Virus record (IMG/VR): IMGVR_UViG_3300042559_001852
Coordinates: 1 to 39,770 of that record
DNA length: 39,770 nt
Direction: 5' to 3' (one strand)
Source of the DNA: a virus
The notes under the pieces are model-generated. The model saw nothing but the letters and a program-made list of their open reading frames with translations. It was not told the origin of the DNA and ran no database searches. Both the position numbers and the translations under genes were made by a program. How positions within the stretch are numbered: the stretch's first letter is position 1; every line of letters begins with the position of its first letter. This document shows positions 1 to 39,770 of this stretch, piece after piece.

Positions 1-1502
1 GGTTCCGGAACATAACCTTTAAAGAATTTCCAGCGGCCATCAGTTGCATCTCTAAATACACCGGTGTGAGCGTAAGTACCATCATTGTAGTTACCGACGA
101 TACCAATATCTGGGTTAGTAACAGTGCTGTTTGCGTTAAGATAGATAAGGTTATCTTCAATAGAAAGTTCAGTTGCACTAACAGTAGTCGTTGTACCATT
201 AATTACAAGGTTGCCTGAGAGAATTAGATTGCGGAATTCGACGTCTGATGTAGTTGAAACTGCTTGGCCGATAGCAACCGTTGGTGACCAACCTTCACCT
301 GCACTACCGGATATGGTGACACCTGTACCAGCAGTCAATCCTGCAACATAGTTTCCGGTTGTATCTGTACCAAGTTCAACCGAATTCGGCTGAACAGTTG
401 TTGTTATTGTTACGTCTGAACCACCATTAAATGATATAGAGCCAGCCACATCGCCGCTGAGTGTAATCGTTCTACCAGTAGTAAGAGTCGCAGCACTTCC
501 TGTAGTATTCTGGTTACCAGTAGCATTTACACCTGGCAAGTTAATGTTAGCCGAGCCATCAAATGAAACACCACCAATGGTTCTTGCTGTCTGTAGAGTC
601 GTTGCAGTTGTAGCATTACCAGAAAGAGCTGCTGTGATTGTTCCGGCTGTAAAGTTTCCAGATGCGTCGCGCGCTACGATAGCGCTTGCGGTATTTGCGC
701 TTGTAGCAGTCGTAGCAGAATTGAGAACCTTACCTGCAGTTGAGATAGTAGCAAGTTTTGTGTCAGCAATAGCGGCAACAGAGTTAATATCCGCGTTAAC
801 GATAGAGTCTGCAGTAATGGCAGATGATATAGTGATGTTTGAACTACCATTAAACGACGTTGCGGTGCCGGTTACATCGCCACTGATCGCAATTGTTCTT
901 GCAGTTTGCAAAGTCGTTGCAGTGGTCGCGTTTCCTGACAAAGCAGCAGTAATAGTATTCGCTGAAAAGTTTCCAGATGCATCGCGGGCTACAACTTTTG
1001 ATGCAGTAGCAGCAGTCGCAGCATCAACAGCAAGAGTGAGCGCAGCACCTTCAGAACCACCATTACCACCGGTAATATAAGATCCATTTGTAATCGAAGC
1101 AACATAGTTACCAGTCGTGTCCGTGCCAAGAGCAACAGAATCTGCTACGATAGTAGCAGTGAGAGTCCCAGACGTAAGATCAGTGAGAGTAACAGATCCA
1201 CTTAGATCGCCTGCAAGAGTAATTACGGGATCTGGCTTGTTTGTAGTGTTAGTCCAATCAAGATAGTACGAACCATGTTGACCGTCTAAAAGATCTGCGT
1301 CAAGTCCTGACGAAGCACCATCAACAGTTTTAATAGCAGTCAGAATTTCAGATGCGGTTTGATCTGCGGTAGCGCCGGATTCAATGCCGTCTAGCTTTGT
1401 TCCGTCTGCTGCTATATCTCGTCCGTCAACCGTACCCGATACAGCAATATTACCGTTCGCTACAACTAAGCCATTTTTGACTAGAAAATCTTTATCCGCC
1501 AC
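1..1502 (-). CDS. Repetitive tail-fibre-like protein, 5' part (runs off the window)
   Basis: The reading frame opens at a GTG (1502-1500) and stays open in every part I translated, through to base 1. The gene is therefore cut at its 3' end. The start is supported by a purine-rich ribosome site (GGGGAGAG) and an exact late promoter 30 bases upstream. The N-terminus reads MADKDFLVKNGLVV, followed by DGRDIAADGTKLDG, a pattern common at the start of T4-like marine phage fibres. The rest is built of Gly/Thr/Ser/Asn-rich units with LSGD and ALGTDTTGNY-type motifs, and near the window edge it contains VFRDATDGRWKFFKGYVPE. That segment matches GGFFRDASDGHFKVFEGYTP in the fibre at 5102-8224, so the two are paralogues. 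The role as a trimeric host-contact fibre is inferred from composition and context. Confidence 0.8.
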   Translation of the reverse strand, partial: MADKDFLVKNGLVVANGNIAVSGTVDGRDIAADGTKLDGIESGATADQTASEILTAIKTVDGASSGLDADLLDGQHGSYYLDWTNTTNKPDPVITLAGDLSGSVTLTDLTSGTLTATIVADSVALGTDTTGNYVASITNGSYITGGNGGSEGAALTLAVDAATAATASKVVARDASGNFSANTITAALSGNATTATTLQTARTIAISGDVTGTATSFNGSSNITISSAITADSIVNADINSVAAIADTKLATISTAGKVLNSATTATSANTASAIVARDASGNFTAGTITAALSGNATTATTLQTARTIGGVSFDGSANINLPGVNATGNQNTTGSAATLTTGRTITLSGDVAGSISFNGGSDVTITTTVQPNSVELGTDTTGNYVAGLTAGTGVTISGSAGEGWSPTVAIGQAVSTTSDVEFRNLILSGNLVINGTTTTVSATELSIEDNLIYLNANSTVTNPDIGIVGNYNDGTYAHTGVFRDATDGRWKFFKGYVPE

Positions 1503-1531
1503 GGATCACTCTCCCCTGTGGTGCTTCTTAA

Positions 1532-1539
1532 TATTTATA
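1532..1539 (-). promoter_or_regulatory. T4-type late promoter octamer
   Basis: The minus strand reads exactly TATAAATA, the T4 late promoter -10 consensus. It is 30 bases upstream of the GTG of the fibre at 1-1502 and downstream of all other genes. Spacing fits a leader with a GGGGAGAG ribosome site. Confidence 0.8.
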
Positions 1540-1552
1540 ACTACTTAATATT

Positions 1553-1717
1553 TTAGCTTTCGACGATTTGAACACCGTTTTCTGGCCTAATCACGTTAAA
1601 ATCAATCAATCCATCATATACAAATCCAAGAGTCATGGGGGCAAATCTGTCATATTCTATTAGATCTGCAAAAAAGTCTAATTCGGATTGTATAGGAGTT
1701 TCTGTTATCGCTGCCAT
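1553..1717 (-). CDS. Small hypothetical protein, 54 aa
   Basis: A short open frame runs from ATG at 1717 to TAA at 1553. It starts 4 bases after the stop of the 366-aa gene upstream, which suggests translational coupling. The product begins MAAITETPIQSELDFFADLI and ends in VQIVES. It is acidic, with no signal peptide and no membrane segment. The ribosome site is weak (AGGACAG). I do not recognise a family. Support comes from the tight packing, the otherwise unexplained gap of about 220 bases between genes, and the presence of similarly small, acidic, aromatic-containing proteins such as the 66-aa gene at 2824. It could be a small fibre accessory or chaperone, or simply an unused frame. Confidence 0.5.
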   Translation of the reverse strand: MAAITETPIQSELDFFADLIEYDRFAPMTLGFVYDGLIDFNVIRPENGVQIVES

Positions 1718-1721
1718 TTCG

Positions 1722-2822
1722 TTATGCCGTCTGTCCTGTATTCACTACAAACCCGGCAGTTTTATTTCCGGAAGCTTGTGCAGAAGAAATAGCGTTAAAA
1801 TATGTATAGGTATCACCATTAATAATCATAGTGTCTCCAGTTGTACCAGCACTGCCTCGAGTCATCCAAACGTCACTGATACCAGTGATCCAACAGGTTG
1901 GCAGTCCATAGCCAAATCCTTGAAATATCATTGGCTTAACAATATTCCTCGTAGCTCCAGTTGCTGACAACGTTGCAGACATTCTAGATGACCATATGAA
2001 TGGCTGCTGTGCTAATGAAGCAGCCGCGGCAATACCACCCTCGCTCGGACCGCCAAAACTTAGAACACCATAGTTTATATTGGTGTTAGGGTCTGTAAAA
2101 TTGAATGTTTCAAAAGTATGAGTATTTCCAGCTGCAGCCTGCGAAAGTGTACCATTTACTTGAACTCCTCCAAGTGTACCTGGACCAGAAGATCCAGGCC
2201 CGTAGGTATTTGATCCGATATTAAGTTGACAAAATGGTGCTGTACTATAAAATTCGTGTAATTCTGATGCACTATGTTCAAATACGCCATGATACTTTAT
2301 ACCTTCTCTTATTATCAATACAAATCTTGGAGTTGCAATAAGGTGAAAGGTTTGGTTTGCAACAGTGCTAAATGCATTCTGACCATCGCCTATTAATGCT
2401 GTTGCAAACGCATCAGTAGTTGCATACCCATGTGAACCTCTATTTGTAATTGTAGTGGTTACTACGTTTGAAGCACCAGCTAACCAAAATCCTCCGTATG
2501 TAGTAGTATCACTGTAAGTCATGTTTATAATAGCAAACTTTTCTTTTCCAGCTGGAGCAAGACATGGAGACTTCATAGCCCACCACTGGTATGAAGTTGA
2601 CGCTGGGACTGAGCCACTTCCTAAAGTGCTTCCATCTAAACTACTATGGACATATGTCCATCCTGCTGGAGTATTATCTACAACAACACTTGACGTTGTG
2701 CTGAATCCGCTACCACTCAAATTGCTTATTGACGGAGTTGCAGATGTACATAGAGATATAATGTCTCTGATTAACCGTGATGGTATAACTGCTGATCCAC
2801 CTGTTACTAACTTTGCGTACAT
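1722..2822 (-). CDS. Putative virion or adhesin protein, 366 aa
   Basis: The ATG at 2822 (MYAKLVTGGS) is chosen because it follows the upstream stop by one base and has a GGAG ribosome site. A start 81 bases further upstream would run through the previous gene. The protein is Ser/Gly/Thr-rich. A central part has many aromatic residues (SYQWWAMKSPCLAPAGKEKF, and FHLIATPRFVLI with EGIKYHGVFEHS). A glycine-rich stretch follows (YGPGSSGPGTLGG), and the C-terminus is DTMIINGDTYTYFNA. The composition and the position among fibre genes suggest an externally exposed structural protein, perhaps a receptor-binding tip. I do not recognise a named family, and no catalytic motif is visible. Confidence 0.7.
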   Translation of the reverse strand: MYAKLVTGGSAVIPSRLIRDIISLCTSATPSISNLSGSGFSTTSSVVVDNTPAGWTYVHSSLDGSTLGSGSVPASTSYQWWAMKSPCLAPAGKEKFAIINMTYSDTTTYGGFWLAGASNVVTTTITNRGSHGYATTDAFATALIGDGQNAFSTVANQTFHLIATPRFVLIIREGIKYHGVFEHSASELHEFYSTAPFCQLNIGSNTYGPGSSGPGTLGGVQVNGTLSQAAAGNTHTFETFNFTDPNTNINYGVLSFGGPSEGGIAAAASLAQQPFIWSSRMSATLSATGATRNIVKPMIFQGFGYGLPTCWITGISDVWMTRGSAGTTGDTMIINGDTYTYFNAISSAQASGNKTAGFVVNTGQTA

Positions 2823-2823
2823 A

Positions 2824-3024
2824 TTACAAAATCTCCATTCTTGAATCTGTCGGAACGTATTCGGGATCGAACGGCATAAAGTACAAAGTATCTTGTACAC
2901 CAAATGTTTTAATACTTGTTGCAGCCACTTGTTCTAGATCACTTAAGTTTCCATTAAAAACATACACAGTTGGTGTTACCTCATTGTTTCCTTGAAACTG
3001 GGCTATTATTTCTTCTCTTGTCAT
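2824..3024 (-). CDS. Small hypothetical protein, 66 aa
   Basis: ATG at 3024, TAA at 2824. It begins 5 bases after the 160-aa gene and ends 1 base before the 366-aa gene, so it sits inside an operon of fibre-associated genes. It opens MTREEIIAQFQGNNEVTPTV, and the C-terminal half reads TLYFMPFDPEYVPTDSR. It is acidic, soluble and lacks cysteine. The ribosome site is weak (GGATAAAG). The function is unknown. Co-location suggests an accessory to the neighbouring adhesin, for example assembly help, but nothing in the sequence proves it. Confidence 0.6.
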   Translation of the reverse strand: MTREEIIAQFQGNNEVTPTVYVFNGNLSDLEQVAATSIKTFGVQDTLYFMPFDPEYVPTDSRMEIL

Positions 3025-3029
3025 TTTCT

Positions 3030-3512
3030 TTATCCGTAAAAGGTTATTACAACGTTTAGTCCTGTGCCAGGACGTATAGTTCCTACGTTAGTCACATCAA
3101 TAAAGACCACGTCAGTATTTAATATGTTGAGCGAGGTAGCATAAGTATTGAAAGCACTTCCACTAGTAATTGAGTATGTACCTAAAAAAGATGAAACGTT
3201 TTGTGAATCTATTTTTCTTAACTTAATATCAATTTGACCACCAACTGGCGCTGCGACCGTAGATCTTACTCCTTTTGCGTCAGTAACTTCTAAGTATACT
3301 GACGATATCAGTATTGGTAACCGAGTGAATACCGCTTTATTTCCTGTAAGTTTTACAACTGGTCTTCCAGCACCAGATAGAGCAACTCTAGACGTTTTAG
3401 GTTTAAGTCCAGCAGCAATATTCGCGGCTGTAGCACCTGTAACGTTATTAACGTTTGTGTAAGCTGTCCCTGTAGTATTATCTATGATAAATTTTCGGGT
3501 TCTTCTTGTCAT
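3030..3512 (-). CDS. Putative virion structural protein, 160 aa
   Basis: The start is set at ATG 3512 (MTRRTRKFIIDNTTGTAY). It lies directly after the stop of the 512-aa gene and has an AGAGG ribosome site 7 bases upstream. A longer in-frame version from 3548 would overlap that gene and has no such support. The N-terminus is basic. The rest alternates beta-strand-like segments (RVALSGAGRPVVKLTG, VVFIDVTNVG, LNVVITFYG), consistent with a compact beta-sandwich. An exact late promoter octamer lies 71 bases upstream, inside the end of the preceding gene, so this gene may begin its own transcript. I know no specific family; a fibre-associated structural role is inferred. Confidence 0.68.
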   Translation of the reverse strand: MTRRTRKFIIDNTTGTAYTNVNNVTGATAANIAAGLKPKTSRVALSGAGRPVVKLTGNKAVFTRLPILISSVYLEVTDAKGVRSTVAAPVGGQIDIKLRKIDSQNVSSFLGTYSITSGSAFNTYATSLNILNTDVVFIDVTNVGTIRPGTGLNVVITFYG

Positions 3513-3514
3513 TA

Positions 3515-5053
3515 TTAAACCTCTATGGTATGCACAGAAGCTTTCCAATCAATAGTATGACCGGTGACACCTGTTACGTAAATATTTATAGAATTGTTTG
3601 TATCGTCTGCACGAGCATCCACTAGATATGATGGATTTGTCCGCACTACAATTATTTCATAAACCGAACCAATATCCGTCACTGTCCCGCCGTTGTTTGC
3701 TGCTACACCCTTCAATTCAAACATAGCGTAGTCACCAACGGTATCTGTTCGCCTTGCAGCTATTTGTATAATGTAATTTACTGACTTATCTGTAGCTACT
3801 GGGATTCGTGTTGAACCACCAACAAGTATCTCAGTTTCGGTTGAGTTTGTGGTAGTGCCGGTTAAGGAATACTCATTCGAAAAGACACTAGATCCACTGC
3901 TAAGAAGATTACTGGTGTCAGTTAAATCACTTACATCACTAGGTATTGTTGGTGTATTAGTTAAGTCGTTATAATCGCCACTAAATGATGATCCCGACGC
4001 TGATCCATATGCATACAACGCTGCAGTAAAATACGTTCCATTTCCAGAACTGTTGATGTCTTGGGAAGTAGGGTTTCCTGTGTATGCAGTAACCTCGACG
4101 TAATCAGTCGATCCGTTAAAATATGCAATGGTAGATAATACCTGTGTGTACCCCGAACCAGTTACAATCTGATCTTGTGCAATTGCTAACTGTGTATTTC
4201 CATTTTTTCTAAACTGTATGTTACTTTGATTGTTGGTTACCGACCCTGCAACCCACCAAACATGGGTAGTGATACTATAATATCCAGCGATAGTTGGTTG
4301 AAATTTATTAGATGCGAACCAATTTTGCGGGTCAAACTCATCGACAAACGTAACGACGACGTCGGTCCCACCTGTGATAGTTTGTGAGGTACCATTTTTA
4401 ACAGCTCTAACGACATAGTCACCAGCCTCTATACCACCACCGCCAGCAGAACTAATGACACCATTAGCTATAGTAATGGTAGTTCCATCTACTTTAACAC
4501 CACCAAGAACAGTTGTATTTGCAGTCGGAAGAGTGTAACTACCTCCTCCACCACCTACTGCTCCGCCTTCGAGCACGTCAATTCTTGCAAAAGTTACAGC
4601 AGTATTTGCATTTACCGGTGTTGCTAGCAGCCTAACGCTTCCTCCGCTAATATTAGCGTTAAACGATATGAGGCTTGATCCTGAGTAAATAGTCGCGTAC
4701 TCTGTTACATAGCAGTCAGTGCCATCATGCGTTAACAGAATTTCTGTAGCATGGTATGAGCTCGATGTTGCTGCTTCTACATAATATTTAACGGTTCGCA
4801 CTGATGTAGGTATGAAGTTATCTACGATTTGATCGGCAGTTGTTGTCGACAGTGTAACCTTACCGGTTACGTATGAAGCACTACCGCCAGCACCGCCGGT
4901 AACATCTACTATACTTTCAGCACCGTTTTCATTTTTCTTAATATAGAGTTTGCCGTCGAATGTGTTGATAGCAAATTCGCCGAGTTCCAAGTCTGCTACA
5001 AGAGGAACCTTGCCCTGTACAGAACTTCTTTTTGCTTTAATAATTGTTGACAT
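3515..5053 (-). CDS. Tail-fibre protein with C1q-like domain, 512 aa
   Basis: ATG at 5053 with GAGGAC upstream. The N-terminus (KRSSVQGKVPLVADLELGEF then DGKLYIKKNENG) is the short virion-anchoring type found on many phage fibre proteins. Residues about 62-165 form one beta-rich domain (EILLTHDGTDCYVTEYA). Residues about 210-350 look like a C1q/TNF-like jelly roll: FQPTIAGYYSITTHVWW, IQFRKNGNTQLAIAQ, VLSTIAYFNGSTDYVEVTAY and a closing TYFTAALYAYG. A linker (SGDYNDLTNTPTIPSDVSDL) leads to a C-terminal beta domain ending TIDWKASVHTIEV. C1q-like folds are trimeric ligand-binding heads, so this protein may contact the host surface. The domain calls are from pattern recognition only. Confidence 0.8.
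   Translation of the reverse strand: MSTIIKAKRSSVQGKVPLVADLELGEFAINTFDGKLYIKKNENGAESIVDVTGGAGGSASYVTGKVTLSTTTADQIVDNFIPTSVRTVKYYVEAATSSSYHATEILLTHDGTDCYVTEYATIYSGSSLISFNANISGGSVRLLATPVNANTAVTFARIDVLEGGAVGGGGGSYTLPTANTTVLGGVKVDGTTITIANGVISSAGGGGIEAGDYVVRAVKNGTSQTITGGTDVVVTFVDEFDPQNWFASNKFQPTIAGYYSITTHVWWVAGSVTNNQSNIQFRKNGNTQLAIAQDQIVTGSGYTQVLSTIAYFNGSTDYVEVTAYTGNPTSQDINSSGNGTYFTAALYAYGSASGSSFSGDYNDLTNTPTIPSDVSDLTDTSNLLSSGSSVFSNEYSLTGTTTNSTETEILVGGSTRIPVATDKSVNYIIQIAARRTDTVGDYAMFELKGVAANNGGTVTDIGSVYEIIVVRTNPSYLVDARADDTNNSINIYVTGVTGHTIDWKASVHTIEV
3583..3590 (-). promoter_or_regulatory. T4-type late promoter octamer inside the end of the C1q-like gene
   Basis: Exact TATAAATA on the minus strand, 71 bases upstream of the 160-aa gene (start 3512). 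It may start a transcript for the 160-66-366-54-aa genes. It lies in coding sequence, so chance cannot be excluded. Confidence 0.6.
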
Positions 5054-5074
5054 ATGTCCTCATGTATGTATAAT

Positions 5075-5086
5075 GGCTATATAGCC
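5075..5086. repeat. Perfect 12-base palindrome between two fibre genes
   Basis: GGCTATATAGCC lies in the 48-base gap between the 1040-aa and 512-aa genes. It has no spacer loop and no T run, so it does not look like a standard terminator. A protein-binding site or an RNA processing site is possible, and chance cannot be ruled out. Confidence 0.35.
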
Positions 5087-5101
5087 TATGAGATTATATT
5101 A

Positions 5102-8100
5102 TTAGTAAGTTCCACCATCTATAATAGCAATCGATACTGCACCAGAAGTTACTGTAAAGTTGTTAGCACTAAAGCTAGCTACACCTTTAACTGATGTATT
5201 TGCATCAATACCTGCAAGTGTTACTGCAGCAGTTTCAGACCCAGATCCGGTAACACTTAATCCAGTACCTCCGGTAACAGCAATTGTTGCAACATAGTTA
5301 CCAGTAGTATCAGTTCCGAGAGCAATAGAATCTGGTTGTATTGTAGTACTTATAGTAACATCAGAACTACCATTAAACGATACCGAACCTGTTACATCGC
5401 CGGAAAGTGTAATGGTTCGACCGGTTTGAAGTGTAGTAGCAGTTGAAGCGTTACCGACAAGTGCAGCAGTAATCGTGTTTGCACCAAAATTGCCAGATGA
5501 GTCACGAGCCACGACCTTATTCGGAGTGGGCGTAGTGGTAGCATCAACAGTTATCGTAAGTGTAGAGGCTTCGGATCCGCCGTCAGCACCTGTGATGTAA
5601 GATCCATTTGTAATAGCCGCTACATAGTTACCTGTGGTATCAGTACCAAGTGCAACTGAATTTGGCTGGACTGTTGTGCTGATGTCAACGTTACCGCTGC
5701 CATCAAATGATACAGAACCTGCTACATCTCCTGACAGGGATATCGTTCTCGCTGTTTGAAGTGTAGTAGCAGTTGAAGCGTTACCGACAAGGTTTGCAGT
5801 AATAGTATTTGCTGCAAAGTTTTTCGAAGAATCGCGGAATACGATAGTTGACGCAGTGTTCAGCGATGTAGCGTTTGATTCAATCGTATAATCTGTGCCT
5901 TCACCAGCCGTTCCGGTGATGGTGAGACCATTTCCAGAAACCGCCACAGATCCTGCATAGTTACCAGTTGTATCAGTTCCAAGAGCAACAGAATTTGGCT
6001 CTATTGTAGTGCTGATTGTAACGTTAGCCGTACCATCAATTGAAACAGAGCCAGTTACATCTCCTGATAGCGTAATAGTTCTTGCAGTGAGCCACTTTGA
6101 GGCTGTATCAGCATTGCCAATTAACGCACCTCTGAAATTAGCAGCTTCAATATCTGCAAGAGCAAAAGAGACATGACCAGTATCAATGAACGGGCTTGTA
6201 TCAGGTTCTGGTGTATATCCTTCAAATACTTTAAAATGCCCGTCTGATGCATCTCGGAAGAAACCGCCATGTTGATAGGTAGTATCATAATAGCCAAAAG
6301 CAAAGCCTAAGTCAGGGTTAGCATTTGATCTACCGCGAGCAGTACCACCAGATACATAAGTATCAGTTACTGAACTCGAGATAGTGAAAGTGTTTGCGGT
6401 AACACCTGTGATAGTTTTGTTCGATAAGTTAAATGAGCTTGGAGTAACTCCACTTATCGATACGCTGTATCCAACAAGATAGTTATGATTTTGTGTTGTA
6501 GAATAAACTACGTTCGCACCATCACCAACTATGTTAGAAATAGTAGTAGCAATTGCCTGGTTCATATATATCATATTATCTGAAACAGATAAGTTTGTCG
6601 CGCTCACAGTAGTAGTTGTACCGCCAACCACAAGGTTACCAGAGATTGTAACACCACCACCAAATGTACCATTATTGAATGTAACGTTTGCTGACGTCGA
6701 AACATCTTGCCCAATCGCGATCGTAGGTGTTGCGGTTTCACCTGAATTATTCGTGAGTGTAACACCAGTTCCTGCAACAAGACTTGCAACATAATCGCCA
6801 GTTGTATCTGTACCGAGAGCAACTGAATTTGGCTGAATAGTTGCGGTAATGGTAACGTTACCGAGATCTGTCATTGTAGCAGAGCCAGCGACATCACCAG
6901 AAAGAGTGATCACCGGGTCGTTAACATCAAAGTTTAAATAACCGCCGCCAACTCCGTTATCAGTATACGTTACACTGATACCGTTCTGCGTTCCGGTAAG
7001 CATTCCACCAACAGTGTCTTGAACTGCTTCGTCCCAGTTGTTTACCTGAGTGTTTGGAATAGAAATTGTGTTTGCAACAGCAGAAGTAATACGACCTTGC
7101 TGATCTACAACAAACGTCGTAGTCGCGGTTGCTGATCCGTACGTACCAGGTGTTACAGCAGTATCATCGAGGTCTACAGTTACGGTGTTGTTTGTAACTG
7201 TTGCGGTAATACCAGTGTCGCCAGTAATTGTGAGAGTATCTGAAATGAGCGATACACCATCAGTTCCAGAATTTCCAGCGATATTAAGAATAGTAGCAAT
7301 TGCAGCTGTGCTGGCCGCTGTTAGACGACCTTGTTGATCAACCGTAAATGTTGCAATCGAAGTAGTGTTACCATAAGATCCAGGTGCAACAGCAGTATCA
7401 TCAAGGTCAATGTCGACTCTGTTTTCCGTAACAGCAACGGTGATACCAGTGTTACCACTAAAATTGAGAGTATCACTGAGTAATGAAACTGAATCAGATC
7501 CAGAATCACCGGCAATTGCTAGATTTGTAGCGATAGAAACGGTGCTAGCAGCAGTCAGTCGACCTTGTTGATCAACAGTAAATGTTGCAATCGAAGTAGT
7601 GTTACCGTAAGATCCAGGTGATACTGCAGTATCATCGAGGTCAATCGTAATCGAATTATTCGATACTGTTGTAGTAATTCCAGTATCACCTGTGAATGTG
7701 ATAACTTCATTAGTAAGGATAGAATCTGTTGTGCCAACATCTGCAGCGATCTGAATAGCGACAGATCCGCCGGCAAATCTATCATCGACATACTTTTTAG
7801 TAGCTGCATCAGTATTTGCAGTCGGTGTGCCAAGATTAATGATTTTTGCTGAGCTTACATCAACATTTCCAGTACCATTTGGATCAAGCGTAATGTTTCC
7901 ATTTGTGTCTGTCGATGTGATAGCATTACCATTAATCGTAATATTATCAACGTTGAGTATATCGATTTTACTATTGGAATCGACAATGAGAGCAGAAGTA
8001 GCAGTTAAAGTACCAGGTACATGATCAAGCATGGCAGTAAAGTACTTACCGCCAATCACTTCAATGTTCGCTGCAACCCCGCCAGTCTCAGTGCCTGTAC

Positions 8101-8224
8101 CAATATAGAGACGTTCGCCACCATTTGATTGAGTTCCGCCGAGGAACGAATACGCCATTTCACCTTGCGCAAGAGCACCAGGTGATCCGGAAGAACCTGA
8201 TCGTTTGATTCTGATGAGTGACAT
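5102..8224 (-). CDS. Large repetitive tail-fibre protein, 1040 aa
   Basis: The ATG at 8224 overlaps the stop of the 81-aa gene (TAATG). The N-terminus MSLIRIKRSGSSGSPGALAQ continuing to LAQGEMAYSF is a typical fibre anchoring segment. Residues about 155-390 hold three tandem units with DLDDTAV.PGSYG and TFTVDQQGRLTAAST, spaced exactly 78 residues. From about residue 440 there are dispersed units of LSGDV.GSVS plus P.S.ALGTDTTGNY. A non-repeat segment around residues 560-680 includes GGFFRDASDGHFKVFEGYTP. The protein is nearly free of cysteine and ends VSIAIIDGGTY. It has no obvious C-terminal chaperone domain. The repetitive shaft-like architecture points to an elongated trimeric fibre. It is a paralogue of the fibre at 1-1502 and shares modules with the one at 18929-22219. 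Confidence 0.85.
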   Translation of the reverse strand: MSLIRIKRSGSSGSPGALAQGEMAYSFLGGTQSNGGERLYIGTGTETGGVAANIEVIGGKYFTAMLDHVPGTLTATSALIVDSNSKIDILNVDNITINGNAITSTDTNGNITLDPNGTGNVDVSSAKIINLGTPTANTDAATKKYVDDRFAGGSVAIQIAADVGTTDSILTNEVITFTGDTGITTTVSNNSITIDLDDTAVSPGSYGNTTSIATFTVDQQGRLTAASTVSIATNLAIAGDSGSDSVSLLSDTLNFSGNTGITVAVTENRVDIDLDDTAVAPGSYGNTTSIATFTVDQQGRLTAASTAAIATILNIAGNSGTDGVSLISDTLTITGDTGITATVTNNTVTVDLDDTAVTPGTYGSATATTTFVVDQQGRITSAVANTISIPNTQVNNWDEAVQDTVGGMLTGTQNGISVTYTDNGVGGGYLNFDVNDPVITLSGDVAGSATMTDLGNVTITATIQPNSVALGTDTTGDYVASLVAGTGVTLTNNSGETATPTIAIGQDVSTSANVTFNNGTFGGGVTISGNLVVGGTTTTVSATNLSVSDNMIYMNQAIATTISNIVGDGANVVYSTTQNHNYLVGYSVSISGVTPSSFNLSNKTITGVTANTFTISSSVTDTYVSGGTARGRSNANPDLGFAFGYYDTTYQHGGFFRDASDGHFKVFEGYTPEPDTSPFIDTGHVSFALADIEAANFRGALIGNADTASKWLTARTITLSGDVTGSVSIDGTANVTISTTIEPNSVALGTDTTGNYAGSVAVSGNGLTITGTAGEGTDYTIESNATSLNTASTIVFRDSSKNFAANTITANLVGNASTATTLQTARTISLSGDVAGSVSFDGSGNVDISTTVQPNSVALGTDTTGNYVAAITNGSYITGADGGSEASTLTITVDATTTPTPNKVVARDSSGNFGANTITAALVGNASTATTLQTGRTITLSGDVTGSVSFNGSSDVTISTTIQPDSIALGTDTTGNYVATIAVTGGTGLSVTGSGSETAAVTLAGIDANTSVKGVASFSANNFTVTSGAVSIAIIDGGTY
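5290..6920 (-). repeat. Dispersed ALGTDTTGNY/LSGDV units of the 1040-aa fibre
   Basis: Four units combining LSGDV.GS and P.S.ALGTDTTG.Y lie near 5300-5420, 5638-5740, 5965-6075 and 6798-6912, at uneven spacing. The same unit occurs in the paralogous fibre at about 360-460 and 1115-1215. Confidence 0.8.
7060..7760 (-). repeat. Three tandem 234-base repeats in the 1040-aa fibre
   Basis: The unit contains the 'VDQQGR(L/I)T' coding segment. On the plus strand its landmark (cgaccttg) begins at 7092, 7326 and 7560, exactly 234 bases (78 residues) apart. The two units nearest the gene start are the most alike, for example identical over TFTVDQQGRLTAAST. The third (7092) has diverged. They are coding repeats that likely form equal shaft segments. 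Confidence 0.9.
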
Positions 8225-8469
8225 TAGAAGAATCCTCCGTTAATTTCTGTGTTTGGATTCTCGATCACGGTCTGAGCTCTCCAAGTTTGTGTCGATTCGT
8301 CGTAAGTGATAAGCGCGCCATCTTGCAAGTTGCCGACGACGACATCAGAAAGATCATCAAGTGTAATATTGCTTGTACTTACTTGGTAATTAGTAACTAG
8401 AATATTCTGCTGAGGAGTTACCTTAGCGGTAGTTGTAGTTCCTTGTCTAACAACGGCTTTAATACTCAT
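8224..8469 (-). CDS. Small fibre-associated protein, 81 aa
   Basis: ATG at 8469, 1 base after the stop of the 110-aa gene. Its stop overlaps the next ATG (TAATG), so it is translationally linked to the 1040-aa fibre. The C-terminal half carries ITLDDLSDVVVGNLQDGALI and then YDESTQTWRAQTV. This short 'DDLSDV...DG.L..YD..T..W' segment recurs at the start of many phage fibres. It may be a free-standing version of an N-terminal fibre domain and could form the collar between baseplate and shaft. No enzyme motif is present. Confidence 0.72.
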   Translation of the reverse strand: MSIKAVVRQGTTTTAKVTPQQNILVTNYQVSTSNITLDDLSDVVVGNLQDGALITYDESTQTWRAQTVIENPNTEINGGFF

Positions 8470-8470
8470 A

Positions 8471-8803
8471 TTAGATTCTCGTTATGCCAGGCGTTACTGT
8501 AACGATTCCTTCAACAACGCGAGTAATAGTTCCCCCTGAAGAAGTGATTTCTACATCGTATAGATATCTACCGGGTTCAATTGTCGAAGTCGTATTTGCT
8601 GTTAAAGAAAGAAATATTTCACCGTCAGCACTGCTATGACTTCCGACAAAATTAACAGCCGTACTTGATGCATAATTTTTTCGCATTTGCGCAGCGACGG
8701 TGTATCCAGTGAGATTAAACACATTATTTGATACATCAGTCAAATCGATAGTTGCACTAAATGTTGCACCCTGATCAACAACTAAATTTGCTTTAATAGC
8801 CAT
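8471..8803 (-). CDS. Ig-like/BppU-N-like baseplate or fibre attachment protein, 110 aa
   Basis: ATG at 8803 with a strong ribosome site (AAGGAGAT). An exact late promoter octamer lies 26 bases upstream, making this the first gene of the 8803-1553 fibre operon. The sequence (DQGATFSATIDLTDVSNNVF, FNLTGYTVAAQMRKNY, GRYLYDVEITSSGG, VVEGIVTVTPGITRI) is an Ig-like beta-sandwich. It resembles the N-terminal domain of BppU/DUF2479 receptor-binding proteins and many small proteins of T4-like marine phages. That domain normally attaches receptor-binding parts to the baseplate. The family link is by pattern, not by search. Confidence 0.72.
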   Translation of the reverse strand: MAIKANLVVDQGATFSATIDLTDVSNNVFNLTGYTVAAQMRKNYASSTAVNFVGSHSSADGEIFLSLTANTTSTIEPGRYLYDVEITSSGGTITRVVEGIVTVTPGITRI

Positions 8804-8828
8804 AGGTAATCTCCTTGAGTTCTATGGT

Positions 8829-8836
8829 TATTTATA
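8829..8836 (-). promoter_or_regulatory. T4-type late promoter octamer between the DUF3050 gene and the fibre operon
   Basis: Exact TATAAATA on the minus strand in the 41-base gap between the DUF3050 stop (8845) and the 110-aa start (8803). It separates the radical SAM block from the fibre operon and is well placed (26 bases before the ATG). Confidence 0.82.
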
Positions 8837-8844
8837 AGATCTCC

Positions 8845-9591
8845 TTAAAGAGCACCTTCGATATCATTGAAAAACTCAATTCGAGCTTGAATAGCTGATA
8901 TTGCTGCTTGTTCAGCTTCATGAATCTTAATTGGATCATCGTCACAGAAGTATTCTACGAGTTTTTCTGACATTGGTCCATGCTCATCGCCATCTACTTC
9001 AATATGCCTCTGAAGATAATAGTGAAACTTAGGTGCTTCGAGTTTGCTAATGTTAAGCTGAGTTAATAACCGAGTAAACATATCTGGAATAATTGTTTCA
9101 CGACCATACGCAAATGAAGCTGCAGCACAATGCGGTCCCTTTTTAATCGTGTCAAAGGTACTACGCATAAATTTTTCAGCCGGCTTTGAAGCAAGATGGT
9201 ATGGAATATTTCCTATAATGTCTATGTTTTTAAGAAACACATTGATAGGTTTTACATCTGCATCTACTTCAAGCATTGACTGAAGATATAAGTCAAAATG
9301 ACTCACCGATCCGCCACCTGGTGCAACATCAGTTTCTTCACATAATACGATCTCATTAATCATTCTCGCAATATCAGAACGTGTTCCCTTTGTCGGAATC
9401 CACAAATATGTTGTCGGAACTACTTCGTGTTGCAATGTTTTAAGTAAGGACATAAAATCCCATACCGCAAACACGTGGTGCTCCATAAACACCCTTAAGT
9501 CTTGCTTTGACTGGATGTTATTTGTTATAAGAAGTGAATGATTCTTAAGTAAGTTTGAATGTTCTTCAATTAGTGTTTTGTTGAGTTTCAT
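8845..9591 (-). CDS. DUF3050-type haem-oxygenase-like putative diiron protein, 248 aa
   Basis: ATG at 9591 lies inside the end of the 451-aa gene (26-base overlap) with AAGGACAAG upstream. The segment RVFMEHHVFAVWDFMSLLK (residues 34-51), followed by MINEIVLCEETDV and SHFDLYLQSM, is the signature I associate with DUF3050. DUF3050 belongs to the haem-oxygenase-like diiron (HDO) fold. HDO relatives with known chemistry include UndA, BesC and SznF, which use O2. Candidate metal ligands are E80, E85, H98, E165, H196, D200 and H204 (in GRETIIP and RHIEVDGDEHG); the exact set is inferred. It is the last gene of the radical SAM block, so it may act on the same substrate or on a small molecule. It is soluble, and its substrate is unknown. 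Confidence 0.75.
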   Translation of the reverse strand: MKLNKTLIEEHSNLLKNHSLLITNNIQSKQDLRVFMEHHVFAVWDFMSLLKTLQHEVVPTTYLWIPTKGTRSDIARMINEIVLCEETDVAPGGGSVSHFDLYLQSMLEVDADVKPINVFLKNIDIIGNIPYHLASKPAEKFMRSTFDTIKKGPHCAAASFAYGRETIIPDMFTRLLTQLNISKLEAPKFHYYLQRHIEVDGDEHGPMSEKLVEYFCDDDPIKIHEAEQAAISAIQARIEFFNDIEGAL

Positions 9592-10921
9592 TTCTTGTCC
9601 TTAACCCATTAATATATCTTCTCATATAGTCTGTTGGCTCTTGATCATGTTTCATAACAACAGGTTGGCCAAAGAGTAATTGGAATGCATGAAGTTGAAT
9701 ATTTCCCCACCATACTTTTTCAAGAGCACAATTAGAATAGAATACGTGATCAGGAAACTTAATCGGGCATGAAGATCTACACAAACGTTTCACTGGGCAC
9801 TTCATGCAATGGGTCTTCTTGCGAAGAATGTCCATACCCTTGATCTCTACCTTCGTAACATCCTCAAGACGACCAGCAATAAAGCTTCCATCAGTATGAG
9901 GGCATAACCGAACATTGCCCTGAATATCTACAGACAATATATCGTTTGAGTCTGCTCCACAACCTGACTTTGTAGTGATAGGCGTAGCTCTCTTTAAGAA
10001 TTTCGCGTATTCAATCACGCCTTCTTCTGAATACACTATATTGTTTTTTAAGAATCGAACACGCTCAATGTCGTTTATACTCTGCTGGGTAAACTCGAAT
10101 AGATGCAAAGTAAATGCTTTTAACTTCTCTCCACGAAGAATGTAATTTGATGAAGCTTCACCAGTGTCATGCACATCATAGTTCTTAGCAGGAATGAATG
10201 TGATCTTCATTCTTTTGCGGTCAATTTGTTGAGAATCACAGAAGTCTTTAAAATAGTCGTTAATCGCGTATAGATCGTGGTTATCACTGCTTACGACTGT
10301 TGAAAATCCTAGGCCAACATTAGGCAAGTCAATAAGTTGTTTGATAACGTCGACTTTATTTGGCTTCTTCAATATATCTTCACCGCGAAGCTTCTCTTGG
10401 CCTACCGCGTCATGTGATAAACTAATAAGTACTCTTGCTTTCAGCGTTCGAAAGAAGTCTACATGTTTTTGAACAAAGGCAGAACCATTTGTAGATATAA
10501 AGAACTCACGATCTGGTGAATCAAAAAACGTCATCAACTGAACCATATCTTTCCAATATAAGAATGGTTCTCCGCCCCACAGTTCTACACGGTGTAAACG
10601 ATCAAGGTTTAAGTTCCGTTTGATATTAGCGATAAATGTATCTGTGTAAATAGACTGTGGTCTTTCAGACGGATTACCAATATCTTTTTGCATGCAATAT
10701 GTGCAATTATAATTACATGCATGCCCTAACAGAATTCGAATCGCAATTGGATTGTTTACTTTATTCGTGACACCGTGATTCTTTTCTTCTACTTCGTAAT
10801 AAGAAAGATCTCTTTCGGGTGGCATGTTTAATTGAACACCAGAGGTGTTCATTAGTCTATTCGTGTGTGAGTCATAATAGAAGGAAGTGCCATCCTTCAA
10901 TTCATAATATTGATAATCCAT
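9566..10921 (-). CDS. Radical SAM/SPASM enzyme, 451 aa
   Basis: ATG at 10921 overlaps the stop of the 126-aa HxH gene (TAATG), so the two are translationally coupled. The radical SAM cluster motif is HACNYNCTYC (C69, C73, C76), followed by LWGGEPFLY (GGEP 116-119). The C-terminus has a complete SPASM pattern: C321-x13-G-x4-C340, then C372-x2-C375-x5-C381-x3-C385 and C398, enough for two auxiliary 4Fe-4S clusters. Residues 1-55 form an extension of the kind that can recognise a peptide leader. SPASM enzymes with known roles (AlbA, PqqE, MftC, anSME) nearly all modify peptides or proteins, so a protein substrate is likely here. The coupled 126-aa protein is the first candidate. No 7-deazaguanine genes are nearby to suggest a QueE role. 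Confidence 0.9.
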   Translation of the reverse strand: MDYQYYELKDGTSFYYDSHTNRLMNTSGVQLNMPPERDLSYYEVEEKNHGVTNKVNNPIAIRILLGHACNYNCTYCMQKDIGNPSERPQSIYTDTFIANIKRNLNLDRLHRVELWGGEPFLYWKDMVQLMTFFDSPDREFFISTNGSAFVQKHVDFFRTLKARVLISLSHDAVGQEKLRGEDILKKPNKVDVIKQLIDLPNVGLGFSTVVSSDNHDLYAINDYFKDFCDSQQIDRKRMKITFIPAKNYDVHDTGEASSNYILRGEKLKAFTLHLFEFTQQSINDIERVRFLKNNIVYSEEGVIEYAKFLKRATPITTKSGCGADSNDILSVDIQGNVRLCPHTDGSFIAGRLEDVTKVEIKGMDILRKKTHCMKCPVKRLCRSSCPIKFPDHVFYSNCALEKVWWGNIQLHAFQLLFGQPVVMKHDQEPTDYMRRYINGLRTRNETQQNTN

Positions 10922-11301
10922 TATGCGAGTAAGTCATCCCATACATGGTTGTGTGATCGAAGCGCTTCCACCTGATTTCTCATCTCAGTGTATTGAGATG
11001 CCTTAATATCGCCACCTTGAGAAAATGTTGAAGCAATTGCAGTGAAACCCGAAACGGTATTAACCGTATCAGTAGTAGAAACAGTTCCGGGCGAGACTAA
11101 GTTACCAAATTCTTTGACTTGACTATAATCGGTAAGTGTATGTGTGTGGGCCCCAACTGCGTTAATAAAGTCTTTTAACATAGTATAATGTGCAGCTTGT
11201 ACAGTATTACCAGAAGCTACTTGTGCTAACAATGGGGTCGTATAGGTTGTACGAAGAGATAATGCTGGGCTTATCGATGTTGTACCGCTGAATGCTGGCA
11301 T
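10921..11301 (-). CDS. Small protein with two HxH modules, 126 aa
   Basis: ATG at 11301 with AAGGATTT upstream; its stop overlaps the start of the SPASM enzyme at 10921. It contains two copies of a 31-residue module, at residues 30-60 (H52, H54 in GAHTHTLTDY) and 95-125 (H117, H119 in RSHNHVWDDL). A third copy forms residues 20-50 of the 63-aa protein at 15123-15314. The three align without gaps, sharing Ala at position 7, an aromatic at 10, Ala at 19 and HxH at 23-25. No cysteine is present. HxH pairs bind metal in trimeric phage fibre tips such as T4 gp37, so a virion role is possible. A radical SAM substrate role is suggested by its place among the enzymes. Neither is proven. Confidence 0.78.
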   Translation of the reverse strand: MPAFSGTTSISPALSLRTTYTTPLLAQVASGNTVQAAHYTMLKDFINAVGAHTHTLTDYSQVKEFGNLVSPGTVSTTDTVNTVSGFTAIASTFSQGGDIKASQYTEMRNQVEALRSHNHVWDDLLA

Positions 11302-11311
11302 GATTAAATCC

Positions 11312-12451
11312 TTATTTGAAACTTATTATGGGAGTCGGATCACCTGATGGGAAGTATAAACCAACTTCAGTTCTTCGATATCCTAGCTCTATAAGTTTGT
11401 GATAGTATTTTGAGTTTTCACTTAACATCATCTTTGGTATAAAGTTAAATTCTCTATTCACTACAAATGTATCTACTGTATTTATATAGTAGTCTCTAAA
11501 TTTTTGTGCGGTAGAATCTAGCGATTGTTTTAACTCTTCAGAGAAAGAGTTATACAATTTAAACTTTCCATTAACCATATCATACATAAATTCTCTATGA
11601 TCAAAGTCCCCGCTCATTATGTGAAAAGGATCCCAATTTATATCAGTTGCGTCATCAATACTATAGAAGAATCTATCACCATATAGGTGAAGTGATCCAC
11701 GGTAGACCTGATACGTTCTATCATTGTAGCACAGCACGTGGCTGTTTTGATAGTCGAATAACCCCTGCAAGTCATGATCTGCATTACCGAGTTCGTTATC
11801 TTCAACACTTCTCTTTCTATAATCATTATGAAGAGACGTTACAATACCTTTATCATTTATCCACTCAACGAGTTCTTTTGCATGATAAGGTAATTCTGTT
11901 TCTGTTGTTTTGATTACCTTGACTTTATGTAAATCATACTTGCTTATATAATCTTGTAGTATCTCAATAATCTTGTTATAGTTTTTCTTTGAGTTTACTT
12001 TATTCATAAACTCTTCACTTAATGCAACTTCAGATAACCCTTTCATGTCGAGTTCCATAAGTGTCTTATGTTGTTTTATAAGTGCGTTATCGGTCATACC
12101 ATATTCAAAGGTAGAAGCGTGTTCCTTATACCAAGAATATACGTAAGGATAGTTTTCCTTAAGATAGGACAAATCGTCGACTACTCTAATAACGTAGAAG
12201 TAGCTGAAGATCTCGTACCAACGCTTTTCTTCTTCGGCGGTTATCTTGGTGGGCACTGCATTCGAATAATACGGCAGATGTTGATTTAGTTTTTGCTTAA
12301 TATAACAGACCTGACAATTCGCACCACAATAGTATTTGTTGGTAGGACTAAACGTAATATCATGATCTAAAGGTGCTAATGCATCTTCGGTTATGAAGTA
12401 CGCACTATTATCTTTGAATTTTCTAAATTCTTCACCAGTGTAACTACTCAT
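11312..12451 (-). CDS. Divergent radical SAM protein without SPASM domain, 379 aa
   Basis: ATG at 12451 (MSSYTGEEFR) is preferred over a TTG two codons upstream. It overlaps the preceding radical SAM gene by 8 bases. The motif YYCGANCQVCYI (C42, C46, C49) fits the CX3CX2C site for the SAM-binding 4Fe-4S cluster. The usual GGEP motif after it is not recognisable, and no SPASM cysteines follow. The remainder is mixed alpha/beta and rich in Tyr and Asp (YEIFSYFYVIRVVDDLSYLK, FEYGMTDNALIKQHK, HDYRKR), compatible with a partial TIM barrel. It may be an active but divergent enzyme, or a partner that presents the substrate to a neighbouring enzyme. Its place between other radical SAM genes supports the call. 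Confidence 0.7.
   Translation of the reverse strand: MSSYTGEEFRKFKDNSAYFITEDALAPLDHDITFSPTNKYYCGANCQVCYIKQKLNQHLPYYSNAVPTKITAEEEKRWYEIFSYFYVIRVVDDLSYLKENYPYVYSWYKEHASTFEYGMTDNALIKQHKTLMELDMKGLSEVALSEEFMNKVNSKKNYNKIIEILQDYISKYDLHKVKVIKTTETELPYHAKELVEWINDKGIVTSLHNDYRKRSVEDNELGNADHDLQGLFDYQNSHVLCYNDRTYQVYRGSLHLYGDRFFYSIDDATDINWDPFHIMSGDFDHREFMYDMVNGKFKLYNSFSEELKQSLDSTAQKFRDYYINTVDTFVVNREFNFIPKMMLSENSKYYHKLIELGYRRTEVGLYFPSGDPTPIISFK
11479..11486 (-). promoter_or_regulatory. Late-promoter-like octamer within the divergent radical SAM gene
   Basis: Exact TATAAATA on the minus strand, 178 bases upstream of the 126-aa HxH gene and inside the 379-aa coding sequence. It could give extra transcription of the HxH protein and the next two enzymes. 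The distance is large, so it may be chance. Confidence 0.4.
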
Positions 12452-13547
12452 ATCCAATCCAATGCAATAACGTTGGCTGCTGTTTTAATTTATGCAAATG
12501 ACGCACCATTAAACTAATCGTTTTATAGAAGTCAACACATTTTCCACTCGGCTCTTCTTCAAACATATGATAAAGATACTTTAACCCGCATGCGTCTCGA
12601 AGCTCACATGTTTGGCATCCTGGAAGAATGAAGTCTTCTTCGCTCTTTACTCGATCGAGATATTGCTGACCTCTCCATCTTCCAACTCTAAATTCTTTTC
12701 TCTTGTATTCAAGGTAATCAAATTCTGGGTAAAGATACCCATCAGGTGATAAGATAAGTTTCCCGTGATTATTGAGGTATTGCTTATCTATTTTGTCGTA
12801 GTTACCATCTATGTTGAGGTTAATACCTTGTACATACAGAGAATGAATAAATCTCATCAAGTATATACTATACCACTTCATATCGAAGTCGTCAATTAGG
12901 ACTCTGAACTTTTGTTTCCCTCGATGATGACGAAGAGGAATCAGGTTGAGTGTATCGCATCTACTTTCTTTGCACGCGCTAATTACCGCTGCAAGTGTGT
13001 GCTCGTTGAATCCATCGGGTGGGCACACGAATTGAAACATCAAATAACAGTTGTTTCGATATAAGACTTCTGACAATCCTTTCAGGTCTATCTTTTCACG
13101 ATTGATCTCTTGATAGTTGAAGTCGTAACTCAAGGTGATGTGGGTTTTATTCCATTTCTGAAAGAACCACTCGTTTTCTACAATAAGTGATCCGTTTGTT
13201 GTGATGTAGTATTCAACGTCATCACCAAACATCGGATGTATTAAATCCATCAATTGATCAATGCGTTTGATATACAGAAACGGTTCACCTCCGTGAAAAG
13301 AAATTGACTTAAGATCTTTCGCATGTTCTTTCGCGAGAGTCATAAATTTTACGATCTCATCAAAGTCTCGTTTAAGAAGATTCTGTGAACCTATCTCATC
13401 CCGGATGTAAGATCGGTCACAGTAAACACAGTCGAAGTTACAAAAGTCTCCGAGGTATACTGTGATCGTCTTTATTCCAGTAAAGTCGAAAGACTTGTTT
13501 TGTTGATGCTGTTCTGTTCGTGTCTGAAGACGATTGTCGATATGCAT
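12444..13547 (-). CDS. Radical SAM enzyme with shortened SPASM/Twitch-like tail, 367 aa
   Basis: The cluster motif is GDFCNFDCVYC (C36, C40, C43 counting from ATG 13547), with FHGGEPFLY (GGEP 86-89). The C-terminal region has SPDGYLYPEFDY where a full SPASM would have its first cysteines, then C311-x2-C314-x5-C320 and C337. One auxiliary Fe-S cluster, as in Twitch domains, therefore looks likely. The start is uncertain: ATG 13547 or GTG 13562, neither with a good ribosome site. Both lie inside the 3' end of the upstream radical SAM gene, an overlap of 75-90 bases in a different frame. No later in-frame start would keep the first barrel strand. The substrate is probably a peptide or protein, by analogy and context. 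Confidence 0.85.
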   Translation of the reverse strand: MHIDNRLQTRTEQHQQNKSFDFTGIKTITVYLGDFCNFDCVYCDRSYIRDEIGSQNLLKRDFDEIVKFMTLAKEHAKDLKSISFHGGEPFLYIKRIDQLMDLIHPMFGDDVEYYITTNGSLIVENEWFFQKWNKTHITLSYDFNYQEINREKIDLKGLSEVLYRNNCYLMFQFVCPPDGFNEHTLAAVISACKESRCDTLNLIPLRHHRGKQKFRVLIDDFDMKWYSIYLMRFIHSLYVQGINLNIDGNYDKIDKQYLNNHGKLILSPDGYLYPEFDYLEYKRKEFRVGRWRGQQYLDRVKSEEDFILPGCQTCELRDACGLKYLYHMFEEEPSGKCVDFYKTISLMVRHLHKLKQQPTLLHWIGYE

Positions 13548-15121
13548 TGGATGTAATAACACTTCACTATGTCTGAATCTGGATTGAACGTAATTTCTGG
13601 GTAGCCAAAGTATTTCGCGAGTGTATTATATAACTCTCTCAAATCATTTGCACCGAACCAGTCATTCATTATTTTTTCCGGTGGTTCGAGTGTATCGCGG
13701 ATTTTCACGTAGTGTTCGAACATGCCTTGATCCAGCGTACGTCCTTCAAAGACTTCTCGAAAGAACGTAAGTTCAGCTGACATGATCTGAGGACCGAGCT
13801 CTTGAAGACGTTTGGCTCTCTTTTTTACATGCCGCATAAAGATCTTTTTATTTACATCGTGCTGAAAGTCAACATAAAGCTTAACGATCTTTTGGCACAT
13901 ATCGTCTGGGCGGAAGATTCGAGAACCGGTGTCAAGATTTCCTGCTGGGCACTGGTAGCATGCGTTCTGATAGTCACATGTACGGCACTGTTCTTCTGTC
14001 TCAAACATCTCGTTGTAAGCGTTTTGAAACGTCTTATACCGATCGACGTACACCTTGTCCTGAATAACGTTTCCAAGAACCGCGATGTCAGCGCCATTTG
14101 ACTTTTGGTTGGTAAAGAAATAACAGCCAGAGAAGTCACCTGATGCATCGATGGCAACCATATGTGAACCAACCATACAGTTACTATCTTCCTTTTGGCC
14201 AACACCTTCTGAAAACTTAACATACAGATCTTCATACGTCTCAAGCGCGTTGAAGATCTTCGATCTCATCGACTGCCAGTTATCGTCTTTCCACGAGATG
14301 TACCCATGTTTTGAGTCGAGCACAAGAGGGTGTACAACCATGTTTCTAACACCTAGGCTGTATAACTCATCGATGAAGTTACCCATGTCCCGACTTGTTT
14401 CTTCTGAGAGTGTTGCACGAATTACAACTCGCATAGGATCATCGACAGTATCAATTGCTTTTTTGATAATACCACGAAGCTTATTCATCTGTGAAGGCGT
14501 AATCTCACGATGATCGATCGTCGAATTGAAAGTATCGAGACTGATCATCATATGAGTATACGGTTTGCTGAAATAGAACTCAGTGAACTCATCGTTGAGT
14601 AACAGTCCGTTTGTACACATTGAGATGTACGTTCCGCGATAGTCTTTATAGTTTGAACTGAGTTCTTCGTCGTAAGTCTCAATGAATTCTTTTATTAACG
14701 GCTTATGAATAAGAGGTTCACCGCCAAAGAACTGAAAGACCTTCTTTTGCCCGTTGTTTCTAGCATTCATCCAGTCATAGACTTGTTTGAGAGATTCCTT
14801 TGTGAACCGACCAAAGTCCTTGTTGTGTTGTTCATAACAATAAGAGCACGCTAAGTTGCATGCGTTAGTAAGCATAGCATTTACCTGAACAAGATCTTTA
14901 AATAAGGTTTCTGCTTGGGCAAAAGGGACTGCTTTTTCTTCAGACTTTGGAAGAACCGTGATGAGTTTATTTGACTTTTGACCTTTGCCAGATATATTGA
15001 TAGTTTCAACACTTGTGACAAGAGCGCCTTCTTGATCTATGACCGAAGGTGTATGATTCTTTAACCTATTCTTTTGTGCTTCATTTAAGACTCTTCTCAC
15101 ATTCGCATAATTATTTGACAT
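13472..15121 (-). CDS. Radical SAM/SPASM enzyme next to the CQCNC peptide, 549 aa
   Basis: The preferred start is ATG 15121 (MSNNYANVRR), 1 base after the stop of the 63-aa peptide gene, with GAGG about 12 bases upstream. An in-frame ATG at 15175 would overlap that gene. The cluster motif is NACNLACSYCYE (C88, C92, C95), then FFGGEPLIH (GGEP 133-136). A SPASM-type set follows: C315-x12-G-x4-C333, C379-x2-C382-x5-C388-x2-C391 and C409. Residues 1-75 are a long extension before the barrel, a common place for a leader-binding domain in RiPP maturases, though I do not see a clear RRE fold. About 140 residues follow SPASM and are unusual. Location directly behind a Cys-rich small protein is the classic arrangement of a peptide maturase and its precursor. 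Confidence 0.9.
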   Translation of the reverse strand: MSNNYANVRRVLNEAQKNRLKNHTPSVIDQEGALVTSVETINISGKGQKSNKLITVLPKSEEKAVPFAQAETLFKDLVQVNAMLTNACNLACSYCYEQHNKDFGRFTKESLKQVYDWMNARNNGQKKVFQFFGGEPLIHKPLIKEFIETYDEELSSNYKDYRGTYISMCTNGLLLNDEFTEFYFSKPYTHMMISLDTFNSTIDHREITPSQMNKLRGIIKKAIDTVDDPMRVVIRATLSEETSRDMGNFIDELYSLGVRNMVVHPLVLDSKHGYISWKDDNWQSMRSKIFNALETYEDLYVKFSEGVGQKEDSNCMVGSHMVAIDASGDFSGCYFFTNQKSNGADIAVLGNVIQDKVYVDRYKTFQNAYNEMFETEEQCRTCDYQNACYQCPAGNLDTGSRIFRPDDMCQKIVKLYVDFQHDVNKKIFMRHVKKRAKRLQELGPQIMSAELTFFREVFEGRTLDQGMFEHYVKIRDTLEPPEKIMNDWFGANDLRELYNTLAKYFGYPEITFNPDSDIVKCYYIQCISTIVFRHEQNSINKTSLSTLLE

Positions 15122-15122
15122 C

Positions 15123-15314
15123 TTAGATACTGCCTCGGGCACAGTTGCACTGACAATTTGATGTATAGTCATCACTAAATGTATGGCTGTGCTGAATCAA
15201 CGCATCAAGCACATCGACCATCTGCCGAAAAGATGCGGCATCAATTGTTTGGCCTGACGTTTTTGCTGTAGTGGATCCAGCTGCTGTAAATGTACTCGTG
15301 TTATCTGCAACCAT
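15123..15314 (-). CDS. 63-aa HxH protein ending in CxCxC; candidate radical SAM substrate
   Basis: ATG at 15314 with AAAGGATAAC upstream; TAA 1 base before the radical SAM/SPASM gene. Residues 1-19 are Thr/Ala/Ser-rich. Residues 20-50 are the 31-residue module also found twice in the 126-aa protein at 10921, with H42 and H44 in QHSHTFSDDY. The tail TSNCQCNCARGSI places cysteines at 54, 56 and 58. Three cysteines in five residues stand out because the structural proteins around it contain almost none. An exact late promoter lies 68 bases upstream, so this is the first gene of a transcript that continues into two radical SAM enzymes. It could be a RiPP-like precursor with the module as leader or scaffold and the tail as core. 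It could also be a small metal-binding virion protein that is not modified. The gene is well supported; the role is inferred. Confidence 0.75.
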   Translation of the reverse strand: MVADNTSTFTAAGSTTAKTSGQTIDAASFRQMVDVLDALIQHSHTFSDDYTSNCQCNCARGSI

Positions 15315-15319
15315 GTTTG

Positions 15320-16327
15320 TTATCCTTTAGCTACGATAAATTCTATCTTGTATTTGCCCGCAGTAGCAGTACGATCGTATCTATTTATAATTGAATCTAT
15401 ATTGTATTCTAATGTGATATATCCAAAGTGTCGAGTCGGGTCTACGTGAATTTTTCCGTCCTTCACTTTTACAGTTAAATTAGTTTTGATTTCTCTATCA
15501 AATTTTATCTTATTACCGTATTTACCAAAGTAAGTACCACCTTCATATTCGTGTATAACGAACTGGGACGTCGTAAAAATAGTATTCTTGTTTACAGTGT
15601 ATGTTCCGGAACCTTCGATTCTTGGTGTTAAAAAGTATTCTTCTATTGTGGCATCATATGCATCCATCGTAAAGGCGTGATGAGAATTATTATACACATT
15701 TGAATCAATACTCGGCATTGCTACTAAATGTGGATTGAGTACACAAACAACTAATTCTGAGTTTTTTGTTTTTTTGAAAACGCAATAAGTTACTGTAGCA
15801 ATAGAAGCTAATCCATCAATAGGATTGTTATCTCCACTTAAGTTAATCACGTTAAAATCATCATCTCGAGTATAGTAGTACGATTTAGCCATCAACGTTT
15901 TCTTATTCATGGCGATATTACTTAGTGGAGTTCCGAGTGCAACCCAAGAATGTTTTTCTAAATAACTGTACACTTCATCAAGATTAATAACTCTACTATT
16001 ATCTGAGTCTAGACTAACATTAGGCGTTAAATATTCCTTTAGAATAAGTTGGCCCTTTGACTCACCAACTTCAGTATTCATACCAGAGTTATTTGTTTCT
16101 ATTACATACTTAAACGATTCAGACTCAAACTGTTCGAGTATGGGCGCCTTTAATTTATGTATGCGTTCATCTTTCACTATATTAGCGAGTGAAGATCTTC
16201 CAGAATTAACTGGCATATATAAGCCGTTAAACGACCACTTATCGCCAATAGCAAGGTTCATTACATCAGTACAGTTTTCCCAAATGGGTGGACGCTTTGA
16301 CGCCCATATAAATGCCCAGTTAATCAT
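15320..16327 (-). CDS. Hypothetical protein within the radical SAM block, 335 aa
   Basis: ATG at 16327 overlaps the stop of the 191-aa gene (ATGA), so the two are translated together. The N-terminus MINWAFIWASKRPPIWENC is rich in Trp. The middle has SYYYTRDDDFNVINLSGDNN and ELVVCVLNPHLVAMP. The C-terminal 120 residues look all-beta, with Thr/Lys/Asp-rich strands (TNLTVKVKDGKIHVDPTRHF) and a close TAGKYKIEFIVAKG. No signal peptide, membrane segment or known catalytic motif is visible. I do not recognise the family. A structural beta protein, a target of the neighbouring enzymes, or an enzyme of unknown type are all open. An exact late promoter for the next gene lies within its last 70 bases. 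Confidence 0.65.
   Translation of the reverse strand: MINWAFIWASKRPPIWENCTDVMNLAIGDKWSFNGLYMPVNSGRSSLANIVKDERIHKLKAPILEQFESESFKYVIETNNSGMNTEVGESKGQLILKEYLTPNVSLDSDNSRVINLDEVYSYLEKHSWVALGTPLSNIAMNKKTLMAKSYYYTRDDDFNVINLSGDNNPIDGLASIATVTYCVFKKTKNSELVVCVLNPHLVAMPSIDSNVYNNSHHAFTMDAYDATIEEYFLTPRIEGSGTYTVNKNTIFTTSQFVIHEYEGGTYFGKYGNKIKFDREIKTNLTVKVKDGKIHVDPTRHFGYITLEYNIDSIINRYDRTATAGKYKIEFIVAKG
15382..15389 (-). promoter_or_regulatory. T4-type late promoter octamer upstream of the CQCNC peptide gene
   Basis: Exact TATAAATA on the minus strand, 68 bases upstream of the 63-aa gene (start 15314), in the last part of the 335-aa gene. It would make the peptide the first gene of a late transcript that continues into radical SAM enzymes, giving high peptide expression. 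Confidence 0.65.
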
Positions 16328-16899
16328 AGTGACCTAATATATGCTATAACTTCTTCGCTTGAATTGCCATCAAAGAATACATCAAACTTATCTTTGTGTT
16401 TTCTTAAAAAGTTTGAATAAGATTCTTGGAATAGATGCGCTGATTCTTCGCTTAAGTTTTCATGTGTGACAAGATGGTGAATACTTCGAGGAGTAACCCA
16501 CCCAATATAGACGTGAGGTACATGTGGGCGATTGCCTGAATAAGCAATTGGTAAGACAACATGACCTTCAAGTTCTCTTCCAATATATACGTCTGATTCA
16601 TATTTTAAGAAGATAAACTTATTCATATCGTGAAACGCTTCTTCAAAAAACTTTATATATGTGTCTTGATCTTGAAGGGATTCAAATACATACTTATAAT
16701 CTCCACGCTTAAATGCATCAATGACGTCTTGAGGATATTCATGTTGAATTAAATTCTTTGCAACGATATCTAAAAAGTAAGCGTCTTCCATACAAAATTG
16801 TATAAAGTTATCTGCATGCCAGTTGTTGACCTTATTGCGAATAGCATTATTCACATCGTCAATCTCAATGTTCATCGCTAACACTACTTTTTTTAACAT
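16324..16899 (-). CDS. Hypothetical protein within the radical SAM block, 191 aa
   Basis: ATG 16899 is chosen for its AGAGGTTAACCC ribosome site. It overlaps the end of the B12-type radical SAM gene by 7 bases. An internal ATG at 16875 (MNIEIDD) has no such site. The first 110 residues are mostly helical and acidic (FIQFCMEDAYFLDIVAKNLI, DAFKRGDYKYVFESL). The second part contains GNRPHVPHVYIGWVTPRSIH followed by HLVTHENLSEES, with several His residues that might bind metal, and a helical end. I do not recognise a family. The overlap on both sides ties it to the radical SAM enzyme upstream and to the 335-aa protein downstream, so a shared pathway or a partner role is plausible. Confidence 0.65.
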   Translation of the reverse strand: MLKKVVLAMNIEIDDVNNAIRNKVNNWHADNFIQFCMEDAYFLDIVAKNLIQHEYPQDVIDAFKRGDYKYVFESLQDQDTYIKFFEEAFHDMNKFIFLKYESDVYIGRELEGHVVLPIAYSGNRPHVPHVYIGWVTPRSIHHLVTHENLSEESAHLFQESYSNFLRKHKDKFDVFFDGNSSEEVIAYIRSL

Positions 16900-18920
16900 G
16901 GGTTAACCTCTATGTGCCGAAACATCTTATTTGAGCCACTGATAGAACACAGTTTAATGAAGTACTTGTTTACTCTCTCGTTCATATCATATTTATGCCA
17001 ATCGATCATGTGGTGAAGATCTGTGTATGTTACATCCATTGGAGTATTGTTGTATGTACCTTTGACTAAACTTTCTGACGTCCAATCATATTCACTTACA
17101 AATGACATAGGATTTTCAGGATTATAATCGATCCATTTAACAGTGTTGATGCTCCAATTGATTAGATCGTCTAGTTTCTCATCATCACCAAATTCGTCGA
17201 TGATCCACCTTTTTACTGCTTGATAAAAGTTATAACGGTTGATGTTGATCATGATGTTAATTAGTGCTGACATCTTTGCATACAATTTCCACGGTAAACC
17301 ATCAAGTCTATAGTATTCGAAGTTAATCGCACTTTTTTCCTGTACTTTTTGCTGGGCCTGTAGTATAATGCTTTTAAGCACAGAAAATTGGATAGAGTCT
17401 AAGTATTCAGTGTTAATGAATGTTTTGTAGAATTTTTTATAGAATGTAGAGTGTGGTATACCGATAGAGTCTAGGTACTGAGTAATTCTACGAAGGTATC
17501 CTTCAGTCTCCATAGTAAAAATAATACCATCAGACACAAGCATCTCTACGTACTCTTCTCGAGAGTAGGACATAGTAGCTACTACGATCTTTGATGGCTG
17601 TACATACTCAGGTGCTTCAATTAGACCTCTTTGTTTGATCAAAGATCCGTCCATCAGAATGTCTTCTCGAATTACCGCATCCTTTGTAGATTCGGTTAAA
17701 GATTCAATCATTTCGAGTTTAAACTTTTTGATATAATCTGAATGTGAAGCAGGTGATGTGGGAAGAAGATGCCATGTATACTTTTCCCAGAATACATTTA
17801 GTTTTGCCATTTCACCTGCTGCGAAATAGTAGTTTTCAAGTGTCGTGCCGGGAAGACCTCGAATCAACTCTGCTCTGATTTTGATACCAAACTCTTCGCG
17901 GAGTTCGTTATAAGCTTTGAACTGCTTTTCCCAAGGTTCATCTATTCTGTCGATGTTCTTTAAGACTTGAGGATCCATATCTTGCATTGATATCTTAAAG
18001 CCGGATGCAAGCCCATGCTGAGCCATCAGCCTATCAATCTTGTACACATTTGACTTCTTAGACTTGCTTAATCCAGCAAACACTATTTCCTTTGGCAGGT
18101 CGTATTTCTTTTTAAGCTCACACACATATTCCATAATTTCGACATCACGATCTAGTTGACCAAGATTTGCCTCAACCATGTGAAGATCTTCTAATGCATT
18201 ATTTTCTGCGAGCCATGTTAAATCTTCAATGATATCTTCAGTCGGTCTGAATGCAACCTTTGAGTTAATACCACCACTCCACTCGCAGAAGGTGCACCCG
18301 TATGGGCACCCGCGGTGAGTTTCGTAGATAGTCTGAAGTGTTACACCTGGAATACGATTATCGATCACATCTTTGATGTAGTCTTTATTACGTTCAAAGA
18401 TTTTCTTTGGCCAAGTAAATGAACGCTTATGAAATGTAATAGGTGATGTAATATAACCATCATCTTTTGCCATTACTATAAAGGGGACTTTCATCCAATC
18501 TTTATCAGTCTCTATTTGATAGAGTAATTCATTGATGAAAGGTTCACCATAGCCATCGGTTTGACAAGTAAAATCTACATACGGGTATTTCTTAAAATAA
18601 TCTGGGTCTTCCTTATATTCGCAGTAAGGCCCACCAAATGTAATGTAAATGTCTGGTCTATTTTCTTTAATCCGCCGAGCGACTTCTCGAGATAATCCTA
18701 CGTTCCATACGTAGACGGAAAATCCTACAAGTGCAGGATCTTTTGACAAGATATCGTCGACAAGTTCTTGAACGTCGTTAGCCCTTGAAGAAGAAATTGG
18801 GTAGTGCCAATTCCACTTAGCACTACCCTTATAATTATCTTCTACATATGACTTAAACGACATCCACGCGTAATCATACACATTATCGCGTATAGTGTAA
18901 TTTACATAAACAAAATTCAT
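16893..18920 (-). CDS. B12-binding-type radical SAM enzyme, 675 aa
   Basis: ATG at 18920 with AAGGAACA upstream, 8 bases after the fibre gene. Residues 1-140 resemble the cobalamin-binding Rossmann domain of class B radical SAM enzymes (PALVGFSVYVWNVGLSREVA, PDIYITFGGPYCE, with GGP at 96-98). The DxHxxG histidine motif is absent, as in several members of this group, so B12 binding is probable but not certain. The radical SAM motif is THRGCPYGCTFCEW (C205, C209, C212). The barrel continues with LHMVEANLGQLDRDVEIMEY and FKISMQDMDPQVLKNIDR. The C-terminal 250 residues are a separate helical region of unknown role. Relatives methylate unreactive carbons or phosphorus, or carry out ring rearrangements. 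Its place at the head of the block suggests that methylation or another B12-dependent step may come first. Confidence 0.85.
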   Translation of the reverse strand: MNFVYVNYTIRDNVYDYAWMSFKSYVEDNYKGSAKWNWHYPISSSRANDVQELVDDILSKDPALVGFSVYVWNVGLSREVARRIKENRPDIYITFGGPYCEYKEDPDYFKKYPYVDFTCQTDGYGEPFINELLYQIETDKDWMKVPFIVMAKDDGYITSPITFHKRSFTWPKKIFERNKDYIKDVIDNRIPGVTLQTIYETHRGCPYGCTFCEWSGGINSKVAFRPTEDIIEDLTWLAENNALEDLHMVEANLGQLDRDVEIMEYVCELKKKYDLPKEIVFAGLSKSKKSNVYKIDRLMAQHGLASGFKISMQDMDPQVLKNIDRIDEPWEKQFKAYNELREEFGIKIRAELIRGLPGTTLENYYFAAGEMAKLNVFWEKYTWHLLPTSPASHSDYIKKFKLEMIESLTESTKDAVIREDILMDGSLIKQRGLIEAPEYVQPSKIVVATMSYSREEYVEMLVSDGIIFTMETEGYLRRITQYLDSIGIPHSTFYKKFYKTFINTEYLDSIQFSVLKSIILQAQQKVQEKSAINFEYYRLDGLPWKLYAKMSALINIMININRYNFYQAVKRWIIDEFGDDEKLDDLINWSINTVKWIDYNPENPMSFVSEYDWTSESLVKGTYNNTPMDVTYTDLHHMIDWHKYDMNERVNKYFIKLCSISGSNKMFRHIEVNPC

Positions 18921-18928
18921 ATTGTTCC

Positions 18929-21900
18929 TTAGAGGATAACAGCCTCTACCATTAATGCTCCATCTTCAAGAGCAATTGCGAATGACCATGCATTTCTTGT
19001 GTTATCTACCCACGCATAACCTGGAGTTGTAGAAGGTGCAAGTCTATCACCTTTCTTACATCCGCCAATTACCTTAACCGGAACTCGACCTTTGAGCGCA
19101 ATCGCAGTTCCACCTTCGAGATTGTTATTCATAAGATACGCCGGCTTTTCTGAAACTACACCAAGAACTGAATGAGCATTATCAACATTAGCAGCTGTTA
19201 CTTCTGCAGTGCCACCGACTGCAATAACTGTACCAACTTCATAGGCTTGATCTGCAAGATAATTTTCTGCAAGGTCAGCGTACTGGGCAGTCGTTGCAAT
19301 ACCATCAAAGGTAGTAGCAAATACAGTTGCGAATTTTAATGTAGAAGAGCCTAGGTTGTAAGAGTTTGTTGTATCTGGAAGAGCGCTACCACTATAGCGT
19401 AATGTTGGGAACGTCTTTGTACCGGATAGAGTTTGGTTACCGGTTGTACGTATAACGGTCGAATCGACTGCAAAGCTTCTATCTGCAGTTAGGTCGCCGC
19501 CGCCGCTTAAACCATCTCCTGCTGCGATATTTCTTGAAGTTCTTACGAGAGTGGTTGCTATTCTTGCATCAGCAATAGTTCCTGAAGAGATATTTGAACC
19601 GTTGAGCGATGTAAGTGATGCACCAGAACCAGAGAAGGCTACAGCAGTAATCGTGTTTGCCGCAAAGTTACCCGATGCATCTCGAGCTACAACCGTTCCG
19701 GCCGTTGCAAGGTTAGTTGCATCTACGTCCCATGTTACTGCAGCAGAGCCATTGAAGTTTGATCCGTTGAGATAGTTACCGGCAGTATGCGCTTGGTTTG
19801 TATTAGCAGTCACAGTAATATTATTTGCGCCGTTGAACGATACGCCATTAATTGTTCTTGATGTCTGAAGCGTCGTTGCAGTTGATGCGTTGCCGACAAG
19901 AGCAGCGGTAATGGTGTTTGCCGCAAAGTTTTGCGCCGCATCCCGAGCAACTATCTTATCCGCTGTAGACGTTGTCGTAGCATCAACCGCCCAAGTAGTA
20001 GCCGCTCCACCATTGAAGTTTGAACCGGTGAGATACGTACCACGAGTGAGTGTATTTGGTGTATTTGCTGTAATTGTAATTGCAGCAGAACCATTAAAGT
20101 TAACACCATTAATTGCTCGGGCTGTAGCAAGAGTAGTGGCTGTAGACGCATTACCTACAAGATCTGCAGTAATCGTGTTTGCAGCAAAGTTTTGTGATGC
20201 ATCGCGAGCAACAACTTTTCCAGCAGTAGAGGTTGTCGTAGCATCAACCGCCCATGTAGTCGCAGCTGAACCGTCAAAGTTCGAACCGGTAAGGTACGTT
20301 CCGCGAGTAAGAATGTTATTCGTATTCGCAGTTACAACAATATTTGCTGAACCGTTGAATGATACTCCATTGATTGTCCGTGCGGTCTGCAAAGTAGTAG
20401 CGGTTGAAGCATTACCGGTCAACGTTGCAGTAATTGTATTCGCTGCAAAGTTACCTGAGACGTCTCTCGCAACCACTTTACTTGCTGTTGCTGCATCTGT
20501 TGCGTCAACATCCCAAGTAGTAGCGGCCGATCCATTAAAGTTTGAACCAGTAAGATAAGCACCACGAGTAAGAGTGTTATTCGTATTCGCCGTAACAGTG
20601 ATATTAGCAGATCCGTTAAACGAAACGCCGTTAATCGTTCTTGCCGTTTGCAGGGTGGTTGCAGTAGTAGCATTACCAGTAAGAGCCGCAGTAACAGTCG
20701 TTGCAGTTACGGTATTTGCAGTTACGTTGTTCGCAAATAATTGATTCCAACGTCTCGCAGTTGAACCAAGCGTAAATGTTACGTTTGCTGTTGGTAAGAT
20801 ATTTGTATCAAATCCAGCACCGCCCACAAGCGATATGGTATTTGATACGTTTAGATCTTGCACATCGGAAGAGCTAAGAGTGAGTGTTACGTTAGACGAG
20901 AAGTAAGATGTACCATACACATACAGGTCGCGACGAATGATCATATCACGATCGACTTCAGCATCTACTTGAATATTCACACTGTTCGCAACATCAAGAT
21001 CTTTTACGAAAGCGGTGTCCCAACGCATAAGATCTGCGCCAAGATCATAAGTCGTATTAGCGCCAGGTGAAACAGAAGTAGAGTTAGCAACAAGAGGTGT
21101 AACTGTAACAGTAGTATTGGCAAGGCTGAGATTCAACTCGGGCTGAGTACCAGTTGTAGCCTGAACCTTGAGAGACTTTGATGCACCTTTTAGGCGAATC
21201 TCATCTGTAGCTTCAAGCGCGGTGACTGTAGTATTTGCACCATTAAATGCGGCGTTACCTGCAACCGTGATCTGATTAGTAACAACTACGGTATTTGCAA
21301 CATCAAGGTCTTTTGTCCAAGTTTTGTTCCATCTTGCGGATGTCGAACCGACGTCATAAGTGGTTGTTGTATCTGGTAATAACGCAGTTGAAGATACAAT
21401 AAGCGGAGTAATAGTTGCTGATGTATTTGCAAGACTTAAATTAAGCGAATACAAAGTAGAATTTGTACTCTGAGTCTTCACGGTTCTTGCGCTTGTACCC
21501 TTGAGTCTTACTTCGCCAGTAGCTTCAAGAGCAGTGACTGTAGTGTTCGATCCAGTAAACGCAGCATTTGCAGTTACTGTGAGGATGCCATCGATGTTTG
21601 TGTTCGAATTAAAATCAGCTAAGCTATTTACTACAAGAGAATCTGAAGCATTGAATCCGAGTGTGATTACATCAACGTTTGCATTGAGAGAAGCAGCAGT
21701 TACTATTGTGTTTGAAGTAACATCAAATGTTGTACCATCGATATCAACCCGTGTGCCGGTAAACTCAGAACTTGTTCGAACAAACAACTGACCAGCATTA
21801 ATGGTTGTATTTGCTGCAGAAATTAAAACCGTCTTAGTCGAATCAATTGCAACGTTACTCGTAAACGTAGTATTGTTTGAATTTACAGTAAAGTTATCGG

Positions 21901-22219
21901 TGTTAGCTGAGATACGAACAAGCGGTGACTCTGAAAAGATGGTGTTTGATACTACGATTAAGTCGCCACCAGTGCTTGTAGACCCACCTCTTAATCCATT
22001 TGATACCACAACTGTATTTGCAGAGAAAATGCCTTGTAGATGAGCATTGCCAGTAGTGTATCCTCCAACCGTTACGTTCGGCTGTGGTTGGGTTACTGAT
22101 GTGAGTACCACGGTTCCCATATCATATACGAGAGAGTTGGTAGTGTCAATCCATGAGGCAAAAGTATCTGTTGCCTCAACGTTTGCACCTGCAGCTAAAT
22201 AGATGTGTGCCTTTGCCAT
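18929..22219 (-). CDS. Large repetitive tail-fibre protein, 1096 aa
   Basis: ATG at 22219 overlaps the stop of the 71-aa gene (TAATG). The N-terminal third includes two copies of a unit with TVTALEAT.E(V/I)RLKG and LDVAN. The middle (residues about 500-860) has at least four units of exactly 87 residues with TARTINGVSFNGSANITVTA, YLTGSNFNGSAATTW and VVARD..GNFAANTIT. The C-terminal 120 residues are a distinct, non-repeat domain beginning AQYADLAENYLADQAYEVGT and containing GVVSEKPAYLM and GRVPVKVIGGCKKGD. It resembles the Peptidase G2/intramolecular-chaperone-like ends of other phage fibres, but I cannot show self-cleavage. The protein has a single cysteine. The role is probably an elongated fibre, and the gene directly precedes the radical SAM block. 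Confidence 0.85.
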   Translation of the reverse strand: MAKAHIYLAAGANVEATDTFASWIDTTNSLVYDMGTVVLTSVTQPQPNVTVGGYTTGNAHLQGIFSANTVVVSNGLRGGSTSTGGDLIVVSNTIFSESPLVRISANTDNFTVNSNNTTFTSNVAIDSTKTVLISAANTTINAGQLFVRTSSEFTGTRVDIDGTTFDVTSNTIVTAASLNANVDVITLGFNASDSLVVNSLADFNSNTNIDGILTVTANAAFTGSNTTVTALEATGEVRLKGTSARTVKTQSTNSTLYSLNLSLANTSATITPLIVSSTALLPDTTTTYDVGSTSARWNKTWTKDLDVANTVVVTNQITVAGNAAFNGANTTVTALEATDEIRLKGASKSLKVQATTGTQPELNLSLANTTVTVTPLVANSTSVSPGANTTYDLGADLMRWDTAFVKDLDVANSVNIQVDAEVDRDMIIRRDLYVYGTSYFSSNVTLTLSSSDVQDLNVSNTISLVGGAGFDTNILPTANVTFTLGSTARRWNQLFANNVTANTVTATTVTAALTGNATTATTLQTARTINGVSFNGSANITVTANTNNTLTRGAYLTGSNFNGSAATTWDVDATDAATASKVVARDVSGNFAANTITATLTGNASTATTLQTARTINGVSFNGSANIVVTANTNNILTRGTYLTGSNFDGSAATTWAVDATTTSTAGKVVARDASQNFAANTITADLVGNASTATTLATARAINGVNFNGSAAITITANTPNTLTRGTYLTGSNFNGGAATTWAVDATTTSTADKIVARDAAQNFAANTITAALVGNASTATTLQTSRTINGVSFNGANNITVTANTNQAHTAGNYLNGSNFNGSAAVTWDVDATNLATAGTVVARDASGNFAANTITAVAFSGSGASLTSLNGSNISSGTIADARIATTLVRTSRNIAAGDGLSGGGDLTADRSFAVDSTVIRTTGNQTLSGTKTFPTLRYSGSALPDTTNSYNLGSSTLKFATVFATTFDGIATTAQYADLAENYLADQAYEVGTVIAVGGTAEVTAANVDNAHSVLGVVSEKPAYLMNNNLEGGTAIALKGRVPVKVIGGCKKGDRLAPSTTPGYAWVDNTRNAWSFAIALEDGALMVEAVIL
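19640..20720 (-). repeat. Four or more tandem 261-base repeats in the 1096-aa fibre
   Basis: A landmark for the 'ATT/ATD' linker codons begins at 19716, 19977, 20238 and 20499 on the plus strand, exactly 261 bases (87 residues) apart. Units encode NGVSFNGSANITV, YLTGSNFNGSAATTW and GNFAANTITA. Related single units occur in the fibres at 5102-8224 and 1-1502, suggesting exchange between genes. Confidence 0.9.
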
Positions 22220-22434
22220 TACTGCTTACTTGCTCCTAATTCTCGTACCGCCTGGCGGATGTCTAGCATCATAGCCATTATGTCTTGCACATTACGCTCG
22301 AGTTTATCTAAGCGTAATGCATCTTGCTTTTTTCGTTTATGCTCTGTGAGAGCTCTTCTATTTGTATTTATTAGAGCTCTCGTAGATATATCACGAGCAT
22401 AATCTTTTTCTTCGGTTTGAACGTGTTCTTGCAT
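22219..22434 (-). CDS. Small charged helical protein, 71 aa
   Basis: Both ends overlap neighbouring genes by TAATG, so it is coupled to the DUF4815 protein and to the 1096-aa fibre. The sequence is highly charged and predicted helical, with a heptad-like stretch DKLERNVQDIMAMMLDIRQA in the second half. That fits a small coiled coil. No cysteine, signal peptide or enzyme motif is present. Its position between a baseplate-peripheral protein and a fibre suggests an adaptor or assembly factor. I do not recognise a named family. Confidence 0.72.
   Translation of the reverse strand: MQEHVQTEEKDYARDISTRALINTNRRALTEHKRKKQDALRLDKLERNVQDIMAMMLDIRQAVRELGASKQ
22365..22372 (-). promoter_or_regulatory. 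Weak late-promoter-like octamer upstream of the 1096-aa fibre
   Basis: Minus strand AATAAATA inside the 71-aa gene, 146 bases upstream of the fibre start. One base off the T4 consensus and rather far away. Confidence 0.25.
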
Positions 22435-25400
22435 TATGACAGCGCCAGTACTCTAAGATCTTTAAGGCGAGGTACTAAGTTGTAAGAGTTTGCAAGAAGT
22501 ACAATCTTCACTGCAAAGTACTTATAGTTAGTGTAAAGCGCACCATCTGGATCTTTATAGTTGATTGTATCGCCATTCATGTAAGCGCCGAGACCATTTC
22601 CAAGAGTAGTAGTACCAAGCTGATACTCGAATTCACGGTAATCTTCGCGATTAACAGAAGATGAAGTCGAATCGGTTTCAGGTTTAATATACATTCTTGT
22701 CCATTCAACTTCTTTAAAGTTTCTTGGATCGGTAGAAGATAAGAACTTAGTATACACACGAATATCTGTACTCGTTGGTTTATATGCACCAAGAAGAATA
22801 CGAATATCTTCTGCATCCATACCATCTGCAAGTTGTATCATTCTCGAGACGTACTTGGCATCAGCATCACCGAGGCCTATTCTTTCATCAGCGTCTGTTG
22901 CGGTATTATTTACCATGTACTCGCCAATCATGACGGTAGAAGCTTCAAGGTTAATAAGCGGTGAAGTGTCTTTTGTAGTTGTAGAAGTATTTAACATATC
23001 TACAGTTAAGGTAAAAGAAGCAGTTCCCGTATTATTACTTCTACTCTGAATAACGTAAGAATCATTAGTTAGATAGTTTGTAGCGTTAAAGGATAGGTCA
23101 CGGGCGGCTGTTGCGGTGCCGTTATAAAGTTTATCTGCGGCGAGTGTAGTACGAGTCTTTGAGAAGTTTGCTCGACTAATCATTGGCTGCATGTAGCTTA
23201 TGTTTAGATCATCGACACTTGTAACCGTTACAGTGGCACCAGAGGTTTCACCACGAAGAGTATTTGCTGCAGCAAAAATGAATCCAGCTTTTGCAGTTGA
23301 TCCTTCAAGGATCATTTTTGCTGGAGCATTCGCATTGAAGTAAATAAGCTTACCGACTGGAGACGTATAATGTTCTGCAAGAGCAGATACAGAATAACGC
23401 GATGGCTCAAAGAGAGTCATTTGTGTGTCGCTATTGATCGTTTTGATTTTAAGCGTTTGGTAAGATGATCCGTTATAAGTAACGATATGACTATTCACAC
23501 TGTAATCAGATGTAAACGTTGTAGCCGAACCAGTTACGATATTGTTTCCTTCGACGAGTGTTACTGTACCTGTAAGGTAAGAACCCTTTTCAATGAAGAC
23601 TTCTTCAGAATCAGCAAATGTTCCAGTAAGATTAGAGATCGTAAAGAATTCGTGATTATCATTTGTTAAGGTGACATCACCAGAAGCAGCACTAAATCTT
23701 GCAGCATAAAGTGTAAACTTTAAGTTTTCATTCTGATAAGGAGTCCAAGTTCTTGCGTTTGTAGAAGTAAATAGAACGCCAGCGTTTGTATCTGCAACAA
23801 CCGCAACGTTTGTATCGACGTCTCTTTCACCTGTGCGAGATATCCATACTAGATAATCTGGATCGTTGCCATCTGGCGCAATTACAACCGCGTATTCAGT
23901 ATTCGTACGAAGTGCGACTGGTGCTTCAAATGTTATTGTAGTTGCTGTCAGCGCGTTTGAAGCAGGAGTAACTGTTCCAGCATTTACTTGACTTGCTTTG
24001 AGATAAACCGAAGCAAAAGGTAGAGCAGGACCAGTTGGGAATCCGTTTTGCACTTCTCTGATTTGAATGCCTACGCCTTTACCAGCTCTGCTTTTTTTCG
24101 CAAAGTATAGATCAAGCTTAGTAATAAACACGTTAGTGTCTGATGAAGCATCTGGATCAATGATGAAAGTTTGTGCAAGCGGGTCTGAACCTCTACCGCG
24201 ACTTTCTGTAGTAATAGTAGTATCAAGATCAAACTGTGGAGGAATTGTCGTAGTTGACAAATTCGTCTTAGTTACTGCAAAGTTGAAAGCGCTGTAATTC
24301 GTCGACGAATAAGAAGTAGCAGCATCTTTATCTGCGATGTCTGTTACGTCAAGAATTTCAAGCTTTCTGTCGCCGACAAAGAACGTATTTGCAGGAATTT
24401 TAAACACTGCTCGTAATACACCATCAGAATCAGATAGAATAACTCGAGGACTTCCATTAAATGCTTGTGTACGTGCAACGATAATACCATCAGCAAGTTG
24501 TTCAGCATCGGCATCAGCTCCGTTCACCACATGGTTATTGACATCAACTCCATCAAAAAAGAAAAAGAATCGAGTATTTGGACGCAAGCCTACAACACGA
24601 ATCTGAATTTGGCGGCTTCTCATGTAAGGAAGGAAGTTTACATCAGTAACAAAATCGCCAAGATTTTGAGTAGTCGCTTCACCAGTGCCAACTTCAAGCT
24701 CAGTTGTAGTAATCTCAGTCACTCTTCTTGTAAGTTGAGTGCGTTGAGTTGTGGTAAGTGGTACTACTTCACTGAGTGCTTCTGTAAATTCAATGAATGG
24801 TGTTGCCAAATCAGTTTCAAAATTAATTGCAGGAGCGCGAACTGTATCTGGGCCAGTGTCATATGTAGGGTTGATTTGCATCTTACCAACATAATTATAG
24901 AAACTAGTGGTGCAGTTCTTCAGGGCAGTAGCGTATGGCTGAGAAGCCGAATCAAGTACGTAATCGGTCTTATTCAGAGTTACTGCTTTGTTCGCAAACT
25001 TTGTAACGTTTGTTCCAGTAGAATACTTTAAACCAAGATTATACTGACGAATCTTTGGGGTAATATTGTCTAAAGTCGTATCAATAGCAGCAGCAAATTC
25101 CCCACCGTTTACATCGGCTAAGAACAAATTCTTGAAGTTATCGACGAAGATACCGTTTTTAAATCTATCAGCACCAGATGAATCTGTAACAAGAAAGTCT
25201 TTTGCTTTATTCTCGAGAAGGGATAGTGATGTATAGTATTCAAGATTTGAAATACGCTTATCAATCCCACCAATATCTTTCATTGTGTATCGACGGGTTT
25301 GGTTTGATTCAATCGACACACCATATTCAGGCTTACCGATTCTATTTGCGCTGTTTGTATCAAGTGTTGGGAACGGCGGAACATCTAAACGTGCTAGCAA

Positions 25401-27893
25401 CATACCCTTCGTTGGTTCTGGTGGATACGAAGAATTTTCTGCTGGTACACCTTTTACAAGCTCAAAATCACCATTCTGATCAATAACAAGAAGATCTTTT
25501 CTGCTTAGGTAATAAGAATACTTCGTATTAATCTTTTGTCTTGGGGCAGGGAATTCAAGATTTGCGAATGTTTCAGTGATCACGGGGTTAATCGTAGCAC
25601 TTGATGCTGTTTCAGAATATGCTGCAGTGTTTGAAGCGTATGGACGAAGATCAATTACGTCTCTGAGATAGTACTTATTGCCGTCAGCTGCAGTGTAGGA
25701 TGGAATGCTTTCTGTACGAATAGCATTTGCTGGAAGCACAGTTGATGCATCATCAACTGGATAACTATCAACCGCAAAGAAGTGACCAACCGAGTCGCCT
25801 TTCTTAAAGACTTTTGCTTTTACAATAAGCTTATCATTAGCACCGACAGTAAATGTTTTCTTTTTTCTAATTCTTGACAGACCATAATAATCATCATACT
25901 GATTTGTAAGCAGATCAAATTGTGTCGATACATTGTTAGTTGCGCTGCCGTCTGTAGCGTTTGTTTCAAGAGTAGCCCAAGCAGTTGCGCTTGTGCCTCT
26001 CCAAACACCTTCAATTGAATATACATCTGGCAGACCCAATGAATAGTTACCAGTTACACCACTCGTGTTTGTATTTGCCTGAACTTTTACATACACTGTT
26101 CTAAGTAGTTTGTCGTCAAATGCAACTGGCGTTCTTTGCGCATTATAGTAAATTGAAACCGGCAAAGATGTAGCAGGATTCTTGACTAAATTAACAGTGA
26201 TAGTGTTTAAATTTGAATCAAGCGTAGCAGAAGAAATTTCTAAAATCTCAGCATTTGCAACCACAACTCCTGCTGCAGCCTTAGCACTAATTATGAAGTC
26301 AAGAAGATCATCACTTGGTAGTGCCCCGCTTGCGTAAGGGAAGATGTCAGCTGTACTAAAGCTGAACGTATTTGTAGTAATTGTGATATCAGTTGATGTT
26401 CTGTAAATAAAGCTAGTTTCGGTTTCATCTACTGATTTGATAAATGACTTACCGATTGGGAAAAATAACTTATTGAATGATGCATCAACTAAGACTGCAT
26501 TGCCTCCAACGAGAGTAACGGTAGCACTGCCAAGAGCCGATGTAATTGTACGAGTGTCTTTAAATGAATATCCAGATCCCATCTTTACAGCAAAGATGTA
26601 AAGGCGATATGCTGATGCGCTTTCCTTCGTAACAGAACGCACTCGAGCAGTACCAATAGTAGTACCACCGGTGTTCTTGAGATTTACCTGCTCAAACGTT
26701 GTAAAGTCAAATCTACCAGTGTAGCTTGTGACGTTAACATACATTCCGTAGTTCGTATTAATGTCTTGGTTCTCAACGGTACTGAAAGTATTTGCTTCAT
26801 CGATTGGAAGCTTAATCTCATTAATAAGTTCAACACGTTGGCCATCAACATACGCGAGTCCTGCACTAATATACGCATTAATATTGGTTGGCGTAACAGG
26901 GTCTCTATCAGATCTAATCTTAAACTTCGAGACTACGTAATCACCTGATTCTTCTGCAGTACGACGCTCCATTTCTTTTTCAATAGTGCTGTACTGAGTT
27001 TGTAGTCGACGACGTACTACTTTACCATTTGCATATTCTTGAATAGCAAAGAATGTTTCATCTGCCTTTGCTTCTGCAATGGTTTTAACCACGAGAGAAG
27101 GTGTTAATTGTAAGCGATCAGCGCCAGGAGCATTAAAGTTGTTGAAGCCATTTGCGTTGTCGAGTAAAGACGAATCCTCATTACTGTCAACAATGCTTTC
27201 AATTGTCTCAAATCCTACAACTAAACCATCAGGTGCGCTTGAATATTTTGATACAATCGTAAGAGCATTCTCGAACCGAATGAAGTGACCCTTTTGGTAA
27301 ATAATACCTTCACCACATCTTACACCATAACCGGTTCCAATTGGATTTGTATCAACAGTTGTTGGAGCAATAGTAACAAGATGAAAATCTGTAACATAGT
27401 CGCCGCTTGCATCTGCTGCCTTCAGCTGAATTTCTTCACCGGCAGCAAACGTTTTCACGTTAGTATTTGCTACAACGTTACCCTTTGTGTATTTTAAGAA
27501 AAGAGTACTTAGGTTTGGTGACTGGGATTCTAGACCATACTCGGTAGCAATAATGATAGCTTCAACGCCGGTTTGCTGGCCAACTGCTTTCATGCCAACA
27601 TACTGATTGACATCAGTTGATACTTCTGCACCAGACGTATTTTTAGCAATATCAAGAACTTTAGCGTACGGAAGTTTTCTTTCTTCAACAAAGTTACCAC
27701 CCTGAATGATGGTACCCTCAGTCAGAATGTTATCACCGAATCTTTCAATTTGATTCTGAAGAATAGTTTGTAGTTGTGTAAGTTCACGAGCTTGCACCGC
27801 AACTGCAGGCTTAAACAAAACCCTATGAAAGTTTTTTGCTTCATCAAAATCGTCAAAGTACGGCGATTGATTAAAGTCGGTGTTAAGACCCAT
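22434..27893 (-). CDS. DUF4815 virion structural protein, 1819 aa
   Basis: ATG at 27893 with AGAGGTAAG upstream, 15 bases after gp8. The N-terminus (FDDFDEAKNFHRVLFKPAVA, VQARELTQLQTILQNQIERF, then EGTIIQGGNFVEERKLP) is the hallmark of DUF4815, found in large structural proteins of T4-like marine phages. The rest is a chain of beta-rich domains. It includes RQIQIRVVGLRPNTRFFFFF and a receptor-like segment with DPLAQTFIIDPDASSDTNVF, and ends VPRLKDLRVLALS. It lies where T4 has gp9/gp10/gp11, after gp8 and before the fibres. It probably replaces these as the large peripheral baseplate or fibre-connecting protein, which is an inference from order. Its length of over 1800 residues makes it the largest gene here. 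Confidence 0.82.
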   Translation of the reverse strand: MGLNTDFNQSPYFDDFDEAKNFHRVLFKPAVAVQARELTQLQTILQNQIERFGDNILTEGTIIQGGNFVEERKLPYAKVLDIAKNTSGAEVSTDVNQYVGMKAVGQQTGVEAIIIATEYGLESQSPNLSTLFLKYTKGNVVANTNVKTFAAGEEIQLKAADASGDYVTDFHLVTIAPTTVDTNPIGTGYGVRCGEGIIYQKGHFIRFENALTIVSKYSSAPDGLVVGFETIESIVDSNEDSSLLDNANGFNNFNAPGADRLQLTPSLVVKTIAEAKADETFFAIQEYANGKVVRRRLQTQYSTIEKEMERRTAEESGDYVVSKFKIRSDRDPVTPTNINAYISAGLAYVDGQRVELINEIKLPIDEANTFSTVENQDINTNYGMYVNVTSYTGRFDFTTFEQVNLKNTGGTTIGTARVRSVTKESASAYRLYIFAVKMGSGYSFKDTRTITSALGSATVTLVGGNAVLVDASFNKLFFPIGKSFIKSVDETETSFIYRTSTDITITTNTFSFSTADIFPYASGALPSDDLLDFIISAKAAAGVVVANAEILEISSATLDSNLNTITVNLVKNPATSLPVSIYYNAQRTPVAFDDKLLRTVYVKVQANTNTSGVTGNYSLGLPDVYSIEGVWRGTSATAWATLETNATDGSATNNVSTQFDLLTNQYDDYYGLSRIRKKKTFTVGANDKLIVKAKVFKKGDSVGHFFAVDSYPVDDASTVLPANAIRTESIPSYTAADGNKYYLRDVIDLRPYASNTAAYSETASSATINPVITETFANLEFPAPRQKINTKYSYYLSRKDLLVIDQNGDFELVKGVPAENSSYPPEPTKGMLLARLDVPPFPTLDTNSANRIGKPEYGVSIESNQTRRYTMKDIGGIDKRISNLEYYTSLSLLENKAKDFLVTDSSGADRFKNGIFVDNFKNLFLADVNGGEFAAAIDTTLDNITPKIRQYNLGLKYSTGTNVTKFANKAVTLNKTDYVLDSASQPYATALKNCTTSFYNYVGKMQINPTYDTGPDTVRAPAINFETDLATPFIEFTEALSEVVPLTTTQRTQLTRRVTEITTTELEVGTGEATTQNLGDFVTDVNFLPYMRSRQIQIRVVGLRPNTRFFFFFDGVDVNNHVVNGADADAEQLADGIIVARTQAFNGSPRVILSDSDGVLRAVFKIPANTFFVGDRKLEILDVTDIADKDAATSYSSTNYSAFNFAVTKTNLSTTTIPPQFDLDTTITTESRGRGSDPLAQTFIIDPDASSDTNVFITKLDLYFAKKSRAGKGVGIQIREVQNGFPTGPALPFASVYLKASQVNAGTVTPASNALTATTITFEAPVALRTNTEYAVVIAPDGNDPDYLVWISRTGERDVDTNVAVVADTNAGVLFTSTNARTWTPYQNENLKFTLYAARFSAASGDVTLTNDNHEFFTISNLTGTFADSEEVFIEKGSYLTGTVTLVEGNNIVTGSATTFTSDYSVNSHIVTYNGSSYQTLKIKTINSDTQMTLFEPSRYSVSALAEHYTSPVGKLIYFNANAPAKMILEGSTAKAGFIFAAANTLRGETSGATVTVTSVDDLNISYMQPMISRANFSKTRTTLAADKLYNGTATAARDLSFNATNYLTNDSYVIQSRSNNTGTASFTLTVDMLNTSTTTKDTSPLINLEASTVMIGEYMVNNTATDADERIGLGDADAKYVSRMIQLADGMDAEDIRILLGAYKPTSTDIRVYTKFLSSTDPRNFKEVEWTRMYIKPETDSTSSSVNREDYREFEYQLGTTTLGNGLGAYMNGDTINYKDPDGALYTNYKYFAVKIVLLANSYNLVPRLKDLRVLALS

Positions 27894-27908
27894 TATTACT
27901 TACCTCTA

Positions 27909-29990
27909 TTAAAATTCGATGACAAGTTTAATTCTTTCAGTTTGATCAGCGTCTCGAGTAATTGGCGCAAAGTTTTCAACATACATAATTTCGCCACTAC
28001 CATCTACTAATTTATTCTTACTTGAATCAATACCAGTCAATGATGCAATTGCTTGTGATGTTTGACCCTTAAAGCTATTTATGGTGTTTGTCTCGTCATC
28101 ACTTAAAAGAAATGCACTATGTCCACCTGTTACCGCAATGGTACCAGTAGTACCGGTGATATCTACTTCGTGCACAACAGCTACAGCTGTCGCATCTAGA
28201 GTGTTATCATAGTCTGTTACGGTCGCAGTCGCTCCAGATGTTAAACCTGTTACAGCGTTGTTTACTGTAAAGTAGCTTGTTGGAGAAGAAATAGTTAAGA
28301 TGTTTGTATATCTAGCAACAATTGTACCGGTTGCGGTAATAGGACTATTGTTCTGCGATACGATTTCGCCGTCAACAAACGCATACGCAGTGTCAATACC
28401 CTCAAGTCTTAATTTGATTACATTTGTTGAGAGAGTTTGTGATAATCCAGATTGCACAACTGTCTCATCTTCAATAAATCCACCATACGCTGGAAGGCCT
28501 GCGTCAATGACTTCTACTTGATAAATGTCTCTTTGGTCAAATGTTTCGAATGAACGATCAATTGATTCTATCAGAGCTGTGCCGCCTGTAGTGCCACCAA
28601 TGATGATTGTGTTATTTGATCCTACTGCAGATGTTTCGAAGAACCCGCGAATATCAGTTAGAGACACTGTATTTGCAGAAACGCCGGTAATTGTTGCATA
28701 TGCTCCGGTTGATTCCTGGCTTATTATTTCTCCGACTTGTAATCCTGTAGATGCGGCGGTTGTAGTAAGTTGTAAATCTCCGTTTTTAAATAATGGGTCT
28801 TTAATAAGGGAAATTTTTCTATAATCGTTTTCAACCGGAATCGTGCCAGATTCGGATCCAGCAAAGGCAACTGATATACCAACTTTGCTTGCATAAAGTT
28901 CGTTGATTATATCGCCGCCATGGCCTTTTGGTGGAGAAATAACTGCTCTAGCTACGGCAGAGGTTGTAGTCGCGACCGCAGTTGTTCCGGTATTTCCAAC
29001 TACTTCGACTGACGTAAAGGTATAATCTGAACCTCTGTTAATAATTTCAATGCTTGATATCGATCCATTATCAGTATTAACAACTGCTCGAGCTTTTGCG
29101 TTTGAACCATCTCCGCCAATAAAAACACGAGGAGCAATGATAAAGGTACTTGTTCTGTTTGGAACCGTTTCAAATGGATGGTCAATAACGATAGTACGTT
29201 CGCCGCCGGTTGTAAAATAGTCAATGATTGTTCTTATTTCACCATCACCTGGCCCGCTATCAATATAGATAGAGCAGTTCTCGTAAAAGCTATCATTTGC
29301 AGAAAGTGTTATATCAGAACTTTCAATCGTATAATAAAGTGGATCACCTCCAAGAGATGAGTCTTTAATGTTGCCTGTTGCATAACTACGGTAAGAAGAC
29401 CCACCATTTTCTACAATAATCGTATCAATTGATCCTGACACCGCGTTTGCAGTTACGTCTGCGTTAATGAATACTGGTGCGTAATCATTTGTAGCAAATT
29501 TAAACCACTGAGATGCAGTGATCGTATACATATACTTCCATTGGTATCCATCAGCGGTAACATAAAAATCGTCATCTGGAGCGGTTTCAGACCGTCTTGG
29601 TTGTGAAGTTGAAGCAGCTCCACCATTATTGTTTAAACACTTAAACACATGGTATTCGTTTGCTTCTTGCGATATCACATAAAAATTAGTTAATTCAAGA
29701 TTTGCCGTCTGGGTGTCATACATGTCATAGACAGTACCAGATATCCATTGTACATTTCGAATCATATGCACAACATCAGAACTTAATACGTGCTTACCAA
29801 AGATTAATTCGTCATACATTTCATAATGCGCAGCTGAAACACTATTCACTGGTGTCGGCGGAAGTGAATCACTTGGAAAAGGAGTGTTCCTATGCGCACC
29901 AAGATAATAAATAGTGTTCTGCGGTTCTGTTAAAGATTCCACAAACTGTTTAGCAGAATGAGTTCTAAACTTATTAGTAATCAGTTTCAT
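27909..29990 (-). CDS. gp8: Baseplate wedge subunit gp8, enlarged, 693 aa
   Basis: ATG at 29990 with AAGGACAA upstream. The N-terminal region (KFRTHSAKQFVESL, then FPSDSLPPTP, DVVHMIRNVQWISGTVYDMY, EYHVFKCLNN, TADGYQWKYMYTI) and the last 28 residues (SGEIMYVENFAPITRDADQT) match T4 gp8, whose C-terminus has GEMIYMENRPPI followed by DQTEEINILF. T4 gp8 has 334 residues; this one has 693. The extra roughly 350 residues lie between the two matched parts. They are beta-rich units (GSISSIEIINRGSDYTFTSV, LQVGEIISQESTG, VIGGTTGG-type segments) like those in the 1138-aa wedge protein. gp8 is a dimer in each wedge that links the inner baseplate to the periphery. The insert probably makes an added outer domain. 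Confidence 0.88.
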   Translation of the reverse strand: MKLITNKFRTHSAKQFVESLTEPQNTIYYLGAHRNTPFPSDSLPPTPVNSVSAAHYEMYDELIFGKHVLSSDVVHMIRNVQWISGTVYDMYDTQTANLELTNFYVISQEANEYHVFKCLNNNGGAASTSQPRRSETAPDDDFYVTADGYQWKYMYTITASQWFKFATNDYAPVFINADVTANAVSGSIDTIIVENGGSSYRSYATGNIKDSSLGGDPLYYTIESSDITLSANDSFYENCSIYIDSGPGDGEIRTIIDYFTTGGERTIVIDHPFETVPNRTSTFIIAPRVFIGGDGSNAKARAVVNTDNGSISSIEIINRGSDYTFTSVEVVGNTGTTAVATTTSAVARAVISPPKGHGGDIINELYASKVGISVAFAGSESGTIPVENDYRKISLIKDPLFKNGDLQLTTTAASTGLQVGEIISQESTGAYATITGVSANTVSLTDIRGFFETSAVGSNNTIIIGGTTGGTALIESIDRSFETFDQRDIYQVEVIDAGLPAYGGFIEDETVVQSGLSQTLSTNVIKLRLEGIDTAYAFVDGEIVSQNNSPITATGTIVARYTNILTISSPTSYFTVNNAVTGLTSGATATVTDYDNTLDATAVAVVHEVDITGTTGTIAVTGGHSAFLLSDDETNTINSFKGQTSQAIASLTGIDSSKNKLVDGSGEIMYVENFAPITRDADQTERIKLVIEF

Positions 29991-29999
29991 TTATTGTCC

Positions 30000-31253
30000 T
30001 TACGCCATCGCTACAGTTCTGCTTGCTTCAATCATGGATGTACCGTCTGAAATGAATTCAATTACAAACGTTCTTGCTGTTGTTGTACCAGTTGCGAGTG
30101 TGCCAGTTGTCTTAAATCCTGTTCCGAAAGTAATAGTATAAGAAGTAGTACCACTCGTTAGGATAATGACTGATGCTCGAGAACCTGCAGGAGCTACGGT
30201 TGTAGTAAATGTTGCGGTGGCAGTCGGTGTTACTTTTACCGCAGTATTTGTTCCAAGCGCCATTGCAGTAGTACCGTTTGCATGAGCGGTGTAGCCGCCA
30301 TAGATCTGTTGACTGGACTTAATATTACCTACTACGTCAAGCTTCTCTGTAGCAGATAGATTATTAACACCGACGTTACCTAAGAAATAACTAGGAGCAG
30401 TGCCACCAGCATAGAAGTTCCATGATGTGCCCCCGCCTGTCGCAATTGGGTTATCACTACGAACGCCAAAGGTTGTTTTTCCAGTCACAATAGTTGAAGC
30501 TGTTGGTCCAACCACATACACACCGTAGTTATTATTTGCGCCTATTAACGCATTCGAAATAAAGCCATATTGATTTGTAACTGTTGCTGCTGCTCCAATT
30601 GTTCCTCCCGTAGCTCCGTAATGGGCTAATGTCGGAAGAGTAAAAGCAGAGTTTGCTACAGTTGGAGAAGTTCTAAATCCATATGCTGCAGTGGTTACAT
30701 CACTTTCAATTTCAGAAGTTAAATATGCGCCGTACGAAGTCGCGCCGCCAGTAATATCTTTGCGAAGATACAAACCAACTGTGGCAGCTGCAGCGCCTCC
30801 AAGTCCAATTCCGCCATCCTGTCGCACTGTTAATCTTGTAGCAAGAGTACCTGCATTCCTCGTGCTAATATTTATGGAACCATTTTCTGCAGAGCCTGTT
30901 ACGGTTGTAGCTTCAGCCCAAATTTGAACATAGTCTACTGCAGCACCAGCACTGTTTTTACCTCTAAAAACTATATTACCGATATCATCTCCATTTGCTG
31001 GAGAAGCGCTGTTTCGATAGAACACAATATCGGGCGCGCCAGTTGCACCAGCGTCTGTACTTGTCACTACGAGAGCATCACTCGCCGAAGATGTTGTAAA
31101 GGTGAATGAACCGTTACCAACCATACTTTTTAATTCAGCAGATGTGATCTGCTTTTCGGTATTTGCGCTTACATCGTAAATTATGAATGAGTCCGTCGCA
31201 GCTACATCAGTACCTACGATAGGCGTTAATTGGCTTATTGTCGTATTTGCCAT
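30000..31253 (-). CDS. Fibre-like structural protein inserted between wedge genes, 417 aa
   Basis: ATG at 31253 overlaps the stop of the 1138-aa gene (TAATG). The N-terminus MANTTISQLTPIVGTDVAAT continuing to FIIYDVSAN is a common virion-attachment opening in phage fibres. The body has NGSINISTRNAGTLATRLTV and other Gly/Ala/Thr-rich strands, then SATEKLDVVGNIKSSQQIYG, which resembles the 'LDVVGNI' units of fibre shafts. The C-terminal 80 residues form a beta domain (TFTTTVAPAGSRASVIILTS, ARTFVIEFISDGTSMIEASR). In T4 nothing lies between genes 7 and 8, so this is an extra gene in the wedge operon. It may be a short side fibre or a decoration. A specific family cannot be named. Confidence 0.75.
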   Translation of the reverse strand: MANTTISQLTPIVGTDVAATDSFIIYDVSANTEKQITSAELKSMVGNGSFTFTTSSASDALVVTSTDAGATGAPDIVFYRNSASPANGDDIGNIVFRGKNSAGAAVDYVQIWAEATTVTGSAENGSINISTRNAGTLATRLTVRQDGGIGLGGAAAATVGLYLRKDITGGATSYGAYLTSEIESDVTTAAYGFRTSPTVANSAFTLPTLAHYGATGGTIGAAATVTNQYGFISNALIGANNNYGVYVVGPTASTIVTGKTTFGVRSDNPIATGGGTSWNFYAGGTAPSYFLGNVGVNNLSATEKLDVVGNIKSSQQIYGGYTAHANGTTAMALGTNTAVKVTPTATATFTTTVAPAGSRASVIILTSGTTSYTITFGTGFKTTGTLATGTTTARTFVIEFISDGTSMIEASRTVAMA

Positions 31254-34200
31254 TATACTGTAGTCTCCTTGCGGACTGTTAAGTTATCTCCAGATTGTGT
31301 AGTTAATACTAGTCCTGATTGAGTAACTAGCTGATTCACAACCGGCATTGTTTTTGTAATACTACTTTCAATAATTGTAGTCGGTGTAGATACATGAGAA
31401 CTTTTAACCACACTACCAAACATTCTTGTTCCGGCAACGTGGAAAACTTTCTTTAATATACTTTCATACCGATTCAGTGATAAGCCCGACAACACATCAT
31501 AAGAGTATTCTTGATAGTATTTATTGTCATGAATTTTCTTCTCCGAGTTAAGATGAGAATTCGTTGTTCTCCAATAACCTTGACTCGTTCCTTGACGTTG
31601 TGTACTAGTCGTTGCTGTAATAATAAATTGATTACCTTCTCTCTCGAGAGTAACCGCGCCATCATTAATGTAACCGAACCCAGAGTCAACCACTTCAAGT
31701 CCAGTAGCAACACCAGAAGCAGAAATTGCTTCGTCGTAGATGTGAGCGTTGTGCCCTATTGGATTGGTTGCTTCATCTGTAATGGCTTCTACGAGTGTAG
31801 CTCGAGCACCAGTCACACTACCAATTAGATCATATCCATCACTAAATGCAATTGCGATAGATTTTCTTTTAAGGGATATTTCGCCTACGCCGTTCGTAAT
31901 GTTAATTGCACTAATTGTACCCTTTACAGAAGTAGAACTTCCGATTACTTGAGTAATTTCTTCACCTATAGCAAAAGAACCGTTTGTAACTCCAGTGACT
32001 CTTAAAATTAAGTCTCTTCGCCCGTAAGCTGCAACGTATCTATTACGAACATCGATAAAGGGAGCAGCCGTGTATTCTGTACCTGGGTTAATTCTCGACA
32101 GAAGTGATATTCCGCCAACATCCATTATTACGGTGTCTAGTGCGTCTGCAATTATATTACCGCTTTCAGCGTTCGGGTTCTTTGGGAATCCATAGCCGTA
32201 ATCCATTTCTACTACAAGCGTAGCATCAGTGCCAGCCCCGTTTCCGGGAAGAGATAACGTCGGTTCTTGATAGTAACCGGACCCAGGTACGTCAACTGTG
32301 ATAGATGTTATAGTGCCACTTCCATCACACGTAATAAATGCACTCGCCGGAGCAGTTGGTGTACCGTTTGCAAAGCCACCTCCTAAGAATGTAATACGGT
32401 CATTTGTAGTATACCCAGTGCCGGCACTTGTAATGTCGACACCACTCACTAGACCAAAACCAGAATTTTGACCATTAATTTGAATTTGAGTATATGGCAC
32501 ACCTGCAATATTTGTACCGCCTACGATATCGCTGTATATCGTAACATTTTCTTCTACATCAGATAGCGCCCCAATTTCAAAGTTTGCACCTTTACCACCG
32601 GGAATTCTTGTGATTTCTGCCTGAATCTCGATAATTACGTTATTCGCATCCCTTGGTGGAGAAAGCAAATCTTCACGTTTTGTATATACATAAGATGTAT
32701 ATGTGTTCGAATAAAAGAACGGAGAGGTATTTCCATAAACACCGATTGAAGTGGTGTTTTGGCCTATTATGATACCTTCAACATGAGCGGTATTCGCTAG
32801 ACTAATAATACCGTTAGCGTCATTGTTTGCTTCTAGATATACAGTAAATGCACCAGCAGCATCGTTTGTATTTACCGTATATATTAAGTTTGACTTGTCA
32901 CCCTTAATTTTTTTAGTAATATCAAAATCTCCAAACACCACGTCGACTATTATTGTATTCGAAGAGTTGTTAACACTTGTGACTCTACCGCGAGCTCCAA
33001 TCAAAGTGTTTGGAATATTAACCGAAGTTGGAAGTGCTTCGGCCCCGCTCGTTTTACCCACAATAACAGTGTTCGATGATGTACTGAAAGTTCCCCAAGA
33101 CGGTTCTAATACTACATATGCAGTATTCGATTCTGCAGAAACATATTCACCATATGCATAGTTTGTTAACACATCAAACTGGTTTGCAGTAAATGTAATA
33201 GATCCTGCAGTAAGAGGACTCTTATTTAGGGTTATCTGTGTAGAATTAAGTACACTTGCTATGCGTGTTCCAGATTTAAATGCACCGGTGCCGGCAGTTT
33301 TTGCTAATGGTTGTCCAGCAATTAAGTTACTCGTCGATGCAACTGTAATAACAGTGTTTCCAAGGGATAACGTAGAGGTTAAACCAGCGACGACAATTCC
33401 GTAAGTTTCATACACATATTGTTCAACCGTTTCACCGTTCGTAAAGGTACCCGTTGGACTTGTGACGTTGATTATGTTTTTGCTTTCTTCTGTGATAGTT
33501 TCGCCTACAGAATATCCAATGCTATTACTACTCAAAGTAAGAGCGCGTTGTGTAGCAAACGTTCCAGAATTCGTTAAGATTTTGATGATGCCATTACTTG
33601 AAGCAGATTGAGTGATAGCCCCGTTTGCCACAGTATTTGATACCGATACAATTGTACCATTCGCCACGAGCGCACCTGCGCTAGTTCTGCCGACAATGTA
33701 CTTTCCAACTAAACCATTCGCAGATAGAATATCGTCTGCGCTTTGCACATTAATGACTTCAATCGGCTGATAAACTTTTTCGTACTGGAGATATGATTGA
33801 TCTGGGTTATTAACAAATAAGATAGCGTCGGAAAGATATACGTCAGTGAGTCCGTCTGTAGTAAAACCCCATCCGCCATCTACAATTGTAAAGTCAACAC
33901 GGCCAGTTGCGTTAACCACGTTGGTTACTTTCACAAGACCTTGCTTACCTTCTTCAGTAACAACGTTAAAAACATCACCTACTGAATTGTTACGTCCTCC
34001 TAGTACTACACTAAGAGATGTCATAGACCCTTTGATTCGAGGAGCTCTTGCAATGACCCCGTTGTCAGTTACTCGTTCCCCTGTTATAAAGTTTCCACGC
34101 AATCCACTTAGATAAAATACATCAAAGATCTTACCTTTAATTCTTTTACGTACAATACTTTCAACAAAAGCCTTTGCACCAGATTTCACTCCAGTGATTT

Positions 34201-34669
34201 CTTTATTGAGAAACGACGCGTTGCGTGATGAAATTGTTACTTCAAGGTAAGAAGGCTTATACCAGTCTGAGTCAGAAGGTTTAAGAACGTCTTCACCTGG
34301 ATAATATACATTCACGTCTTCTTCGAATAAAAGCTTCATTAAAAGAGATAGAGATTCTTTTGAGCCTTTTGAACGATAGTAATTCACAATATTCTTAATT
34401 GCAAACTTTGTATCAGTTCTAAATTTAAACGGAAAATCTGCTAAATATGTTTCCTTGAATGATTTTAAGAAGTCATCCATTGAGGTATCAATATCGCGCA
34501 TATCAAACATTTGGCGTGATATTTTAGAAGCATAACGATTGTCTGATTCTAAAAATTCATAATAGGCCTTTGTGAAAGCGACTAATGCTTCGCCTTCTTC
34601 ACGGTAAATATCAGGAAATTGCGTCTCAATTAATTGAGAGATGTCCTTAGTGAAGTTAACCATATTCAT
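31253..34669 (-). CDS. Baseplate wedge protein in the gp7 position, 1138 aa
   Basis: ATG 34669 overlaps the gp6 stop (TAATG); a second ATG two codons on is also possible. The N-terminal 150 residues (IETQFPDIYREEGEALVAFT, FLKSFKETYLADFPF, FAIKNIVNYYRSKGSKESLS, LLMKLLFEEDVNVYYPGEDV) are a helical domain seen in large baseplate proteins of T4-like and jumbo phages. The rest alternates 'G-F/Y-GE-(V/I)-T' and 'AG.GY....' beta units (DITSAGTGYTTNDRITFLGG, NGSFAIGEEITQVIG). T4 gp7 has 1032 residues and lies between gp6 and gp8, as this gene nearly does, so I take it as the functional equivalent. Direct homology to T4 gp7 is not visible by eye. The central role is linking wedge components around gp6 and gp8. 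Confidence 0.72.
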   Translation of the reverse strand: MNMVNFTKDISQLIETQFPDIYREEGEALVAFTKAYYEFLESDNRYASKISRQMFDMRDIDTSMDDFLKSFKETYLADFPFKFRTDTKFAIKNIVNYYRSKGSKESLSLLMKLLFEEDVNVYYPGEDVLKPSDSDWYKPSYLEVTISSRNASFLNKEITGVKSGAKAFVESIVRKRIKGKIFDVFYLSGLRGNFITGERVTDNGVIARAPRIKGSMTSLSVVLGGRNNSVGDVFNVVTEEGKQGLVKVTNVVNATGRVDFTIVDGGWGFTTDGLTDVYLSDAILFVNNPDQSYLQYEKVYQPIEVINVQSADDILSANGLVGKYIVGRTSAGALVANGTIVSVSNTVANGAITQSASSNGIIKILTNSGTFATQRALTLSSNSIGYSVGETITEESKNIINVTSPTGTFTNGETVEQYVYETYGIVVAGLTSTLSLGNTVITVASTSNLIAGQPLAKTAGTGAFKSGTRIASVLNSTQITLNKSPLTAGSITFTANQFDVLTNYAYGEYVSAESNTAYVVLEPSWGTFSTSSNTVIVGKTSGAEALPTSVNIPNTLIGARGRVTSVNNSSNTIIVDVVFGDFDITKKIKGDKSNLIYTVNTNDAAGAFTVYLEANNDANGIISLANTAHVEGIIIGQNTTSIGVYGNTSPFFYSNTYTSYVYTKREDLLSPPRDANNVIIEIQAEITRIPGGKGANFEIGALSDVEENVTIYSDIVGGTNIAGVPYTQIQINGQNSGFGLVSGVDITSAGTGYTTNDRITFLGGGFANGTPTAPASAFITCDGSGTITSITVDVPGSGYYQEPTLSLPGNGAGTDATLVVEMDYGYGFPKNPNAESGNIIADALDTVIMDVGGISLLSRINPGTEYTAAPFIDVRNRYVAAYGRRDLILRVTGVTNGSFAIGEEITQVIGSSTSVKGTISAINITNGVGEISLKRKSIAIAFSDGYDLIGSVTGARATLVEAITDEATNPIGHNAHIYDEAISASGVATGLEVVDSGFGYINDGAVTLEREGNQFIITATTSTQRQGTSQGYWRTTNSHLNSEKKIHDNKYYQEYSYDVLSGLSLNRYESILKKVFHVAGTRMFGSVVKSSHVSTPTTIIESSITKTMPVVNQLVTQSGLVLTTQSGDNLTVRKETTV

Positions 34670-36459
34670 TAGTCGTTAACTCCAACTACATTAACGTTAA
34701 CATCAGACGTATTTGCGCGAATTGAAAGTATGCGTGATTTTGGAGCAGTAATTGTTTGTGCTACAGGACGGGCAAACAATTTAATTTCAGAACCATTGTA
34801 CGCACTTACATTTAGGTTTCGAATAATAACTCTACCGGTATCATAATTAACACTTCCAATATTTTGGTTGACCACAACAAATGAATCGCCTTGTAGACGA
34901 ATAATTCTAAGTACACCAAAGCCGTTATCCTTAATAAGGCACGACACGCCTCGATACGTAAATGTAGAAGAACGAATTGCCGGCTTATGTGTAGCGTATA
35001 TTTCACCCGGTTCGATATGCTGATCTCGAATCAATTCATTTGCAAACGACATATCGAAGTTGTTTGAAATATTTAAAGTTGGATTTAACGGTATAATTGG
35101 TAATACTTCAATATCGTTCGAAATAATATTAGGATCTGCCGCGTCAATGGCGGAAGACAAATTAGATTGTTTGAAACGAATCTTAAAGTCGTTGAGATAC
35201 GTATCACTGTAAGATTGAAGAGCTGCAGTTACCTTTGAGCGAATATCTGTTTCACCAAGAGCAGTCGTTTTTGTATTAAAGTAGACTGTTGTATTAACAG
35301 AAAGATACATGAAGTCTGGTGATATCACTAAAGGTTCAATACTTACAGGTGATCGATCTCGTAGGAATGAAGCATATGTTCTCTTATTATTTTCTGATAC
35401 ACCATCAGCGTCTTGTACATCAACTGCAATTACAACACGGCCATAACGTGGAGGTGTTAATTCTTCTCCGCCATATACCGAAACCGCTTGAATTTCTGGA
35501 TAACGAGTTTTAAGAAGCACCTCGTAGTCAGAAGCAGTAACTGCTCTATCTTGAACTTGAATCGATCGTGGTGCATAGTACTTGATCGATTCAATCGATT
35601 CGCGTTCAGCCCCACCTTCAGACCCAACTGAGAGTGTAACAGTGGTTGGATACCCTTGGATATTCTCAGGAATAGCAAAACTCGTAATACCGTTTGCTTC
35701 ATCGGCGTTCGTAATCATGTACTCTACATTTAAGACGTTACCAGCAATTGGTTGAGCACCAAAACTGTCTTTACCAAATACAATCTCATACTTGTTATCT
35801 TCTGCTGCTTGTATGTAAAAGACTTTTGCGTCAGTTTCAACACCAAAAATTGAATTTCTTAAAACATATTCGGTAGAAGTAGTTGAAGTACTATTTTCTT
35901 TTACGTACACTCTTACGGTGCCGGTGTTAACTGCGTCATTTGATAAAATGAATCTTTCATTTAGATCACCTAGCACTTCAAACGATTCGTTTACCCAGGC
36001 GCCTTCAATAATTTCAAGATTGCTATAAGAATAAGCATTATTCAAAGGATATATTGTTACAGCTGATGTGTTATAGAAGTTAAAAGTTTTTGATCCACAT
36101 TGAGCAGTAAACTTAGTCTTCGATGGAATAGTCACAAATGAAGGGTTATCATTTACACTAAGAGTAAGATTCACTCGTGCCCGCGCGCCAGTGCGAGACC
36201 GTGGAATATAGTTTAGGCCTTTTGCATGAGAAACAACTGACTCGCGTAATTGCGCAGAATCAAGAAACATCTCATTGATTGCCATGTTTGCATAGAAGTT
36301 GTTTTGAAAGGTGTTATAAGCAAGAACGTCAAGAAAGACGTTCATGTTTGAACCTTCAAAATTGTAGTCCTTAAAGCGGTCCTGCCCTTGCAAAAAGGTT
36401 TTCAGATTATCTTTGATCTGAGAAAAATCTAATTCAGTAATAGATGTTTGGACTGCCAT
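34669..36459 (-). CDS. gp6: Baseplate wedge subunit gp6 (baseplate J-like), 596 aa
   Basis: ATG at 36459 overlaps the gp25 stop by one base (TAATG). The N-terminus (ITELDFSQIKDNLKTFLQGQ, then NMNVFLDVLAYNTFQNNFYA, MFLDSAQLRESVVSHAKGLN and PRSRTGARA) is typical of gp6. The middle has the baseplate-J region (YYAPRSIQVQDRAVTASDYE, TRYPEIQAVSVYGGEELTPP). T4 gp6 has 660 residues, so the length is close. gp6 dimers form the iris-like ring of the inner baseplate and contact gp25, gp7 and gp53. A gp25-gp6 pairing is the usual order. No abnormality is seen. Confidence 0.92.
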   Translation of the reverse strand: MAVQTSITELDFSQIKDNLKTFLQGQDRFKDYNFEGSNMNVFLDVLAYNTFQNNFYANMAINEMFLDSAQLRESVVSHAKGLNYIPRSRTGARARVNLTLSVNDNPSFVTIPSKTKFTAQCGSKTFNFYNTSAVTIYPLNNAYSYSNLEIIEGAWVNESFEVLGDLNERFILSNDAVNTGTVRVYVKENSTSTTSTEYVLRNSIFGVETDAKVFYIQAAEDNKYEIVFGKDSFGAQPIAGNVLNVEYMITNADEANGITSFAIPENIQGYPTTVTLSVGSEGGAERESIESIKYYAPRSIQVQDRAVTASDYEVLLKTRYPEIQAVSVYGGEELTPPRYGRVVIAVDVQDADGVSENNKRTYASFLRDRSPVSIEPLVISPDFMYLSVNTTVYFNTKTTALGETDIRSKVTAALQSYSDTYLNDFKIRFKQSNLSSAIDAADPNIISNDIEVLPIIPLNPTLNISNNFDMSFANELIRDQHIEPGEIYATHKPAIRSSTFTYRGVSCLIKDNGFGVLRIIRLQGDSFVVVNQNIGSVNYDTGRVIIRNLNVSAYNGSEIKLFARPVAQTITAPKSRILSIRANTSDVNVNVVGVND

Positions 36460-36866
36460 TATCTTACCCTATCGAGTGTGAGTGTGAGAACTACTGGTTC
36501 TTCTCTATTTATTATGTTAAACGTGATTATGATACCAACATCATTTGAGTCAAGTGAAGCTAAAATGTCTATTCCAAGTATGCTACATCTTGGTTCATAG
36601 TTTTCGATGGTAGTACGAATCAATTCTTTTGCTATTATAATCGTATCAGTAGAAATGTTTTCAAACAATAACTGGCGGATATCGCATCCGACATCTGGTT
36701 GAAATAATCTTTCGCCTCTATTCGTGAGTATTAAATTACGAACTGACTCTTTTACTGAATTCTCATCTATCTTACGAGCAAGGTCGGCGTTAACAAGACT
36801 TTGAGTCATGTCTTTAAAGAAGTCAGAATACGTTTCTGTTCTTCGTGAAAGTGGTGTAATTGCCAT
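36459..36866 (-). CDS. gp25: Baseplate wedge subunit gp25, 135 aa
   Basis: ATG at 36866 with AAGGATAGG upstream. The protein has RNLILTNRGERLFQPDVGCD (the gp25 core), then LLFENISTDTIIIAKELIRT, YEPRCSILGID (the conserved EPR motif that caps the sheath interface) and a final beta segment NIINREEPVVLTLTLDRVR. T4 gp25 has 132 residues. gp25 sits at the wedge-sheath junction and templates the first sheath ring. A late-promoter-like octamer AATAAATA lies 20 bases upstream. The gene is ordinary and its identity is secure. Confidence 0.94.
   Translation of the reverse strand: MAITPLSRRTETYSDFFKDMTQSLVNADLARKIDENSVKESVRNLILTNRGERLFQPDVGCDIRQLLFENISTDTIIIAKELIRTTIENYEPRCSILGIDILASLDSNDVGIIITFNIINREEPVVLTLTLDRVR
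36506..36513 (-). promoter_or_regulatory. Late-promoter-like octamer upstream of gp6
   Basis: Minus strand AATAAATA, 47 bases upstream of the gp6 start and inside gp25. It matches the NATAAATA form only, so it is a weaker candidate. Confidence 0.35.
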
Positions 36867-36885
36867 GACCCTATCCTTTATTCAG

Positions 36886-36893
36886 TATTTATT
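36886..36893 (-). promoter_or_regulatory. Late-promoter-like octamer upstream of gp25
   Basis: Minus strand AATAAATA, one base off the T4 consensus but fitting the NATAAATA form proposed for T4-like cyanophages. It ends 20 bases upstream of the gp25 start and overlaps the end of the M15 gene. Confidence 0.5.
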
Positions 36894-38475
36894 GAGCATT
36901 GCTTGGTGCCATGGCTGGACCAGATGGCAATTTATTAATTTCGTCTGGAGTAAATCTTGGATTAGCCCCTGATATGTGATCTGCAATTGCCGCAGCAATA
37001 AGTTGTGGATTGCCGCCGCCCCAAGTACGGGTGTTGCCTAGATCGATATGCGTAAACTTTGTATTACTATTTGGGTAATGACCAATACCACCAACACCTT
37101 CTCTGCTTGCAAGCTTAACGACGAATGCTCTTTCTTCTGCAGTTAAATTTGCGCCAGAAATATCAAGAGCCATACCTCTCATATGTAAACTGTTCTTTGC
37201 AACACCCTTTGTACTTGTTGCAAGTTCAGCATTCTTTTCAGGTGATCGATAAGCGCTATTAATCGTAAGAGGTTTACCGATTGCTCTCGCAATTCGGAAT
37301 GCGATTACATAAAGCATTGGATGATGGTTAATGACATAAGTCCATCCTCCTCGTCCTGACCGTTGATCAGCAACAGGAGTAGCAGCGTGTGTAATCGTAA
37401 CATCTCCAATACTCACACTTCCGCTTGTCGAATTAAAGAGCTGTGTTAAGAATGTACGTTCATCACTACTTATCACAGGATCACGTAGTTTACCATTTCT
37501 TTGCGCTGCTTCTTCAGTGATAAGTCGAGGAGTTTCAGGTGCCATTCTTGGCAAACCGGCTTCAACCGACTTTGCTGTTCGCTCGTTTGACATCTGCTTA
37601 ATACCGTACTCAGCTAAAGCAAAGTTGTTAAACATGCTCTTCAAAGAATCGAGCGGTGATTGCATAAAAGAGGTAATACTATCTGAAAGTTGACAAATTA
37701 TCATTAAAAGATGAGCCATGGCTTCAGGCGTCAGTTCTTCAAATTGACCTGCAAGTTTTGCAATGATTTCTTCAATTTTATCTTTAATTGATTGAATACT
37801 TAGATCCGATAAGAATTGCTTTACTCTTTCAACTCTCTTCATAAATCTACCAAAAGCCGCCTGTATTTGAAAAGCGTAAGACTTAATTTGATCAACAAAA
37901 TTATTAATCATTGAAAGAATTCTATCTTTTAACTCATCGACCATTTCTTGAAGCATTAACTTCCAAGCATTTAATCTTGCGATTACACTTGCAAGAGAAA
38001 AGTTTTTAAGTTCATTAATTAGCTTCGCACCGGCAGACAAAAAGCCAATGATTTGGGCAAGCTTATTTACGAGTCCAGCACAACTATTTCCTGTCGCTCT
38101 TTTCGCAAAATTAGGATCAAGATAATACTCCATGAGATCAAACACGGTTATTACCTGTGGAGAAGGAAGCGGAAGTAAACTAATTTGATAGATATCGTTG
38201 TCAGTGTATCCCGCCCATTCTACAAATTCAGCAAAATCTCGCGGCGTTAATGGATCTACAGTTTGACGAGCAGTAATGATAGTATATGTTGTAGGAAGCT
38301 TTGCTATTAAATTATTCAATGAAGATGCCATTAGCGAAATATTATGGCGAGCCAATGCATCGCCGTCATATGATATACGTTGATCGACACTTAATACTCG
38401 CTGAAGTGCTTGCTCAGGAGTAAGTATACGCGGAGAAAATTTTGAACCAATAGAATCAAATGTATTACAAGACAT
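36889..38475 (-). CDS. Baseplate/hub protein with C-terminal M15-type zinc peptidase, 528 aa
   Basis: ATG at 38475 with AAGGAAG upstream. Residues about 1-320 are long helices with many Leu/Ile heptads (VERVKQFLSDLSIQSIKDKI), probably a structural stem. Residues about 395-480 form a Peptidase_M15_3-like domain: TINSAYRSPEKNAELATS, SLHMRGMALDIS and FTHIDLG. The zinc ligands are H431, D438 and H476. M15 enzymes cut peptide cross-links of peptidoglycan, so this may open the wall during tail penetration. It lies between the spike and gp25 rather than in a lysis cassette, so it is a virion enzyme and not the endolysin. The tail (GPAMAPSNAQ) is a short linker. Confidence 0.82.
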   Translation of the reverse strand: MSCNTFDSIGSKFSPRILTPEQALQRVLSVDQRISYDGDALARHNISLMASSLNNLIAKLPTTYTIITARQTVDPLTPRDFAEFVEWAGYTDNDIYQISLLPLPSPQVITVFDLMEYYLDPNFAKRATGNSCAGLVNKLAQIIGFLSAGAKLINELKNFSLASVIARLNAWKLMLQEMVDELKDRILSMINNFVDQIKSYAFQIQAAFGRFMKRVERVKQFLSDLSIQSIKDKIEEIIAKLAGQFEELTPEAMAHLLMIICQLSDSITSFMQSPLDSLKSMFNNFALAEYGIKQMSNERTAKSVEAGLPRMAPETPRLITEEAAQRNGKLRDPVISSDERTFLTQLFNSTSGSVSIGDVTITHAATPVADQRSGRGGWTYVINHHPMLYVIAFRIARAIGKPLTINSAYRSPEKNAELATSTKGVAKNSLHMRGMALDISGANLTAEERAFVVKLASREGVGGIGHYPNSNTKFTHIDLGNTRTWGGGNPQLIAAAIADHISGANPRFTPDEINKLPSGPAMAPSNAQ

Positions 38476-38486
38476 TTATTCTTCCT

Positions 38487-39449
38487 TTAATTTGAGTCGT
38501 CAACATCAGTAGCAGATATACCACCAGCCGAATATGTAACAGATTGTTGTGAATCTACAGCATATGCAGGAGGTGCACCAAGAGCGCTTTTATTTGCAAC
38601 TTTTGCTTCTGTAACTGAAACAGATTTACCCGGTGAGTTGAGGTCAATGGTTGAACCGACTACAACAATAGGGGATCCTCCGCCACTAAGTCCAAGGCCT
38701 TTACCTTGAATATTCATTTCTTCTGAGCTTAAGATATCAGTGCTCTTACTTGTGACGCTAAGTGATTCGCCACTCTTAACATGCATCTCAGTAAGACTTT
38801 CAATTGAAAGTTTTCCCTCAGCATAAAGATCGATCGAGTCTACCTTTGCAGTCATTGCGATTCTTGATGTTGCTAGATCAATACCATTGCCAGAATTTAG
38901 ATTGATAGCACCACCAGCTAGGAGGTTAATGTCTTGGCCAGAGATAAGATCTATGCTCGACGCACTATTGATTACAGTCTTACCACCAGATACACCAATG
39001 GTATATCCAGCTTTGTACATACCTTCTTTTGCACCGTCAAATACTTCGATAGAGTTTTCGTCTGAAGTTAACACGACGTCTCCGGCAGAACTAATTGTGA
39101 TTGATCCATCTTGCGCGATAGTGATACGGCTTCCTGATTGGTGAATGATGTTAATAAATTCTGCGTTTGGACCACCACCTATCTCGACATAGCTGCCACC
39201 ATATCTTGCTTGCCACATAGTACTTTGGGTGGAGCCAGAGAATGGCACTCCAGGTTCACTCCAAGTGTTTCCAGAAGGCATGACAACATCCTTCTTAGCC
39301 ATACCAACGGCGTTCAAATACGGCGTTCTCTCGAGCCCCTCTCCGTTCATTTGAGCAGGTAGTGTTGTGCGGCCATAATTATTAATGACTTCACTTACAC
39401 CTGGCTGTACTGCCGGATTTGCATCTTCTGCTATGTTATACGTTGCCAT
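38487..39449 (-). CDS. gp5-C-like baseplate spike protein, 320 aa
   Basis: ATG at 39449 with CGGAGAT upstream. Residues 1-110 include an OB-like region (YGRTTLPAQMNGEG, VPFSGSTQSTMWQARYGGSY, VEIGGGPNAEFINIIHQSGS). Residues 110-290 have short repeats with alternating valine/isoleucine and glycine (GSITISSAGDVVLTS, IDLISGQDINLLAGGAINLN, SGNGIDLATSRIAMTAK, LSIESLTEMHVKSGESLSV). This is the pattern of the triple beta-helix in T4 gp5 C-terminal domain and VgrG-like spikes. No lysozyme domain is in this protein; that function appears to be on separate genes to either side. It should form the central needle under the tube. Confidence 0.8.
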   Translation of the reverse strand: MATYNIAEDANPAVQPGVSEVINNYGRTTLPAQMNGEGLERTPYLNAVGMAKKDVVMPSGNTWSEPGVPFSGSTQSTMWQARYGGSYVEIGGGPNAEFINIIHQSGSRITIAQDGSITISSAGDVVLTSDENSIEVFDGAKEGMYKAGYTIGVSGGKTVINSASSIDLISGQDINLLAGGAINLNSGNGIDLATSRIAMTAKVDSIDLYAEGKLSIESLTEMHVKSGESLSVTSKSTDILSSEEMNIQGKGLGLSGGGSPIVVVGSTIDLNSPGKSVSVTEAKVANKSALGAPPAYAVDSQQSVTYSAGGISATDVDDSN

Positions 39450-39461
39450 AATATATCTCCG

Positions 39462-39770
39462 TTATTGTGGGCCAGAGCCGCTCGAGCATTGCGCAATTTG
39501 TGCTTCATATGATGAAACCAATGCAGCATTGCCTCCGCCATTGATGTATTGTTCTTGAATGTCTTCTCTTGGGTTTTCAAAATACCGAGTGAAGTAATTT
39601 GCTGCTTCGGTCGCACTCGTAAATGATCTGTTAGCAAACTTAACACCTTCAGGATCACTATTGATCGCGTAACGGACTTGTCCGGTTGGATTCGTTTGCC
39701 AATCTGGAACCGCTGCAATAAATGCTTCTTTGCGCGATGGGAATGTGTATTGGAACAATCCAATACCGCC
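39462..39770 (-). CDS. Tail-lysozyme-like protein, C-terminal part (cut by the window edge)
   Basis: The frame is open to the end of the window and stops at 39462, so the start is missing. The visible part starts GGIGLFQYTFPSRKEAFIAA and has PTGQVRYAINSDPEG and SATEAANYFTRYFENPRED. It fits the C-terminal half of Phage_lysozyme2 (tail lysozyme) domains, where GxGLxQW-type, 'Q..Y..' and 'eAa..F...fE.P' motifs are usual. The catalytic glutamate would lie upstream, outside the window. With the spike and M15 genes next to it, a role in peptidoglycan degradation at the tail tip is likely. Short assignments for the 98-aa part starting at TTG are only the visible remainder. Confidence 0.65.
   Translation of the reverse strand, partial: GGIGLFQYTFPSRKEAFIAAVPDWQTNPTGQVRYAINSDPEGVKFANRSFTSATEAANYFTRYFENPREDIQEQYINGGGNAALVSSYEAQIAQCSSGSGPQ

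Follow-up and report, generated by a model that had tools for sequence, protein, structure and literature searches.

A conserved radical SAM gene cassette of phages and its candidate peptide substrate

Introduction

What does a phage do with four radical SAM (rSAM) genes and a probable fifth set between the genes for its tail fibres, and on what do their products act? The question is raised by a 39,770-nucleotide stretch of a T4-like phage (positions 1 to 39,770 of IMG/VR record IMGVR_UViG_3300042559_001852), called the window in what follows. Its baseplate and fibre genes, including one for a gp25-type baseplate protein, all lie on the minus strand, and the enzymes lie among them. A first-pass annotation had read the enzymes as a modification system acting on a virion component. 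That interpretation is partly supported here.

The same annotation knew of no described phage system of this make-up, which holds for substrate and function and not for the gene clusters themselves. Groups of radical SAM genes have been noted in the Ralstonia phages RP12 and RP31 (PMC5468394), in Burkholderia phages FLC6 and S13 (PMC8066314, PMC11898562), in Aeromonas phage 332-Vera, with eight such genes inside the structural cluster (PMC12390700), and in T4-like environmental genomes (PMC5332604). The literature has treated such clusters either as ‘highly unusual’ or as genes of host metabolism. No openly readable paper was found that names a peptide, partners, a conserved cassette or a function for them, and a search for a phage RiPP or an rSAM-modified virion found none among open papers (subscription papers and preprints were outside its scope).

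The gene block

An ORF check placed all ten genes of the block on the minus strand at 8845-18920, as the first-pass annotation had them. In order of transcription they encode a B12-type rSAM enzyme (675 aa), a 191-aa orphan, a 335-aa orphan, a 63-aa HxH protein (HxH63), rSAM A (549 aa), rSAM B (367 aa), rSAM C (381 aa), a 126-aa HxH protein (HxH126), rSAM D (451 aa) and a DUF3050 protein (248 aa). Successive intergenic gaps are -7, -4, 5, 1, -76, -14, 10, -1 and -26 nt, so that the genes overlap at six of nine junctions and the description ‘mostly overlapping’ is borne out. Both flanks belong to tail-fibre or fibre-assembly families: a 1096-aa tail-fibre protein at 18929..22219 (minus strand; tail-fibre family match) and a 110-aa L-shaped tail-fibre assembly-type protein at 8471..8803 (minus strand; phrog_1084, phrog_3304), the latter followed downstream by a 1040-aa tail-fibre protein at 5102..8224 (minus strand; tail-fibre family match). 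The block is not a chance assembly, because its synteny is kept in divergent relatives, at 66-80% and at about 30-60% amino-acid identity.

The precursor-like peptide

The key element is absent from the first-pass annotation: the 63-aa protein has a CxCxC C-terminus. HxH63 (15123..15314, minus strand) has a variable N-terminus, a helix, the segment HSHTFSDDY and then a cysteine ladder, NCQCNC-ARGSI; its C-terminus is DDYTSNCQCNCARGSI, also written as ending HSHTFSDDYTSNCQCNCARGSI. L007, which was the first divergent relative to come to light, keeps the ladder stretch essentially unchanged and differs in other parts of the protein. Wider relatives have ladders such as NCQCNC, CECQCQC, CDCQCQCNC and CNCNCNCNCNC, with three to six cysteines, followed in nearly all family members by x-R-G-[S/T/I]-hydrophobic. 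Among 39 distinct C-terminal parts the RG tail is present in all but one, and just five residues serve as spacers within the ladder: N (52), Q (41), A (19), E (15) and D (12).

Mean pairwise identity in the family is 28% before the helix, 41% in the helix and 65% from HxH to the end; judged by sequence comparison, this is a leader-and-core profile. Two hallmarks of RiPP systems are thus found, a Cys-rich conserved core behind a more variable leader (65% versus 28%) and a short ribosomally made precursor beside a maturase, the HxH63 gene lying directly upstream of the gene for rSAM A, a CteB/PapB-like SPASM enzyme, with 1 nt between them and with the linkage conserved.

Two loci depart from the common form. 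The single peptide without the RG tail (L052, CECECGGGGTI) is in a 39.9-kb record that has rSAM D and the B12 enzyme; rSAM A and C are absent from it. In another record (L195:9793-10416, minus strand; the same record as L050) an intein-like insertion, running from CFAGDTLIHT to ASGIITKN with C next, interrupts the cysteine ladder. Its removal would give ...CQCNCA-CNCTC..., a ladder again; no Pfam match was found for the intein-like segment.

Linkage of peptide and enzymes

The association was examined in both directions. The forward search used a degenerate 51-nt DNA pattern for H.H.[FY].D.[YF]...C.C.C and no enzyme information. It found 54 viral loci, every one of which (54/54) encodes the peptide, and homologues of the window enzymes adjoin nearly all of them. 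As a control, the same pattern was run across 84,980 species genomes and gave 10 matches, three real members and seven chance matches. Chance matches are so rare in this set that chance cannot explain the viral result, and chance occurrence of the pattern was rejected.

The reverse searches ignored the peptide and collected relatives of rSAM A at an identity of at least 37% (57 viral records; the next drop is to 27%) and relatives of rSAM C (53 viral records). Among these 57 and 53 records there was no intact locus without the peptide. Twelve loci lack it (three from the rSAM A search and nine from the rSAM C search), and in each the contig end falls where the peptide would lie, a position judged from the arrangement in the nearest relatives. 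We consider it very likely that the HxH63 peptide is the substrate of the enzymes; the protein-modification system proposed in the first-pass annotation has thereby gained a specific, conserved substrate candidate tied to the enzymes in both directions.

It might instead be supposed that the (CX)n tail binds metal in the manner of a metallothionein and that the rSAM enzymes act on a neighbouring fibre, on a protein of about 300 aa (the family of the 335-aa orphan) or on HxH126. CxC and HxH are common metal-binding motifs, and the ~300-aa protein, too, is almost always present. Only in the peptide, however, is a Cys-rich, copy-number-variable and near-invariant C-terminus linked directly to rSAM A, and the flanking fibres vary between phages whereas the peptide core does not. 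We regard this explanation as unlikely, although the ladder could bind metal unmodified.

Cassette architecture

In intact loci the order A>B>C>D is invariant, inverted and relocated cassettes included. HxH126, with its double HxH, and the ~300-aa family are near-constant companions, and the DUF3050 protein, the B12 enzyme and the 191-aa orphan are optional members. The four orthogroups keep distinct signatures: TNACNLSCxYCYEQ in A, CNFxCxYCDR in B, CxAxCxxCY in C and HACNYxCxYCMQK in D.

Some loci show local rearrangements. Two extra ORFs, a 173-aa methyltransferase-like protein and a 123-aa protein, lie between rSAM B and C at L007:9350-10224, and at L195:5037-7313 two radical SAM domains are joined in one protein of 758 aa, apparently B fused to A. 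In L008, a near relative at about 87-92% identity, rSAM A and D are each split into two ORFs (13799-15442 and 17993-19348) by frameshifts or sequencing errors.

Radical SAM enzymes

Four of the five proteins that the first-pass annotation called radical SAM enzymes (675, 549, 367 and 451 aa) score above the Pfam cut-off for Radical_SAM (PF04055); the fifth (379 or 381 aa, depending on the start codon) is without such profile support.

rSAM A (13472..15121, minus strand; 549 aa, TNACNLACSYCYEQ) is a SPASM maturase by its profiles, with cysteines C88/C92/C95 (CX3CX2C) and C315, C333, C379, C382, C388, C391 and C409, the full SPASM set. The SPASM cysteines of both A and D are invariant or nearly so in family alignments, as expected of maturases. 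Against the PapB equivalog NF047865 rSAM A scores 125.1 bits, under the curated cut-off of 340 bits, and its best solved relative is 5wgg (4e-24), matched across the radical SAM and SPASM domains. We take 5wgg to be CteB, the SCIFF thioether maturase.

rSAM B (12444..13547, minus strand; 367 aa from ATG, motif CNFDCVYCDR) was assigned from Pfam and alignments, has a partial SPASM-like C-terminus and aligns with 8vpo, CteB and others. rSAM D (9566..10921, minus strand; 451 aa, HACNYNCTYCMQK), likewise assigned from Pfam and alignments, has the SPASM Cys set, and its nearest structures are an unnamed rSAM structure, 8vpo, and a sulfatase-maturating enzyme.

rSAM C (11312..12457, minus strand; phrog_36229) has 381 aa from TTG or 379 from ATG. 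The general family libraries gave no match (none in Pfam; best NCBIfam E-value 0.009), and hhalign gave no link to rSAM B or D. All of 17 relatives, with identities as low as 22%, keep its CX3CX2C motif. An AlphaFold model with a pLDDT of 88.9 had weak Foldseek matches, including DesII, EpeE and NifB, all with E-values above 0.06. rSAM C is a probable, divergent fifth radical SAM enzyme.

The optional 675-aa protein (16893..18920, minus strand) is assigned by profiles to the B12-binding radical SAM enzymes of the KedN5-like methyltransferase class. KedN5-type enzymes are cobalamin radical SAM C-methyltransferases; the best NCBIfam match of the protein is KedN5 NF033712, with 131.4 bits against a curated cut-off of 700, a similarity at class level only. 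Its B12-binding domain scores 30.8 bits against a cut-off of 32.1.

Partner proteins

The DUF3050 protein (8845..9591, minus strand) scores 263.6 bits with PF11251, well above the gathering threshold of 22.2, and the family assignment of the first-pass annotation stands. DUF3050 is the MgoB family, with a predicted diiron centre (PMC3298696, PMC4520260). H98, E165, H196, D200 and H204 are among the residues invariant in an alignment of 14 distinct members; residue conservation thus retains the Glu/His/Asp ligands of haem-oxygenase-like diiron oxidases and agrees with the putative diiron character that had been suggested. The protein is therefore a candidate oxidase of the MgoB type, which it resembles, together with the haem-oxygenase-like enzymes CADD and PolF, in Pfam family and conserved ligand pattern; unlike them it is tied to rSAM peptide genes. 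In two records DUF3050 homologues at 38-39% identity (L029:2546-4752, L030:1051-3236) have a radical SAM gene of another kind as their partner and no peptide cassette.

HxH126 (10921..11301, minus strand; phrog_31780), a proposed fibre-type partner, is a paralogue of the HxH module of the peptide, lacks cysteines and has a weak match to the tail-fibre family phrog_25747 (E-value 0.0019). The HxH126-type proteins encoded at L055:6620-7978 and L059:1013-2371 (minus strand) carry a Hint-like domain at the C-terminus (CFPAGSFVLMADG).

The 335-aa protein (15320..16327, minus strand) belongs to the orph335/308 family, which is present in 61 of the 67 loci examined and has a novel beta-rich fold. The model of the ~300-aa family protein (pLDDT 87) has a single good structural match, a protein of Ralstonia phage RP12, and the PDB fold search returned only meaningless low-TM matches. 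We propose that it is a carrier or assembly partner. The 191-aa orphan (16324..16899, minus strand) occurs only in cassettes with the B12 enzyme beside the peptide.

Carriers and genomic settings

A 279,845-bp record (L094/L098) has a complete cassette: HxH126, the peptide (...SNCNCNCACTRGSL), the ~300-aa protein, A, B, C, D and DUF3050. Near-exact PHROG matches (phrog_31780, phrog_32604), together with the RP12 match of the ~300-aa protein, indicate that it is RP12 or a very close relative. The counterparts of the peptide, the HxH protein and the ~300-aa protein in RP12/RP31 have 65, 125 and 295 aa. The genome paper lists for RP12 ORFs 76-80 a radical SAM protein, an Fe-S oxidoreductase, a MoaA-like protein and MgoB (PMC5468394), and this list matches the L098 cassette. 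The Ralstonia jumbo phage RP12 thus very probably carries the cassette.

Searches of isolate phages with the B12 enzyme, rSAM A, rSAM C, DUF3050 and HxH126, and likewise with the rSAM A of L094 and with a ladder peptide, returned no cassette member and only distant SPASM proteins; the collection has no entries under the accessions tried for RP12 and RSF1, and the absence of matches there means little. Plasmid searches returned only unrelated SPASM enzymes.

Fibre or virion structural genes adjoin the cassette in T4-like phages, in the RP12-like phage and L063 (phrog_2163 for these two), and in L113, whereas the cassettes of L021, L025/L160 and L114 lie beside non-structural genes. The expected fibre or virion neighbourhood is accordingly seen in several unrelated backgrounds, these being T4-like phages, the RP12-like jumbo phage and an S74-domain pilin-like locus of a Bdellovibrio MAG, and is missing in L021 and L025/L160. 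The first-pass annotation had named as counter-evidence relatives with the enzymes far from fibre genes and with a complete small-molecule pathway; in L021 and L025/L160 the first half is found, yet these cassettes have the peptide and its HxH partner and no visible small-molecule pathway.

The cassette also occurs in contigs assigned to bacteria. A Bdellovibrio sp. MAG contig (L228, 1971-19998) carries a complete cassette in a chromosome-like setting, with the peptide CNCNCNCNCTRGTL and a second copy of rSAM C; a few kb away lie three ORFs whose products have S74, a fibre-maturation domain, and one of these also has a prepilin N-methylation motif. rSAM C was found in one of 66 genomes of that Bdellovibrio family. 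A complete cassette in such a contig means that the virion is not the sole possible destination of the product. A 253-kb contig of Ewingella americana E4 (L227), probably a jumbo phage or phage-plasmid, has a cassette with a fused HxH-peptide protein ending CNCNCNCNCNCTRGII, with large fibre-like ORFs adjoining.

Fe-S assembly genes accompany some cassettes. Near the cassette lie IscU in L021 (L021:16279-16659) and IscU with two A-type Fe-S carrier genes in L025 (L025:11217-12298), and four of the 18 cassette-bearing viral records searched have IscU, in some of them elsewhere in the record. Such genes fit the view, put forward for T4-like viruses that have IscU, A-type carriers and numerous radical SAM genes (PMC5332604), that the enzymes are auxiliary metabolic genes serving the Fe-S or cofactor metabolism of the host. 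But most cassette records are without IscU, for which reason a purely auxiliary-metabolic or Fe-S reading was rejected; the peptide is tied to the enzymes in every intact locus, and the Fe-S assembly genes are better explained as supply for the phage's own rSAM enzymes. We consider a role in host metabolism very improbable.

Proposed mechanism

The block is probably a phage-encoded, RiPP-like peptide-maturation cassette that acts on the HxH63 Cys ladder, its product being built into the fibre or baseplate. The substrate would be the C-terminal ladder C-x-C-x-C(-x-C)n-x-R-G-[S/T]-hydrophobic. rSAM A, a relative of thioether-forming maturases, would bind HxH63 and introduce thioether or related bonds into its (CX)n ladder, the modification would be completed by rSAM B, C and D, and DUF3050, as an oxygen-dependent diiron oxidase, might add further oxidation. 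In phages that have it, the B12-dependent enzyme would methylate. Where IscU and A-type carriers lie near the cassette, they may supply clusters to its rSAM enzymes. All of these chemical steps are predicted from homology and gene linkage; thioether-type chemistry in particular is put forward tentatively, at slightly less than an even chance.

Neither the ten window genes nor the RP12-like cassette include a recognisable exporter or transporter, protease, leader peptidase or immunity gene, and the product therefore probably stays attached to HxH63. This weighs against a free product (a bacteriocin, metallophore, signal or cofactor) made from the peptide and delivered during infection or at lysis. 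Such a product would suit the RiPP-cluster-like architecture of small peptide, SPASM enzymes and oxidase, and the mangotoxin operon includes a member of the DUF3050 family, MgoB (PMC3298696), with related oxidases acting on small molecules. Against this, the HxH module of the peptide is shared with HxH126, the double-HxH partner travels along, and many cassettes adjoin fibre genes. We judge release to be improbable. With the mature ladder retained, HxH63 would join HxH126 and the ~300-aa protein in a tail-fibre or baseplate structure and give it a chemically rigid or metal-binding tip; a virion or fibre destination seems somewhat the likelier outcome.

Relation to known systems

The nearest analogues are the SPASM thioether RiPP systems (ranthipeptides with PapB; SCIFF with CteB) and QhpD, which share a ribosomal Cys-rich substrate beside a SPASM enzyme. 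QhpD cross-links an enzyme subunit. rSAM A is closest to profiles and structures of the PapB/CteB type. Unlike these systems, the cassette is phage-encoded, has four rSAM orthogroups in fixed order, has a substrate that joins an HxH fibre-type module to an alternating (C-N/Q/A/E/D)n ladder, is without protease or exporter and falls far under the curated cut-offs (for PapB, 125 versus 340 bits). The 675-aa protein differs in the same manner from KedN5, being far under the 700-bit cut-off (131 bits) and optional in the cassette.

Implications

An rSAM set packaged with a tiny CxCxC...RG protein occurs in numerous uncultured phages and very probably in at least one that has been cultured, and because that peptide is present in every intact locus, the phage rSAM enzymes now have a definite candidate substrate that can be put to the test. 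Both RP12 and RP31 exist in culture, which makes such a test feasible at present; for RP31, 32 virion proteins were identified by LC-MS/MS (PMC5468394). The cassette would work like a SPASM RiPP system, though without exporter and protease, and there is a realistic chance that it is a new class of virion modification. If the cassette reading is true, it would explain Fe-S assembly genes such as IscU in some cassette phages, and the Fe-S genes treated in PMC5332604 could likewise be understood as suppliers of clusters.

With slightly less than an even chance, diverse tailed phages from T4-like to phiKZ-like jumbo types finish a virion part by radical chemistry: the four rSAM enzymes, with oxygen- and B12-dependent helpers, would turn the alternating cysteine ladder of the small HxH protein into the tip of a fibre or baseplate, either cross-linked or loaded with metal. 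A Bdellovibrio lineage may have taken the cassette over for surface fibres. Should that be so, the system would form a new RiPP-like class with a product that remains within a nanomachine; and provided that the virion contains the modified protein, viruses would have a form of post-translational modification not described before, from which new peptide chemistry could be drawn.

Follow-up and report, generated by a model that had tools for sequence, protein, structure and literature searches.

Layout of the cassette

The window analyzed here is a stretch of 39,770 nucleotides of viral DNA (IMG/VR record IMGVR_UViG_3300042559_001852, positions 1-39,770; one strand). It harbors a conserved cassette comprising the small proteins S126 and S63, four radical SAM enzymes, and an iron enzyme of the DUF3050 type, all encoded on the minus strand, as are the neighboring genes named below. 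Tail fiber genes border the cassette upstream (18929..22219) and downstream (5102..8224), and cassette genes are found inside tail fiber blocks. Next to the downstream fiber gene lie p81 and p110 (8224..8803), the latter matching an L-shaped tail fiber assembly family. The upstream fiber gene is followed by an optional member, a B12-binding radical SAM protein resembling KedN5 and RiPP C-methyltransferases (16893..18920), by p191 (16324..16899), which is present in close relatives only, and by p335 (15320..16327), which adjoins S63 in many cassettes. In Achromobacter phage JWF, a gene separates the tip from the enzyme; p335 was considered as its homologue, and no relation was seen.

S63 (15123..15314) combines an HxH module with a C-terminal cysteine tip and is the proposed substrate of the enzymes. 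One nucleotide after its stop codon (15125-15123) follows the ATG (15121) of rSAM567 (13472..15121), a radical SAM/SPASM enzyme of 549 aa counted from this codon. rSAM372 (12444..13562), a radical SAM enzyme whose true start may be further downstream, and p381 (11312..12457; 381 aa) come next, the latter sitting between the S63 and S126 sites. S126 (10921..11301), a proposed fiber adaptor, harbors two HxH modules; its stop codon shares one base with the ATG at 10921 of rSAM451 (9566..10921), a radical SAM enzyme with SPASM cysteines. The heme-oxygenase-like DUF3050 iron enzyme (8845..9591) completes the cassette. The initial annotation was correct in placing the two small genes directly before the enzymes at 15121 and 10921.

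The HxH module

A gapless module of 31 residues had been described for both small proteins, and shuffling places this similarity far beyond chance. It spans residues 20-50 of S63 (15165..15257) and residues 30-60 (11122..11214) and 95-125 (10927..11019) of S126. The three copies share 11, 9, and 8 of 31 residues with one another, and all of them display Ala at position 7, an aromatic residue at 10, Ala at 19, and HxH at 23-25. The best ungapped 31-residue score is 62 for S63 against S126 (maximum of shuffles, 45) and 52 for one half of S126 against the other (maximum, 38), values reached in none of 5000 shuffles each. H42 and H44 are invariant in 30 aligned S63 rows, and the two HxH pairs of S126 are likewise invariant in 25 aligned rows.

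A single-chain model of S126 shows a helix followed by HxH, and its most similar viral model is that of a 125-aa protein of Ralstonia phage RP12. A profile search against solved structures gave no match for S126 and only chance-level matches for S63, so that homology to solved HxH fibers, considered as a candidate relationship, was not seen. Likewise, a tblastn search with both proteins for relatives in isolated phages yielded nothing useful. By analogy to T4 gp37, a trimeric metal-binding module, one of two roles put forward in the initial annotation, is plausible.

Pattern scanning for S126-type proteins returned 33 stretches (16 translated anew, the others already known) with 32 real matches. 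Radical SAM genes are present in the records of 26 of these; the remaining six matches lie on contigs of 8.6-15.6 kb on which no radical SAM gene was found.

The cysteine tip of S63

The C-terminus of S63 (residues 53-63, 15126..15158) reads NCQCNCARGSI, an alternating-cysteine tip overlooked in the initial annotation. C54 is invariant, and C56 and C58 are conserved in at least 90% of the aligned rows; S126 is devoid of cysteine. As judged from the genomic evidence, S63 displays the layout of a RiPP-like precursor, with a conserved N-terminal part, a C-terminal cysteine core, and an adjacent maturase.

A pattern scan identified S63 as a member of an HxH-plus-(CxC)n-RG family with 54 real matches, which were separated from chance matches by eye. 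Radical SAM genes occur in the viral records of all 54 and in 0/15 records with chance matches of the same pattern, 11 of the 15 belonging to one sequence family; the control contigs are mostly shorter and partly duplicates, and many of the compared records are related. Within a subset of 50 S63-type records, a radical SAM gene is found at less than 5 kb in at least 49 and on the same strand in 47, as computed from a selection of the radical SAM rows, in most cases the best of each record; 49 is a lower bound because a nearer row for record G044 (4409) was left out. The link between module and radical SAM genes thus withstood the pattern scans, which did not reveal a module widespread without such genes.

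Tips without the HxH module

Cysteine tips also occur at the end of tail-fiber-like proteins that are a few hundred residues long, or before a Hint domain, and no HxH module precedes these tips in the stretches shown. A scan by DNA pattern alone for NCNCNC returned at least 120 stretches; classification covered the 77 that were listed as new, and three ambiguous loci (L208, L211, and L219) were left out of the counts. Among the matches listed, a radical SAM enzyme is present in 36 of 43 records with a tail-fiber-like protein ending in NCNCNC, always (36/36) downstream of the tip on the same strand and within 3.6 kb, and in 1 of 31 records in which the same DNA pattern does not form a tip. Six of the seven tip records without enzyme end within 1.2 kb; the seventh (G126) extends 3.8 kb downstream with no radical SAM match there. 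For NCNC preceding a Hint domain, the enzyme is found in 15 of 16 real records (16 of 17 with L090, which was judged a chance match and does hold a radical SAM match), and it is seen downstream of the tip in 12 of the 16 loci. In the Hint record without enzyme match (L101), the sequence stops within the gene that would precede the enzyme.

The same pairing emerges when starting from the enzyme. Among the best 80 of 92 relatives, all at bacterial loci, a tip on the same strand within 5 kb was found at 54, 53 of these upstream, and on the opposite strand at two. The 26 loci without a defined tip include fragments, loci lacking any such protein, and two (L133 and L151) with variant cysteine-rich proteins. 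The gene pairing is hence tight and specific across several tip architectures.

The enzymes of the cassette

Three of the cassette's radical SAM enzymes, as well as the B12-binding protein, exceed the Pfam cut-off for PF04055. The SPASM cysteine pattern is present in 59/59 members of the rSAM451 family, including the C-terminal and Hint groups; the corresponding regular expression fits rSAM567 in 0/43 and rSAM372 in 0/29 cases, and rSAM567 nevertheless exceeds the Pfam SPASM cut-off. The best profile matches of rSAM567 are peptide maturases, namely PapB (3.5e-36), CXXX-repeat, QhpD, and SCIFF. All enzymes score far below the cut-offs of the NCBIfam maturase families searched (PapB, SCIFF, QhpD, anSME, and others), the best value being 125 bits compared to 340 for PapB, and the scores for the His-Xaa-Ser (Hxs) system lie at 61 bits against 370 for HxsB and 29.5 against 267.9 for HxsC. 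The DUF3050 protein reaches 263.6 bits for PF11251 (Pfam cut-off 22.2), with nine of nine members matching.

p381 was recognized as one of the four radical SAM enzymes only after modelling. Foldseek alone gave no match below E 0.001; when the same matches were ranked by VIA-align, the first 27 were all radical SAM proteins (Z 11.1 to 8.1, followed by 6.3), with SuiB as the closest fold and MoaA also matching. The motif CX3CX2C is present in 27 of 28 ORFs of the family, the sole exception being truncated N-terminally. On the basis of the model, p381 is a divergent radical SAM enzyme.

Clustering of rSAM451-type enzymes at 50% identity resulted in 36 clusters, 26 of them with a tip. The enzymes of 30 C-terminal and 10 Hint tips, found by their cysteine pattern, are all closest to rSAM451 among the enzymes of the window, the family common to all other cysteine-tip architectures. 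Since these partners adjoin tips with no HxH module in the stretches shown, it is the cysteine tip and not HxH that unites the enzymes. Wherever rSAM567, rSAM372, or p381 was seen, the cassette also contained S63; in two records (L030 and L063), S63 and rSAM451 are present and neither rSAM567 nor rSAM372 is matched.

Proposed function and alternative explanations

Taken together, the genomic context points to a virion tip that is probably matured by radical SAM chemistry, with the HxH module as a fiber scaffold that may bind metal. S63 and S126 would be small fiber-type proteins of the phage tail, each module forming a helix that leads into the HxH pair. In S63, the chain ends after HxH in the alternating-cysteine tip, (xC)n-RG-hydrophobic, which the adjoining radical SAM/SPASM enzymes would modify as related enzymes do with RiPP precursors. 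rSAM451 may perform a step common to all cysteine-tipped tail proteins, and in HxH cassettes rSAM567, rSAM372, p381, the DUF3050 enzyme, and sometimes the B12 radical SAM enzyme may add further steps. The likeliest chemistry would be thioether bonds from cysteine to backbone carbon, or another cysteine-centered oxidation. The resulting needle would be hardened and chemically unusual and would sit where the phage meets its host, S126 probably connecting this tip to the fiber, and the HxH pairs of a putative trimer may hold metal as in T4 gp37.

Several other readings have to be weighed. The initial annotation had regarded the HxH module as a possible recognition tag, by which S63 and S126 would recruit their radical SAM enzymes. 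The association with such enzymes holds (S63-type 54/54, S126-type 26/32), and the restriction of rSAM567, rSAM372, and p381 to S63 cassettes among those seen leaves room for HxH as a tag for these extra enzymes. As a general attractor it was rejected, because rSAM451-like enzymes adjoin tips lacking the module in the stretches shown and S126 carries two modules with zero cysteines; the records L030 and L063 also speak against recruitment by HxH, which is unlikely to be the explanation. Alternatively, the module could be solely a trimeric metal-binding element of a fiber, with the cysteines extending a ladder of metals and the enzymes building or inserting a metal-sulfur center that leaves the peptide unaltered. 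T4 gp37, of which HxH binds iron according to the available part of the source (PMC11705849), lends weight to this idea. So does the helix-HxH order in the S126 model, and alternating cysteines in a needle strand would, like HxH, point inwards. Most SPASM enzymes of this kind mature peptides and do not insert clusters, and the profile search gave no meaningful match to solved chains; this reading is rather unlikely.

S63 is small and resembles a precursor in its layout, and the cassette has several maturases; these features would also suit a RiPP secreted as, for instance, a bacteriocin or a signal, produced in infection and acting outside the virion. The same tips, however, end tail-fiber-like proteins or precede Hint domains, and the genes reside in tail fiber blocks, which makes a secreted product very unlikely. 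Finally, phage radical SAM genes have been published as metabolic or host recognition cluster cassettes (PMC2853527, PMC7029224, as far as the available text of these accounts goes) and might be metabolic passengers that adjoin tips by coincidence or by insertion into a shared hot spot. This reading is disfavored and highly improbable in view of the 36/43 versus 1/31 occurrence for one DNA pattern, the uniform orientation of the 36 enzymes among the matches listed, the pairing of the enzyme with several unlike tip proteins, and the 54/80 of the reverse test.

Maturation of the tip by radical SAM chemistry thus remains the preferred reading, and it suggests that in many bacterial viruses contact with the host is made by a chemically modified cysteine tip. 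There are about even chances that host recognition by an alternating-cysteine needle, rebuilt by dedicated radical SAM enzymes, is shared by an entire class of tailed phages and related tail elements that includes T4-like and phiKZ-like jumbo phages as well as prophage-like loci in many Proteobacteria. rSAM451 would then be the universal maturase, and HxH-scaffolded tips would form a branch served by several enzymes. Numerous radical SAM genes of phages, until now filed as metabolic extras, would thereby gain a common function and a substrate predicted to the residue. If true, host range in phages would be governed partly by non-canonical peptide chemistry, and many new cysteine-modifying enzymes, together with their predicted substrates, would become accessible, also in a cultured phage.

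Comparison with known systems

No description of a chemically modified receptor-binding tip was found in the literature searched. In pelagimyophages, the host recognition cluster within the tail fiber region contains radical SAM cassettes, placed like the genes described here, and the available part of their account proposes no substrate, tip, or function (PMC7029224). In the Ralstonia jumbo phages phiRP12 and phiRP31, ORF76-ORF80 comprise radical SAM, Fe-S oxidoreductase, MoaA, and MgoB genes; as far as the available text of the source extends, these are filed under 'other genes' with no link to tail proteins drawn, and its virion protein account for phiRP31 names none of the cassette products (PMC5468394). 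A record of 279,845 bp, with a gene order matching that of cultured phiRP12 as given in the same partial source, carries the whole cassette (PMC5468394).

The iron-binding needle of T4 gp37 and the HxH fibers of marine phages, in the available description, share with S63 and S126 the occurrence of HxH in a tail fiber context (PMC11705849). Here, in contrast, the motif resides in separate small proteins known from their genes, with a predicted helix before HxH and, in S63, a cysteine tip with its enzymes thereafter, and no meaningful sequence match to the solved chains was seen.

The RiPP maturases, i.e. those of the PapB ranthipeptide, SCIFF, QhpD, CXXX-repeat, and SuiB systems, resemble the cassette in that radical SAM and SPASM enzymes are encoded beside a cysteine-rich candidate substrate. 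The cassette enzymes all fall below the cut-offs of the named families, and up to four or five of them are combined per cassette. The proposed substrate also differs, being the C-terminus of a phage tail protein, partly beside a Hint domain; if this holds true, RiPP chemistry would be used in building a virus particle.

Cassette layout in the window

The window, a virus record of 39,770 bases, is the tail region of a baseplate-bearing phage, with members of the baseplate wedge, tail fibre and tail fibre assembly families on either side of the site. The minus-strand order runs from a tail fibre-type protein (1819 aa), a 71-aa protein, a tail fibre (1096 aa), a B12 radical SAM protein (675 aa) and the neighbouring proteins p191 and p335 to S63, rSAM567, rSAM372, p381, S126, rSAM451, a DUF3050 protein, p110, p81 and a tail fibre of 1040 aa. 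The 248-aa DUF3050 protein weakly matches iron enzymes of the haem-oxygenase-like type. The B12-binding protein adjoining the cassette (16893-18920) resembles the C-methyltransferase KedN5 and is present in only some relatives. A similarity search of the isolated-phage collection returned no DNA similar to the cassette region. On the contig of a near-identical record, past the window's left end, a second gene group with radical SAM motifs occupies approximately 3773-13254 of L312; it includes a 211-aa protein with the C-terminal end VCHASCHNNCHSSRGRR, a possible further substrate.

The HxH proteins and their enzymes

S63 (15123-15314, minus strand, 63 aa) carries one HxH module and S126 (10921-11301, minus strand, 126 aa) carries two, without a cysteine tip. 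The initial annotation had described a gapless 31-residue module shared by the two proteins, and this holds: the three stretches align with 11, 9 and 8 identities, and none of 5000 shuffles reached either score. A search with rSAM451 yielded three relatives (L004, L005 and L006) besides the 100% identical L003, and both S63 histidines and the C-terminal NCxCxC are kept in all of them. As this C-terminal motif is retained, S63 is read as two parts, a helix with HxH and then a cysteine tip. In L004, rSAM567 and rSAM451 are each split over two reading frames (3807-5450 and 8001-9356), reflecting sequencing error or decay. In the S126 model (pLDDT 77), each HxH pair is placed at a helix end, with a strand after the first pair; the only structure that clearly matches it is that of a 125-aa protein from Ralstonia phage RP12.

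The proposed association with radical SAM genes was borne out by DNA pattern scans of the viral collection. The S63 pattern (HxH, D, Y and CxCxC at S63 spacing, without any enzyme criterion) gave 69 stretches, which were divided by eye on the translations into 54 members of one family and 15 chance matches. The family comprises small proteins, nearly all ending in (xC)n-RG-x. PF04055 was found in all 54 of their records (50/50 in the first batch, 4/4 later) and in 0/15 chance records, a control that is weak in that 11 of the 15 come from a single sequence family, with many short records. Of the 50 first-batch records, at least 49 have a radical SAM match within 5 kb, and the nearest one entered is same-stranded in 47. 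The first S126 module, used as a scan pattern, gave 33 stretches, 32 of them real; 26 of these 32 are in radical SAM-bearing records, and the other six are on contigs of 8.6-15.6 kb in which none was found. Two longer proteins also have two HxH modules (L048, 3925-5085; L076, 4331-5215); in one of them the modules surround a glycine-rich domain, and the other has an additional domain at its C-terminus.

Most S63 records contain three radical SAM genes (about 580, 370 and 440 aa), in the recurrent order S126, S63, rSAM567, rSAM372, p381, rSAM451, DUF3050. In most loci S126 precedes S63; in close relatives of the window it follows p381. L049 and L068 have the enzyme block too, in reversed orientation. 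In L027 (14423-14899), the S63-type tip continues into a Hint-like domain, and the nearest enzyme frame (758 aa) has two radical SAM matches.

No Pfam family was matched by p381, and Foldseek alone gave no match below E 0.001 before structural alignment of its hits. Of 28 related ORFs, 27 have CX3CX2C followed by Tyr/Phe; the one that lacks it is truncated. The AlphaFold model (pLDDT 87, pTM 0.87) matches SuiB (Z 11.1), MoaA (10.5) and viperin (9.9); its first 27 structural matches are all radical SAM enzymes, the next scoring Z 6.3. By its motif and its modelled fold, p381 is the fourth radical SAM enzyme of the cassette.

A cultured example is provided by Ralstonia phage phiRP12, whose gene order is matched by the S63 record G050 (279,845 bases): S126, S63, a 295-aa protein, rSAM567, rSAM372, p381, rSAM451, DUF3050. 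The genome description lists ORF76 (radical SAM), ORF77 (Fe-S oxidoreductase), ORF79 (MoaA) and ORF80 (MgoB) under "other genes" and places phiRP12 with phiKZ-related phages (PMC5468394); the cassette thus crosses phage lineages.

Cysteine tips without HxH

Among isolated phages, the radical SAM gene closest to rSAM451 is that of Achromobacter phage JWF, which one further gene separates from a preceding tail fibre gene; the fibre carries NCNCDCNCNCS leading straight into a Hint domain. Of the 17 stretches that matched CxCxC-FPAGT, 16 are such Hint-tip proteins. A radical SAM match was present in 15 of these 16 records (10 of all 17 above the Pfam cut-off), and the remaining record stops short of the expected gene.

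NCNCNCxC was then sought as DNA anywhere in the viral collection, with the tip rule (frame of 100 aa or more, tip at most 12 residues from the C-terminus) set ahead of the enzyme search. Among the matches listed, 77 new loci were classed as 43 tips, 31 clear non-tips and three ambiguous cases, which were excluded. Radical SAM genes occur in 36/43 tip versus 1/31 non-tip records among these listed matches (Fisher's p ~1e-12, with records that are not independent and non-tip ones often shorter), and all 36 are on the same strand, downstream and less than 3.6 kb from the tip (median 1.55 kb). Six of the seven misses lie no more than 1.2 kb from the contig end; in G126, the remaining one, 3.8 kb of sequence gave no match. 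The only non-tip control with any match among those listed, L216 in record G146, has seven.

The enzyme partnering the tip

Enzymes readable in full, obtained without any enzyme profile, numbered 30 for C-terminal tips and 10 for Hint tips, and all are nearer to rSAM451 than to rSAM567, rSAM372 or p381. This identifies rSAM451 as the common cysteine-tip partner and the other enzymes as a branch seen with HxH cassettes. The SPASM cysteine pattern fits 59/59 C-terminal, Hint and rSAM451 enzymes. Clustering of the rSAM451-type enzymes at 50% identity gives 36 groups, of which 26 have one or more tips.

The reverse approach used a profile of 22 rSAM451-type enzymes on bacterial genomes. Among the best 80 of 92 relatives, 54 loci have a tip on the same strand no more than 5 kb away (53 upstream), compared with two loci for the opposite strand; chance-match loci gave 0/15. 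These 80 include loci from Rhodobacteraceae, Limnohabitans, Magnetospirillum and Burkholderia, as well as S63 cassettes in an Alteromonadales and a Bdellovibrio bin, and several of the neighbouring genes belong to tail fibre families. The 26 loci of the 80 without a tip include some short contigs and two (L133, L151) with variant cysteine-rich proteins. In L151 (Parasutterella), three consecutive cysteine-rich frames with CSYC-type spacing (2662-4058) lie upstream of a radical SAM gene. The pairing of a cysteine tip with an rSAM451-type enzyme is well supported.

Proposed function and comparison with known systems

The HxH observation, now confirmed, opens onto something larger than the initial annotation stated. 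Searches of an open-access library listed no paper that connects radical SAM enzymes with cysteine tips of tail proteins. Radical SAM cassettes are described inside the host recognition cluster of pelagimyophages (PMC7029224), and an account of Campylobacter phages regards such genes as metabolic (PMC2853527).

In family profile comparison, the best relatives of the cassette enzymes are peptide-modifying enzymes. In peptides, such relatives form thioether bonds or other bonds centred on cysteine. The most economical reading is that the tip is the enzyme substrate; the likeliest result would be a covalently hardened tip, possibly metal-bearing too, serving receptor contact. In an extended chain, alternate residues point the same way. 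By analogy with T4 gp37, where HxH pairs are described as holding iron (PMC11705849), HxH followed by CxCxC could build an unbroken ladder on the inside of the fibre tip.
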